Below, piece after piece: positions 1-43,170 of a DNA stretch of 43,170 nucleotides. Numbering within the stretch: position 1 is the first letter of the stretch; every line of letters begins with the position of its first letter. The notes below the pieces were generated by a model. It was given only the letters and a program-made list of their open reading frames with translations. It was not told the origin of the DNA and made no database searches. The stretch is from Thermoplasmata archaeon (GTDB taxonomy: Archaea > Thermoplasmatota > Thermoplasmata > Lutacidiplasmatales > UBA184): contig DAHXNZ010000013.1 in NCBI GenBank assembly GCA_027365105.1, positions 1 through 43,170 on the forward strand. Reading direction: 5' to 3'. A program made the translations under genes and the position numbers.

Positions 1-262
1 GACCGGGGTGGGTCTCCCGCAGCGGCTTTCCTCCTCCCCCGGGCGAGCGTATCCGTGCTCTCGCACGGGAGGGAAGGCCCTTCTGCACCTCCCGAACGCC
101 CCGACGGACGGTATTGACCGAGAATCCCGTCAGTTGCTGGACGTGCCGAACGCCTCCCCAGCCGGTCTGAAGGGCCATGGCCCCGGCCAGCCAACGGCGC
201 TGCGCCTCATCCATGCTGGGGAGCAAGACCAACCACGGCTCCTTCTCGTGGGGTTCGCCCAT
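1..262 (-). CDS. ISAzo13-type transposase, N-terminal fragment (cut by window edge)
   Basis: This is the first 87 codons of a minus-strand gene that continues beyond base 1. It starts at the ATG whose complement is 260-262; an in-frame stop lies just upstream at 281-283, so no earlier ATG is possible. Visible features are an early 'DEAQRRWLAGA' segment, a helix-turn-helix-like stretch ('TGFSVNTVRRGVREV'), and the basic 'RIRSPGGGGKPL' motif. That order is typical of the N-terminus of ISAzo13-family transposases, where the HTH and a glycine-rich 'RxPGGGRK' motif precede the DDE catalytic core. The catalytic domain lies outside the window, so intactness cannot be judged. The flank at about 270-340 is clearly more AT-rich than the rest of the neighbourhood and probably holds the element's promoter and end. 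Family assignment is from motif recognition. Confidence 0.75.
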   Translation of the reverse strand, partial: MGEPHEKEPWLVLLPSMDEAQRRWLAGAMALQTGWGGVRHVQQLTGFSVNTVRRGVREVQKGLPSRARARIRSPGGGGKPLRETHPG

Positions 263-376
263 GCGGTTGGGTATGGCGCGCTAATGTATCAAGTTAACCA
301 TTTACAATCCCTAAGTCGCGAACTGCTCACAATCAGTCCGTACTTGGAATGCTGCTACCCGTACGTCACGGGCTGC

Positions 377-820
377 TCAGGCTATGTCGAACTCGTTCCC
401 CTCGGGGTCGGCCATCGCGACTGCATACCGGCCGTGGCCCTCGTCATCGTCCGTCTCAAGGCGTTCGGCCCCGAGTGCGGCCAAGCGGGCCGCCTCCACT
501 TCCACCCGCTCCTTGCGTTGCGCGAGAGGGACCGCGCGCCCTCCGCCAGCTCCGATATCGAAGTGAAGACGGTTCTTAACCGTCTTCGGCTCGGGCACTT
601 GGTGGAACCAGATTCGGGGGCCGTTACCCGTGGGGTCCACGAGGGAGTCGGGACCAATTCCCAAGTCCTCTTCACCTACCCCGAGGTTCCGGTAGTAGTC
701 GTCCCACGAGTCGAAGCCGGAGGGGGGCGGTTCGAGCACATATCCCAGCGCTTCGAGCCAGAAACGTGCGAGTGGCGCCGCTTCGCGACAGTCGATCACG
801 ATCTGGAACCGAACGGGCAT
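377..820 (-). CDS. VOC-fold (glyoxalase-like) protein
   Basis: A 147-residue protein of the vicinal-oxygen-chelate superfamily, nearest the Glyoxalase_6-type subgroup common in actinobacteria and archaea. The N-terminus 'FQIVIDCREAAPLARFWLEALGY' and the C-terminal 'MADPEGNEFDIA' are the two most conserved signatures of these proteins. The middle 'IWFHQVPEPKTVKNRLHFDI' strand carries the usual 'K.R.H.D' pattern. H111-region and E-rich positions could bind a metal, but the substrate is not predictable; these proteins range from lyases and dioxygenases to antibiotic-binding proteins. It stands alone, downstream of its own promoter region, and its stop is 114 bases from the ISAzo13 transposase start on the same strand. 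Family assignment is firm; function is open. Confidence 0.85.
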   Translation of the reverse strand: MPVRFQIVIDCREAAPLARFWLEALGYVLEPPPSGFDSWDDYYRNLGVGEEDLGIGPDSLVDPTGNGPRIWFHQVPEPKTVKNRLHFDIGAGGGRAVPLAQRKERVEVEAARLAALGAERLETDDDEGHGRYAVAMADPEGNEFDIA

Positions 821-850
821 GTGGATCTATCCTCTCCGTACCTGAAGCCG

Positions 851-880
851 TTCGAAACCTTATGTTCGAAGTATAGGCCC
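851..880 (-). promoter_or_regulatory. Promoter region of the VOC gene with paired TTCGAA boxes
   Basis: Two TTCGAA hexamers (851-856 and 865-870) are separated by eight bases, and each is preceded by G or adjoining similar flanks. Just upstream on the minus strand is a TATA-like CCTATAC (about 871-878). The arrangement lies 30-60 bases before the VOC start codon, where an archaeal repressor could block TBP/TFB. The hexamers are seen directly; their use as an operator is inference. Confidence 0.35.
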
Positions 881-1536
881 AGACTCTCGCGCTGTGGCGG
901 CATCGGGCGCCTTGCGGGTCGTCAGGGGGAAGTCGGGGCGCCCGAGGGTGTTCCAAACCCTGCCGCACCCTTTTCCACGCCTCCGGTTACGGTCGTTGAG
1001 GCAGGGCCGGCCCTCCGGCAGGTTCCGGTCGGCGGACCCGCAGGTTGGGCCACCCCGCTCCACGGGGGCCACGATCCCCGCAGGGCGAGGAGTTCCTCCG
1101 CCAGCTCCGGAGTCACCCGACCAGGACATCCCCGCGCGCGTCCGCTCCGGGTCTTCCGTCTCCCTCCCCGGATTTCACGCACCGCAACTCGGACCCGCTT
1201 CGATCGACGACCGGCCGACGGCTGGATCGGTGGGATATCGCGGTTTCTCTTCGACCTTCTCCCCCGCGGCACCGACGGTTTCTCGTCCGAAGCCGGCGAG
1301 CTTCCCCCGTCACGTTCCTCGCGGGCGATCGGGCGTTCCCTTTCCGTGGCCCCCTGTCTCTGCCGGAGCCCGGATCCCCTCCACGGCTCGATCGCGATCC
1401 CTCCGGCGCGTTCCGCTTCCGATGTCGTCTCAGCTTCGCGTACGGCCGGGAGGAAGCCTCGGATCCCCGAAGGGCCGCCGCTCCCCTCCATCCGAGGGTG
1501 GCTCGAACCGAGCGGCGCGTCGTCGGATCGGCGGGT
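871..1536. other. Intergenic stretch without a recognisable gene
   Basis: About 660 GC-rich bases between the VOC promoter and the 3' end of the HPS/RraA gene. Several open frames cross it on both strands, but all are proline/arginine/serine-rich, lack domains and change character nowhere, which is what random GC-rich DNA gives. No RNA gene was recognised. Confidence 0.5.
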
Positions 1537-2841
1537 TCAGCCGACGCGTTCCCAGCGTTCGAGCTTCTGGACCGAGCCGAGGGTCGAGCCGCGCTGGATC
1601 TCCTCGCGGACCCGGTTCTCGTGTTCCATGACGTCCAGGGCCCGGTTGGCGATCTCCTGGGCCCGCTCCCGGGGGACGACCACGACGCCGCTCGCATCCC
1701 CGACGATCCAGTCGCCCGGGCGGACCCGGACGCCGCCGACCACCACCTCGGTCCCGATCTCCCCGTGGCCCTTCGGCTCCCCGGCGTTGGGGCTCACCGA
1801 CCGGCTGAAGACCGGGAAGCCGAGCTCGAGGATCGCGTCGATGTCGCGGGCGGCCCCGTCGATCACGACCGCCGCGACCTGGCGCATATGGGCGCTCCAG
1901 CTGGCGAGCTCGCCCCAGATCGCGGTGGTCCCGCCGCCGGCGTCGACGACGACCACATCGCCCGGGCCGGCCCGATCGATCGCCTCCACCGGCTTCGCCC
2001 AGTCGCCGTCCCGGGTGAGCACTGTCACCGCCGGCCCGGCGACCCGTACGGTCGGGCCCGTGAGCCGGGGGAGGATCCCGTGCATCGCGCCCTGTCGCTG
2101 CATCGCGTCGGTCACATTGGGGGAGGAGACCTTGAGGAACGCCGCCCGGATCTCGGCCCCCGCGTAGCGCCGGAACCGGTCGGAGGTCGCGGCGCTCTGG
2201 GTTTCCATCGACCGCCGGATCTCGCGCGTGGCCTCGACGATCTGCGCGCTCTTGGTGATCGCGCCGCCGACCACGAGGATCTGGGCGCCCGCCCGGGTGG
2301 CGCGCGCGACGCTCTCGCTGGTGAGGCCGCCTGCGACCGCGACCGGGAGGTCGGTCGCCCGGACCAGCGCCTCGAGTTCGGCGAACGGGGTGCGGGCCTG
2401 CATCTGCATGTCGATGCCGACATGCCAGCAGACCGCCGCGGCCCCGAGCTCGGCCGCCCGCCGGCTCCGGGCGACCGGGTCGGCGACGTTGAGCAGGTCG
2501 ACCACGATCTCGGCCCCGTAGAGCTCCCCGCCCCGGACCGCCTCGGCGATCGTGTCGTCGTCGGCGGTGCCGAGGACCGTCACCAGGTCGGCGCCGGCCT
2601 TCGCGGCGATCTCGACCTCGAACGCCCCGGTGTCCATGATCTTCATGTCGGCGACGATCCGGTGTCCACCGAACGTCTTCTTGAGCTCCCGGACCGCGTC
2701 GAGCCCCTCGCTCTTGATGAGGGGGGTGCCCGCCTCGATCCAGTCGGCGCCGCCCTCGACCGCCTCCCGGGCGGCGGCGAGGGCCCGGGAGAGGTTCTCG
2801 AAGTCGAGGGCCACCTGGAGGACCGGACGATCGAGCCGCAT
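1537..2841 (-). CDS. Bifunctional 3-hexulose-6-phosphate synthase / RraA-like protein
   Basis: A 434-residue fusion. Residues about 1-210 are an orotidine-phosphate-decarboxylase-fold domain of the hexulose-6-phosphate synthase type: 'LDFENLSRAL', 'GADWIEAGTPLIKSEG', the catalytic 'ADMKIMDTG' motif, and the phosphate-binding 'AVAGGLTSES' and 'ILVVGGAITKS' loops. Residues about 225-425 are an RraA/HMG-aldolase-like domain with 'DVVVVDAGGGTTAIWGELAS' and 'VVIDGAARDIDAI', including the conserved R-D pair. HPS interconverts hexulose-6-phosphate with ribulose-5-phosphate plus formaldehyde. In archaea lacking the oxidative pentose phosphate route it runs in reverse to supply pentoses. This same fusion is known from many archaea; the role of the RraA part there is unsettled. 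The ATG start lies back to back with the divergent methyltransferase region. Confidence 0.9.
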   Translation of the reverse strand: MRLDRPVLQVALDFENLSRALAAAREAVEGGADWIEAGTPLIKSEGLDAVRELKKTFGGHRIVADMKIMDTGAFEVEIAAKAGADLVTVLGTADDDTIAEAVRGGELYGAEIVVDLLNVADPVARSRRAAELGAAAVCWHVGIDMQMQARTPFAELEALVRATDLPVAVAGGLTSESVARATRAGAQILVVGGAITKSAQIVEATREIRRSMETQSAATSDRFRRYAGAEIRAAFLKVSSPNVTDAMQRQGAMHGILPRLTGPTVRVAGPAVTVLTRDGDWAKPVEAIDRAGPGDVVVVDAGGGTTAIWGELASWSAHMRQVAAVVIDGAARDIDAILELGFPVFSRSVSPNAGEPKGHGEIGTEVVVGGVRVRPGDWIVGDASGVVVVPRERAQEIANRALDVMEHENRVREEIQRGSTLGSVQKLERWERVG

Positions 2842-2860
2842 GGCTCACGCGACGGGGGCG

Positions 2861-2872
2861 TCGGTATTAACG
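2861..2872 (+). promoter_or_regulatory. TATA-like element for the first DNA methyltransferase
   Basis: The only AT-rich patch here (GGTATTAACGCT) is centred about 27 bases before the ATG at 2894. That is the spacing expected for an archaeal TATA box driving a leaderless transcript, and it supports 2894 rather than the upstream in-frame ATG at 2840. Confidence 0.45.
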
Positions 2873-2893
2873 CTCCCGGGGGTTCCCCCGCGG

Positions 2894-3700
2894 ATGCCCG
2901 GTGCGGAGGCCCCGGTCCGGCTCATCGTGGGGGACGCCGCCGAGCTCCCGGGGATTGGGCCCGCGTCGGTCCATCTGGTCGTCACCTCGCCGCCCTACCC
3001 GATGGTCGCCCAATGGGACGGCAGCTTTGCCGCCCAGGGCGCCGACGACTTTGAGAGCATGCACGCGGGGCTGGACCGCGCCTGGCGGGCGTGCCACCGA
3101 GTCCTCGTCCCCGGCGGGATCCTCGCGATCAACATCGGTGACGCCGTCCGCTCCCGGGACGGGGAGTTCCGGCTCTGGCCGAACCATGCCCGGGTCCTGG
3201 CCGGCGCCGCCCGGATCGGCTTGCGGCCCCTGCCCTACATCCTCTGGAAGAAGCCCCTCAACAAGCCGAACGCCTTCCTGGGCTCCGGCTTCCTGCCGCC
3301 CAACGCCTACGTCACCCTCGACTGCGAGTTCCTGCTGCTCTTCCGGAAGGGCGGGCTCCGGCGGTTCGCGGCGCACGACGCGAACCGGTGGGCGAGCCGG
3401 TACACCCGGACCGAGCGGGACCTCTGGTTCTCCCAGGTCTGGAGTGACGTCCGGGGGGTGCGCCAGGCCGGCCCGGACGGCCGGACGGGGGCGTTCCCGC
3501 CCGAGATCCCCCGGCGGCTGATCCGGATGTTCAGCGTCCTCGGCGACACGGTGCTCGATCCGTTCGCGGGCACGGGCACCACGCTCTGGGCGGCCGCGGA
3601 GCTGGGCCGTCGAGCGGTCGGGGTCGAGCGGGACCCTACGGTCCATCGGCGCAGCGCGGCCCGGGGGCAGGCGCGGGGCCTTCGGGTCGTGACGGAGTGA
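2894..3700 (+). CDS. Orphan DNA methyltransferase, N4-cytosine/N6-adenine class (SPPY type)
   Basis: A 268-residue SAM-dependent DNA methyltransferase. The catalytic motif TSPPY is at residues 31-35 and the SAM-binding DPFAGTGTT motif at about 222-230, so the catalytic motif precedes motif I. That is the permuted beta-class order seen in enzymes such as M.PvuII, and serine in S-P-P-Y favours N4-methylcytosine. Lys-Pro-Leu-Asn at about 120 and the VLDPFAGTG core match the family. No restriction endonuclease is adjacent, so it is a solitary methyltransferase in this window. The start is chosen because a TATA-like element lies about 27 bases upstream; 2840 is an alternative. The last 65 bases overlap the 3' end of the convergent gene at 3636-4172. 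Its target sequence cannot be read from the protein. Confidence 0.85.
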   Translation: MPGAEAPVRLIVGDAAELPGIGPASVHLVVTSPPYPMVAQWDGSFAAQGADDFESMHAGLDRAWRACHRVLVPGGILAINIGDAVRSRDGEFRLWPNHARVLAGAARIGLRPLPYILWKKPLNKPNAFLGSGFLPPNAYVTLDCEFLLLFRKGGLRRFAAHDANRWASRYTRTERDLWFSQVWSDVRGVRQAGPDGRTGAFPPEIPRRLIRMFSVLGDTVLDPFAGTGTTLWAAAELGRRAVGVERDPTVHRRSAARGQARGLRVVTE

Positions 3701-4172
3701 CCGGGGCGGGCGGCGCCGCCCGCCGGTCGAGTTCCTCCACGACCGAACGTCGGAGGTAGTCGAGCGCGGGCGTCTCGAGGCGGTCGAGGTGGAGCAGGAG
3801 GTAGTGGAGGTAGACCCGCTCGGGCCGCCGGCTCGGGCCCGGGCCGGCCGGTCCCGCGGGCAGCTGGGCGAGCCGGGCCAGCGTCGGGAGGTGGTGGGTC
3901 GCCCCGGGGTCGTGCGCGGCCCGGCCGACCGCTCCGACGAGCGGGGGGGTGTAGAGATCGACCGGATCGGTCGGGGGGGCCCGGACCGCGGCCTCGGCCG
4001 CGGCCGGCGCACCGCCGTGCCGGCGGGACCGGACATACGGGTGGGTCGGCAGGGCCGGATCCTGGAAGTCGGAGAGCGGGCGCCCCGAGACGTTCTCGAC
4101 GATCGCCTCCAGGCTCCAGCTCTCGCGGCGACGTCGGGGGCGTTCGGGACCTCGCGGCGCCGAGGCGGTCAT
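3636..4172 (-). CDS. Unknown protein, last gene of the VirB4/VirB6-like operon
   Basis: 178 residues, no family recognised. The N-terminal third is basic ('RPRRRRESW'), followed by 'SLEAIVENVSGRPLSDFQDPALPTHPYVR'-type sequence, an alanine/proline-rich middle, and a helical segment near 125-150 ('VYLHYLLLHLDRLETPALDYL') that could pack against a partner; the tail is proline-rich. There is no signal peptide or membrane segment. I chose ATG 4172 over GTG 4190 because GAGGGG sits just before it. It begins 24 bases after the stop of the VirB4-like ATPase, so it is probably co-transcribed and may be a cytosolic accessory of that ATPase. Its 3' end overlaps the convergent methyltransferase by 65 bases, so the exact C-terminus should be treated with caution. 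Confidence 0.55.
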   Translation of the reverse strand: MTASAPRGPERPRRRRESWSLEAIVENVSGRPLSDFQDPALPTHPYVRSRRHGGAPAAAEAAVRAPPTDPVDLYTPPLVGAVGRAAHDPGATHHLPTLARLAQLPAGPAGPGPSRRPERVYLHYLLLHLDRLETPALDYLRRSVVEELDRRAAPPAPVTPSRPEGPAPAPGPRCADGP

Positions 4173-4196
4173 ATCCCCTCGTCGGCCCACGGACCA

Positions 4197-5876
4197 TCAT
4201 AAACCATCGGGTCGACTCGCAGCGACCTTCCGGGCCGGCCCCCCGGTGCCGAGTGCCCGGGTCAGGAACTCGAGCTCGGCGGTGGTGCAGACCATCGCGA
4301 TCGGCAGGTGGGCCTCGCCGAGCCTCAGGAGCCCCTCCGAGTAGCCGGCCTCGGTCGGCAGCCGGGCCCTCGGCAGCCAGTCGATCTCCCCCGACGTGAG
4401 CCCGTAGAACCGGCCGACCGCCTCGGAGACCGGCGCGAGCCGGAGGAGGAGGCTCGCCCGGAGGTTGCGCAGGATCGCCCGCCCGCTCTCGTGCCGGAGG
4501 AAGTCGTCGGGGCTCTGGCTCAGGAGCAGGAACCCTCCGGTGAAGTGGCGCACGTGCCGGACGACCCGGTCGAGGAACTCGGCGGTCGCCGGATGCCGGG
4601 CGAGGAGGTGGGCCTCGTCGACCACCGCGAGCTTCGGCCCCGGGGCATCGCGCAGGAGCCCGTAGGTCCAGTCGAGGACGTAGGCGAGGTGGAACGGGAG
4701 GTGGTTCTCGGGGATCCCCCGGAAGTCGACCGTCAGCACCTCGGCCTGCGGGTCGATGGTCGTCGGCCCGTCGACCGCGGCGAGCGACCCCGACCGGAAG
4801 ATCTCCAATAGGCCGGCGAGCCTCGGCGGCGCCTTCGGGTCGGAGCCGACCAGATCGACCAGATCGCCCAGGGTCGGGATCTCGGGACCGCGCTCGTAGA
4901 GCCGGCTGACCGACGCATCGAGGGCGGCCATCTCCTCGTCGAGGAGGCTCGGGAAGAGGGCGCGCAGGATCGCGCCCACCCGGCCGGCCTTCTCCTTCCG
5001 GTCCCCGCCGGTGGTCACGGGATCGAGCGGGTTCAGTCGGACCCGGGCGTCGGCCCCGAGCCGGATCACCGTGCCGCCGAGCGCCTCGGCCAGGCCGGAG
5101 AACTCGCCGAGCGGATCGAGGATCACGGTCCGGAGCCCCTCGGTCTGCCAGCGGGAGCGCAGCGCCATCAGCGCGGCGGCGAAGCTCTTGCCGGCCCCGG
5201 TCGTTCCGAAGATCCCCCAGGAGTAGCTCGAGTGCCGCCAGCGGTCGACGACCACCGGCGCCGCCTCGCCGAGGGTGAGGCCGAGCAGGATGCCGCCCCG
5301 CTCGAGGACCCCTTCGTCGCCGAGCGGGTAGAAGGCGGCGAGCCCGTCGGTCGGGAGGGTGTGCCAGTAGCCGACCGGCCGGGGCTCGACCCCGGAGAGG
5401 TCGTACGGCCGCAGGGCCTCCCGCACCTGATGGGCGGGGATCCGGGACCGGAACCCGAGCTCGGCGAGCCGGCGCTCGAGGCCGGCCCTCAGCCGCTCGG
5501 CGCCCTCCCGGCCGGGATCGACCGGCACGAACCTGAGGCCGACCTTCCAAAGCTCCTGCTCCCGCCGGGCGATCTGGCCCGCGAGCTCGGCGGAGCTCGC
5601 CCCGATCGACTCGAGCGAGGCGGTCGACGCGCCGGCGCCCCGGGCGAGTTCGGCCTCGGCGACCGCCCGGGCGCTGTGGACCAGCTCGATCGCCCGGTCG
5701 TGGGAGATCCGGTGGAACTCGATCCCGAGATCGATCCGTTCGGTGAGCGGCAGCAGCCGTTCCAGGAAGCCGAACGCCACCCCCCGGGGCAGTTCGTCGA
5801 GCAGCAGGGGGGCCCGGACCCGGGCTCCGATGCGGAGCCACCGGCTCCCCTCGACCGGCGCCGGGGCGCGGCTCAT
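4197..5876 (-). CDS. VirB4/CedB-like type IV secretion (conjugation) ATPase
   Basis: A 559-residue ATPase of the VirB4/HerA-FtsK superfamily, which powers pilus biogenesis and DNA or protein transfer in conjugation systems and, in crenarchaea, DNA import (CedB). Walker A GTTGAGKS is at about 224-231 and Walker B KLAVVDEAHLL at about 415-425. Between them are the usual 'ILDPLGEFSGLAEALGG' and 'NPLDP' blocks. After Walker B come 'LLSQSPDDF' and 'AILRNLRASLLLRL', which match the VirB4 sensor region. Residues 1-200 resemble only the later half of a VirB4 N-terminal domain. The ATG at 5876 overlaps the preceding stop (ATGA), which favours it over an upstream start at 5900. No membrane segment is evident. 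The surrounding genes make a secretion-type role more likely than a HerA DNA-repair role. Confidence 0.85.
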   Translation of the reverse strand: MSRAPAPVEGSRWLRIGARVRAPLLLDELPRGVAFGFLERLLPLTERIDLGIEFHRISHDRAIELVHSARAVAEAELARGAGASTASLESIGASSAELAGQIARREQELWKVGLRFVPVDPGREGAERLRAGLERRLAELGFRSRIPAHQVREALRPYDLSGVEPRPVGYWHTLPTDGLAAFYPLGDEGVLERGGILLGLTLGEAAPVVVDRWRHSSYSWGIFGTTGAGKSFAAALMALRSRWQTEGLRTVILDPLGEFSGLAEALGGTVIRLGADARVRLNPLDPVTTGGDRKEKAGRVGAILRALFPSLLDEEMAALDASVSRLYERGPEIPTLGDLVDLVGSDPKAPPRLAGLLEIFRSGSLAAVDGPTTIDPQAEVLTVDFRGIPENHLPFHLAYVLDWTYGLLRDAPGPKLAVVDEAHLLARHPATAEFLDRVVRHVRHFTGGFLLLSQSPDDFLRHESGRAILRNLRASLLLRLAPVSEAVGRFYGLTSGEIDWLPRARLPTEAGYSEGLLRLGEAHLPIAMVCTTAELEFLTRALGTGGPARKVAASRPDGL

Positions 5877-6238
5877 GGCGCCCCCCGGGGCGTTCCCCAC
5901 CCCCGGGGCAGCGTCGGCACCCCGAGGAAGGCGAGCGGCGCGAGCGCGATCGCGAACCCGAGGGCCCGGACCGGAGCGAGTTCGGGCGGGGCGGCGACGA
6001 GCAGGGCGGCCCCAAGGGCCGCCGGCACCACGACGAGCAGGAGCGGGCCGATCCCGGGCCGGGCGCGGTCCCGGCCGAAGTTCCGGGTGAGCCCGACGAC
6101 GATTGCCAGGATGCCGAGGGTCACCGACGCCGACGCGAGGTAGGGGACCGCGATCGCCAGGAGCCCGATTCCGAGCGACGCGGTCCAGGCGGCCGCCCGC
6201 GGGTGGGCGGCCACGATCCGGGGCAGGAGGTCGGTCAT
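5873..6238 (-). CDS. Small polytopic membrane protein in the type IV secretion-like operon
   Basis: 121 residues with about four hydrophobic segments (near 15-35, 38-51, 64-84 and 90-110) separated by short basic or proline loops such as 'TRNFGRDRARPG'. I do not recognise a family. Start and stop overlap the neighbouring genes by four bases on each side (ATGA), so it is translated as part of a tightly coupled string between the PrgI/VirB3-like gene and the VirB4-like ATPase. That position is where conjugation loci often carry VirB3- or VirB8-like membrane partners, but no sequence motif ties it to either. It could be an inner-membrane platform component. Confidence 0.7.
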   Translation of the reverse strand: MTDLLPRIVAAHPRAAAWTASLGIGLLAIAVPYLASASVTLGILAIVVGLTRNFGRDRARPGIGPLLLVVVPAALGAALLVAAPPELAPVRALGFAIALAPLAFLGVPTLPRGWGTPRGAP

Positions 6239-7023
6239 GGGGGGCTCCCCGCGGCGTCCGACCGCTCCCAGCCGAAGCGTCGGGCGGCCCGGTCCAGCTC
6301 CGCCCCCGTCAGCCTCTGGGGCGACGCCCCGAGCGCCCGGAACCGTTCCTCGACCGCGGTGAGCCGGGCGTCGAGCTGGGCGAGGGCCTCCGGGCCGGCC
6401 TCGGGGGTCCCGAGCGCGAGGTAGGCCCGTCGGTGCCGGCGCCGCTCGCCGAGGAGCCCGACCAGCTCGTCGTACGCGTCGCGCGCGGCGGCCTCTCCTT
6501 CCCCGACGGCGGACCGGCGCGGCCGGAGCGCGCCCGAGGCGATCGGCACGGTCGAGGCGATCAGCACCCCGCCGGCGCCGCAGTCGAGGAGCAGCTCCCG
6601 GTAGACCGCGAACCGCGCGCGGAGCTCGGCGGGGGGCAGGAAGGCGATCGGGGTCCCCTCGGCCTGCACGATCCCGACCCTCCGGCCCGACGGCAGGGTC
6701 AACCAGCGGGGGTCGGCCGCAGGGTCCCGGGGGATCGGGTCGCGCCGGAGCCGCTCATGGCGCCGTCCGCGCCGTCGGGCCCTCAGGTAGAGCGCCGTGT
6801 CGAGCGGGACCCCGTCGATCCGGACCAGCCCGACCAGGAGGCCGATCCCGATCATCGGGAGCCAGCCCCACAGGCCGACGATCGGAATCAGCAGCGCGCC
6901 GCCGAGGGCGTAGGCGAGCCCTTTGACCGCGTCCCGGGCGCTCGGGAACGGGCCGAGCCTGAGCGGCCGGTCGATCCGCTCGGGGAGCCCGATCGGGAGG
7001 CCGACCCCGTTCGCGATCGTCAT
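6235..7023 (-). CDS. PrgI/VirB3-like membrane protein with a soluble VirB4-N-like extension
   Basis: 262 residues. The N-terminal 'PERIDRPLRLGPFP' followed by two adjacent membrane segments (about 30-50 and 53-70) matches the layout of PrgI-family proteins, the VirB3 counterpart in Gram-positive and archaeal type IV systems, which anchor the VirB4 ATPase. Residues about 108-160 ('WLTLPSGRRVGIVQAEG', 'FLPPAELRARFAVYREL', 'GVLIASTVPI') resemble the first strands and helices of VirB4 N-terminal domains. The rest is a charged, probably helical region with R/E-rich stretches. Because the VirB4-like protein downstream lacks that first half, the domain may have been transferred to this gene. The start is one base after the VirB6-like gene's stop; the 3' end overlaps the next gene by four bases. 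PrgI resemblance is moderate; the extension reading is tentative. Confidence 0.65.
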   Translation of the reverse strand: MTIANGVGLPIGLPERIDRPLRLGPFPSARDAVKGLAYALGGALLIPIVGLWGWLPMIGIGLLVGLVRIDGVPLDTALYLRARRRGRRHERLRRDPIPRDPAADPRWLTLPSGRRVGIVQAEGTPIAFLPPAELRARFAVYRELLLDCGAGGVLIASTVPIASGALRPRRSAVGEGEAAARDAYDELVGLLGERRRHRRAYLALGTPEAGPEALAQLDARLTAVEERFRALGASPQRLTGAELDRAARRFGWERSDAAGSPP

Positions 7024-7024
7024 C

Positions 7025-8140
7025 CTACGGCTCCTCCCGCTCGGACGGCGACGGCGGGAACCTGAACCCCGCCGGCGGGCGCTGCGGGACGTGCTTCAGG
7101 AGCTGGACCGCCCCGTGGCCGATCGCCTCGCCGAGCGCGAGCGGCGCGGTCGCCGGGGCCCCCGCGCTCTGGGCCGCGCGGAACGCCCCGGCCCCGATCC
7201 CGCCCCCCGACCCCGACGCGCCGCCGGCCGCTGCGGCCGCGGGGCCGAAGTAGCTCGCCCCGGCGGCGGAGACCAGGGCGAGGCCCCGCTGCGTCGCCGA
7301 GCTCAGCATCGGCCCGACGGCCGGGAAGCCGAAGCTGGTGAGGTTCGTGCCGGCGAGGGAGAGGAGGAAGGGGGAGGAGAGGGCGACCGCCAGGTACGCC
7401 GTCAGCAGGACGACGCTGGGACTCCCGACCGCGAGCTCGAGCGGGATCACGAGGATGCAGGGGAGGAACGCCATCTCGCCGAAGAGGAACCAGGCCCGGC
7501 GCGCGAGCGGGCGGAGCGGCCCGAACGGCGCGACGAGGGTAAAGAGCGGCAGCACGACCAGCAGCACCGCGAGGAGCGCGTCCCGGATCGCGACTGCAAG
7601 CGTCAGGAGGAAGACGCTCGAGAAGAGCACGAAGGCGAGGACGAAGGTCAGCGCCCCATTCCCCCACGAGTACGAGAACATCCCGTAGCCGCCCAGGTTG
7701 ACCCAGCTCTCCCAGGCGCCGCCGTCCCACTGCGCGACCACGGGGTACATCCCGCCCGCCACCGAGAGGATGCCGTCGGCGATCGGGAGGACGAAGTTCG
7801 CCGCGATCACCGCGACGATCATCCGGATCAGGAGCGCCTCGATGTTCGCCCCGTACCGGGCAAGGACCGACCGGGAGAGGTAGGCGATCCCGAGACCGAC
7901 CGCGACCAGGGCGATGCCCGGATCGACGATGTTCGCCAGGAGGAAGGTCGAGAAGCCCGCCGCCCGGGAGAGGAAGTTGGGGCTCGGGACCGGGCCCAGG
8001 AACGGCGGGAAGAGCGCCCCGGTCTGCATCGACGGCACGAAGAGGTGGTCGTAGGTCGGACCGATGATCGCCGCGATCGCGGCCGTCAGGAGGGCAAAGA
8101 GGCCGAAGAGGATCGCCTGGATGACGCCCGAGAGGTCCAT
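7025..8140 (-). CDS. VirB6/TrbL/CedA-like polytopic channel protein
   Basis: 371 residues with about seven membrane segments: residues 6-28, 64-90, 103-125, a long double span around 161-207, 217-240 and 243-265. A glycine/alanine/serine-rich, non-membrane tail follows ('AAAAAGGASGSGGGIGAGAF'-like composition). Many spans in the first two thirds and a small-residue-rich C-terminal tail are typical of VirB6/TrbL inner-membrane channel proteins and of the archaeal import protein CedA. These families conserve topology more than sequence, so context carries most of the weight: it sits directly between a VirB2-like pilin gene (10 bases upstream) and a PrgI/VirB3-like gene (one base downstream). 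GGGAGG lies before the ATG, so ribosome binding should be efficient. It could be another transporter if the operon is misread. Confidence 0.7.
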   Translation of the reverse strand: MDLSGVIQAILFGLFALLTAAIAAIIGPTYDHLFVPSMQTGALFPPFLGPVPSPNFLSRAAGFSTFLLANIVDPGIALVAVGLGIAYLSRSVLARYGANIEALLIRMIVAVIAANFVLPIADGILSVAGGMYPVVAQWDGGAWESWVNLGGYGMFSYSWGNGALTFVLAFVLFSSVFLLTLAVAIRDALLAVLLVVLPLFTLVAPFGPLRPLARRAWFLFGEMAFLPCILVIPLELAVGSPSVVLLTAYLAVALSSPFLLSLAGTNLTSFGFPAVGPMLSSATQRGLALVSAAGASYFGPAAAAAGGASGSGGGIGAGAFRAAQSAGAPATAPLALGEAIGHGAVQLLKHVPQRPPAGFRFPPSPSEREEP

Positions 8141-8150
8141 CGGGTCCTCC

Positions 8151-8546
8151 CTAGACGCCGGTGAGGACCCAGTGGGCGAGCCCGTAGATGAGCCCCGTGA
8201 GGGCGGCGGTGAAGATCAGGGTCCCGATGAGGGCGTCCCGGGCCCGGTCCTTCGCCTGGATCTTCTTCGAGACGTCGGTCGAGAACCAGCTCATCGCCAC
8301 CCGGGCCCAGACCAGCGCGAGGAGACCGGCGCCGGCCACCCCGACCAGCTCGACCAAGCGGTTGATCGCCGCGCTGAAGTTGCCGACCGGCGCGGCCGTG
8401 CCGTTCGAAGCGCCGCCCGAGCCCCCCGAGGCGGCGACGGCCGTTCCGCCCGGGCCGGGGTGGCCCGGGAGGCCGACCAGGAGGGCGGCCCCGATCGTCA
8501 GGAACGCGACAAGGAACGCCCGCCGCCGAGGCCGGAGCCTCCCCAT
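8151..8546 (-). CDS. VirB2/TrbC-like pilin subunit
   Basis: 131 residues. A basic N-terminus (MGRLRPRRRA) leads into a hydrophobic signal-like segment (about 11-26), then a small-residue-rich linker ('GGSGGASNGTAAP'). After it come two membrane helices (about 68-85 and 108-127) separated by a short charged loop ('STDVSKKIQAKDRARD'). Signal peptide, two helices and a positively charged loop is the VirB2/TrbC pilin plan. The same plan is shared by the crenarchaeal CedA1/TedC pilins, whose helices pack in the filament with the basic loop facing the lumen. The ATG at 8546 was chosen because the signal-like sequence starts there and a G-rich stretch precedes it; longer readings add only a proline/arginine-rich segment. 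It is the first gene of the operon. Sequence identity to known pilins cannot be judged by eye. Confidence 0.65.
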   Translation of the reverse strand: MGRLRPRRRAFLVAFLTIGAALLVGLPGHPGPGGTAVAASGGSGGASNGTAAPVGNFSAAINRLVELVGVAGAGLLALVWARVAMSWFSTDVSKKIQAKDRARDALIGTLIFTAALTGLIYGLAHWVLTGV

Positions 8547-8888
8547 CGATCCCCCCACCACCGGAGGCCGTGCCGGGCGGCGGCCCGGCCCGAGACCGCG
8601 GCGGGGCCCGGCCAAGGCCCGGACGAGGGTTGGGGCGTGCTCGACGGGCGTCGGGTCGGCGTCGGGCTGGTTCGAGGAGGGCGTGGGGCGGGGGGCCGCC
8701 GATCCAGGGCCCTCCCCAGGGAAGGGTGGTGCCCGGGGGGGCCCGGTCGTCGCGCGCATTCGGCCGTGGGGTCTCCCGAGGGTCGGTCTCCAAAGTCGAC
8801 GTTCGGTCGCGTGCATGGTCGCCGACCATGTCCTCCGCGGGCGGGGTAGTTTCCCGTCGCCCCACAGGCGAACGCTGAACGGTGCGGC
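8547..8888. other. Leader region of the type IV secretion-like operon
   Basis: About 340 bases between the fibrillarin stop and the VirB2-like start, all GC-rich. The operon promoter must lie here or further upstream, yet no convincing TATA element is visible. The inverted CATGGTCGCCGACCATG at 8815-8831 (arms CATGGTCG/CGACCATG around one base) is a perfect hairpin-forming palindrome that could be an operator or RNA stem. Confidence 0.45.
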
Positions 8889-9545
8889 TCACCCGCGGAT
8901 CGAGATCGCCACGTGCTCCTGGGAGAACGGGGCGAGCCCCGACTCGTGGAGGACGGCGAGACGGGCCGACGTGAGCGTCGAGCGGGCCGACCGCAGGATC
9001 ACCGGCGCCGGCTGACGCTGGGTCACCGACCGGACCTTGAGCATCAGGAGGCCGCGTCCCGAGCGGGCGAGGCAGGCCCGGGCATTCTCGACGAAGATCG
9101 CCGCCTGCTGGCGCTGGGCGACGTCCTGGTAGAGGAAATCGACCCGCCCGACGTCGGCGGCGTACCGCTCGGGCAGCTGCGCGTCGGCCAGGATCGGGAC
9201 GAGGGAGGGACGGTCCCGGCTCAGCCGAAGCAGCGGGGCGAAGGAGGTGGGGCTCTTCTCGACCACATAGACGGTCGCCTCGGGCAGCGCCTCCGCGAGG
9301 TGGCTCGCGGTGGTTCCGTGCGCCCCGCCGAGGTAGAGGACCGATCGGCAGCCGTTCCAGAGTCCCGGGGGCGCAGCGTGCAGCAGGTAGGCGGCGAGCT
9401 TGCTGCGGAACGGATCCCAGGCCCGGTACTCGAGGCCGTCGGCGCGGCGCAGCTCTTCGTCGTGGACCGGCCGGCCGGGCACCGCGTTGCGGGTGTAGAG
9501 CTGCCGCCCCTCCCGGTAGACCCCGGCCCACTCCGTGACGTCCAC
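8889..9545 (-). CDS. flpA: Fibrillarin-like rRNA/tRNA 2'-O-methyltransferase
   Basis: 218 residues, the normal length of archaeal fibrillarin. This is the SAM-dependent methyltransferase of box C/D ribonucleoproteins, which methylates ribose 2'-hydroxyls in rRNA and tRNA with guide RNAs, L7Ae and Nop5. Visible signatures are 'EYRAWDPFRSKLAAYL' (about 39-54), the SAM loop 'VLYLGGAHGTTASHLAE' (about 69-85), 'VYVVEKSPTSFAPLL', and 'VDFLYQDVAQRQQAAIF' with its conserved aspartates. The final block is 'GLLMLKVRSV', which contains the catalytic lysine region. The Nop5 gene that usually sits upstream in archaea is absent here. Instead a RidA gene precedes it by seven bases, suggesting one transcript. 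The TTG/ATG choice at 9545 is supported by the conserved N-terminus. Confidence 0.93.
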   Translation of the reverse strand: MDVTEWAGVYREGRQLYTRNAVPGRPVHDEELRRADGLEYRAWDPFRSKLAAYLLHAAPPGLWNGCRSVLYLGGAHGTTASHLAEALPEATVYVVEKSPTSFAPLLRLSRDRPSLVPILADAQLPERYAADVGRVDFLYQDVAQRQQAAIFVENARACLARSGRGLLMLKVRSVTQRQPAPVILRSARSTLTSARLAVLHESGLAPFSQEHVAISIRG

Positions 9546-9552
9546 GGCGCCT

Positions 9553-10017
9553 CTACGCGAGCGCCGCCATGAGCTCGACCTCGACGGGGGCGTTCAGCGG
9601 GAGCGCGACGACGCCCACCGCGGCCCGGGCCGGACGACCGGCCTCGCCGAAGATCTCGGGCAGGATCTCGGTCGCCCCATTCGCGACCTCGTGCTGGCGG
9701 TCGAACCCCGGCGCCGACGCGACGTAGACGACGACCCGGAGGATCCGGTGGATCCGGTCGATCGAGCCCGCGGCGTCCGCGGCGGCGCTCAACGCCTGGA
9801 GCATCGCTTGGCGGGCGAGTTCGCGGGCCTCCTCCGGACGGACTTCGCGGCCGACGAGGCCGGGGTGGACCGCCGCTCCGCCGTCGAGGACGATCTGACC
9901 GGAGACGAAGATCCGGCCGCCGTCGACCACCGCCGGCGCATACGATCCGGCCGGTCGGGGGGGCGAAGGAAGGGTGAGGTGGAGCGCGGCGAGCCTCTCG
10001 GTCGGGGTGGGCGCCAT
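9553..10017 (-). CDS. RidA/YjgF family protein
   Basis: 154 residues of the RidA (YjgF/YER057c/UK114) family. These small trimeric proteins hydrolyse reactive enamine/imine intermediates released by PLP enzymes; some members act on other substrates. Recognisable blocks are 'PPRPAGSYAPAVVDGGRIFVSGQ' (split here as PAGSYAP and IFVSGQI), 'EEARELARQAMLQAL', 'RVVVYVASAPGF' and the C-terminal 'RAAVGVVALPLNAPVEVELMAALA'. The usual catalytic arginine (RxxxxV near 'RPARAAVG') appears present. I chose ATG 10017 over an upstream TTG at 10044, because a weak TATA-like GTTTTGAC lies about 30 bases before it. It runs into the fibrillarin gene after seven bases. The LPSPPRPAG variant resembles the XkdB/YjgF-like 'cd02199' type branch, but the exact subgroup is uncertain. 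Confidence 0.85.
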   Translation of the reverse strand: MAPTPTERLAALHLTLPSPPRPAGSYAPAVVDGGRIFVSGQIVLDGGAAVHPGLVGREVRPEEARELARQAMLQALSAAADAAGSIDRIHRILRVVVYVASAPGFDRQHEVANGATEILPEIFGEAGRPARAAVGVVALPLNAPVEVELMAALA

Positions 10018-10461
10018 GGAATCCCCCAGCGTCGGTTCGGTCAAAACGGTTGGGCTCCCTACCGGGGCGTCGCCGAACGGTCGATCCGGGCGACCGGTTT
10101 CCGGGCCGGCCCGGGGAACGAGGCGGGGTGGTCCGGCGCGGTCCCGAGCCGGGACGCGTCGCCCCTCCGGACGCCGGAGCGCCCGGGGAGCGCGGGTGGC
10201 CGGAGCCCGAACGCGAGGAGGTCCACGCTGCCCGCAAGGGATCGTGGGGGGCCTTCCATCGGCGCCGGCACGAACGGCGGCAGGACGAGCCGGAGCCGTC
10301 CCTCCCGCCCCGGCCCGAGACGGCCCGGGCCGCTCGATGGCATCGGCCCCCCCGGCTCACCGGGGTTGAGGGGGGGGGCGGCGGGGGGCGTCCAGCCGAG
10401 CCGGACCCGACGGGGCGACCGGTCCGGCTCCCGGAGCCGGCCGGGCCCGCGGGATTGGCGC
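10018..10461. other. Intergenic region without a recognisable gene
   Basis: About 440 bases between RidA and DUF202, very GC-rich, with a G run near 10370-10380. Open frames on both strands are proline/arginine-rich with no domain. Apart from the weak RidA promoter at about 10043-10053, I see nothing. Confidence 0.45.
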
Positions 10462-10818
10462 TCAGGCGACGCCCAGGAGGTAGACGGCGAGGCCGATGCC
10501 CACCACGATGAGGAGGGCCGTGAGGAGGGTCTCGAGGAGCCGGTCCGGTTCGTACCGACCCGTGCTGAGATCCCGACGATTCTTCTGGAACTGGAGGAAG
10601 GCGACCCCGAGGATCGCGGTTCCCGAGAGGACCAGGAGCACCCCGACCGTCTCGGAGACCGGCGCCGAAACGCCCGCGTTCGACGCGCCCGAGAGTTCCT
10701 TGAGCAGGAGACCGAAGCGGGCGACGACGAAGCCGAACGCCATGATGGTGACCGCGGTCCGCACCCAGGCGAGGAAGGTTCGTTCGTTCGCCAGGAAGTC
10801 GGTGGATCGGTCGGCCAT
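10462..10818 (-). CDS. DUF202 (YidH-like) membrane protein
   Basis: 118 residues. The N-terminal 'LANERTFLAWVRTAVTIMAFG' segment (residues about 9-29) is the hallmark of DUF202, with the conserved N-E-R-T-F-L-x-W-x-R. Three membrane helices follow (about 20-42, 58-76 and 95-116), with a charged loop 'QFQKNRRDLSTGRYEPD' between the second and third. The family is widespread in bacteria and archaea and has no settled biochemical function. It is transcribed divergently from the giant surface-protein gene, with about 80 bases between the starts, and a TATA-like AAAGCCTATC about 27 bases before its ATG. Confidence 0.88.
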   Translation of the reverse strand: MADRSTDFLANERTFLAWVRTAVTIMAFGFVVARFGLLLKELSGASNAGVSAPVSETVGVLLVLSGTAILGVAFLQFQKNRRDLSTGRYEPDRLLETLLTALLIVVGIGLAVYLLGVA

Positions 10819-10838
10819 ACCCCCGACGGGCGGGCGGC

Positions 10839-10866
10839 GAGATAGGCTTTCGGGGCTCTACCGATA
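10839..10866. promoter_or_regulatory. Divergent promoter region, DUF202 and giant surface protein
   Basis: On the minus strand an AAAGCCTATCTC element (about 10839-10851) lies about 27 bases before the DUF202 start. On the plus strand CTCTACCGATA (about 10856-10866) lies about 35 bases before the GTG of the surface protein. Both are placed like archaeal TATA boxes; assignment is by position and AT content only. Confidence 0.35.
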
Positions 10867-10898
10867 GTGACTTCTATGGTTCCAGCGTTCCAGAGAGT

Positions 10899-13800
10899 GT
10901 GCGCCCGGACCTCCCTCGCGCCGGCCCGCGCCGGCGGATGACATGCCTCGTCATCGTCCTGCTTGCGGTCTCGTTGCTCGGGGTTCCCCTCTCGGCCCAC
11001 CCGTCGGTCGGCCCTCCCCTTCGAAGCGCCCCGCTCCACGCCCTCTCCGGCCCGGCCGCCGGGACCTACCCCATCCGGGTCCAGGCGATCGGCCTGCCCA
11101 ACGGGACCCCCTGGTCGCTGGAGATCGGCGGCACCGACTATAGCTTCACCAACAACTCGCCGACCGTCTACGCACCCAACGGCACCTACACCTATCGGCT
11201 GGGATCGGTCAACGGCTGGGGTCCCACCAGTGCGGACGGGGCCCAGAGTTCCGGAACGATCTTCGTCGCGGGACCTCCGAACAAGGTCGTCGTGCCGGGC
11301 CTTGGACTGGGCGTTGGGGCCGACCCGACCGGGGTCGTCTACGTTCCCAATACGACGTCGCTCTACGTCACGAGCGGCTACTTCGACTCGGTCGTCCAGA
11401 TCGCGGTCGGCAGCCTCCCGTGGCACCGGGAGGCCAACTACTCGGTGGGGAGCCTTCCGTCCGCGATCGCCTGGGACGGTGCCAACGGCACGCTCTGGGT
11501 CGCCAACAGTGAAAGCGACAACCTGACGGTCCTCGACCCTTCGACCGGCCAGGTCGTGGTGCCCAGCCTCGGGGTCGGCACCGACCCGGTTGCCCTGGCG
11601 GTCGATCCCCACAACGGCGAAGTCTTCGTGGTGAACGCGGGTTCGGACAACGTGACGGTCGTCAATGGGAGCTCCTACCAGGTCGTCGACTCGGGGATCC
11701 CGGTCGGCTCCGACCCCGTCGCAATCGCTTACGCCCCGTCGACGGGCAATCTGTTCGTCGCCGATGCGGGAGCGAATGCGGTCACGGTCCTCAACGGGTC
11801 GAACGGCTCGGTCGTGGGGAGCCCGATCCCGGTCGGCGTCTCGCCGAGCGGAGTCGCGGCGAATCCCGCCAACGGGACGATCTTCGTCACCAACTCGGGG
11901 AGCTCCAACCTGACGATCCTGAACGGCTCCAACGGACGGGTGGTCGTCCGCAGCGTCGCGGTGGGCGGCGGACCCACCGCCCCGGTCTACGATCCCGCGG
12001 ACGGCGACCTCTACGTGCCGAACCAGGGCACCGACAACCTGACGGTCATCGATCCGGCCCGGGCGCGAACGGTGGTCCCGAGCATCGGTACGGGATCATC
12101 GCCGGACGCTGCGACCTACGTCGCAGGGACGGGATTCATCGTGGTCCTCTCGAGCACGGGCAGCAACCTCTCGGCGATCAACGGGAACGGGGATTTGCGC
12201 TTCGCCTTTCGGCCGGTGCCGCAGTATCCGGTCGAGTGGGCCTCGTCGGGGCTGCCGGCGGGAACCCCCTGGTCGGTCACCTTCGCCGGGACGACCTACC
12301 GCGGGACCGGGGCCACGCTCACGATCCCGGTCTCGAACGGGACCTTTTCCTACACGCTCAATCCCGTCATCGACTACCAGCCGGTCGGCGAGCCCGCTCA
12401 GGGCAACCTGACCGTCGTCGGCGGGCAGTTCTTCACGCCCTCGCCGTCGATCCCGGTGGGATCGGCGCCGAGCGCCGGAGTCTACGACAACCGGACGGGG
12501 AACCTCTACCTCGGCAATTTACAGAACTTCAACCTGAGTGTCGTCAACGCCACGACGTTCCAGACGGTCGCGAGCATCTCCCTCGCCGAGCCGGCCGTAG
12601 CGATGGCGTTCGACCCGACGAACGGGTTCGTCTACGTCGGCTACTCCTACACGGCGTACGTGGGCGTGCTCAACGGCTCCGATAACGCCTGGATCGCGAA
12701 CTTTACCATCGCCCCCGGGGCACTGTCCACCGGAGCCGTCTCGTGGATCACCTACGACCCCGTGAACCAGCTCCTGTATGCGTCGGACACCAGCGGCTAC
12801 ATCGCGGTCTTCAACGGCTCGACCTCCCCGTCGGTGCTGCACGACATCTCGGTCGGCTCCGACCCGGTCGGCTCCGCCGTGGCCCCGTCGACCCATGACC
12901 TCTGGGTGGCGGCCTCCGGATCGGACCAGGTCAACATCGTGGCGCTCAACGGGACCAACGGGACGGTCGAACCGTACTCTCCCCCGTCGTACACTCAGCC
13001 GTGGGCGGTGGCGTCCGATCCCCCGCTCGACCGGATCATCGTTTCGGACGGGAACAACGGCGGGCCCGGCAACGTCACGGTCTACTCGGCGAGCAATCCG
13101 AACGCGTCGTTCAGGTTCGTCGCTCCGGCCGGCCCCTACAGCCTGGGGATCGACCCGGCGGGACAGATGCTCGTGGCGAGCCAGCAGGTGAACGTCCTGA
13201 CGTTGTACTCGGGCGCCCGGTTCGCCTTCAACCAGAGCTGGTCGGGAATCTCCGACTACCCGAGCGCCGTCCTCTACGATCCCCCGGCGCACGCCTTTCT
13301 CGTCGCCAACGCGTATGCCTCGGACTGGACCGTCCTGACCTCCCACACCACCGTCGCCCTCACTTGGGGTCCGGCGCCCGAATATCCGGTCGTCTTCGCG
13401 GAGACCGGTCTGCCCGCCGGGACCGGGTGGCAGGTGACGCTCGCGGGGATGACCGACCGGACGACGAACTCGACGATCCACTTCGAGATCTCGGCCGGGA
13501 TCTTCCCGTATCAGATCCAGGGACCCGCCGGGTACCGCACCGACGGGGAACCCACGACCGGCTGGGTGGTGGTCGCCGGCCGGCCGGCCAACCTCGCTCC
13601 GTCCGGCGTGACGGTTGGCGCGTCGCCCGACGCGGCCGCCTTCGATCCGGCCAACGGGCTCCTGTACGTGGCCAACAGCCTCTCCGACAATCTCACGATC
13701 GTGGACCCCCAGACGATGCGCCCGGTGGGCCCGGGCCTTCCGGTCGGGGCCGCACCGGCGGCGGTCGCCTACGATCCGGTCACCGGCGATCTCGTCGTCG

Positions 13801-16499
13801 CCAACGCCCAGTCGGACAACCTCACCGTGACCGATCCGACCGGGGGGGGCACGGTCGCGAATGTCTCGGTCCAGTACGCGCCGCGGGCCCTCGCCTACGA
13901 CCCCCTCATCCGTTCGATGATCGTGGCCGACTCGGGCTCGAACAACCTCACGATCGTCAGCGGCAGCACCTTCGCGGTCACCCGGAACGTTTCCTCCGGC
14001 GGCTCGGATCCGGTCGCGGTCGTCTACGACCCGACCAGTGCGAGCCTGGTCGTCCTGGATGCCGGATCCGGCCGGGTGGTCCGGCTGGAGGGGGGGAACC
14101 TGACCCCCGAGAACAACGTCAGCCTCACCCTCTCGCCATCGGCCCGGCCGACCGGGCTCGCGGTCGCCAACCAGACCGGGGCCGTCTTCATCACCTCCAA
14201 CTCGACCTACGCCGGCGGCCCCGGTAGTTTGACGGTGCTGAACGCCACCCTCGCCCCGGTCGCGACCGTCGGGCTCGGCGCGGTGCCTCAGGGGCTGGTC
14301 TGGGACCCGGCCCACGGTCAGATCGACATCGCCGAACCGTCGTCCGGCCAGGTCGCCCTCTACGACGGGAACGGTTCGGCGAGCCCCCGTCTGGCCGGCT
14401 CCGTCCGGGTGGGGGCCGGCCCGACGGCGGGCGCCGACATCCCGACGACCCGGGAGGTCGTGATCCTGAACACGGGCGGGCGGAACCTCTCGGTGGTCGG
14501 CCGGGGAGCGCGCCGGGGCATCCTCTGGGGCCCGATCCCGAAGTATCCGGTCGAGTTCCAGGAGTACGGCCTGCCTCCCGGCCGGTCCTGGACCGTCGAT
14601 CTCAACGGCACCCCGTACACCACCCCGAATGCGACGCTGACGGTCGACCTCCCCAACGGGAGCTACCCCTACCGGTTCCTGCCCGTGGCCGGGGCGAGGC
14701 TCCTCGCTCCGGTGGCCGAGGGCACATTGCAGGTCGAAGGAATGCCGGGGCAGGTCCTCGCGTCGGGTTGGGCCGGCGGCGCGTCGCCTTCGGCGGTCGC
14801 CTTCGATCCCCGACTCGGCGCCCTCTTCGTCACCGACCGCGGCAACGATTCGGTCACGATCCTCAACGGGTCGACCGGCCGGGTCGAGGGCTCGGTCCGG
14901 GTGGGGCATGCGCCGTCGGCGATCCTCGATCTCTCCGCGCAGGGCCGGCTCGTCGTCGCGAACTTCGGGTCCGACAACCTGACGGTCCTGAGCGCGGGGA
15001 CCGGGGCTCCGGTGGGATCGCCGATCGCGGTCGGGCCGAACCCGACGGCGCTCTTGTGGGATCCGTCGGCGGGCCTGCTCGTGGTCGCCAACTACGGCGG
15101 ATCGAACCTGACCCTCGTCAACCTGACCGACGGTCGGTCGGTCGGCTCCCTCCCGGTCGGCCTCGATCCGGTCGCGCTGGCCCTCGACCCTTCGACCGGA
15201 TGGGTGTTCGCCGTCAACGCGGGCTCCAACAACGTCACCGGGGTCGATCCGTCGGATCCGACCGCGCCCTCGATCAACGTGCCGGTGGGGGCCGATCCCC
15301 ACGGGATTGTGTTCGACTCCGCGACCGCGCAGTTCTGGATCACCGACTTCGGGGACGGCAACCTCACCCTCCTCAACGGCTCGACCCCCGCGATCGCCCC
15401 CCAGACCCTGCCCTTCGGGGCGTACCCGGACCAGATCACCTTCGATCCGATCAACGGCTATCTCTACCTCACCGCCGGCGTCGGCCACCGGGTCGAGGCG
15501 GTCAACGGGATCTCCCGGGCGGTCGTCGCCTCGAACCTCCTCCCGTCGGAGTCGGTCACCTTCGTGACCTTCCTCCCGGGGAACGGGAACCTGGGCGCGG
15601 TGAATTCGACCGGGGGCACGGTGGCGCTCATCAACGGACTCGGGCCGGTGACCGCCCTGTTCGCGCCCTACCTCTATCCCGTGAGCTTTGTGACGGAGGG
15701 CCGACCGGTCGGGCTTCCGTTCGTCCTCGACCTCAACGCGTCCTCCTATCCGAGCGTCGGTTCGAACCTCACGCTCGAGCTGGGGAACGGGAGCTACCCC
15801 TTCCGGATCGAACCGATCCCGGGATGGTCGGTGACTCCGGCCCAAGGGACGGTGACGATCAACGGGAGCGGCGCGAGGGTCCTGCTCGACTTCGCCCAGA
15901 TCACCTACACCGTGACGGTCGACGAAATCGGGCTCCCGAACGGGACCCTCTGGAGCATCACCTTCAACGGCACGGTCACCTCGACGACCGGCGCCTCGCT
16001 CACCTGGTCGGTGCCCAACGGCAGCGATCCCTACCAGATCGCCGGGGTCGCGGGGTGGGCGACGACCGGCTACGACGGCACGGTGGAGGTCAACGGAACT
16101 CCGGTCACCCTGACGTTCCGATGGACCCAGGTCACCTACCCGGTCGTCGTCACCGTCCAGGGGATCTCGAACGGCACCCTCTGGACCCTCGTGGTCAACG
16201 GGCAACCGTTCACCTCCAACACGACGACCCTCGAGCTGGATCTGCCGAACGGGAGCTACACGCTCACGGTCGTCCCTCCGCCGGGCTACCACCTCCGGGC
16301 CACGCTCGGGAACCTGACGCTCTCCGGTGCGGCCCCATCGGCCCCGGTCGTGGTGGGATTCGTCCCGATCCCGGCACCGCCCTCGGCGACCCCGGTGTGG
16401 CTCTGGGCGGCCGGGGGAGCCGGCGGGGCGATCCTGATCGGCCTGCTGGCCTGGGGCACCGCGCGGCGGCGTCGTACGAAGGGTGGCGGAGTTCCCTGA
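10899..16499 (+). CDS. Giant surface protein: four YVTN beta-propellers alternating with thermopsin-type sandwich modules
   Basis: 1866 residues, exported and probably anchored in the membrane. A hydrophobic signal segment ('CLVIVLLAVSLLGVPLSA') lies at about 16-34; the GTG at 10899 or the ATG at 10938 may be the start. Seven beta-sandwich modules of about 70 residues open with patterns such as 'YPVEWASSGLPAGTPW' and contain 'NGTFSY' or 'NGSYPY'. They begin near residues 56, 444, 830, 1216, 1593, 1669 and 1747. Between the first five lie four YVTN-like propeller regions of about 300-380 residues built from 40-residue repeats ('DPVALAVDPHNGEVFVVNAGSDNVTVV' type). A single membrane helix near 1833-1853 and an R/K tail end the protein. 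N-x-S/T sequons are very frequent, so glycosylation is likely. Such proteins serve in cell-surface coats or adhesion; no enzyme domain is visible. Confidence 0.9.
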   Translation: MRPDLPRAGPRRRMTCLVIVLLAVSLLGVPLSAHPSVGPPLRSAPLHALSGPAAGTYPIRVQAIGLPNGTPWSLEIGGTDYSFTNNSPTVYAPNGTYTYRLGSVNGWGPTSADGAQSSGTIFVAGPPNKVVVPGLGLGVGADPTGVVYVPNTTSLYVTSGYFDSVVQIAVGSLPWHREANYSVGSLPSAIAWDGANGTLWVANSESDNLTVLDPSTGQVVVPSLGVGTDPVALAVDPHNGEVFVVNAGSDNVTVVNGSSYQVVDSGIPVGSDPVAIAYAPSTGNLFVADAGANAVTVLNGSNGSVVGSPIPVGVSPSGVAANPANGTIFVTNSGSSNLTILNGSNGRVVVRSVAVGGGPTAPVYDPADGDLYVPNQGTDNLTVIDPARARTVVPSIGTGSSPDAATYVAGTGFIVVLSSTGSNLSAINGNGDLRFAFRPVPQYPVEWASSGLPAGTPWSVTFAGTTYRGTGATLTIPVSNGTFSYTLNPVIDYQPVGEPAQGNLTVVGGQFFTPSPSIPVGSAPSAGVYDNRTGNLYLGNLQNFNLSVVNATTFQTVASISLAEPAVAMAFDPTNGFVYVGYSYTAYVGVLNGSDNAWIANFTIAPGALSTGAVSWITYDPVNQLLYASDTSGYIAVFNGSTSPSVLHDISVGSDPVGSAVAPSTHDLWVAASGSDQVNIVALNGTNGTVEPYSPPSYTQPWAVASDPPLDRIIVSDGNNGGPGNVTVYSASNPNASFRFVAPAGPYSLGIDPAGQMLVASQQVNVLTLYSGARFAFNQSWSGISDYPSAVLYDPPAHAFLVANAYASDWTVLTSHTTVALTWGPAPEYPVVFAETGLPAGTGWQVTLAGMTDRTTNSTIHFEISAGIFPYQIQGPAGYRTDGEPTTGWVVVAGRPANLAPSGVTVGASPDAAAFDPANGLLYVANSLSDNLTIVDPQTMRPVGPGLPVGAAPAAVAYDPVTGDLVVANAQSDNLTVTDPTGGGTVANVSVQYAPRALAYDPLIRSMIVADSGSNNLTIVSGSTFAVTRNVSSGGSDPVAVVYDPTSASLVVLDAGSGRVVRLEGGNLTPENNVSLTLSPSARPTGLAVANQTGAVFITSNSTYAGGPGSLTVLNATLAPVATVGLGAVPQGLVWDPAHGQIDIAEPSSGQVALYDGNGSASPRLAGSVRVGAGPTAGADIPTTREVVILNTGGRNLSVVGRGARRGILWGPIPKYPVEFQEYGLPPGRSWTVDLNGTPYTTPNATLTVDLPNGSYPYRFLPVAGARLLAPVAEGTLQVEGMPGQVLASGWAGGASPSAVAFDPRLGALFVTDRGNDSVTILNGSTGRVEGSVRVGHAPSAILDLSAQGRLVVANFGSDNLTVLSAGTGAPVGSPIAVGPNPTALLWDPSAGLLVVANYGGSNLTLVNLTDGRSVGSLPVGLDPVALALDPSTGWVFAVNAGSNNVTGVDPSDPTAPSINVPVGADPHGIVFDSATAQFWITDFGDGNLTLLNGSTPAIAPQTLPFGAYPDQITFDPINGYLYLTAGVGHRVEAVNGISRAVVASNLLPSESVTFVTFLPGNGNLGAVNSTGGTVALINGLGPVTALFAPYLYPVSFVTEGRPVGLPFVLDLNASSYPSVGSNLTLELGNGSYPFRIEPIPGWSVTPAQGTVTINGSGARVLLDFAQITYTVTVDEIGLPNGTLWSITFNGTVTSTTGASLTWSVPNGSDPYQIAGVAGWATTGYDGTVEVNGTPVTLTFRWTQVTYPVVVTVQGISNGTLWTLVVNGQPFTSNTTTLELDLPNGSYTLTVVPPPGYHLRATLGNLTLSGAAPSAPVVVGFVPIPAPPSATPVWLWAAGGAGGAILIGLLAWGTARRRRTKGGGVP

Positions 16500-16520
16500 C
16501 CCGCCCTCGCCCAACCATAG

Positions 16521-16530
16521 GATTAAGTAG
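16521..16530 (+). promoter_or_regulatory. TATA box before the 176-residue membrane protein
   Basis: GATTAAGTAG is centred about 27 bases before the ATG at 16552, the spacing of an archaeal TATA element for a leaderless mRNA. It also shows that this gene has its own promoter rather than depending on the surface-protein transcript. Confidence 0.55.
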
Positions 16531-16551
16531 CCTGCGCCCGAATCCGGCCTC

Positions 16552-17082
16552 ATGCGGCGGGGTCTGGTGATCGGCGGCGCCATCCTTCTGGTGATTGGGA
16601 TTCTGGTGGCCGGCGGCGGGTACGCCCTGCATGCGGGAAGTAGCCAAGCGGTCATTCCGGCCGGGTCGGCCTTCGTGATCTCTCCGACCGGTGTGAGCGG
16701 GGGGCCTTTCTCGGCCTCCTGGTCGGGCGCGTCGGCCGGCACCACCGTCTACCTCACGTCCCACCGAGGGGGCTGCGCGTCCCCGTCCGGGGTCGTGACC
16801 CAGTCGACCGGCTCGAGCGGGTCGATCTCGGCGACGCTCGCGCTCGGCACCACCTACTACGTCTTTGCGTGTGAATCGGGAAGTGCGGTCCCCATCACGA
16901 TCAGCTATACCTACTCCGGGGTGAGCTACTTCATCCTCATCGGGATCGTCCTGGCGGTCCTGGGCGGGATCCTCCTCGCGGTCGGGGCGCGAGGCAAGCC
17001 CAAGGCCCCCGCGGCGAGCCCGGCGCCCCCGGCGAGCCCGGCCCCTCCGATGCCCCCCGAGGCCGCCGTTCCTCCGAAGTGA
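16552..17082 (+). CDS. Membrane protein of unknown function with an extracytoplasmic domain
   Basis: 176 residues. One hydrophobic helix at the N-terminus (about 6-24) and another near 124-144 bracket an S/T/G-rich domain of about 100 residues ('SPTGVSGGPFSASWSG', 'TSHRGGCASPSG', 'YYVFACESGSAVPI'). That domain probably faces outward and holds two cysteines (about 76 and 106) that could form a disulphide. The C-terminal tail repeats P-A-S-P-A-P and P-P-E units and would be cytosolic. No family is recognised. The domain's strand-rich look and its position after the giant surface protein suggest a small cell-envelope partner, but separate promoters argue against strict co-expression. Confidence 0.75.
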   Translation: MRRGLVIGGAILLVIGILVAGGGYALHAGSSQAVIPAGSAFVISPTGVSGGPFSASWSGASAGTTVYLTSHRGGCASPSGVVTQSTGSSGSISATLALGTTYYVFACESGSAVPITISYTYSGVSYFILIGIVLAVLGGILLAVGARGKPKAPAASPAPPASPAPPMPPEAAVPPK

Positions 17083-17473
17083 GGCGGCTCCGGCCGGCGG
17101 GTCATCCCCCGGGTGGGCCCGTCCTTCCGCGGCGGCCCCGAGACCCGGGACGCGAAACCGGACCCGGAGTCGGGGCGGGTGACGGCTTCGTTGGGCGGCG
17201 GGAGGGGGTCCGACGGCTCGACCGCCGGACCCGGTCCCACGTCGGGGTCGATCCGGAAACCCAGCCCCCCACCTACCCCCGCCTCCTCTCCGCGGCCGGC
17301 ATCGGCCTTCGAGGGCCCCCCGTCCTCGATCGGGCGGCGCTTCCGGCCCACGGCCCGAGACCGGCCCCGGGGCCGGAACTCTTCGCCGCCGAAGGGTCCA
17401 GGGGGCCGGGGCCCCGGCCGCACTCCGGGGAGATGATTGAAATCCAGGGAGGGCCTCCTCCTTCGGGCGGGAC
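17083..17473. other. Intergenic region with a possible promoter at its end
   Basis: About 390 GC-rich bases. Open frames crossing it have no recognisable domain. The only compositional break is AGATGATTGAAATCC (about 17431-17445), about 30 bases before the next ATG, which is the likely promoter of the gene at 17474. Confidence 0.45.
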
Positions 17474-17896
17474 ATGACCCGGCGTCCGCGGAGTGAATCC
17501 GACGATCCCCGCCTGGAGGCGCTCGCCGAACGGCTCCTCAACGCCGCGAAGCGCCCCGAACCCGGCTCGGCCGCCTCGACCCCCGACTTGGCCGGGGCTC
17601 CCGGGACTGTCCGGATCGACTCCGGCACGCTCGAAGCGGCCGGCCTCGGACTGCAGCAGCACGTGCGGCTCCGAAAGAGCGTCCGGCAGAAGCGGCACCA
17701 GGCCCAGCTGGTCGCGGCGATCGTCACGGCGCTCTTCGCGGTCGCCACGGGACTTCTCGGTCAGAGTTCGGGCTGGGCCGGCTACAATCTCGGCGTCGCC
17801 TACGGGTTGCTCATCGGGGGAGCGGTCGTCGCCGGGGTGGCCGGCGGGATCGCGGTCTACCTGGGGATCGGCGAGCCGCAAGGGCTGTCCGAATAG
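17474..17896 (+). CDS. Two-helix membrane protein of unknown function
   Basis: 140 residues. The N-terminal 75 residues are hydrophilic and partly helical ('DPRLEALAERLLNAAKR', then 'GLGLQQHVRLRKSVRQKRHQ'). Two hydrophobic helices follow (about 77-97 and 103-132, 'NLGVAYGLLIGGAVVAGVAGG'). The basic stretch before the first helix suggests that the N-terminus stays in the cytosol. No family recognised. A small AT-rich element lies about 30 bases upstream, so it probably has its own promoter; nothing else in the neighbourhood suggests a pathway. Confidence 0.7.
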   Translation: MTRRPRSESDDPRLEALAERLLNAAKRPEPGSAASTPDLAGAPGTVRIDSGTLEAAGLGLQQHVRLRKSVRQKRHQAQLVAAIVTALFAVATGLLGQSSGWAGYNLGVAYGLLIGGAVVAGVAGGIAVYLGIGEPQGLSE

Positions 17897-18364
17897 CCGA
17901 TCGCCATCCCCGGCGCGACGTCGGGGTCGGGCCCGCGGGCTCCGATGCGGCCGCTCGCCGGCTCCGGTCCGGACGGATTGCGAGCCCGGGCGGCCGGGCT
18001 CCCGACCCGCAGCGGCGCGGTCCCGGGCCGATCCGGCGCGCCGGCATCGGCCGAGCCGCTCGGAGGGTTCGTGAACGACCCGCCGGGGCGACGGGAGGTC
18101 GGTCACCGCGGGTGGAACCGTCTTCGGGGAGCCCGGGGCGGGAGGAACCCGGCGAGGATTCGTCGGCGCGCCGCGGTGGTCGGGGCGAGACCGTGGGCGG
18201 CGCTGCCTCGTCTCCGGCACCGGACCCGGGTGGCCCGTCGCGTGGACCGGCAGCCGACGGGTCCACGGGCCTCGCCGATTCGAGGGGGAACCTGGTGGCC
18301 GGGCGCCGCCGGGTGGGCGTGGGCCGATCCTCGGGCCTGCCGCCGGGCGGGGGCCCCGGGGGAG
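17897..18364. other. Intergenic region without a recognisable gene
   Basis: About 470 bases between a membrane-protein gene and the tRNA-Met gene. It is GC-rich throughout, without conserved frames, hairpins or AT-rich patches that I could identify. Confidence 0.45.
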
Positions 18365-18465
18365 TGTCGGAGGGGGGATTTGAACCCCCGACCCCAGGAT
18401 CTCTCCCGGGGCGCATCCACGCCCCGCTATGAGTCCCGTGCTCTACCGGGCTGAGCCACTCCGAC
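18365..18465 (-). tRNA. tRNA-Met (CAT), elongator, with a 27-nt intron
   Basis: On the minus strand the acceptor arms GTCGGAG and CTCCGAC pair fully, with discriminator A and no encoded CCA. The D arm GCTC/GAGC and T arm GGGGG-TTCAAAT-CCCCC are intact. The anticodon arm reads CGGGA-CTCATA-[intron]-A-TCCTG, giving anticodon CAT in a normal seven-base loop once the insert is removed. The full T-loop and seven-pair acceptor fit an elongator rather than initiator form. It lies 33 bases downstream of the eS1 stop codon, on the same strand. Confidence 0.93.
18401..18427 (-). other. Archaeal tRNA intron (position 37/38)
   Basis: The 27-nt insert sits between nucleotides 37 and 38, the canonical archaeal site. 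Internally CGGGGCG and CGCCCCG can form a seven-pair helix with a TGGATG loop, which would provide the central helix of a bulge-helix-bulge cut by the splicing endonuclease. Confidence 0.85.
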
Positions 18466-18498
18466 AGGGATTCGAACGGCCGCCACGGCCGGTTCCGG

Positions 18499-19200
18499 CT
18501 ACGCGGTGGTGGCGTCGCTCTTCTCGGGCGACGTGTCCACGATCGCTTCGCCCGCCGGGGTATCGGCGGGGACGATCAGATCGGCGATCGGGGCCAGCAC
18601 GACCGAGCGGCGGATCTCGATCTTCTTGAGGGGGTAGAGGGTCTTCACGCCCTGGGCGAGAGTCTTGGTGAGTTCGCCCTGCAGCATCTCGCGGACCAGG
18701 GTGGCCGCGGGCTTCGACTGGGCTTCGGCCTTCAGGACCTCGGCCATCTTGCCCCGGAGCTTCGCGCGGAGGTTCGCCTGCAGGCGCTGCTCCCCGACGG
18801 CGACCGGCTTCAGGATGATCGCGACCCCGTCCTGGGTCACGGTCCGGATGGAGAGATCGATCTTCGAGCGCTTGCGCCGGGCGAGTCGGCGGATATAGTC
18901 GCTCGTCAGGTCGTGGCCGATGAACCGGGCTTCGGCGAAGCCGTCGCCGGTCACCCGCTCGATCTGGAACCGGAGCTTGATGTGGGCCCGCCCCGCATCG
19001 CCGCCGCCGCTCAGCTCCTGGAAGGTGGTCTCGAGGGTCCGGCCGACGAGCTGCTCGGGCTCGTTGGCGATCGTCTCCCCGATCTCGGCGTGCTGGAAGA
19101 TCCCCGGCGCCCGGACCTTGTAGGTCTTCTTGGACCGCCACTTGTCCTTGACCGTCCGGGTCAGCGTGGTCTTCTTCGGGGAAGACTCCTTCTCGGCCAT
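18499..19200 (-). CDS. rps3ae: Small-subunit ribosomal protein eS1 (S3Ae)
   Basis: 233 residues of ribosomal protein eS1, found only in archaea and eukaryotes and placed near the mRNA exit of the small subunit. Signatures in order are 'KDKWRSKKTYKVRAPGIF' (about 17-34), 'IGETIANEPEQLVGRTLE', 'HIKLRFQI', 'GHDLTSDYIRRLARRKRSKID' (held here as GHDLTSDYIRRLARR) and 'MLQGELTKTLAQGVKTLYPLKKIEIRRS' near the end. It has the full length of the family, with a short acidic-polar tail ('DTSPEKSDATTA'). The ATG is preceded by a TATA-like GGTTAAGTA at about -30. This is the clearest single marker that the DNA is archaeal. Confidence 0.96.
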   Translation of the reverse strand: MAEKESSPKKTTLTRTVKDKWRSKKTYKVRAPGIFQHAEIGETIANEPEQLVGRTLETTFQELSGGGDAGRAHIKLRFQIERVTGDGFAEARFIGHDLTSDYIRRLARRKRSKIDLSIRTVTQDGVAIILKPVAVGEQRLQANLRAKLRGKMAEVLKAEAQSKPAATLVREMLQGELTKTLAQGVKTLYPLKKIEIRRSVVLAPIADLIVPADTPAGEAIVDTSPEKSDATTA

Positions 19201-19225
19201 GACTCGGGCGCGCCGAGCGGGGTGC

Positions 19226-19237
19226 CCTACTTAACCG
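19226..19237 (-). promoter_or_regulatory. TATA box of the eS1 gene
   Basis: On the minus strand GGTTAAGTAGG lies about 28-36 bases before the ATG at 19200, in an otherwise GC-rich spacer. Position and sequence match an archaeal TATA element. Confidence 0.55.
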
Positions 19238-19298
19238 TGTCGAGGAGCCCCGACCCCCCGAGGGAGCCCCCGGGACCGATTCCGGCGGCCCGCGGCCG

Positions 19299-19312
19299 AC
19301 AAACTACATATC
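19299..19312 (+). promoter_or_regulatory. TATA box of the MoxR-like gene
   Basis: AACTACATATCCC is centred about 28 bases before the ATG at 19334, consistent with a leaderless transcript. Together with the eS1 element it defines a divergent promoter region. Confidence 0.5.
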
Positions 19313-19333
19313 CCGAGGCCCGCTCCCCGAGCC

Positions 19334-20869
19334 ATGCCGAACCCGCCGGAGAGCGCGACTGCGGTCGGCACCCGGGCGACGGCGGCCGACCTGATCCGGG
19401 ACGGCGCGACCGCATTGAGCCCGTCGGAGCAGTTCCGGGACGAGATCCTGCGGCGGCTCGATGCGTCGCGACGCCAGGGGCTCGACCGGCCCCAGGCCCT
19501 GCGCGCGCTCTTCCCGCGGACCGTCCTTCCGGTCGCCACCTACGACGATCTGGTGACCGCCCTCGTCGCGGGAGCCCACCTCCTCTTCTTCGGCCCCTCC
19601 GGGGCCGGCAAGACCAACCTCGCGAAGGAGCTCTGGTCGATCTTCCCGAAGGAGGTCTGGGCGGTCGAGGGCTGCCCGGTCCTCGATCACCCGCTGTCGG
19701 TCGCCACCGACGCGGGCGCCGCCCGGTTCCCTCCGTGCCCGATCTGCCAGCGCCGGTTCGCGCCGGGCGGGAACTCTGCGGAGTTCGCCCCTTCCCGGGT
19801 CGATCCGACGAAGGTTCCCGCGGTCCGGGTGCGGCTCCGGGAAGGGTTCGGATTCGCCCGGCTCCAGGGGAGCTCCGAGGTCTTTCCGGACTATCTCACG
19901 GGCAACGTGAACCTTCGGAAGCTCGAGGAGATCGGCGACCCGATGAGCCCGCTCGTCCTCGAACCGGGCAAGCTCCTCCAGGCCAACCGCGGCCTCCTGC
20001 TCATCGACGAGATCGGCAAGCTGCCCCTCGGCACCCAGAACGTCCTGCTGCAGGCGCTGCAGGAGGGGTCGGTCACCCCGGCGAAGTCCCGGGAGAGCTT
20101 CCCCGGCAATTTCGTCGCGGTCTGCACGTCGAACCTCTCCGACCTCGACAACATCAACGACCCGCTCAGCGACCGCCTGACCAGCCTGCACATCGAGTAC
20201 AACCCCCGGCACCGGGACAACGTCGAGATCGTCCGTCTGGGTCGGAGCGAGACGTCCCCGGCCTACCTCCCCGAGATCCTGCTCGATGCGGGGGTGCGGG
20301 TGATCGAGACCTGGCGGCTCAAGATGTCGGACGACAACCCCGACATCGGTGAGGTCGGCTCGAACCGCACGCTCCTCGACGTGGCGGCCCGGACCGGGGC
20401 GGTGGCGGTGCTGGCCGGCCGGCCCGCGCCGACGGAGGAGGATGTCCGGACGGGGCTCGTCCATGCGATGCGCGGCCGGATCCGGGCCCGGAGCGGCGAC
20501 TCGTTCCGCCAGAACGAGCGTCGGGTCACCGAGTTCGTGGCCGAGTACCTCCCCCCGGCCCTCAAGCGGAGCGGCGGGGTCTACTGGTGCCGCTACTTCC
20601 GGGGCCCCCTCCACGGGAGCCGCCCGGAGGCCGAAGGGCTCATCGCCGAGGGACGGCGGCTCAAGGACGACGCCGAGCTGCAGGCGAAGGCCGCCGCGGA
20701 TCCGGCCCTCTTCCCGCGGTTCCAGTCCCTGGTCGGATATGTCCAGGCCCGGGAGTCGCCGAAGGCTCCGACCACGCCGTTCGCCGCCACCCTGAGCGTC
20801 TTCCGCCTCCTCGAGGAGCACTCCCTATTCTCCTGCGACGAGGAGGCCGACGACGACGCCGCCCTCTAG
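19334..20869 (+). CDS. MoxR/ChlI-like AAA+ ATPase
   Basis: 511 residues. Walker A GPSGAGKT is at about 87-94 and Walker B LLLIDEIGKL at about 221-230. The core also shows 'QNVLLQALQEGSVTPAKS' and 'FVAVCTSNLSDLDNINDPLSDRL', the sensor-1 and arginine-finger region of the MoxR/Mg-chelatase ATPase clade. MoxR ATPases usually work with a VWA-domain partner to insert metals or remodel protein complexes, and such a partner follows directly here. Unusual for the clade is an insertion after Walker A with C114, C135 and C138 ('PPCPICQRRF') that looks like a zinc-binding knuckle. The C-terminal 130 residues are a helical lid. It ends at CTC-TAG-C, after which coding-like sequence continues in the +1 frame; see the findings. 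Confidence 0.88.
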   Translation: MPNPPESATAVGTRATAADLIRDGATALSPSEQFRDEILRRLDASRRQGLDRPQALRALFPRTVLPVATYDDLVTALVAGAHLLFFGPSGAGKTNLAKELWSIFPKEVWAVEGCPVLDHPLSVATDAGAARFPPCPICQRRFAPGGNSAEFAPSRVDPTKVPAVRVRLREGFGFARLQGSSEVFPDYLTGNVNLRKLEEIGDPMSPLVLEPGKLLQANRGLLLIDEIGKLPLGTQNVLLQALQEGSVTPAKSRESFPGNFVAVCTSNLSDLDNINDPLSDRLTSLHIEYNPRHRDNVEIVRLGRSETSPAYLPEILLDAGVRVIETWRLKMSDDNPDIGEVGSNRTLLDVAARTGAVAVLAGRPAPTEEDVRTGLVHAMRGRIRARSGDSFRQNERRVTEFVAEYLPPALKRSGGVYWCRYFRGPLHGSRPEAEGLIAEGRRLKDDAELQAKAAADPALFPRFQSLVGYVQARESPKAPTTPFAATLSVFRLLEEHSLFSCDEEADDDAAL

Positions 20870-21143
20870 CGGGGACGCCCTCGTCCTCCCCGACTGCGAC
20901 CGGTACCCCGACGATGTCGGGGTCGTCGATCTCCTCGACGCGCTCGATCGCCGGGCGCTCACCCGGGCGCTGGCCGAAGGCGGGATCGACGGCGTCGACC
21001 GGCTGCTCCGTTCGGCCGAGGCGAACGATCCCACCTTCGCCGAAAGGATCCAGCGGTTCCGGGACCGGTGGCGCCGGCAGGCGGCGCGCCGGCTCGGCCG
21101 CACGCTCGAGGCGTACGATCGGCGCGCGGCCGAACTCGAGACG
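20870..21143 (+). other. Coding-like 5' extension of the VWA gene lacking a canonical start codon
   Basis: In the VWA reading frame this stretch encodes a plausible helical segment ('CDRYPDDVGVVDLLDALD', 'GGIDGVDRLLRSAEAND', 'ERIQRFRDRWRR'). It is continuous with the downstream protein and unlike the proline/arginine noise of the other frames. The frame is open back to a stop at 20793-20795, but has no ATG, GTG or TTG before 21144. Translation may enter from the MoxR gene by a +1 shift at 20864-20870, or start at a non-standard codon; a sequence error is also possible. Confidence 0.5.
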
Positions 21144-22652
21144 GTGAGCCGGCGCAGCGACGCCGAGGTCCGGGCCCAGATCGAGGCGCTGGAGGCGCGG
21201 CTCCGGCAGACCCGGGCGTTCGACGGCCTCGGGCTCCCCTCCGCCGATCTCTGGCCCGCGGTCGAGCGGGCCCTGCTGATCCCCGACGCCTCGTGGAACC
21301 GGCCGGCGTCCCCGCCGGGCCTCTGGCAGCGGTTCCTCGCCTGGCTCCGCCGGCTGTGGGCCCGGCTGCGCCGCGGCGCGCCGGAGCGGACCGCGGCGCC
21401 GACCGGGCGGCGGCTTCCGATCGCCACCCTCGGCGGGGGCCGCCAGATCGGCGCCTCCGCGCTCGGGGAGGCGCTCGCCCAGATCGGACCGGCCCAGCGC
21501 GACGAGCTTCGGGAGCGGGTGGAGGGCGAGGTCGAGCGGGAGCGCCGGGAACTCCACCGCGAAGCGGAGGAGAAGCGCAAGGCGGCCGAAGCCCAGCGCC
21601 GCCAGCTCGAGGCCGAGCGCGCCGAGGCGGAGCGGCGGGCCGCGGGGGAGGTCGACCGCTCGGTCCGGCGGGCCGAGTCCGAGCGGACGATCCATGAGCT
21701 CAAGGAGCGGGGGCTCGTCGCCGAACGCGGGGGGGAGCTCGCGGTCACCTACGGGCTCATCGAGCGGTTGGCCCGGCTCCTCCTGGAGGAGGAGAGCCGC
21801 CAGCTTCCCGGAGGGCTCCGGCTCGCCCCGGGCGGGGCCGGTTCGACCGGGATCTACGAGAAGGGCCGGCTGCGGCAGTCGGCCGAGGTCGCGCACCTGG
21901 ACGTGGCGGGGTCGCTCCTCGCCGCCCGGATGAACGGCCAGCGGCACATCGACGAGTCGACGAGCCTGGTCTACCGGGAGATCACGAGCGAGACGGTCCA
22001 TGTCGTCCTCGCCTTCGACAAGTCCGGCAGCATGGCCGAGGACGGCAAGCTCGAGGCGGCGAAGAAGGCGCTGCTCGCGCTGTACGTGGCGATCCGCAAA
22101 CGGTACCCCGACGCGACGATCGACGTCCTGGCCTTCGACAACGAGGTGCGGATCTTCGATCTGGTCGAGCTCTGGGAGACCCGTCCGGGCTCGTTCACGA
22201 ACACCGCCGAGGCGCTCCGGACGATCCACGGCCTCCTGGCGGCGTCCCGGGCCCGCCGTCGGGAGGTCTACCTGCTGACCGACGGGCTGCCCGAGTCGTA
22301 CACCGACCGGGCGGGCCAGGTCCACAGCGGCCGGCTCGACGAGGCGATGGCCCAGGCGCTCGCCCGGGCCCGGGAGCTCGCGACCGTGACCCCGCTCAAG
22401 TTTGCCCTCCTGCTGTTCCGGTCCGACCACCCCGAGTACGAGGCGGCGGCCCGTCAGATCGCCCGGACCGTCGGGGGCGAGATGCTGGTGACCGACCCCC
22501 AGAGCCTCGGGGTGGAGCTCCTGGTCCGCTGGGCCGGCGGCACCGAGACGGTGCGTGAGCCCCGGGCCGGCGTGCCCGCGGCCGCGCCGCCGGCCGCCCC
22601 GGCCCGGATCCGGCCGAAACGCCGCCGGGCCGACCGCCGCATGGGGGGATGA
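21144..22652 (+). CDS. VWA-domain protein, partner of the MoxR-like ATPase
   Basis: 502 residues from the first canonical start (GTG). A coiled-coil-like, strongly charged helix at about 110-190 ('EVERERRELHREAEEKRK') leads to a VWA domain at about 280-460. Its MIDAS metal site is visible as 'AFDKSGSM' near 291-298 and 'LLTDGLPES' near 375-383. VWA proteins paired with MoxR ATPases bind a client through the metal site while the ATPase remodels it, as in the CoxD/CoxE and RavA/ViaA pairs. The C-terminal tail is alanine/proline- then arginine-rich. In-frame coding-like sequence continues upstream to the MoxR stop, so the real N-terminus is probably about 90 residues longer; see the preceding entry. 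The client is unknown. Confidence 0.85.
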   Translation: MSRRSDAEVRAQIEALEARLRQTRAFDGLGLPSADLWPAVERALLIPDASWNRPASPPGLWQRFLAWLRRLWARLRRGAPERTAAPTGRRLPIATLGGGRQIGASALGEALAQIGPAQRDELRERVEGEVERERRELHREAEEKRKAAEAQRRQLEAERAEAERRAAGEVDRSVRRAESERTIHELKERGLVAERGGELAVTYGLIERLARLLLEEESRQLPGGLRLAPGGAGSTGIYEKGRLRQSAEVAHLDVAGSLLAARMNGQRHIDESTSLVYREITSETVHVVLAFDKSGSMAEDGKLEAAKKALLALYVAIRKRYPDATIDVLAFDNEVRIFDLVELWETRPGSFTNTAEALRTIHGLLAASRARRREVYLLTDGLPESYTDRAGQVHSGRLDEAMAQALARARELATVTPLKFALLLFRSDHPEYEAAARQIARTVGGEMLVTDPQSLGVELLVRWAGGTETVREPRAGVPAAAPPAAPARIRPKRRRADRRMGG

Positions 22653-22715
22653 CCCTCCCGACCGGTCGACCGCTAGCCTTTAGGGGGGGGCGGGAGTAGT
22701 CGGGTAGGTTCGCCC

Positions 22716-23159
22716 ATGAGCGAGGATCGGGAACAGGCCCGGATGCGCGAGCACCTGGCCGAAATGCGGCGTGCGGCCCGCGGACTCGGCAAGGACTTCG
22801 CCCTGGAGTTCGGCCACCTCGAGACCGAACTCGACCGGATGGGCCGGAGCACCGCCAAGGAAGCGAAGTACCTCGCCCGGGACATCCAGACCGATCTGGA
22901 CGACCTGGCCGAGAAGATTACCCGGGAGTTCAAGTCGGTCCCGGACCGGCTCGCCCAGGCGGGCAGCCTGCTCAAGAGCGGCACCGTCCGGGCCGCCGGG
23001 ACCGCGAAGGAGGCCGTGAACTTTGCCGGCCGCAAGGCGAAGTCGGGCACCCAGAGCGCCCTCGCGAGCATGGCCGGGGTGAAGCGCACGCCGATCAAGG
23101 CGTGGACTCCGCCCGAACCCGCCGAGCTGCCGCCGTCGCCCGAGGACCGGGAGCGGTAG
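22716..23159 (+). CDS. Small charged helical protein of unknown function
   Basis: 147 residues, no family recognised. Residues 1-75 are rich in alternating charges and hydrophobics ('REHLAEMRRAARGLGKDF', 'LETELDRMGRSTAKEAKYL', 'QTDLDDLAEKITREFKS') and should form long helices or a coiled coil. The rest resembles apolipoprotein- or YtxH-like amphipathic repeats ('GTVRAAGTAKEAVNFAGRKA') before a proline-rich end. No membrane segment or signal. It follows the MoxR/VWA pair by 63 bases on the same strand and may belong with it. Its last 65 bases overlap the 3' end of the convergent methyltransferase gene. Confidence 0.7.
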   Translation: MSEDREQARMREHLAEMRRAARGLGKDFALEFGHLETELDRMGRSTAKEAKYLARDIQTDLDDLAEKITREFKSVPDRLAQAGSLLKSGTVRAAGTAKEAVNFAGRKAKSGTQSALASMAGVKRTPIKAWTPPEPAELPPSPEDRER

Positions 23160-24027
23160 GGCGCCGTCGCCCGAGGGACCGGACCCGGTCGATCCGGTGC
23201 GCCGCGAAGGCCAGGTACTCCCGGTCGATCTCCCAGCCCTGGAAGCCGAGGCCCAGCCGGGCGGCGGCCACCGCGGAGGCTCCGAGGCCCACGAACGGAT
23301 CGGCGGCGGTCGTGAGCCGGTCGAGCCCATGGAGCCGGTAGCACCATTCGGGCAGCGTATCGGGGAAGGTGGCCGGGTGCGGCCGGTCGGTCGCCCGCCG
23401 CTGGATCGTCGGGTAGGGAAGGAACCAGCTGTTCCCCCGGCAGCGTCGGTCGACCGCGGCGCGCTTCCAGCGGGCCCGGTTCGACGGGTGCGCATACGGC
23501 ACCCCGATCGCCAGACGGTCGAGCGGGACCCGTCCGGTCCGGGTGAAGTGGAACAGGTACTCCTGGGTGCCGTGGAGGTACCGGGGGGAGCCGACCGGCC
23601 GGTAGTGCCCGAACGCGAGGTCCCGGTCGAGCCCGGTCGCCGACCGGTCGAGCGCGATCGACTTGATCCAGTGGATCACGTTCTGGAGATGCCAGCCGTC
23701 CGCGACGGCCCGGGCCACGTCGAACGGGAGCCACGGGTCCCGGGGGGGCCCGCCGACGTTCAGGAAGAAGGAGCCGTCCCGGCGCAGCGCGTGCCGGACC
23801 GCGCGGCCGAGGCGGCCGATCCAGGCGAGGTAGTCGTCGCGGGGGCGACGGTCCTGGTAGGTCCGATACGGCTGGCCGAGGTTGTACGGCGGCGAGGTCA
23901 CGACCACGTCGAACCGGCCCGCCGGTCCGTCGGCCAGCCCTCGGATCCCGTCGCCTTCGGTGAGCCGGATCTCCCGTCGCCCCCTCGGACCGGATCGGTA
24001 AGCGAAGGGCGCGTCGGGCCTCGGCAT
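23095..24027 (-). CDS. Second orphan DNA methyltransferase, SPPY class
   Basis: 310 residues. The catalytic TSPPYN is at residues 44-49 and the SAM-binding 'ADPFVGLGAS' at about 242-251, so this is again the beta-class order with the catalytic motif first. 'DDYLAWIGRLGRAVRHAL', 'GSFFLNVGG' and 'HWIKSI' match the family's intermediate blocks. 'YLFHFTRTG' and 'PHPATFPDTLPEWC' are typical of N4-cytosine enzymes of the M.MvaI/M.BamHII type, including the conserved H-P-A-x-F-P before motif I. The tail after 280 is R/A/P-rich. No restriction partner is adjacent. It lies 99 bases downstream of the last pilus gene on the same strand, so read-through co-expression is possible. It is clearly diverged from the methyltransferase at 2894, so it is not a recent duplicate. 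Confidence 0.88.
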   Translation of the reverse strand: MPRPDAPFAYRSGPRGRREIRLTEGDGIRGLADGPAGRFDVVVTSPPYNLGQPYRTYQDRRPRDDYLAWIGRLGRAVRHALRRDGSFFLNVGGPPRDPWLPFDVARAVADGWHLQNVIHWIKSIALDRSATGLDRDLAFGHYRPVGSPRYLHGTQEYLFHFTRTGRVPLDRLAIGVPYAHPSNRARWKRAAVDRRCRGNSWFLPYPTIQRRATDRPHPATFPDTLPEWCYRLHGLDRLTTAADPFVGLGASAVAAARLGLGFQGWEIDREYLAFAAHRIDRVRSLGRRRPTAPGPRATAAARRVRAESTP

Positions 24028-24126
24028 CCCGCCGCCCAGCCGCCCCCGGGGTAAAGCCGTGCGGGCCGGGCCCGCATCGGTCCGAGGGGCCGGCGGCGCC
24101 GTGGGCGCGGACCGGTCGGCCCCGGT

Positions 24127-25596
24127 CTACGCCGGGACCCGCCCCCCGTCGGGGGAGTCGATCCGGGCGACGGCGGCTTCGGGGTCGGTCCGGTACTCCG
24201 CGAGGTGGCGGCGGAGCGCCGCGTCGGTGAGCGCGGGGAGGCCGGCCAGGGCCCCGAGGAACCGGGCGCGCCGGTCCATCTCCCGGACGATCGCGTCGCG
24301 GCCGACGCCCCGGGAGCTGGCCGCCCGCTCCAAGAGCGCCGAACGCCCCCGGTAGATCCAGCGGTCCCGGTCCCGTTCCCAGGCGAAGACGGGGGAGGCG
24401 AGGAGCTCCGACCCGACCGGGTCGATCCCCTCGATCTCGGTCAGCTGGACGACCCGGCGGACCCGCCGGCCCCCGACCCACTCCGCCCGCTGGAGGACGA
24501 CGACCGGGAGGGCCGTGAGGAGCGCCCGCGGGAGCCGGATCGGCGGGCTTTCGAGCCGGCGGACCAGGGCCGCGACGCTGCCCGCATGGAAGGTGCTGTG
24601 GCAGGGCTGCCCGGTCGCCATCGCCTGGAAGAGGGTGAACGTCTCGGCCCCCCGGACCTCGCCGACGGCGAGGAGCTGCGGGCGCTGGCGCAGCGCCGCG
24701 CGGACCAGGTCGAAGAGATCGATCTCGCCGGCCCTCCGGCCGTCGGCCTCCCGGGGCCCGAGCGAGGCGCGGGTGGCCAGCGCGACCCAGTGGTCGTGGT
24801 CGACTTGGAGTTCGCGCGTCTCCTCAATCGTGACCAGCTTCGCCGACTCGGGGGTGAGCCCCAGGAGGGCGTTCAGGGTCGTGGTCTTGCCGCTCCCGGT
24901 CTCCCCGATGATCATGGTCGAGGCGCCGTCCTCGAGCGCGATCCACAGGTAGGCCGCGACCTCGGCGGAGAGGGTCCCCAGGGCGATGAGGTCGGGCAGC
25001 CGGTAGGAGCGGGCCGGGAACCTCCGGACGGCGAAGGAGCTGCCCCGGGGGCTCACCTCCCGGCCGAGCGTGGCGGCGAGGCGCGCCCCGTTCGGCAGCC
25101 GGCCATCGGCGAGCGGTTCGAACCTCGAGAGGTGCGCCCCGGCCCGGTCGGCCAGCCCGAGGACGAACCGGTCGAGTTCCGCTTCCCGATCGAAGGTGAG
25201 CGCGGTGGCCACCGGGCCGAGCCGCCGGTGGACGATGTAGACCGGGGCGCCGACGCCGTCCGAGGTGATCTCTTCGATCTCGGGATCGCGGAGCAGCACG
25301 TCGATCGGTCCGTAGCCGAGGAGGTCCCGGCGCAGGTAGTACTCCAGCCGGGCCCGCCGATCGGGGTCGTCGAGGTCGCTCCGGCCGGCCGCGATCCGCT
25401 CGAGGATCGCGTGCAGGCTCTCGGGGCCGGGCCGGTCCGGCCCGGCGTCGCCGAGACGGTCGATCAGGGCACGTCGCAGCCCGTCCAGGATCGGGCCCTC
25501 CTCGGGACGGAGCCGGGGCTCCTCGATGCGGTAGAGGGGGCGTCCCCGGGGTCCGGCCGGGTCGATCGAACCGACGGCCTCGGGCTGCGATGCCAT
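24127..25596 (-). CDS. Type II/IV secretion (TadA/PilT-like) ATPase, second of two
   Basis: 489 residues of the secretion-ATPase family that drives type IV pilus, archaellum and Tad assembly. Visible blocks are 'YYLRRDLLGYGPIDVLLRDPEIEEITSDG' (read as GYGPIDVLLRDPEIEEI), Walker A GETGSGKTT near 231-239, the Asp-box 'LVTIEETRELQ', Walker B 'LLAVGEVRGAETF', and His-box residues in 'CHSTFHAGS'. All catalytic elements appear intact, so this is an active ATPase rather than a relic. The ATG at 25596 is two bases after the stop of the second TadC-like gene, so it is the last gene of the operon. It is distinct in sequence from the ATPase at 27424, suggesting a division of labour such as extension versus retraction. 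Confidence 0.9.
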   Translation of the reverse strand: MASQPEAVGSIDPAGPRGRPLYRIEEPRLRPEEGPILDGLRRALIDRLGDAGPDRPGPESLHAILERIAAGRSDLDDPDRRARLEYYLRRDLLGYGPIDVLLRDPEIEEITSDGVGAPVYIVHRRLGPVATALTFDREAELDRFVLGLADRAGAHLSRFEPLADGRLPNGARLAATLGREVSPRGSSFAVRRFPARSYRLPDLIALGTLSAEVAAYLWIALEDGASTMIIGETGSGKTTTLNALLGLTPESAKLVTIEETRELQVDHDHWVALATRASLGPREADGRRAGEIDLFDLVRAALRQRPQLLAVGEVRGAETFTLFQAMATGQPCHSTFHAGSVAALVRRLESPPIRLPRALLTALPVVVLQRAEWVGGRRVRRVVQLTEIEGIDPVGSELLASPVFAWERDRDRWIYRGRSALLERAASSRGVGRDAIVREMDRRARFLGALAGLPALTDAALRRHLAEYRTDPEAAVARIDSPDGGRVPA

Positions 25597-25598
25597 CG

Positions 25599-26528
25599 CT
25601 AGAGCCCTCCCGGGAGCCCCACCAGGAGCCTCAGCACCAGCCAGCCGACGAGCAGCATGACCGTCGCGTGGGGCAGACCGAGGACCGCCCTGCCCGAGGT
25701 GAGGACCCCGACCATGAGGCCGTCCCCGACGGCATGGATGAGGACCGCCGCAAAGAGCGCCAGGAGGAGCGGCGCCGCGACGCCGGTCGCGATCGACGGG
25801 AACGGGATCCCGGGGGTCCCGGCGAGGGGCGAGGCGACCGACAGCTCCGGCAGGAAGAGATGGACGAGGATGAAGATCGTGAGCAGGAAGACGAAGAAGG
25901 CCACGTAGACGACGGCGACGTAGGTCGACATCGCGGCCCGGCGCGCCGCCCGGGCCCGCTCCGCCTCCCGGGCCTGCTCGGTCACGAGGGAGAGCACATC
26001 GACCGTGTGGCCGCCGACCCGGTCGCAGCGGACGAGCACCGAGACGGTCTGGCGCACCCGCGGCGTCGGCACCCGGCGGGCCCACTCCCCGAGGGCCTCG
26101 TCGACCGGGACGCCCCAGCGGATCTGCCGGGCGATCCGCCGCACCTCGCCGGTGAGCGCACCGAACTCCCGATCCCCCGCCGCGACGAGCGCCGCGGAGA
26201 GCCCGAGACCGGCCCGACCCGAATCGGTGAGGTCCCTCAGGAGGTCGGGCAGCCGGTGGTCCATCGCCTCGATCCGGCGCTGGGCGAGGGCCGCCGAGAA
26301 GCCGTACGGCCCGATGAGGGCGAGGAGGGCCAGGACGACCAGGTCGAACGCCTCGGCGGTCGGGAGGCCGAACGCGGCGCGGCCCGAGAGGAGCCAGAGC
26401 GCCAGCGCCGCCAGGCCCGCCGCCGCGGCCGCCCCGACGGCCCGGATCGCCCGCACGCCGTCGGGGCGGGGGAGACCGAGGGCCGGGCGGATTCCTCGCC
26501 GGTGGACGGGCGCGACCGCCCCGGTCAT
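25599..26528 (-). CDS. TadC/PilC-like pilus platform protein, second of two
   Basis: 309 residues. Two membrane segments occur near 32-50 and 57-78 and two to three near the C-terminus (about 205-230, 255-280 and 284-305). Between them is a cytosolic helical domain with 'RLPDLLRDLTDSGRAGLGL' and 'FGALTGEVRRIARQIRWG', the GspF/TadC signature that contacts the secretion ATPase. 'LVTEQAREAERARAARRAA' precedes the last helices, as usual. Its ATG overlaps the first TadC-like gene's stop (ATGA), so the pair is translationally coupled and probably forms a heteromeric TadB/TadC-type platform in the membrane. Confidence 0.85.
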   Translation of the reverse strand: MTGAVAPVHRRGIRPALGLPRPDGVRAIRAVGAAAAAGLAALALWLLSGRAAFGLPTAEAFDLVVLALLALIGPYGFSAALAQRRIEAMDHRLPDLLRDLTDSGRAGLGLSAALVAAGDREFGALTGEVRRIARQIRWGVPVDEALGEWARRVPTPRVRQTVSVLVRCDRVGGHTVDVLSLVTEQAREAERARAARRAAMSTYVAVVYVAFFVFLLTIFILVHLFLPELSVASPLAGTPGIPFPSIATGVAAPLLLALFAAVLIHAVGDGLMVGVLTSGRAVLGLPHATVMLLVGWLVLRLLVGLPGGL

Positions 26529-27427
26529 GGGGCCCCTTCCGACGCGTTCGAGGCCACGCCGACGATGAACCCCAACTGGGCGAGCGGGACGAGGAGCGCG
26601 ACCAGGAGCCAGACGGTGAGGAGGAGCGTCGACCCCCCGCCGAGCAGCGAGAAGACGGTGAGCAGGATTAGCAGGAACAGCGGGAACGCGACGACGACGA
26701 CCACGTAGAACTCGGCGAGGAGCGACAGCGATTCGACCGACCGGGCGAGCCGGGCGGGGCTCTCCCGCTCGTAGCGCCGGGCCTGGTCGATGAGGTACTC
26801 CTTGAGCTGGCCCCCGCTTTCGGCCGTCGTCGCGATCCCTTCGAGGAACTCCTGGAACCGCAGCGACGGGGTGCGGAGCGCCGCCGCCCGCAGGGCGGAG
26901 AGGATGTCCTGCCCGAGCAGGTCGGTATCCCGCACGATCCGGCCCGCCTCCCGGGCCACCTCCCCGTAGATCGTCGGCTCCTCCGCGAGCCCCCGGAAGA
27001 TCTCGTCGACCGGTACCTCGGCGCTCCCGAGCGCGGCGGCGTAGGCGAGCGCCGGCCGTAGGTCGGCATCCAGGCGGCCCCGACGCTCCTGGGCGGCCAG
27101 GCGGGGCGCGAGGTGGAAGTAGGCGGCGACCGCCAGGGGCGGCGCCCCGGTCCAGGCGATCCCCAGCAGGAGCGCGCCGTCGAGCCCGAGCCCGGCCCGC
27201 CCGAGAAGGGCGAGCGTCCCTCCGACGACCGCCCCGACCATCGCCGCGATGCAGAGGCCGGCGAGCCGGAGCGCCGAATACTCCTCGGGGGTGTGGAGGA
27301 TACCGGCCGAGGCCAGCCGGGCGGCCGCGTCGACGTCGGTGGGCCGGCCTTCGGTCCACCGTCGGAACCGGCGCCACGCCCACCGCGCCCCGACGCGGCT
27401 TCGCTCCGGGGCTCCCGGGGTGCTCAT
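26525..27427 (-). CDS. TadC/PilC-like pilus platform protein, first of two
   Basis: 300 residues. Two membrane segments lie near 52-72 and 77-95. A cytosolic domain follows with 'RLDADLRPALAYAAALGSA', 'IFRGLAEEPTIYGEVAREAGRI' (read as IYGEVAREAGRI) and 'FQEFLEGIATTAESGGQLKEY', the GspF/TadC pattern. Two strong C-terminal helices ('FYVVVVVAFPLFLLILLTVF' and 'LLLTVWLLVALLVPLAQLGF') complete the plan. It starts by ATGA overlap with the upstream ATPase gene and ends by ATGA overlap with the second platform gene. It belongs to the inner-membrane base of a type IV pilus. Confidence 0.87.
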   Translation of the reverse strand: MSTPGAPERSRVGARWAWRRFRRWTEGRPTDVDAAARLASAGILHTPEEYSALRLAGLCIAAMVGAVVGGTLALLGRAGLGLDGALLLGIAWTGAPPLAVAAYFHLAPRLAAQERRGRLDADLRPALAYAAALGSAEVPVDEIFRGLAEEPTIYGEVAREAGRIVRDTDLLGQDILSALRAAALRTPSLRFQEFLEGIATTAESGGQLKEYLIDQARRYERESPARLARSVESLSLLAEFYVVVVVAFPLFLLILLTVFSLLGGGSTLLLTVWLLVALLVPLAQLGFIVGVASNASEGAP

Positions 27428-28986
27428 CGGCCCCCCGCGTCCCGGAGGCCGGACTCCGGCCCCGGTCCGAGCCCGTCCCGCGATGTCGGCCCGACCGGGA
27501 GCGGTCCCGAGGATCCGACCTCCTCCTCGGCCCACCGCCGGAGCCGGGCCGCCCGCCGGCCGAGCTCGTCGAGCGCGTCCGGCGCCCGGATTCCCCGTTG
27601 GGCGGCGAACCGCCCGACGACGAGCGAGGGCGAGTGGAAGTCGATCCGGTCGGTCGTGGGATCCCAGCTGAAGACCCGGCGGCTCAGCAGCTCCCCGCTC
27701 TCCGGGTCGATGCCGTCCAGTTCGGTGACCTCGCGGATCCGCCGCACGACGCCGTCGGGGCGACGGACCGCGACCTGGACGACGACGACCGAAAGGGTGG
27801 CGAGCAACGCCCTCGGCACGCCGATCGGCGGCTGCTCGAGCCGGTGGACGAGGGAGGCCCAGCCGTCGGCGTGGGCGGTCGCGTAGGTGGGGTGGCCCGT
27901 CGACGCCGCCTGGAAGAACGCGTACGACTCCCGGCCCCGGATCTCCCCGACGACGATCCGGTCCGGCCGCTCCCGGAGCGCGAACCGGACCAGATCGTTC
28001 AGATCGACCTCGCCGGACCGCCGGCCGTCCGGAGCCGGGGCGCCGAACCCCGGCCGGGTGACCAGGGGAAGCCATCGGTCCTGAGGCAGCCGGAGCTCCC
28101 GGGTCTCCTCGATCGAGACGATCCGGTCGGTCGGGGGGAAACAGTGGGCGAGGGCGTTCAGCGTGCAGGTCTTGCCGGCACCGGTCCCCCCCGCGACCAG
28201 GAGGGGCTCGCCCGCATCGGCGGCGATCCAGAGGTAGGCGGCGAGCTCGGGGCTCGCGGTGCCCTGGGCGATCAGGTCCCGGAGGGAGAAGGGGGCCCAC
28301 TTCGCCCGCCGGAGCGACAGGCTGGGGCCCCGGGAGCTCACCTCCCGGCGGAAGGTGAGGTGGACCCGGTGCCCCTCGGGGGTCGTCCCGTCGAGCATCG
28401 GGGCCCGGACGGCGAGCGCCCGCCCGCACCGCTGGGCCAACCGGACCATGAACCGGTTGAGCCCGGCCTCGTCGTCGAAGCGGAGGTTGGTGGGCAGCGA
28501 CTCGAACTGCCGGTGAAAGACGTAGACCGGCCCACCGGCGCCATCGACAAAGATGTCCTCGATCTCCGGATCGGTGAGGAGCGGATCGATCGGGCCGTAG
28601 CCGGCGGCGTCCCGGATCAGGTAGTAGAGGATCCGTTCCAGTCGGTCGCCCGTGAGCCCGGGTTCGCGCCCGGCCAGGTATCGGACCACCGACTCCTTGA
28701 GCCGGCCCGGCCGCTCGCCGAGCGGGACCGCCCCGGAGGTTCCCGGGAGGACCAGCGGCAGGGCCGAGCGGACCTGCTCGAGGAGCCGCCGGTCCTCCGG
28801 TAGGAGGGGAGGTTCCCTAACCTCGTAGAGACCGGTCGATCCCCCGGTCGGGGGGTGGAGCCGCAACCGGACCGACGGGCCGAGGTCGCGCTCCTCGATC
28901 GTCGGGGAGCCCGCCTTCCCGCCCGGCCGCGGGACCGGCGGCGGTGCGGCCCCGGCCTCCCGGGCCACCGAAGCCGCGGCCGGCAT
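27424..28986 (-). CDS. Type II/IV secretion (TadA/PilT-like) ATPase, first of two
   Basis: 520 residues. After a proline-rich N-terminus come 'YYLIRDAAGYGPIDPLL' and 'DPEIEDIFVDGAGGPVYVFH', then 'LTFRREVSSRGPSLSLRR'. Walker A 'GGTGAGKT' is near 267-274, the Asp-box is 'IVSIEETRELRL', Walker B is 'IVVGEIRGRESYAFF', and the His-box is 'HPTYATAHADGW'. All ATPase elements are present. The gene follows the prepilin-like gene by six bases and overlaps the first TadC-like gene by ATGA, so it is the motor most directly tied to this pilus platform. 'GGTGAGKT' replaces the more usual GxTGSGKT without loss of the essential lysine. Confidence 0.9.
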   Translation of the reverse strand: MPAAASVAREAGAAPPPVPRPGGKAGSPTIEERDLGPSVRLRLHPPTGGSTGLYEVREPPLLPEDRRLLEQVRSALPLVLPGTSGAVPLGERPGRLKESVVRYLAGREPGLTGDRLERILYYLIRDAAGYGPIDPLLTDPEIEDIFVDGAGGPVYVFHRQFESLPTNLRFDDEAGLNRFMVRLAQRCGRALAVRAPMLDGTTPEGHRVHLTFRREVSSRGPSLSLRRAKWAPFSLRDLIAQGTASPELAAYLWIAADAGEPLLVAGGTGAGKTCTLNALAHCFPPTDRIVSIEETRELRLPQDRWLPLVTRPGFGAPAPDGRRSGEVDLNDLVRFALRERPDRIVVGEIRGRESYAFFQAASTGHPTYATAHADGWASLVHRLEQPPIGVPRALLATLSVVVVQVAVRRPDGVVRRIREVTELDGIDPESGELLSRRVFSWDPTTDRIDFHSPSLVVGRFAAQRGIRAPDALDELGRRAARLRRWAEEEVGSSGPLPVGPTSRDGLGPGPESGLRDAGGR

Positions 28987-28992
28987 GGGCGA

Positions 28993-29934
28993 CTAGCCTC
29001 CCCCGCTGCCGGGTCCGAGGTCGATGGTGGCGTTGGTGAGCCCGACCGATCCCAGGTGGGTCAGCTCCAGGCTGACCATCTGCGGAGCGGCGCCCGGAGA
29101 CCGGCAGGCGACGAGGCCGGCCGACGACGGGGTCAACCGGTAGTCGGCCGAACCGAGGCCGGCCTCGACCGGCACTCCGGTGAGGTAGTGGTACCACGAA
29201 CACGCGTCGAACGATCCGATGGTGAGAGTGACCGAGAGGCCGTCCGAGCCGTTGGATCGGCTCCAGGCCGTGGCCGGCTGAGCCAGCGTCGACGCCAGGA
29301 CGGCCGAGGAGGGCCCCGAGACCGAGAAGGGGCTCCCGACGATCCCCATCCACGTGGCGTCCAGGACCCACGCCGACCCGTTCGAGAAGAGGGAGATCGG
29401 GGGATCGGTGACGATCGAGCCGCCGCCGCTTCCCGGAAGCTGGAGGAGCGCTCCCCCCTGGATCCGGAAGGTCTCGGGGGTCGCAAAGCGGTTCGGCACG
29501 CTCAGGGTCAACGTGCCGAGCGTGAGGTTCGCCCGGTAGAGCGTCGAACCGCCCTGTCGGACGGTGAGGCTCTCGAACAGGCCGACCGACCGGGGCGAAA
29601 AGCTCAGGGTCGCCACGGTCGGCGCGGCCAGGAGCGGTACTCCCGCCGAGGCGAGCGGCACCGAGGTCGAGAGGACGACCGGCCCCCCGTGGAGGATCTG
29701 GGTCTCCCAATTGGAGGCGAGGGCGTTCAGGGCCGCCTCGGCCGACTGGCTGTACGAAGCCTCGTTCTGCTCCATCCAGGCCGGAACCCCTTTGGTGACG
29801 ACCAGCCCGAAGACCGCCACCACCATGACGAAAACCAGGAGCGCCCCCAGGATGACCGAGACCCCCCGGGAGTTCCACCCGCGGCGTCGCCGGAAACGCC
29901 GGCGGGCGAGCCTGCAGGGGGGAGGAACCGTCAT
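28993..29934 (-). CDS. Archaeal type IV prepilin-like protein (class III signal)
   Basis: 313 residues. A strongly basic N-terminus ends in 'RRRRGWNSRG', directly before the hydrophobic 'VSVILGALLVFVMVVAVFG'. The glycine before the hydrophobic helix is a typical cleavage site for the archaeal prepilin peptidase (archaellin/pilin class III signal). The remaining 260 residues are strand-rich and S/T/G-rich with several N-x-S/T sequons, and no second membrane helix. It is long for a major pilin (usually 100-200 residues) and may be a minor pilin or an adhesin tip. I chose ATG 29934 because it places the signal at residue about 23; longer readings add non-coding-like sequence. It heads the operon ATPase-TadC-TadC-ATPase, six bases ahead of the first ATPase. 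Confidence 0.75.
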   Translation of the reverse strand: MTVPPPCRLARRRFRRRRGWNSRGVSVILGALLVFVMVVAVFGLVVTKGVPAWMEQNEASYSQSAEAALNALASNWETQILHGGPVVLSTSVPLASAGVPLLAAPTVATLSFSPRSVGLFESLTVRQGGSTLYRANLTLGTLTLSVPNRFATPETFRIQGGALLQLPGSGGGSIVTDPPISLFSNGSAWVLDATWMGIVGSPFSVSGPSSAVLASTLAQPATAWSRSNGSDGLSVTLTIGSFDACSWYHYLTGVPVEAGLGSADYRLTPSSAGLVACRSPGAAPQMVSLELTHLGSVGLTNATIDLGPGSGGG

Positions 29935-29987
29935 GGGAGCCGCCCGGAGGTCGACGTCCCCCGGACAGCACTCTCCGGTCTCGCCGA

Positions 29988-29997
29988 TTATAAATAC
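29988..29997 (-). promoter_or_regulatory. TATA box of the pilus operon
   Basis: TTATAAATAC (complement GTATTTATAA) is the strongest AT-rich element for hundreds of bases. It lies about 57 bases before the prepilin-like ATG, which would give a short leader of about 30 bases. It could instead serve a plus-strand transcript, but the closer element at 30031 fits the ACT gene better. Confidence 0.5.
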
Positions 29998-30030
29998 ATG
30001 AGCCGGCACAGGAGAAGGACCTCCGGGGCA

Positions 30031-30040
30031 ATATCGATAA
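30031..30040 (+). promoter_or_regulatory. TATA-like element of the ACT-domain gene
   Basis: ATATCGATAA is centred about 29 bases before the GTG at 30065, as expected for a leaderless archaeal transcript, and no Shine-Dalgarno-like sequence precedes that GTG. Confidence 0.45.
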
Positions 30041-30064
30041 GCGGGCGCGAGTGTTGCGTCGTCC

Positions 30065-30553
30065 GTGGCGCTCCGCGAGATCCATCTCGACCTTCCCAAC
30101 CGGCCCGGGGCGTTGGTCCGGGTCGCCCGCCTGCTCGCGAAGGAGCAGATCAACGTCGCCGCCATCAGCGTCGACTCGGCCGCCGGCAAGGGCCGGGTCC
30201 GCCTGGTGGTCAGCGACCCGGATCGTGCGGTGACGCTGCTGGCCCAGGGCGGCTACACGCTGGAGGAACGGGAGATGCTGGTCGTCCGGCTCGAAGACCG
30301 TTCGGGGAGTTTCCTGCGGGTCCTCGAGGCGCTCGCCCGGGAGAAGATCAACATCCAGAGCGTCGCGCTCCTGGTCGCCCGGGAGGACGGGCGGGCGCTG
30401 GTGGGCCTGTCCACCAGCGACCCCGCCAAGTCCCGCCGCCTGCTGCAGAAGGTCGGCCTCATCAGCCCCTCGGCCGAATGGCGGGTCACGAACTCCGACC
30501 TGGTCGCGGCCGCGCCGTCGATCCCGAACGAGTCGGTGGGGATGCTGCTCTAG
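30065..30553 (+). CDS. Tandem ACT-domain protein
   Basis: 162 residues made of two ACT domains, the small ligand-binding modules that usually sense amino acids. The first (about 4-70) opens with 'IHLDLPNRPGALVRVARLLAKE' and 'INVAAISVD'. The second (about 75-140) has 'LVVRLEDRSGSFLRVLEALARE', 'INIQSVALL' and 'ALVGLSTSDP'. The G-x-L turn after each first strand, which binds the ligand, is kept in the first ('RPGAL') and modified in the second ('RSGSF'). No catalytic or DNA-binding domain is attached, so it probably acts as a free-standing regulator or subunit, like the small subunit of acetolactate synthase. Neighbours give no pathway. It has a GTG start and its own TATA-like element. Confidence 0.85.
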   Translation: MALREIHLDLPNRPGALVRVARLLAKEQINVAAISVDSAAGKGRVRLVVSDPDRAVTLLAQGGYTLEEREMLVVRLEDRSGSFLRVLEALAREKINIQSVALLVAREDGRALVGLSTSDPAKSRRLLQKVGLISPSAEWRVTNSDLVAAAPSIPNESVGMLL

Positions 30554-30666
30554 CCGGTTCGCCGAGCCGACCGGCCCGCGCCTTCCCGGCCCCACGCCCG
30601 CCCACCGGGGGCCGGATCCGGCGCGTGCGCAAAGGTTCATGAGTGCCGGCCGTTCACCCTCCGCGG

Positions 30667-30738
30667 GCGGTTGTGGTCTAGTGGTTAGGACGGTAGCTTC
30701 CCAAGCTACCTACCCGGGTTCAAATCCCGGCAACCGCA
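30667..30738 (+). tRNA. tRNA-Gly (CCC)
   Basis: 72 nucleotides fold into a complete cloverleaf: acceptor GCGGTTG/CAACCGC with discriminator A, a D arm containing GGTTAGGAC, and anticodon arm GTAGC-TTCCCAA-GCTAC with anticodon CCC. The T arm is CCGGG-TTCAAAT-CCCGG. There is no intron and no encoded CCA. It lies between the ACT gene and the convergent SAM-hydrolase gene. Confidence 0.95.
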
Positions 30739-30779
30739 CTTTCCCGACCTGCGACCGGGCCGGTTCGGGCTCTCGGGGT

Positions 30780-31739
30780 TCAGTCCCGACCCGGAGATCG
30801 ACCTTCGCCGCCGGAGCCGCCCGGCCGAGGGACCGGGGAGGGCGCCGGGGGACGGGGCGGCACCGGACCGGTCGGTCCGGCCTTCCGATGGGCCGGCCCA
30901 GCGATCCAGATCCGGCTCCCGACCCGGCCGCCCGTCCGCGCGCCGGCGTCCCCGTGCGAAAGGCTGAGTTCGACCGAGCCAAAACTCGACGCCAGCAGGC
31001 CGAGCTGCCCTTCGCCCAGGCTCTCGTAGGTCCGGGCGAAGGGGAGCCGGCCCAGGTCCTTCCCGTCGAGCCGGACCCGGAACGGCCCCCGGCGCCCGCC
31101 GAACCCCTCGGAGGGGATGTTCGTGATCAGGTTCCCGAACCGGTCCCGGTGCAGGACCTCCCCGGCCCATCCATTCGGGCGGGCCGTGGGTTCGGGGAAC
31201 TCGAACGGTCGGAGGGCCCAGGCCGCGCCGAGGCTCTCGAGCCCGGCCCCGGAGGCGAGCCGGGCGGCGGCCGGCGCGAACAGGTCTCTCCCATCGAAGG
31301 TCGCGCCCACCCGGGCGGGCAGGTCCACGGCCGAGCGGTCGAGACGGACGGCCGCCCGGAGTCCGAGCCGGAGGGCCAGGGGGGCGAGCACGCCGTTGTC
31401 GGGGCCGACCAGGTACGACCCGTTCGCACACTCGACCGCCACCGGCGCCCGGCGGCCTCCGACCCCGGGGTCCACGACGCAGAGATGGACCGCTCCCGGG
31501 GGAAACCGCTCGGCCATGGCACGGAGAAGGAACGCCGCCTCCCGCACCGACTGGGGGGCGATCTCGTGGGTCAGGTCGATCACCTGGCGCACCTTCGGAT
31601 ACCGGGCGAGCACGGCCTTCATCTGGGCGGCGTACGCCCACCCGATGTCCGTCGTCAGCGTGACGATCCCCCGTCCGGTGAGGGTCCGGTGGAGCCGACG
31701 GCTCCCCGGCCCCCGGCGTTCCCCCGCACTCCGTCTCAT
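30780..31739 (-). CDS. SAM hydroxide adenosyltransferase (DUF62) family protein
   Basis: 319 residues of the family that hydrolyses S-adenosylmethionine to adenosine and methionine; the fluorinase and chlorinase are specialised relatives. Signatures are 'TLTTDIGWAYAAQMKAVL' (about 27-44), 'QVIDLTHEIAPQSVREAAF', 'VHLCVVDPGVGG', 'YLVGPDNGVLAPL' and 'HRDRFGNLITNIP'. The aspartate in 'TTDIG', the D-L-T-H-E-I and V-D-P-G-V-G-G motifs, and the R-x-G-N-L hydrolase motif are all kept, which favours the hydrolase over a halogenase. The last 50 residues are proline/glycine/arginine-rich and lie outside the domain. The first 22 residues are also weak, so the start could be later, although no other good codon is visible. 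Metabolic role in archaea is not settled. Confidence 0.87.
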   Translation of the reverse strand: MRRSAGERRGPGSRRLHRTLTGRGIVTLTTDIGWAYAAQMKAVLARYPKVRQVIDLTHEIAPQSVREAAFLLRAMAERFPPGAVHLCVVDPGVGGRRAPVAVECANGSYLVGPDNGVLAPLALRLGLRAAVRLDRSAVDLPARVGATFDGRDLFAPAAARLASGAGLESLGAAWALRPFEFPEPTARPNGWAGEVLHRDRFGNLITNIPSEGFGGRRGPFRVRLDGKDLGRLPFARTYESLGEGQLGLLASSFGSVELSLSHGDAGARTGGRVGSRIWIAGPAHRKAGPTGPVPPRPPAPSPVPRPGGSGGEGRSPGRD

Positions 31740-31900
31740 GGCGCGTCCTCCGCGGCCCGCCCCCGACCCATGGTCGACGACCGAGTTTCAAGCTTGCCAC
31801 CGGCTCGGGCGCGGCCGGTGCCGCTCTCTCCCTTCGGGCCGGAGGCCATGCGCGGGGGCTCGTCTCCCGCGCACGGGCGTCCCGGGCGGCAGGGCCCGGA

Positions 31901-32800
31901 CTAGGTGAAGAGGTCCTCGAGCGGGTTTTCCATCTCCCGGATCTCCCGCAACCGGACCCCCTGCCGCTCGAGCTCCTGGATGAGGCCGGGGACCTGGTCC
32001 GGTCCGGAAAGTTCCCGGAGGTAGTACTCGCCCCGACGCTCCCACCCGGCGAGCGCCCCGGCCGGTTCGAGGGTCCGGACCCCGATGACGAAGTGGGCTC
32101 CCCGGAGATTCTCGATCCGGTCGAAGAGCGTGAGCCGCCCGTCCTTGAGGGCGAGGACGTACTGTCCGATCTCGCGGGCCTCGAAGAGGTTGTGGGAGGA
32201 GTAGAGGACGATCCGGTTCTGGCTCAGCCTCAGGATGAGCGTGCGGATCTCCCGCGCGACCTTCGGATCCAGGTTGGCGGTGGGCTCGTCGAGGAGGTAG
32301 ATCGCCCGTTCGACGAGGAAGATCCGGGCGATCGAGACCCGCTTGCGCTGCCCGGCGCTGAGCTTGGAGAGGTAGGCGTCGGCGAACTCCCGGATCTCGA
32401 GCTGGTCGAGCACCCGGTCGACATCGGCGGCGGTCGCCCGCTCGATCGACGCGTAGAAGTCGAGTCCCTCCCGCACGGTGAGCCCGTCGGGCATCCCGTC
32501 CATGTGGGAGAGGTAGTGCATCTGGTCCCGGGAGGCCGGCCGGCCGATCGGGACGCCCCGGAGGAGGACCTCGCCCGCCGTCGGTGGGAGGATCCCGGCG
32601 ATCGTCCGGAAGAGGGTCGTCTTTCCGGCACCGTTCGGTCCCAGGATCACATAGATCGCCGGCCGTTCGATCGAGAACGTGATCCCGTGGAGGACCGGCC
32701 GATCCCGGTAGCCCGAATCGACCCCCCGGCAGTCCAGCGCCGCCGGGCCGTCCTCGGAAGGGAGGGCCGGCTCGGCGACCGGGGGTCGGGGCGTCGACAT
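31901..32800 (-). CDS. ABC transporter ATP-binding protein
   Basis: 299 residues. Walker A 'GPNGAGKTT' is near 54-62, the Q-loop is 'DQMHYLSHMDGMPDGLTV', the signature 'KLSAGQRKRVSIA' is near 145-157, Walker B with the catalytic glutamate is 'IYLLDEPTANLDP', and the switch histidine is in 'LYSSHNL'. After the ATPase core (about 235) is an extra 65-residue C-terminal domain with 'LREIREMENPLEDLFT', typical of the bacitracin/CcmA-like export ATPases. The Q-loop reads M-H-Y rather than the usual Q glutamine context, but the glutamine 'DQ' is present. The gene follows its permease by six bases; together they form a small exporter. Substrate unknown. Confidence 0.9.
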   Translation of the reverse strand: MSTPRPPVAEPALPSEDGPAALDCRGVDSGYRDRPVLHGITFSIERPAIYVILGPNGAGKTTLFRTIAGILPPTAGEVLLRGVPIGRPASRDQMHYLSHMDGMPDGLTVREGLDFYASIERATAADVDRVLDQLEIREFADAYLSKLSAGQRKRVSIARIFLVERAIYLLDEPTANLDPKVAREIRTLILRLSQNRIVLYSSHNLFEAREIGQYVLALKDGRLTLFDRIENLRGAHFVIGVRTLEPAGALAGWERRGEYYLRELSGPDQVPGLIQELERQGVRLREIREMENPLEDLFT

Positions 32801-32806
32801 CGCGGC

Positions 32807-33502
32807 CTACCCGGGGGAGAGGAGCCGCTCGGCCGGCATGAAACGTTCCCGGTGGGTCCAGAGCACCAGCAGAGCGATGAAGATCGCGAGTTCGGCCGCT
32901 CCGACCAACTGGGCGACATGGACCGGCGGTGCCGCCAGGGCGAGGATCAGGACCGCGCCGGGCGGCAGGAGACCGATCATCGGGAGCACTCCGAGGGGGC
33001 TGTTCATGCCGGAGCGCGGCGAGGCGAGCGAGGTCCAGTAGACGCCCACCGTGGTCAGGAGGCCGGCCGCGAGGTAGCTCATCGGGAGGGAGTACCCGAG
33101 GAGGGTTTCCCATAGCCCCGGAACCAGGGCGTGGCCGCTCAAGAGGTAGGTCGTGACCCCCGCTCCCACGCCGAGGACGAGGATGATCGAGACCTGGACC
33201 GCGCTGGCCGCCAGGGCGTTGATCAGGAGGCGCCGCGGGCCAATCCCGTAGGCGACGACGTATTCGAGGACCCCCTTGAGGCGGTCGTTCGAGTAGACCA
33301 ACGCGCCGCCGATCCCCCCGGCGACCGCGAAGATCGGGAGGAGGTACACCCCGATCGAGATCAGGATGGCTCCTCCGGCGCCGAAGCCGGCCGCATAGAT
33401 CACGACCATGAAGCAGGAGAGGGCCAGCGAAACCCGTCCGACAACGAGCGATCGGCGCACCGTGGTCCCGAGGAGCGTCGGGAGCTCCGACGGTGGGCTC
33501 AT
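32807..33502 (-). CDS. ABC transporter permease (ABC-2-like)
   Basis: 231 residues with about six membrane helices (near 20-45, 48-70, 98-120, 130-155, 168-190 and 200-220). The cytosolic segment 'YSNDRLKGVLEYVVAYGIGPRRLL' (read as DRLKGVLEYVVAYGIG) resembles the coupling helix and 'E..GT.E.ll..P.s....l' motif of ABC-2 permeases. It is directly upstream of the ATPase gene with six bases between them. A TATA-like CTTTAAGCGG about 24 bases before the ATG suggests a leaderless start of a two-gene operon. Specificity cannot be predicted; ABC-2 systems export lipids, polysaccharides or drugs. Confidence 0.83.
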   Translation of the reverse strand: MSPPSELPTLLGTTVRRSLVVGRVSLALSCFMVVIYAAGFGAGGAILISIGVYLLPIFAVAGGIGGALVYSNDRLKGVLEYVVAYGIGPRRLLINALAASAVQVSIILVLGVGAGVTTYLLSGHALVPGLWETLLGYSLPMSYLAAGLLTTVGVYWTSLASPRSGMNSPLGVLPMIGLLPPGAVLILALAAPPVHVAQLVGAAELAIFIALLVLWTHRERFMPAERLLSPG

Positions 33503-33955
33503 GGACTGCCCAGGCCGGGACCGCTTAAAGCCCGGGAGGCCGCCCGGGAACGCCCTCCCGCTCTCCTCGGGCTATCGGGTTCCTTCTCCCCAGGACGGCA
33601 CCGGTCGAGCCGCCGCCTCCTCCCTCCCCCCTTCTTGGACGGGCCGTCCATCGACCCGTCGTCGCTCCCGCCGGGCGGGACCGCTGCCCTCGCCCCGGCC
33701 ACACCGGCCACGGGCCCCGTTCCGCAAGGCCCGGGATCGGAATCTCGGCCGGTGGCGGAGGCTGCGCGGTTCGCGATCCCCGCACGATTCGCGCCCTCCC
33801 GACCGGCCGATCCCGGTGCCTCCCGAGAACCACCGCGGCTTCCAGGGAAAGCCCCCGACGAACCCCGTCGCGGGGTCGCGGGAACTCCGGGCCCGCCCGG
33901 TCCGTTCGCGATCGGCGGACCCGGCCGACGGTGAGGGTGGAGCGACGATCCCGGC
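33503..33955 (-). promoter_or_regulatory. Spacer containing the ABC-operon TATA box, otherwise empty
   Basis: About 450 bases between the ABC permease start and the cysteine-rich gene's stop. On the minus strand CTTTAAGCGG (33521-33530) is placed for transcription of the ABC operon. The remainder is GC-rich with only low-complexity open frames; I see no gene in it. Confidence 0.5.
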
Positions 33956-34129
33956 CTACCGGGGCTCCGGAATGCCATGGGGCTCGTCGGGAGGGCACAT
34001 CCGGCAACAGGCCGAACCGACCGAGCAGCAGGCGCAGCAGCGGCAGCAGCCATCGGCGCAGTCGCAGCAGGCACAGGAAAACCGGAGCGTGCGGGAGCCG
34101 AACCCGGAGGGAGCACTGGGCTCGTTCAT
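33956..34129 (-). CDS. 57-residue cysteine-rich protein coupled to the OB-fold gene
   Basis: 57 residues, 13 of them cysteine, packed between residues about 18 and 45 with repeated C-C and C-x-C-C spacing ('SCACCDCADGCCRCCACC' then 'ACCRMC'). Its ATG overlaps the OB-fold stop codon (ATGA), the same coupling used throughout this window's operons, which is the main reason to accept so short a gene. The cysteine density recalls metallothioneins or multi-zinc peptides, and also cysteine-rich precursor peptides modified by radical SAM/SPASM enzymes, one of which is encoded divergently about 830 bases away. No known family was recognised. A caveat: TGC/GCC-rich repeats can arise by chance in GC-rich DNA, and the plus strand reads a glutamine-rich frame here. 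Confidence 0.5.
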   Translation of the reverse strand: MNEPSAPSGFGSRTLRFSCACCDCADGCCRCCACCSVGSACCRMCPPDEPHGIPEPR

Positions 34130-34470
34130 GGTGGTGGGGATCCGGGACTCCCGGGGGCCGCGGTCAGCTTCTCGATCTTGCCGGTCCGCCCCAGGGAGAT
34201 CTGGGGGCGACCCTGGTAGTCCTTGACCCATCCTTCGATCACACGGATCCGATCGCCCACCTCGACCAGATCGACCTCGGAGCCCCAGAGGACCAATCCG
34301 ATCTCCCCGGTCCCGTCTTGAAGCCGCCCATTCCGCACCTTCTTCGAGCCCCCGTCCCGGGTGGGGACCTCCCTCACCTCCTCCAGCCGGGCCACGGTCG
34401 CCTCGACCGTAGCGGTCCGGGAAGGTCGAAGGTCGGAGATGTAGGTCTTTGGAGGCTGGCTGGTCGGCAC
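34126..34470 (-). CDS. OB-fold single-stranded nucleic acid-binding protein (RPA/SOSS-B-like)
   Basis: About 114 residues forming one OB fold: 'KTYISDLRPSRTATVEATVARLEEVREV' (read as ISDLRPSRTATVEATVARL), then 'VRNGRLQDGTGEIGLVLWGSEVD' with the conserved D-x-T-G-x-I-x-L-x-L-W-G, and 'VEVGDRIRVIEGWVKDYQGRPQISLGRTG'. This pattern is shared by archaeal RPA-like proteins and SOSS-B/hSSB1, which bind single-stranded DNA. The most likely start is the GTG at 34470, just before 'PTSQPPKTYISDL', with a TATA-like CTATT about 30 bases upstream; the frame is open for nearly 200 further codons, but that part looks non-coding. The gene is coupled by ATGA to a 57-residue cysteine-rich protein. OB-fold assignment is strong; exact role uncertain. 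Confidence 0.82.
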   Translation of the reverse strand: MPTSQPPKTYISDLRPSRTATVEATVARLEEVREVPTRDGGSKKVRNGRLQDGTGEIGLVLWGSEVDLVEVGDRIRVIEGWVKDYQGRPQISLGRTGKIEKLTAAPGSPGSPPP

Positions 34471-34957
34471 GATCCAACGATGGCCCCGGGCCGAATAGAG
34501 GTTGCGCCCCGGCGGGGGGAGCCTGACGGAGAGCCTCGGTCGGGGCGATGCCTGAGTTGTCGGGATCTCTCGGAACGAGTCGGCTCGGCCGGCCCGGCCC
34601 CTGGTTCCGGCTACCGGCATCACCGCTCTGATTCGCGCCGGTTCCTCCTTCCGACCTTTCTCGCCCGTCCGCGGATCGATCGGAGGGAGCGAGCCGGGGC
34701 CTCGGGAGGGGCCTGGATCGACCTGCCCGCTCGCCCCCGCACCCTCGGTCCGAGGTCGCTTTCCCATCCGCCTACCCGCGGGAGAAAGGGGGGAGGAGAC
34801 GTCCCCGATCTCCGCCGGCGGCGGTCGACGTCCCCACCATCCCGCCCCCCAGGACCAGCCGATTGCTATATCCTCTCGTGCGCCATATCGTGATGATGCG
34901 TCATTCGGGGCGGGAACCGGCCCGCGACGCGACGGACCCCTCCCGGGGTCGGCGGCC
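34471..34957. other. Divergent intergenic region with an AT-rich promoter patch
   Basis: About 490 bases between the OB-fold and radical SAM starts. The part 34862-34912 (GATTGCTATATCC ... CATATCGTGATGATG) is distinctly AT-rich and holds a TATA-like GCTATATCC about 90 bases before the radical SAM ATG, giving a leader of about 60 bases. Open frames elsewhere here are low-complexity. Confidence 0.45.
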
Positions 34958-36001
34958 ATGGCGATTCTGAAGCCCGTCATCTGGCGGAGCCTGCGCCGCT
35001 CCCTCCGATCCCTCGGGGGGGAGCGGGCCCCGGTCCTGGCCGGGCACAAGTTGCTCTACCGTTGCAATCTCGAATGCAAGATGTGCCCTTTCTGGCGTCG
35101 GGAGGATGAGGTTCTCTTGGGGCTGGCCGATGAGATCCGGATCATGGAGTCGCTCGCCGCGGCGGGAGTCTCCTTCCTCGGGTTCGAAGGCGGTGAGCCG
35201 CTCCTCCGCCCCGATGTCGGTGCGATTCTCCGGGAGGCCCACGCCCGGTTCCATACCTCCCTCGTGACCAACGGCTGGCTCCTCCCCCGCCGGGTGGCGG
35301 AGATTGCCCCCCACCTCGACCTGCTCTTCGTCTCGATCGACGGGATCGGCGAGCGGCACGACCGGCTGCGCGGGATCCCGCGGTCGTTCGAGCGGGCGGT
35401 CGCCGGCCTGCGGGCGAGCCGGTCCGAGGTCCCGACGGTCATCAGCCATACCGTGACCCGGGAGAATCTCGACCACTCCGAGCGGGTCGTCGAGCTGGCC
35501 GAGCAGCTGGAGGTCGGACTCACCCTCCAGATCGCCTACGACTACCGGACCGCCGATCCGATGAGCCCGGACCGCGCGGCGCTGCGCCCGGTCATCGAGC
35601 GGCTCCGGGATCTGCGGCGGAGCGGGGCGCCGATCCTCGAGTCGGTGGAGTACTTTGACGCGATCCTCGGCTCCTGGTACGGGGACCGCCCCTGGCGCTG
35701 CAAACCCTGGCTCACGATCAACATCGACCCCGCGGGCCGGATCGTGCTCCCCTGCTACGTACTGCAGGACTACCAGGGATCCGACCCCGTCTGGACGGTG
35801 GACGTCCGGAAGCTCTGGAACCGGTACGACTGGGCCCGGTACGAGCGCTGCAATCGATGCGCCCTCGCCTGCTACCTGGAGCCTTCGCTGTTCCGATGGA
35901 CCGATCTGGCCAGTGTCCGGGATCGGGTCATTGACGGGGCGATCCACTACGCCCGACGCCGACCCCGAACCTCCCGGCGAACTCCCGCCCTCGCCGGCTG
36001 A
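34958..36001 (+). CDS. Radical SAM protein with SPASM-like C-terminal cluster domain
   Basis: 347 residues. The radical SAM cluster motif C-x3-C-x2-C is visible as 'CNLECKMC' (about 46-53), and 'GFEGGEPLLRPD' and 'TSLVTNGWLLP' are the usual SAM-binding segments. The C-terminal third has further cysteines: one in 'WRCKPWLTINIDPAGRI', one in 'LPCYVLQDY', and three in 'CNRCALAC', consistent with a SPASM-type domain holding an auxiliary iron-sulphur cluster. The family includes PqqE- and sactionine-type peptide maturases and HpnH/lipid-modifying enzymes; the substrate cannot be read here. A cysteine-rich 57-residue peptide is encoded about 830 bases away on the other strand. The 3' end overlaps the convergent surface-protein gene by 74 bases. 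Confidence 0.9.
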   Translation: MAILKPVIWRSLRRSLRSLGGERAPVLAGHKLLYRCNLECKMCPFWRREDEVLLGLADEIRIMESLAAAGVSFLGFEGGEPLLRPDVGAILREAHARFHTSLVTNGWLLPRRVAEIAPHLDLLFVSIDGIGERHDRLRGIPRSFERAVAGLRASRSEVPTVISHTVTRENLDHSERVVELAEQLEVGLTLQIAYDYRTADPMSPDRAALRPVIERLRDLRRSGAPILESVEYFDAILGSWYGDRPWRCKPWLTINIDPAGRIVLPCYVLQDYQGSDPVWTVDVRKLWNRYDWARYERCNRCALACYLEPSLFRWTDLASVRDRVIDGAIHYARRRPRTSRRTPALAG

Positions 36002-38543
36002 AGCCCGAGCGCGGCGCGGCTCGCCCCGACCCCGACGGGCGGGCAGCCCCCACGACGTGGAGCGTTCCGGTGGGCTCGGGCGGAGGGGGCGCCGATCGAC
36101 GGCCGCTCCGGCGAGCCTGAACGACGCCGAAAAGCACGCCGGCGACCCCGATGGCCAGGCCCACGAGGAGGGCGTAGGCACCGAGCGGCGGGAGCCCAAG
36201 GATCGACGGTTCGGGGGCCGGCGGCGCCACCGTGATCGTGAAATTGGCCAGCCGGACGTACGGGCCGAGCGTCGCCCGGACCGACAGGGCGACTGGGCCG
36301 GATCGCTGCGGGGCGACGAAGGTGATCGCCGCTCCCTGCGTCGAGTTCAGCGAGCCCGCACCGCGCACCAACGTCCAATGATACTGGATGCTGGAGGGGC
36401 AGGCCCCCGGGGCGCAGGCCGGGAGGGCGGCGAGGGCCACCCCTCCTCCCGGGGCGACGGTGGGGCTCGGCGGGGCGACCGAGACGCTTCGGAACGACGC
36501 GTTCGACAGAATCGAGACCGAACTTCCCCCGGCGTCCGTGACGTAGGTCGCACCATTCGGGAGGAGCGCGGCCGCGATCGGCTGGCTCCCCACCGGAATC
36601 GATCCGACCGGGCGGCCGGTTCCCGGGGCGATCGCCGTCAGGTTCGACGATCCATAGTTGACGACGTACAGGAGCCCCCCCGGCCCGTCCACGAGGACCC
36701 CCATCGGGTCGGCCCCGACGGGGATCGGGGCGCCCACGGTGTCGGAGGTCAGGTTGAACGGGATGAGCGTGCCGTTCTTGAAAGAGGCGATGTACAGTTC
36801 GGATCCGTCGGGGGCGACGCCCATCAGGGTCGGGCCGGAGCCGACACGGTAGGTGCCGACCACCGTGTTGGTTCCGGGATCGATCACGCTCAGGGTATTG
36901 GATCGGTAGTTCGTGACGAAGATCTCGCCGCCGTCGACCGGAGCGTAGACCAACCCATAGGGGGTCTGTCCGACCGGGATCGACGCGAGGATCGAGCGGT
37001 GGGCCGGATCGATGACCTGGACCACATCGATGTGGCCGCAGCCGACGTAGAGGTCGTGGGAAACCGGATCGAGAGCGAGGGAGGTGGGACCCTCGCCCAC
37101 CGGGATCGTGGCGACGACGGCGTTCCGGGCGGGATCGATGACGCTCAGGGTGGACGAGTGGTGATTGTCGACGTAGATCAAATCGTCGAACGGGTCATAG
37201 AGGGCGAGGGACGGCTCGATCCCGGTCGGGATCAGGCCGACCAGTTGATCGCGGGTCACATTGATGACCGCGACGCTGTCGTTTCCGCCGAGGGGCACGA
37301 AGAGCTCGGAGGTGGCGGGGTCGTAGGCCAGGCCGCGGGGGGCCGTGGCGACCGTGAGGGTGCCCACAATCTGGGGGTGGAGCCCGAAGATCCGGCTCAC
37401 GTTGAGGCTCTGGGCGTTGGTCGAATAGACCACTCCGTTTCCCACCGTGACCGAGCTGGGGGCCGTGCCCACAGCGACCGTCCCGACGAGGAGGTTGGTC
37501 GAGGCATTCAGGACCGAGACGAGGCCCGATTGGAACCCGGCGACGTAGACGGCGTTGTCGGCGGCCGAATAGGCGATCGCCCTCGGGCCTCCCCCGATCG
37601 AGAGGTTCTCCACGGTACGGGAGCCGAACGGAGGAACGACGGAGACCGTGCCCGAGCCAAAGTTCGAGACGTAGATGTTTCCCGTGAGGCTGGCCACGGT
37701 CACGCCGACCGGGCCGAGGCCCACCGGGACCTGGGCGAGGGCTGTCCGGCGGACCGGATCGATGACCGAGACGGTGGCCGAGCCGTTGTTCGCCACGTAG
37801 AGCCGGCCATCGATCGGGTCGAAGGCGATGCCGGAGGGGCGCTGGCCGACACCGATGGACCCGACCAGGCTTCCGTTGAGCGTACTGACGACCAGGACCG
37901 AGTCGGCGGCCGTGTCGGTCACGAAGAGATCGTCCCCTCCCGGCCCGAGGGCGAGGCCGACCGGTACCGCCCCCGCGGGTAGCGGGATGGTTCCGACCAC
38001 CCGGTCGGTGGCCGACGAGAGGACGCTCACGTTGGAGGATCCGGCGTTGGCGACGTAGACGAGGTCCGCCCCCCCGATATCCTGGGCGACCATCGCACCC
38101 GATCCGGCCCCGACCACCGCCTGGGCAAGGAGGGAACCGGTGGTGGCGTTCAGCACCAGGAGATGGCCGGAGGGGCAGACCACCCAGAGCTCATTCAGGG
38201 CCGGGAGGGCGAGGCTGCCGTTGGGGCCATGGGGGGCATGGACAATGTAGGGGGCCGCAGTGGGAAGACTGCAGGGGGGTGCCGGAGCATTCTGCGGTAA
38301 CCGGCTCCCGTTCAGGAGATTGAGGGTGTAGGCCGGATAGGGCAGTCCGTTGGCAGTCGGCGAGGAACCCTCCGATCCGGAGGAGTTCACGCCCTTCACG
38401 GGTCCCCCGATCCTTCCGCCGACCGATCCGACCGGCGTCAAGATGCCCGCCAAGAGCATCAGCGTGAGGACGAAACAGGCCGCCGGGGCTCCGGCTCTCC
38501 ACCCCGCGACCATCCAGTGAGCAACGAGAACCTGCCGCCTCAT
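35928..38543 (-). CDS. YVTN beta-propeller surface protein with PKD-like domain and C-terminal anchor
   Basis: 871 residues. A signal-like hydrophobic stretch lies at about 20-38 ('AACFVLTLMLLAGIL'). Residues about 120-690 are some thirteen or fourteen YVTN repeats of about 42 residues, with cores such as 'GRLYVANNGSATVSVIDP' and 'ILASIPVGQTPYGLVYAPVDG', probably making two seven-bladed propellers. A cysteine-containing Ig/PKD-like domain follows (about 695-785, 'YHWTLVRGAGSLNSTQGAAI'). A single membrane helix near 795-815 and a long basic tail end the protein. N-x-S/T sequons are frequent, which fits a glycosylated surface protein. It is simpler than the giant protein at 10899 but uses the same propeller type. 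Its 3' end overlaps the convergent radical SAM gene by 74 bases. Confidence 0.88.
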   Translation of the reverse strand: MRRQVLVAHWMVAGWRAGAPAACFVLTLMLLAGILTPVGSVGGRIGGPVKGVNSSGSEGSSPTANGLPYPAYTLNLLNGSRLPQNAPAPPCSLPTAAPYIVHAPHGPNGSLALPALNELWVVCPSGHLLVLNATTGSLLAQAVVGAGSGAMVAQDIGGADLVYVANAGSSNVSVLSSATDRVVGTIPLPAGAVPVGLALGPGGDDLFVTDTAADSVLVVSTLNGSLVGSIGVGQRPSGIAFDPIDGRLYVANNGSATVSVIDPVRRTALAQVPVGLGPVGVTVASLTGNIYVSNFGSGTVSVVPPFGSRTVENLSIGGGPRAIAYSAADNAVYVAGFQSGLVSVLNASTNLLVGTVAVGTAPSSVTVGNGVVYSTNAQSLNVSRIFGLHPQIVGTLTVATAPRGLAYDPATSELFVPLGGNDSVAVINVTRDQLVGLIPTGIEPSLALYDPFDDLIYVDNHHSSTLSVIDPARNAVVATIPVGEGPTSLALDPVSHDLYVGCGHIDVVQVIDPAHRSILASIPVGQTPYGLVYAPVDGGEIFVTNYRSNTLSVIDPGTNTVVGTYRVGSGPTLMGVAPDGSELYIASFKNGTLIPFNLTSDTVGAPIPVGADPMGVLVDGPGGLLYVVNYGSSNLTAIAPGTGRPVGSIPVGSQPIAAALLPNGATYVTDAGGSSVSILSNASFRSVSVAPPSPTVAPGGGVALAALPACAPGACPSSIQYHWTLVRGAGSLNSTQGAAITFVAPQRSGPVALSVRATLGPYVRLANFTITVAPPAPEPSILGLPPLGAYALLVGLAIGVAGVLFGVVQARRSGRRSAPPPPEPTGTLHVVGAARPSGSGRAAPRSGFSRRGREFAGRFGVGVGRSGSPRQ

Positions 38544-39075
38544 CTACTTTCTGGGGCGCGGGTCGCGTCCCGGGTTTCCTTGCCGACACCGGCTCATCGG
38601 TCGAGGGACGGCGGGCGGTCGAGACCCGCCTCTCCAGGATCTCCCCGAACTACTCGCGGTGGGCTACCCCTCCACCACCCGGACCGCCTCCGGTACCACC
38701 GTCTCCAGCGCCACCGACCCACCGTCACACCAACACGCTGGTCGACACCTCGTTCCTTGACGGGACCCCGCCTTGGACGGGCATGCACTCCGGCTGTCGG
38801 GACGAGCCGGGGACCTCCGAGGTGGCTCTCTCCACCAGCGTCAATGTGATTCCCACCACGGTCGAACCCAACCCGGTCCACACGACCGTTTCATCGACCG
38901 GGCCGACCACCTCCACGATGAGCACCACCCCCGGACCCGGCTGACGGTGTGTACTGCTCCTTTCGCGTAGAGCTGTCAGCAGACTTTTGCGAACCGGCAG
39001 GCCTGCCCATGCGTGCGGCTTCGGACCAGGCGGGATGTGGCGCGGGGCCCATCCGGTCCGTGGTGACGGGGGGAA
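38544..39075. other. Intergenic region with a start-less S/T/P-rich open frame
   Basis: About 530 bases between the surface-protein start and the next operon's end. On the plus strand a frame ending at 38944 encodes a proline-rich then threonine/serine-rich sequence ('TSVNVIPTTVEPNPVHTTV', 'STGPTTSTMSTTPGPG'). That resembles the stalk of a surface protein, but there is no start codon, signal or domain. It may be a remnant or chance. Confidence 0.35.
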
Positions 39076-40002
39076 TCAACTCTCCCGAAGGACGAGGTCC
39101 TCGTGCGTTTCGGGAAGGAAGACGTGAAGTTCTGCGCGATCAGGATCGAGAGTCAGCGTATGGGCTCCGGGTCCGGTCCGGTACGTCCCGACCGGTTGAT
39201 CGGGGCGAACGGAGAAGACGTCCACCACTCCCGGCTCCCCGATCGCGACATAGAGGTGGTGGAGGTGGGGGTCCAGCCAGAGGACGTCGGGCGGCCCGGC
39301 CAGGACGCCCACATGATCGGCCCGACCGGACGGAATCTCCACGCTGATGAGCGTCCCGTCATCGCACGCGCAAAGAAGTCGGTGACCGGACGGATCCTGC
39401 TCTAAGCCGTGCGGCCCCTGGGCCGGGATCGGAATTACCCGGTCGATGCGGTTCAGGTCATTCGCGGCGACGACTGCGATCCCCGGCGGATCCGCGACAT
39501 TCACATAGAATGCATCAGTCGGCGGATGATAGATTCCCCAGCGGGTTCGTCCCGGAGCCCGGAGTCGAGCGACCTCCCGGCCATCGTCGATGTCCACGAA
39601 GGACAGCGTGGGCGGAGCGTCCGGAAGCGCCGGGTTCCCGACGCCGGCGACCATGAGGATGCCGTGCTTCGGCTCGAAGGCCATTCCATTGGGGCGCGCT
39701 CCCGTGGGAACCCGGAACAATTCCCGTCCGGAGTCCAGATCGAAGATGCTGGCCGAGTCCTCCGCCCGATTCGAGGTAAACAGCCGCCGGGGCCTCTCGG
39801 CCGTCCAAACCCCGGCCACGCCGCGCAGATTCCGGAGGGACTCCACGTAGCGGCGGCCCGCAAGGTCAATCACGTCGACGGCATCGTTGGAGGTGTGGGC
39901 CACGTAGAGGCGGGCAGTTTGTCGATCCACGGCGGCGTGGTCGAATCCGCCGTCCGGAGGGTGCGGCGGTAGGGCAATACGGGCCACCTCGGAGAGACTC
40001 AT
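39076..40002 (-). CDS. Cytosolic YncE/YVTN-type beta-propeller protein
   Basis: 308 residues, seven propeller blades ('RLYVAHTSNDAVDVIDLAG', 'RRLFTSNRAEDSASIFDLD', 'HGILMVAGVGNPALPDAPP', 'HHLYVAIGEPGVVDVFSV'), without signal peptide or membrane anchor. That separates it from the two surface propellers in this window. I chose ATG 40002 because GGAGG lies five bases before it; ATG 40014 is an alternative. It follows the ChrB-like genes by 37 bases on the same strand and probably shares their transcript. Propellers of this kind are binding scaffolds; a role as a metal- or redox-linked partner of the chromate-resistance domains is only suggested by position. Confidence 0.82.
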   Translation of the reverse strand: MSLSEVARIALPPHPPDGGFDHAAVDRQTARLYVAHTSNDAVDVIDLAGRRYVESLRNLRGVAGVWTAERPRRLFTSNRAEDSASIFDLDSGRELFRVPTGARPNGMAFEPKHGILMVAGVGNPALPDAPPTLSFVDIDDGREVARLRAPGRTRWGIYHPPTDAFYVNVADPPGIAVVAANDLNRIDRVIPIPAQGPHGLEQDPSGHRLLCACDDGTLISVEIPSGRADHVGVLAGPPDVLWLDPHLHHLYVAIGEPGVVDVFSVRPDQPVGTYRTGPGAHTLTLDPDRAELHVFLPETHEDLVLRES

Positions 40003-40039
40003 CGAACCCTCCATCCCCCGCCCCGCATGCCGTCCCCTG

Positions 40040-40339
40040 TCATCGGCGGCTCCGGGGGGGTCTCGACCGGGGCCGGGCAACGGCCCGGACCAAACCCGAG
40101 AGCGGCGTCGCGAGGAACACCCACGCGTGGCCCCCCCAGTTCTCGATATCGTGAGCCAGGTCGGCCACTCGTAGCCGATTCAAGGGTGTATCGACGATAA
40201 CGAAGAGCGCCCGGTGCAGCGGGAGAGCTTCCATCTGCCGAAGCCGTCGCCACACGGAAACCCGATAGCGGCTCGGTTCCCCGGGTAGCCGATACCCCAG
40301 CAGCAGTGGGCGCGCCGGCGGGGCCGACTTCGGGGTCAA
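40040..40339 (-). CDS. ChrB N-terminal-domain-like protein
   Basis: 99 residues resembling the N-terminal domain of ChrB, the bacterial chromate-responsive regulator. Key blocks are 'LLLGYRLPGEPSRYRVSVWRR' (read as GYRLPGEPSRYRVSVWRRL) and 'LPLHRALFVI', followed by 'RLRVADLAHDIENWGGHAWVF'. In bacterial ChrB this domain precedes the Chrome_Resist domain in one chain. Here it is a separate, later gene, starting by ATGA overlap with the Chrome_Resist gene at 40336. The last 20 residues are R/P-rich. Assignment is by motif; the protein is short for a complete DNA-binding regulator. Confidence 0.7.
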   Translation of the reverse strand: MTPKSAPPARPLLLGYRLPGEPSRYRVSVWRRLRQMEALPLHRALFVIVDTPLNRLRVADLAHDIENWGGHAWVFLATPLSGLVRAVARPRSRPPRSRR

Positions 40340-40761
40340 GGTCCCCCGGTTCCGCGATAGAACTGATAGAGCCCTTCGAAGACAGGCTCGGAGTGGGAGA
40401 GGACCTCGCCATCATCGGGTTCGGCCAGGAGGAACCCGTAGAGCAGGATCTCGAGCCCGCGCGACTCCGGAAGGCGGAACTCGGCGAGATCGATGTCACG
40501 GACGAGTTCGGCCAATCGGGTGAGCCCGGGGTCGTTCCGAGGGCAGCGGGCCCGGTACTTCGCGAGGAACGCATCGAAGGTGACCTTTCCATCGTGGTGG
40601 CCCAGCTCGGCCGCGGGCAGGTCGAAGGGGGTCGCGCGGAGGGGGGGCTTCTCATGCGGGCCGACGAACAGAAAGGTGGCCTTGGGGTCGACAAATCGAT
40701 GGATGAACCACGCGGACGCACATCGATCAACATGGGGACGACGCTCGGTGACCCACTTCAT
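40336..40761 (-). CDS. Chromate-resistance domain protein (ChrB C-terminal type)
   Basis: 141 residues. 'KWVTERRPHVDRCASAWFIHRFVDP' (seen as WVTERRPHVDRCASAWFIHR), 'TPFDLPAAELGHHDGKVTFDAFL' (core FDLPAAELGHHDGKVTFDAF) and 'LAELVRDIDLAEF' match the Chrome_Resist domain, the C-terminal half of ChrB. The motif around D-R-C-A keeps the cysteine usual in the family, and H-H in 'LGHHDGK' may bind a metal. It is 35 bases downstream of a longer paralogue and overlaps the ChrB-N-like gene by four bases. The domain's biochemical role in chromate resistance is not firmly known. Confidence 0.83.
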   Translation of the reverse strand: MKWVTERRPHVDRCASAWFIHRFVDPKATFLFVGPHEKPPLRATPFDLPAAELGHHDGKVTFDAFLAKYRARCPRNDPGLTRLAELVRDIDLAEFRLPESRGLEILLYGFLLAEPDDGEVLSHSEPVFEGLYQFYRGTGGP

Positions 40762-40796
40762 GCCGCGGAGCCGCTCCTGGGTTCAGGAGGCCGGGC

Positions 40797-41261
40797 TCAA
40801 TGCCCGGTGTGCTCGAGTTTTCCCTTCTCCTCCACCTTCCACTTGCAGTAGGCGTAGAGCGCATCGTAGAGGGGAAACTGGAGGCGCTGGTTCTCGAGGT
40901 CGTCCTTGGCCAGCATCCGAAAGCCCGTGGCCGCCGCTTCCAACCCGGCCGCCTCCACTTCGCTACCGGACCCGCCGTCAGCGACCCGGACGATCTTGGC
41001 GAGTTCAAGCAGCGCGGGGTCCTTGAGCTTGTACTTCTTGATGACGGCATCGAAGCTGACGAACTGCCGTCCGTCCTCCTCGAAGTGAAAGAGTTCGGCG
41101 CCCGGGATATCGAAGGGGGTGGCGCCCTCCCGATGGGCCACGTCCATCACCTTGTCCTTCGGGACGTACAGGAAAACCGCGTCCGGATCGACGAACTTCT
41201 GAATCAGCCACGGGCATGCGATCCGATCGACCCTCGCCTTCTCTCGGGTTACCCACTTCAT
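40797..41261 (-). CDS. Chromate-resistance domain protein (ChrB C-terminal type), first gene of the operon
   Basis: 154 residues. 'KWVTREKARVDRIACPWLIQKFVDP' (seen as TREKARVDRIACPWLIQKF), 'VFLYVPKDKVMDVAHREGATPFDIPGAEL' (core GATPFDIPGAEL) and 'FVSFDAVIKKY' are the Chrome_Resist signature; D-R-I-A-C-P-W is the family's most conserved segment. The C-terminal 'AAGLEAAATGFRMLAKDDLENQRL' matches the usual helical end. It is a diverged paralogue of the gene at 40336. A strong G-rich Shine-Dalgarno-like stretch (GGGGGAGGGGGT) precedes the ATG, and a palindrome next to a TATA-like box lies just upstream, so it is the lead gene of a regulated operon. No chromate transporter (ChrA) is in the window. 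Confidence 0.88.
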   Translation of the reverse strand: MKWVTREKARVDRIACPWLIQKFVDPDAVFLYVPKDKVMDVAHREGATPFDIPGAELFHFEEDGRQFVSFDAVIKKYKLKDPALLELAKIVRVADGGSGSEVEAAGLEAAATGFRMLAKDDLENQRLQFPLYDALYAYCKWKVEEKGKLEHTGH

Positions 41262-41290
41262 GGTCGTACCCCCTCCCCCATGAATCCCTC

Positions 41291-41316
41291 AGTAATAGCT
41301 GTAACGGACGTTACAG
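41291..41316 (-). promoter_or_regulatory. Promoter and 18-bp palindromic operator of the chromate-resistance operon
   Basis: CTGTAACG-GA-CGTTACAG (41299-41316) is a perfect inverted repeat with eight-base arms. It directly adjoins, and slightly overlaps, a TATA-like AGCTATTACT on the minus strand (41291-41300), which sits about 33 bases before the ATG at 41261. A dimeric regulator bound here would overlap the TFB/BRE site. The sequence is seen directly; the regulator is unknown. Confidence 0.65.
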
Positions 41317-41415
41317 ATCCAGCTGAATCCGTGTCTCAACCGGGGGTGAATCGTAGCTGCGTCTGGTAGTGGAATCCTTGACGGTGCTGCTCGGTCGAAA
41401 CACCTACATAATCTA

Positions 41416-41430
41416 ATACATACTATGTAT
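41416..41430 (+). repeat. Perfect palindrome over the IS start codon
   Basis: ATACATA-C-TATGTAT, a seven-base inverted repeat around one base, covers the first possible start codon (41425) and part of the second (41429). It could be an operator, an mRNA hairpin limiting transposase synthesis, or part of the element's terminal region. Confidence 0.55.
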
Positions 41431-41848
41431 GAGTATGTCCGTCTCCATCCGCACCACCAACAACCACGGCCACCCCTACCGGCAGCGGGTCGAATACACC
41501 TGGGACTCCCAGGCGAAGCGGTGCCGTATTCGGGTTCTCGAGAACCTCGGCCCCGTTGCTCCCATCTACCGTCGCGCCGGGGGTCTCCCCGCCTATTCCC
41601 TTCCCTACGAACCGACCTCCTTCGGTACGCTCGCCCTCCAAGTCATGAACCAGGAGCTGACCCCCCGACAGGTCCTCGACCAGGTCAAGGAACTGCTCCC
41701 CGAGCCTCCACCCGCCCACCAGCTCGAGGCCGTGGGCATTCGCTACGACCTGGGGGAAAAAACGCTCCAGTTGCTCCTCTGGACCCGCTCGCCCTCCGAC
41801 CGATCCCGCCGTGCCCGCGCCACCCCCACCAAGCGCTCGCGCCGCTGA
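41429..41848 (+). CDS. IS transposase, upstream frame (ORFA)
   Basis: 139 residues. The beginning 'RTTNNHGHPYRQRVEYTWD' followed by 'KRCRIRVLENLGPVAP' matches the N-terminal beta-rich module of IS1634-type transposases, where a short hydrophobic sequence and 'R..vl..LG' precede the DDE core. The rest ('FGTLALQVMNQELTPRQVLDQ', 'YDLGEKTLQLLLWT') also looks like real protein. After about residue 112 the frame loses protein character and ends in R-S-R-R. At that point an AAAAAA tract could move ribosomes into the -1 frame, where the catalytic part is encoded. Alone, this product would lack the catalytic core and might act as a regulator. Confidence 0.7.
   Translation: MSMSVSIRTTNNHGHPYRQRVEYTWDSQAKRCRIRVLENLGPVAPIYRRAGGLPAYSLPYEPTSFGTLALQVMNQELTPRQVLDQVKELLPEPPPAHQLEAVGIRYDLGEKTLQLLLWTRSPSDRSRRARATPTKRSRR
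41757..41762 (+). other. A6 tract, possible -1 frameshift site
   Basis: GGGGG-AAAAAA-CG places codons GAA-AAA-ACG in the upstream frame. A -1 slip on the A run continues into the downstream frame (AAC GCT CCA ...), joining the two parts of the transposase. Many insertion sequences use such A tracts, but this one is not the ideal A-AAA-AAN heptamer in phase. Confidence 0.4.
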
Positions 41849-43077
41849 GGAGCCACACTCACCCGATCCGCACCCTGCGGGGCGGGACCCCGCTCACCGT
41901 CACAACCTGGGGGTGCCGCCACGGTTGCCCTGAGGCTTGCTACACGCCTCCGCTCCGGCCTCACCTGGTCGCGCCGCATCGACGCAACGGCTACGATCTC
42001 CTCCTTGCCGTCGGGCTCTTGCGCTACGCCCTCCAGCAGACGGTCGACGAGACGGTCACCTTCCTGAGGTTCGTGGGTCCGACGCTCTCCCGGGCGACGG
42101 TGGCCCGCCTCGGTCGGGAGTGTCTCGTCCGATGGGCGATGCTTTGCGAGGAGCGACTCCCGCCCCGAATCCGAACCCTCCCGGTCTGGGTTCCGCAGAT
42201 CGATGGGACGGTGGAGGAGGGAGGTCCGGTGACGTTCCGGGCCCGGGAGGCGTTCACCGGGGTGACGCAGCTGGCGCGGCAGCTCGCCTCGGAGAACAAG
42301 GAGGAGGTTGTCGGGTTCCTTCGAGAGCTGCGGGCGAAGTATGGCGTTCCGAGACTGGGGATGCGGGACCTGTCCGAGACGCTGCGAGAGGCGTGGGAGG
42401 CCGTCTACCCGGGGGTTCCCCAGGCGGAGGACCCTTGGCACGCGCTGAACGATGCCGGGCCGAAGATCCTGGCGGACTACGAGCCGACCAAGGCAGCACT
42501 CGTGGGACGCCACGGACTCTCGGACCTGACGACATGGTCGCGAGGACTTCCGACCCGGGGGTCGACGGTCGAGGCGTGGGAGCAGGTCGGGGTCCGGCTG
42601 GCGTTGGAATGGATTGAGGGGGCGCGGATCCACCCGGGAGGGTTTCCGTGGCGGCTCGCCTACCTCGAGGTGGGGCGACGGGTGCGCTGGGTACGCGAGT
42701 GGGCGCGGTCGATGATCGAAGGGAACGCTCGGCGAGGGCTGTTCGTGTCGGAGGTGGTCACCCTGCGGGACCGGGCGGCACGGCTGCTGTCTCGGGAAGG
42801 GGTTCAGCTCCATCTGGGTTGTCTGGAGGGGGAGGCATCGCTCTGGGGGGAGATACGCCGGTCGATGCGAATGGATCGTAGCTCGAGGCGACGGATGGCG
42901 TTGGGTCTGCTGACCGGGTCGGAGGTGGCGGAGGCGAAGCGAGAGATCGCGGAGGCCGGGGCTCGGTTTCGGAGTCGGGGAGACTGGGCGGTAGCGATCT
43001 GGGAGGGGGTCGAGAGATTCTTTCGGGAGCACGAGGCGTATCTGTCCTGCCCTCCCGCTGACTTAGGCAGCAGGTAG
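41761..43077 (+). CDS. IS transposase, downstream frame (catalytic part)
   Basis: About 438 residues from the A6 tract onward. A 'WGCRHGCPEAC' cysteine pair followed by 'RPHLVAPHRRNGYDLLLAVGLLRYAL' (core VAPHRRNGYDLLLAVGLLR) and 'QTVDETVTFLRF...GPTLSRATVARLG' is the DNA-binding region of IS1634-like elements. 'VWVPQIDGTVEEGG' supplies a probable first catalytic aspartate. 'LGMRDLSETLREAWEAVYPGVP' with 'DPWHALNDAGPKIL' would hold the second, and 'ARSMIEGNARRGLF' the likely glutamate. The frame is open back to 41425, but before about 41850 it reads like noise opposite real ORFA coding, and no good start codon lies near. Expression by frameshift from ORFA is therefore the best model. The frame has no internal stop, so the element may be active. 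Confidence 0.7.
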   Translation, partial: NAPVAPLDPLALRPIPPCPRHPHQALAPLRSHTHPIRTLRGGTPLTVTTWGCRHGCPEACYTPPLRPHLVAPHRRNGYDLLLAVGLLRYALQQTVDETVTFLRFVGPTLSRATVARLGRECLVRWAMLCEERLPPRIRTLPVWVPQIDGTVEEGGPVTFRAREAFTGVTQLARQLASENKEEVVGFLRELRAKYGVPRLGMRDLSETLREAWEAVYPGVPQAEDPWHALNDAGPKILADYEPTKAALVGRHGLSDLTTWSRGLPTRGSTVEAWEQVGVRLALEWIEGARIHPGGFPWRLAYLEVGRRVRWVREWARSMIEGNARRGLFVSEVVTLRDRAARLLSREGVQLHLGCLEGEASLWGEIRRSMRMDRSSRRRMALGLLTGSEVAEAKREIAEAGARFRSRGDWAVAIWEGVERFFREHEAYLSCPPADLGSR

Positions 43078-43170
43078 GCAGCAGGCCGCTCCGAGGGCGG
43101 TGAGGAGGTCCTTCTGCTCCTTGGTGAGCCGGGTGCACCATTCCCGGACCGATTTCCCCGAGCCAAATCT
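43063..43170 (-). CDS. Possible C-terminal end of an unidentified gene (cut by window edge)
   Basis: 35 codons and a TAA at 43063-43065 on the minus strand, open to the window edge. The peptide 'GSGKSVREWCTRLTKEQKDLL' (core SVREWCTRLTKEQKDLL) looks like real helical protein, ending in 'CCLPAA'. It overlaps the end of the transposase by 15 bases. Too short to identify; it may be chance. Confidence 0.3.
   Translation of the reverse strand, partial: RFGSGKSVREWCTRLTKEQKDLLTALGAACCLPAA
43064..43085. repeat. Perfect tandem repeat of 11 bases
   Basis: TAGGCAGCAGG occurs twice back to back (43064-43074, 43075-43085). The second copy begins with the transposase stop codon TAG. It may be a replication-slippage duplication or mark the element's edge. 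Confidence 0.75.

Follow-up and report, generated by a model that had tools for sequence, protein, structure and literature searches.

Does a compact run of minus-strand genes in a soil archaeon of the UBA184/Ca. Lutacidiplasmatales group (Thermoplasmatota) encode a conjugation-type apparatus that has been domesticated by its host, and if so, what would it transfer? The genes lie in the window, that is, the whole stretch of 43,170 nucleotides that was analysed. A sequence-only reading of this DNA had proposed a domesticated apparatus of the Ced/Ted type outside the Crenarchaeota. The part of the proposal that stands is a minimal VirB2/VirB6/VirB3/VirB4 type IV secretion system (T4SS) fixed in the chromosome; the part that needs revision concerns VirD4, since VirD4-like ATPases are encoded elsewhere.

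The operon and its spacing

The operon consists of six packed minus-strand genes at positions 3636-8546, and all six open reading frames are present (Table 1). The tight packing that had been described is borne out by the coordinates; from the pilin gene onward, the junctions are a gap of 10 nt, a gap of 1 nt, two successive 4-nt overlaps, and a gap of about 6-24 nt. The start of virB4 is placed at the ATG at 5876, which produces a 4-base ATGA overlap with the gene for the small membrane protein, while the GTG at 5900 is a less likely start. The arrangement is not due to chance, because the gene order is repeated in about 29 related genomes and virB4 shows a dN/dS of about 0.19 (0.066/0.342) relative to a copy of 89% identity, a value indicative of purifying selection.

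Table 1. Genes of the operon and the two genes flanking it (window positions)
Feature	Position	Strand	Remarks
VirB2-type pilin (putative)	8151-8546	-	131 aa
VirB6-type polytopic membrane protein (putative)	7025-8140	-	371 aa
PrgI/VirB3-type hairpin fused to first VirB4 domain	6235-7023	-	262 aa
Small membrane protein	5873-6238	-	121 aa, three to four TM helices
VirB4 ATPase (predicted)	4197-5876	-	559 aa (567 aa if GTG at 5900 is the start)
Conserved protein, no assigned function	3636-4172/4190	-	178-184 aa, probably soluble
Flank: fibrillarin gene, housekeeping, outside the system	8889-9545	-	Fibrillarin 1.8e-50
Flank: hexulose-phosphate-synthase-like gene, housekeeping, outside the system	1537-2841	-	name is a reading of the sequence

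Pilin, pore and a divided VirB3-VirB4 unit

The putative pilin has a signal segment and two hydrophobic helices with a basic loop between them (SWFSTDVSKKIQAKDRARDA), a motif that is conserved, and it is the most conserved non-enzymatic part of the operon. Its best Pfam family is T4SS_pilin; the window copy matches at 0.0014, under the curated cut-off, and 13 of 28 orthologues match the family, the best of them at 5.4e-5. In the class-wide set, 18 of 28 pilins match NF045849 (NCBIfam, pilin-like conjugal transfer protein), with a best value of 2.4e-6. These matches across orthologues point to a VirB2-type pilin. Searches with two pilin profiles gave no PDB sequence match to solved pilins, including CedA1 and TedC, and the comparison with the pilin of conjugative elements was weak (6% probability, E=0.006), the element profile being composed of two sequences only.

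The second protein, with about six TM helices, was assigned by its homology to the protein at the VirB6 position in conjugative elements of sister genera (profile comparison, E=5e-11, 97%), which argues for a VirB6-type pore. No Pfam family was found for it, and its profile found nothing significant in the PDB, where no solved VirB6 was matched; the top match, the VirB2 pilin TrwL of R388 at E=0.27, is suggestive only. The structure model (pLDDT 68.7, pTM 0.37) was too weak for use and gave no fold match. Placement of these proteins in unrelated transporter families would have spoken against the sequence-only reading; the pilin and VirB4 fall into no such family, and the channel protein has its homologue at the VirB6 position of true conjugative elements.

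The 262-aa protein had been described as a PrgI-like protein of two helices. The hairpin part of this description holds, but the protein is more than two helices, with the first VirB4 domain forming its C-terminal part. It aligns (E=1.4e-11) with residues 10-291 of the 877-aa PrgI-VirB4 fusion found in conjugative elements, and a Foldseek search with its predicted model gave R388 TrwK/VirB4 as the best match (probability 1.00, E=3e-3); on this basis, it is a VirB3-type hairpin joined to the first domain of VirB4. The PrgI family itself is matched weakly by 6 of 25 orthologues. The window VirB4 aligns with residues 318-845 of the same fusion (5e-71), and its profile matches the VirB4 structure 4ag5 at 3.2e-34, better than HerA-type helicases. 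Its nucleotide-binding motifs are intact, in accordance with the earlier description of an intact VirB4-like ATPase. Judged from these alignments, the VirB3-VirB4 unit, which the elements of sister genera encode as a single chain, is split into two genes in the window operon. According to a paper of 2025, archaea have no VirB3 homologues (PMC11868833); the VirB3/PrgI-type component seen here is contrary to that view.

Two further genes complete the operon. The gene for the small membrane protein overlaps both of its neighbours, and nearly all loci of the family have a hydrophobic ORF of similar size at this position, although its sequence is not conserved. No Pfam family was found for the conserved protein at the end of the operon, whose gene lies directly 3' of virB4 in four genera (g1, g6, g7 and g5) and is nearby or relocated in others.

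Chromosomal setting, spread and partner genes

In three genera (g1, g6 and g7), the operon sits between the fibrillarin and hexulose-phosphate-synthase-like genes. The fibrillarin neighbour is kept in 18 of their 21 loci, the remaining three being contig ends, and in 19 of the 21 the hexulose-phosphate-synthase-like gene, 76-86% identical, keeps its side of the operon. VirB4 was found in 85 of the 106 genomes of the order, mostly as one copy, and its tree tracks genera and families, with the copies from conjugative elements forming a separate clade at a support of 100. These neighbourhoods and the tree show an operon that is fixed in the chromosome and passed on vertically. It is not universal, and several well-completed genomes of the genus are without it. 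Three further families of the class likewise have the order pilin-VirB6-(VirB3)-VirB4. Members of the class with this order, which we take to include Thermoplasma, Ferroplasma, Cuniculiplasma and Aciduliprofundum, would make cultured acid-loving archaea probable relatives in this respect. In most relatives, the first gene of the operon encodes a large surface protein that contains PKD/Ig-like repeats; this gene is absent from the window operon.

The sequence-only reading had found no relaxase, integrase or VirD4 gene. None of the three was detected in the syntenic loci (flanks of 21 loci and the gene lists of the window), where the flanks are housekeeping genes, and no relaxase of family PF03432 was found in the source genome. 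The absence of VirD4 applies to the locus and not to the genome, in which contig C115 encodes a VirD4/HerA-superfamily-like protein. Such VirD4-like ATPases are present elsewhere in most genomes of the family, and in another family the gene lies within the operon, directly downstream of VirB4. At class level, a VirD4-like gene accompanies the operon (12 of 17 versus 4 of 18; p=0.007 without correction for kinship). Within the family, its association with VirB4 has p=0.0045 when all 103 genomes are counted and p=0.08 when the count is limited to well-completed ones, and the link is therefore not claimed at that level. A HerA-like gene is present in the source genome, which is 97.5% complete, while NurA (PF09376) was not found there, although controls were detected. 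The HerA-NurA pair, which is part of the published substrate model of Ced rather than a strict definition, is accordingly without its NurA member here.

Known systems and the likely substrate

Like Ced and Ted, the operon is a chromosomal, vertically inherited system without relaxase or VirD4 at the locus. With Ced (CedA, CedA1, CedA2, CedB, CedD and CedE; Sulfolobales and relatives), it shares the minimal set of pilin, polytopic pore and VirB4/HerA-type ATPase. Both divide the N-terminal region of VirB4 over two proteins, which in Ced are CedB and CedD (PMC11868833), whereas the VirB3-type hairpin with the first VirB4 domain is a feature of the window operon; no sequence relation to CedA1 was detected. 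With Ted (TedA, TedB and TedC; Thermoproteales), it shares a pilin with a signal segment, a pore and a VirB4-type ATPase, all encoded close together on the chromosome (PMC9905601). The TedC pilin was unmatched in the profile searches, and the HerA, ParA/MinD and Rad50 genes of Ted loci are missing from the window operon; Ced and Ted pilins are themselves mutually dissimilar in sequence (PMC9905601). A cluster of VirB4 and membrane proteins in Cuniculiplasma with an unlinked VirD4-family ATPase (CSP5_1185-1189 and CSP5_0791) is most likely the same system; its positions fit genome G195. It appeared in 2016 in a list of type IV secretion components that names neither the pilin nor a role, chromosomal fixation or class-wide spread (PMC5155288). 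The conjugative elements of genera g2 and g4 (L060-L067) share the VirB6-position protein, the VirB3-VirB4 unit and a T4SS_pilin protein, and differ in their one-chain VirB3-VirB4, a 1147-aa VirD4/TraG-type protein, an OB-fold-like protein and a clade of their own.

Taken together, the operon is probably a domesticated minimal type IV secretion apparatus that would most likely move DNA between neighbouring cells, as Ced and Ted do. This reading rests on the homology of the components, the conserved position between housekeeping genes, the spread and tree of VirB4, the recurrence of the gene order in other families, purifying selection and the absence of a PF03432 relaxase from the genome, and also on the fact that the closest characterised minimal chromosomal systems exchange DNA (PMC9905601, PMC11868833). 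We infer pilus formation, DNA as the substrate, and exchange from cell to cell. The VirB2-type pilin would form a tube and the VirB6-type protein a membrane pore and platform, to which the VirB3-type hairpin with its VirB4 domain would couple the VirB4 ATPase ring; the 262-aa protein and the separate VirB4 would together restore the unit that is a single polypeptide in conjugative elements. ATP hydrolysis would power pilus assembly and DNA passage, the unlinked VirD4-like ATPase may supply the substrate, and the large surface protein of the relatives may grip or sense the partner cell. The lack of NurA, of a CedA1 or TedC match and of the surface protein, and the incomplete distribution of the operon, count against DNA exchange.

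The VirD4-like genes, which occur in most family genomes and accompany the operon at class level, also make room for the export of effectors, toxins or surface proteins to neighbours or the medium, with the VirD4-like ATPase as the substrate receptor; among Proteobacteria, most T4SSs that lack a relaxase export proteins (PMC3158045). We nevertheless consider this unlikely, given that the operon and the conserved flanks contain no candidate effector or immunity genes and that archaeal minimal chromosomal systems with the same set are known to exchange DNA (PMC9905601). A pilus for attachment or contact, with nothing passing through, would fit the conservation of the pilin and the large surface protein heading the operon in most relatives; it is improbable, as selection maintains a VirB4 with intact nucleotide-binding motifs along with a VirB6-type pore, and 98 of 106 genomes have a type IV pilus locus that could be used to attach. 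In many genomes, that locus is on the same contig, 20-110 kb from the operon, which points to regional synteny rather than coupling. That the operon is a normal integrated conjugative element, or what is left of one, is very improbable and largely refuted for the UBA184 group, despite the homology to elements of sister genera and an element reported in Aciduliprofundum boonei (PMC3158045; copies in family f5 may thus be mobile), because the housekeeping flanks without adjoining relaxase, VirD4 and integrase genes and the taxonomy-like tree with its separate clade of element copies speak against a plain element, and purifying selection argues against a remnant.

The chromosomal fixation, the class-wide recurrence, the VirB3-VirB4 split and the surface-protein head gene of most relatives are new here. 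In 2023, the authors of the Ced/Ted work knew of no report that other organisms had domesticated a conjugation apparatus to transfer DNA (PMC9905601); much of another archaeal class now appears to carry an equivalent, fixed gene set. More tentatively, and with somewhat less than even confidence, this could be a Thermoplasmata machine for DNA exchange, class-wide, vertically inherited, independent of both Ced and Ted and splitting VirB3-VirB4 in a way of its own; the soil lineage would add a surface protein whose cytoplasmic winged helix links partner contact to gene control, and the machine would be the route behind recombination in Ferroplasma. Recombination is heavy in natural populations of Ferroplasma (reviewed in PMC2704941); we found no mechanism named for it, and the operon provides a named, testable four-gene candidate for it.

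Chromosomal fixation of the operon

In the source genome (G000; 1.83 Mb, 97.5% complete; UBA184/Ca. Lutacidiplasmatales group of Thermoplasmatota), where the window lies within contig C44 and has a GC content of ~65-77%, the six tightly packed minus-strand genes described by the sequence-only reading were borne out. Within the order, 85 of 106 genomes encode VirB4, mostly as a single copy. The operon in genera g1, g6, and g7 is flanked by fibrillarin/YjgF genes on one side (18 of 21 loci, the other three being contig ends) and by a hexulose-phosphate-synthase-like gene on the other (19/21), and in g2-g5 the gene order is kept with different flanks. The VirB4 tree tracks genera and families, although g1 is not one clade and has g6 and g7 nested within it, and the conjugative elements of g2 and g4 form a separate clade with a support of 100. 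Together with a virB4 dN/dS of ~0.19 (against a copy 89% identical), the flanks and the tree indicate that the operon is inherited vertically and under selection. One genome, G037, has two VirB4 loci (L002 and L068), 89% and 58% identical to the window VirB4; either the bin contains a second strain or the locus is truly duplicated.

Several neighbouring features were also recorded. The methyltransferase gene faces c184, the conserved gene at the downstream end of the operon, overlaps its end, and retains its place next to the operon across the loci of g1, g6, and g7. DNA marking might be tied to DNA exchange. The type IV pilus-like ATPase is found in 98/106 genomes of the order, in many of which it shares a contig with virB4 at a distance of 20-110 kb.

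Features of the window and of compared loci
Feature	Position	Strand	Details
Six-gene operon	window 3636-8546	-	gaps of 1-10 nt, overlaps of 4 nt
N4/N6 DNA methyltransferase gene	window ~2840-3700	+	Pfam 2.4e-33
tRNA-Ser (cga), ARAGORN call	window 5431-5510	-	within virB4 frame; GC-rich; probably false positive
Secreted protein near operon, 1853 aa	window 10938-16499	+	many YVTN-like beta-propeller repeats; C-terminal TM helix
Type IV pilus-like locus	window 24127-29934	-	two homologous secretion ATPases, two TadC/FlaJ-like membrane proteins, pilin-like protein
Second VirD4-like type of G000	C115:8046-10676		876 aa
KaiC-PAC2 locus	L169 3423-8875		orthologues in L161, L162, L165, L166, L170
Conjugative element with adjoining genes	L066 196-4575		
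Five successive pilin-domain genes	L192 7826-12685		four (320-405 aa) with long N-terminal extensions

Components and the divided VirB3-VirB4

The homology of the operon is established by profile comparisons. The VirB4 profile matches the VirB4 ATPase structure 4ag5 (E=3e-34), with HerA-type helicases ranking behind. For the pilin, the best Pfam family is T4SS_pilin; the window copy falls under the curated cut-off and the best orthologue reaches 5e-5, and 18 of the 28 pilins of the class-wide set match the curated pilin-like conjugal transfer family. Pfam searches returned no family for the VirB6-like protein, c184, or the 121-aa membrane protein; the VirB6-like protein matches, by profile, the VirB6-position protein of the conjugative elements (E=5e-11).

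These elements (L060-L067), which look like genuine conjugative elements, occur besides the operon in some genomes of the sister genera g2 and g4. Besides a pilin (T4SS_pilin 9.5e-7) and an OB-fold-like protein, they encode a VirB6-position protein of 492 aa, a PrgI-VirB4 fusion of 877 aa, and a VirD4/TraG-type protein of 1147 aa. Residues 10-291 of the fusion match the window 262-aa protein (E=1.4e-11) and residues 318-845 match the window VirB4 (E=5e-71), and the operon therefore encodes as two separate proteins the unit that forms a single chain in the elements; a small membrane protein is encoded between the two. Independent structural support comes from the AlphaFold model of the 262-aa protein (pLDDT 84.6), whose top Foldseek match is R388 TrwK/VirB4 (probability 1.00, E=3e-3, low TM-score). 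In Ced, the VirB4 N-terminal domain is also divided between two proteins but is cut differently, the Sulfolobales CedB and CedD spanning different parts of it (PMC11868833).

In 26 of 29 relatives, a surface-protein gene directly precedes the pilin gene, in most cases with an overlap of 4 or 25 nt. The product (530-1800 aa) has a signal segment, a PKD/Ig-like ectodomain, a single TM helix located late in the chain, and a cytoplasmic C-terminal region that, from weak Pfam hits and reading of the sequence, looks like a winged helix. The gene is absent from this place in the window, L031, and L042, the L053 contig ends too early to show it, and no clear orthologue was found elsewhere in G000. At L192, a 744-aa Ig-domain protein occupies the same place, and the extended pilin-domain proteins of this locus appear as if they were minor or tip pilins.

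Spread in the class and VirD4-like ATPases

Across the phylum, 59 of the 390 genomes sampled gave pilin profile matches. These include members of three more families of the class, namely f5 (with DHVE2 contig L148 of G428), f6 (with CP009479.1, clone ASS_A1; L156 of G325), and f13. Nearly all of the 20 loci read from these families show pilin, VirB6, and VirB4 matches in that order, the exceptions being L199, whose contig stops before VirB4, and L200, which has no VirB6 match. Within f6, some members have a fused VirB3-VirB4 and others a split one, and the pilins, being only ~85-95 aa and starting near the first helix, do not have the signal segment present in Lutacidiplasmatales pilins. The VirB4 of L147, on a contig labelled WOR-3 bacterium, falls inside the DHVE2/Aciduliprofundum clade, owing to either mis-binning or gene transfer.

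Among the genomes, we take G201 and G198 to be Thermoplasma acidophilum and T. volcanium, G138 Aciduliprofundum boonei, G168 and G153 Ferroplasma, and G195 Cuniculiplasma divulgatum S5, whose gene numbers fit CSP5_1185-1189 and CSP5_0791. The latter genes are listed as type IV secretion components in an earlier paper that notes the Cuniculiplasma cluster (PMC5155288). The f5 copy of A. boonei may be mobile, because an ICE has been reported in this species (PMC3158045) and no pilin was found by profile in G171, a second genome of its genus.

The earlier statement that VirD4 was not seen holds for the locus and is incomplete for the genome, since G000 has a VirD4-like type on C115, next to a glyA-like gene in a setting conserved across the genus; this copy has no domain recognised by Pfam. 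Another type, the VirD4/HerA-superfamily ATPase of a conserved chromosomal locus whose consecutive genes also encode three KaiC-like proteins and a PAC2 protein, occurs in most genomes of the family and was not found in G000. The L066 element has as neighbours an integrase-like gene, genes for three KaiC-like proteins, and one for a 267-aa fragment similar to the end of this VirD4-like ATPase, and may be integrated into that conserved locus. In f13, a VirD4-like gene directly follows VirB4. Across the class, VirD4-like genes tend to co-occur with the operon (12/17 versus 4/18 genomes; p=0.007, not corrected for kinship).

Relation to known systems and possible function

Archaeal chromosomal VirB4s, often with a coupling protein, have been noted earlier (PMC3158045), and the paper on the order does not mention secretion, VirB, conjugation, or pili (PMC9287336). 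No description of the class-wide conservation, the VirB3-VirB4 split, or the VirB3-type piece was found in a search excluding preprints and most subscription journals. The closest systems in working are Ced and Ted (PMC9905601, PMC11868833). We liken the operon to them in this respect and do not claim membership, because no link at the sequence level to their pore and pilin could be shown and any import is hypothetical.

The main rival explanation is that the operon encodes a protein-export apparatus. Neither relaxase family PF03432 nor NurA was found in G000; the former absence is a weak result because few archaeal relaxases are known (PMC3158045, PMC12857230). The best explanation is that the operon is a domesticated type IV secretion system, which would form a pilus and, with DNA as its substrate, would serve DNA exchange between cells.
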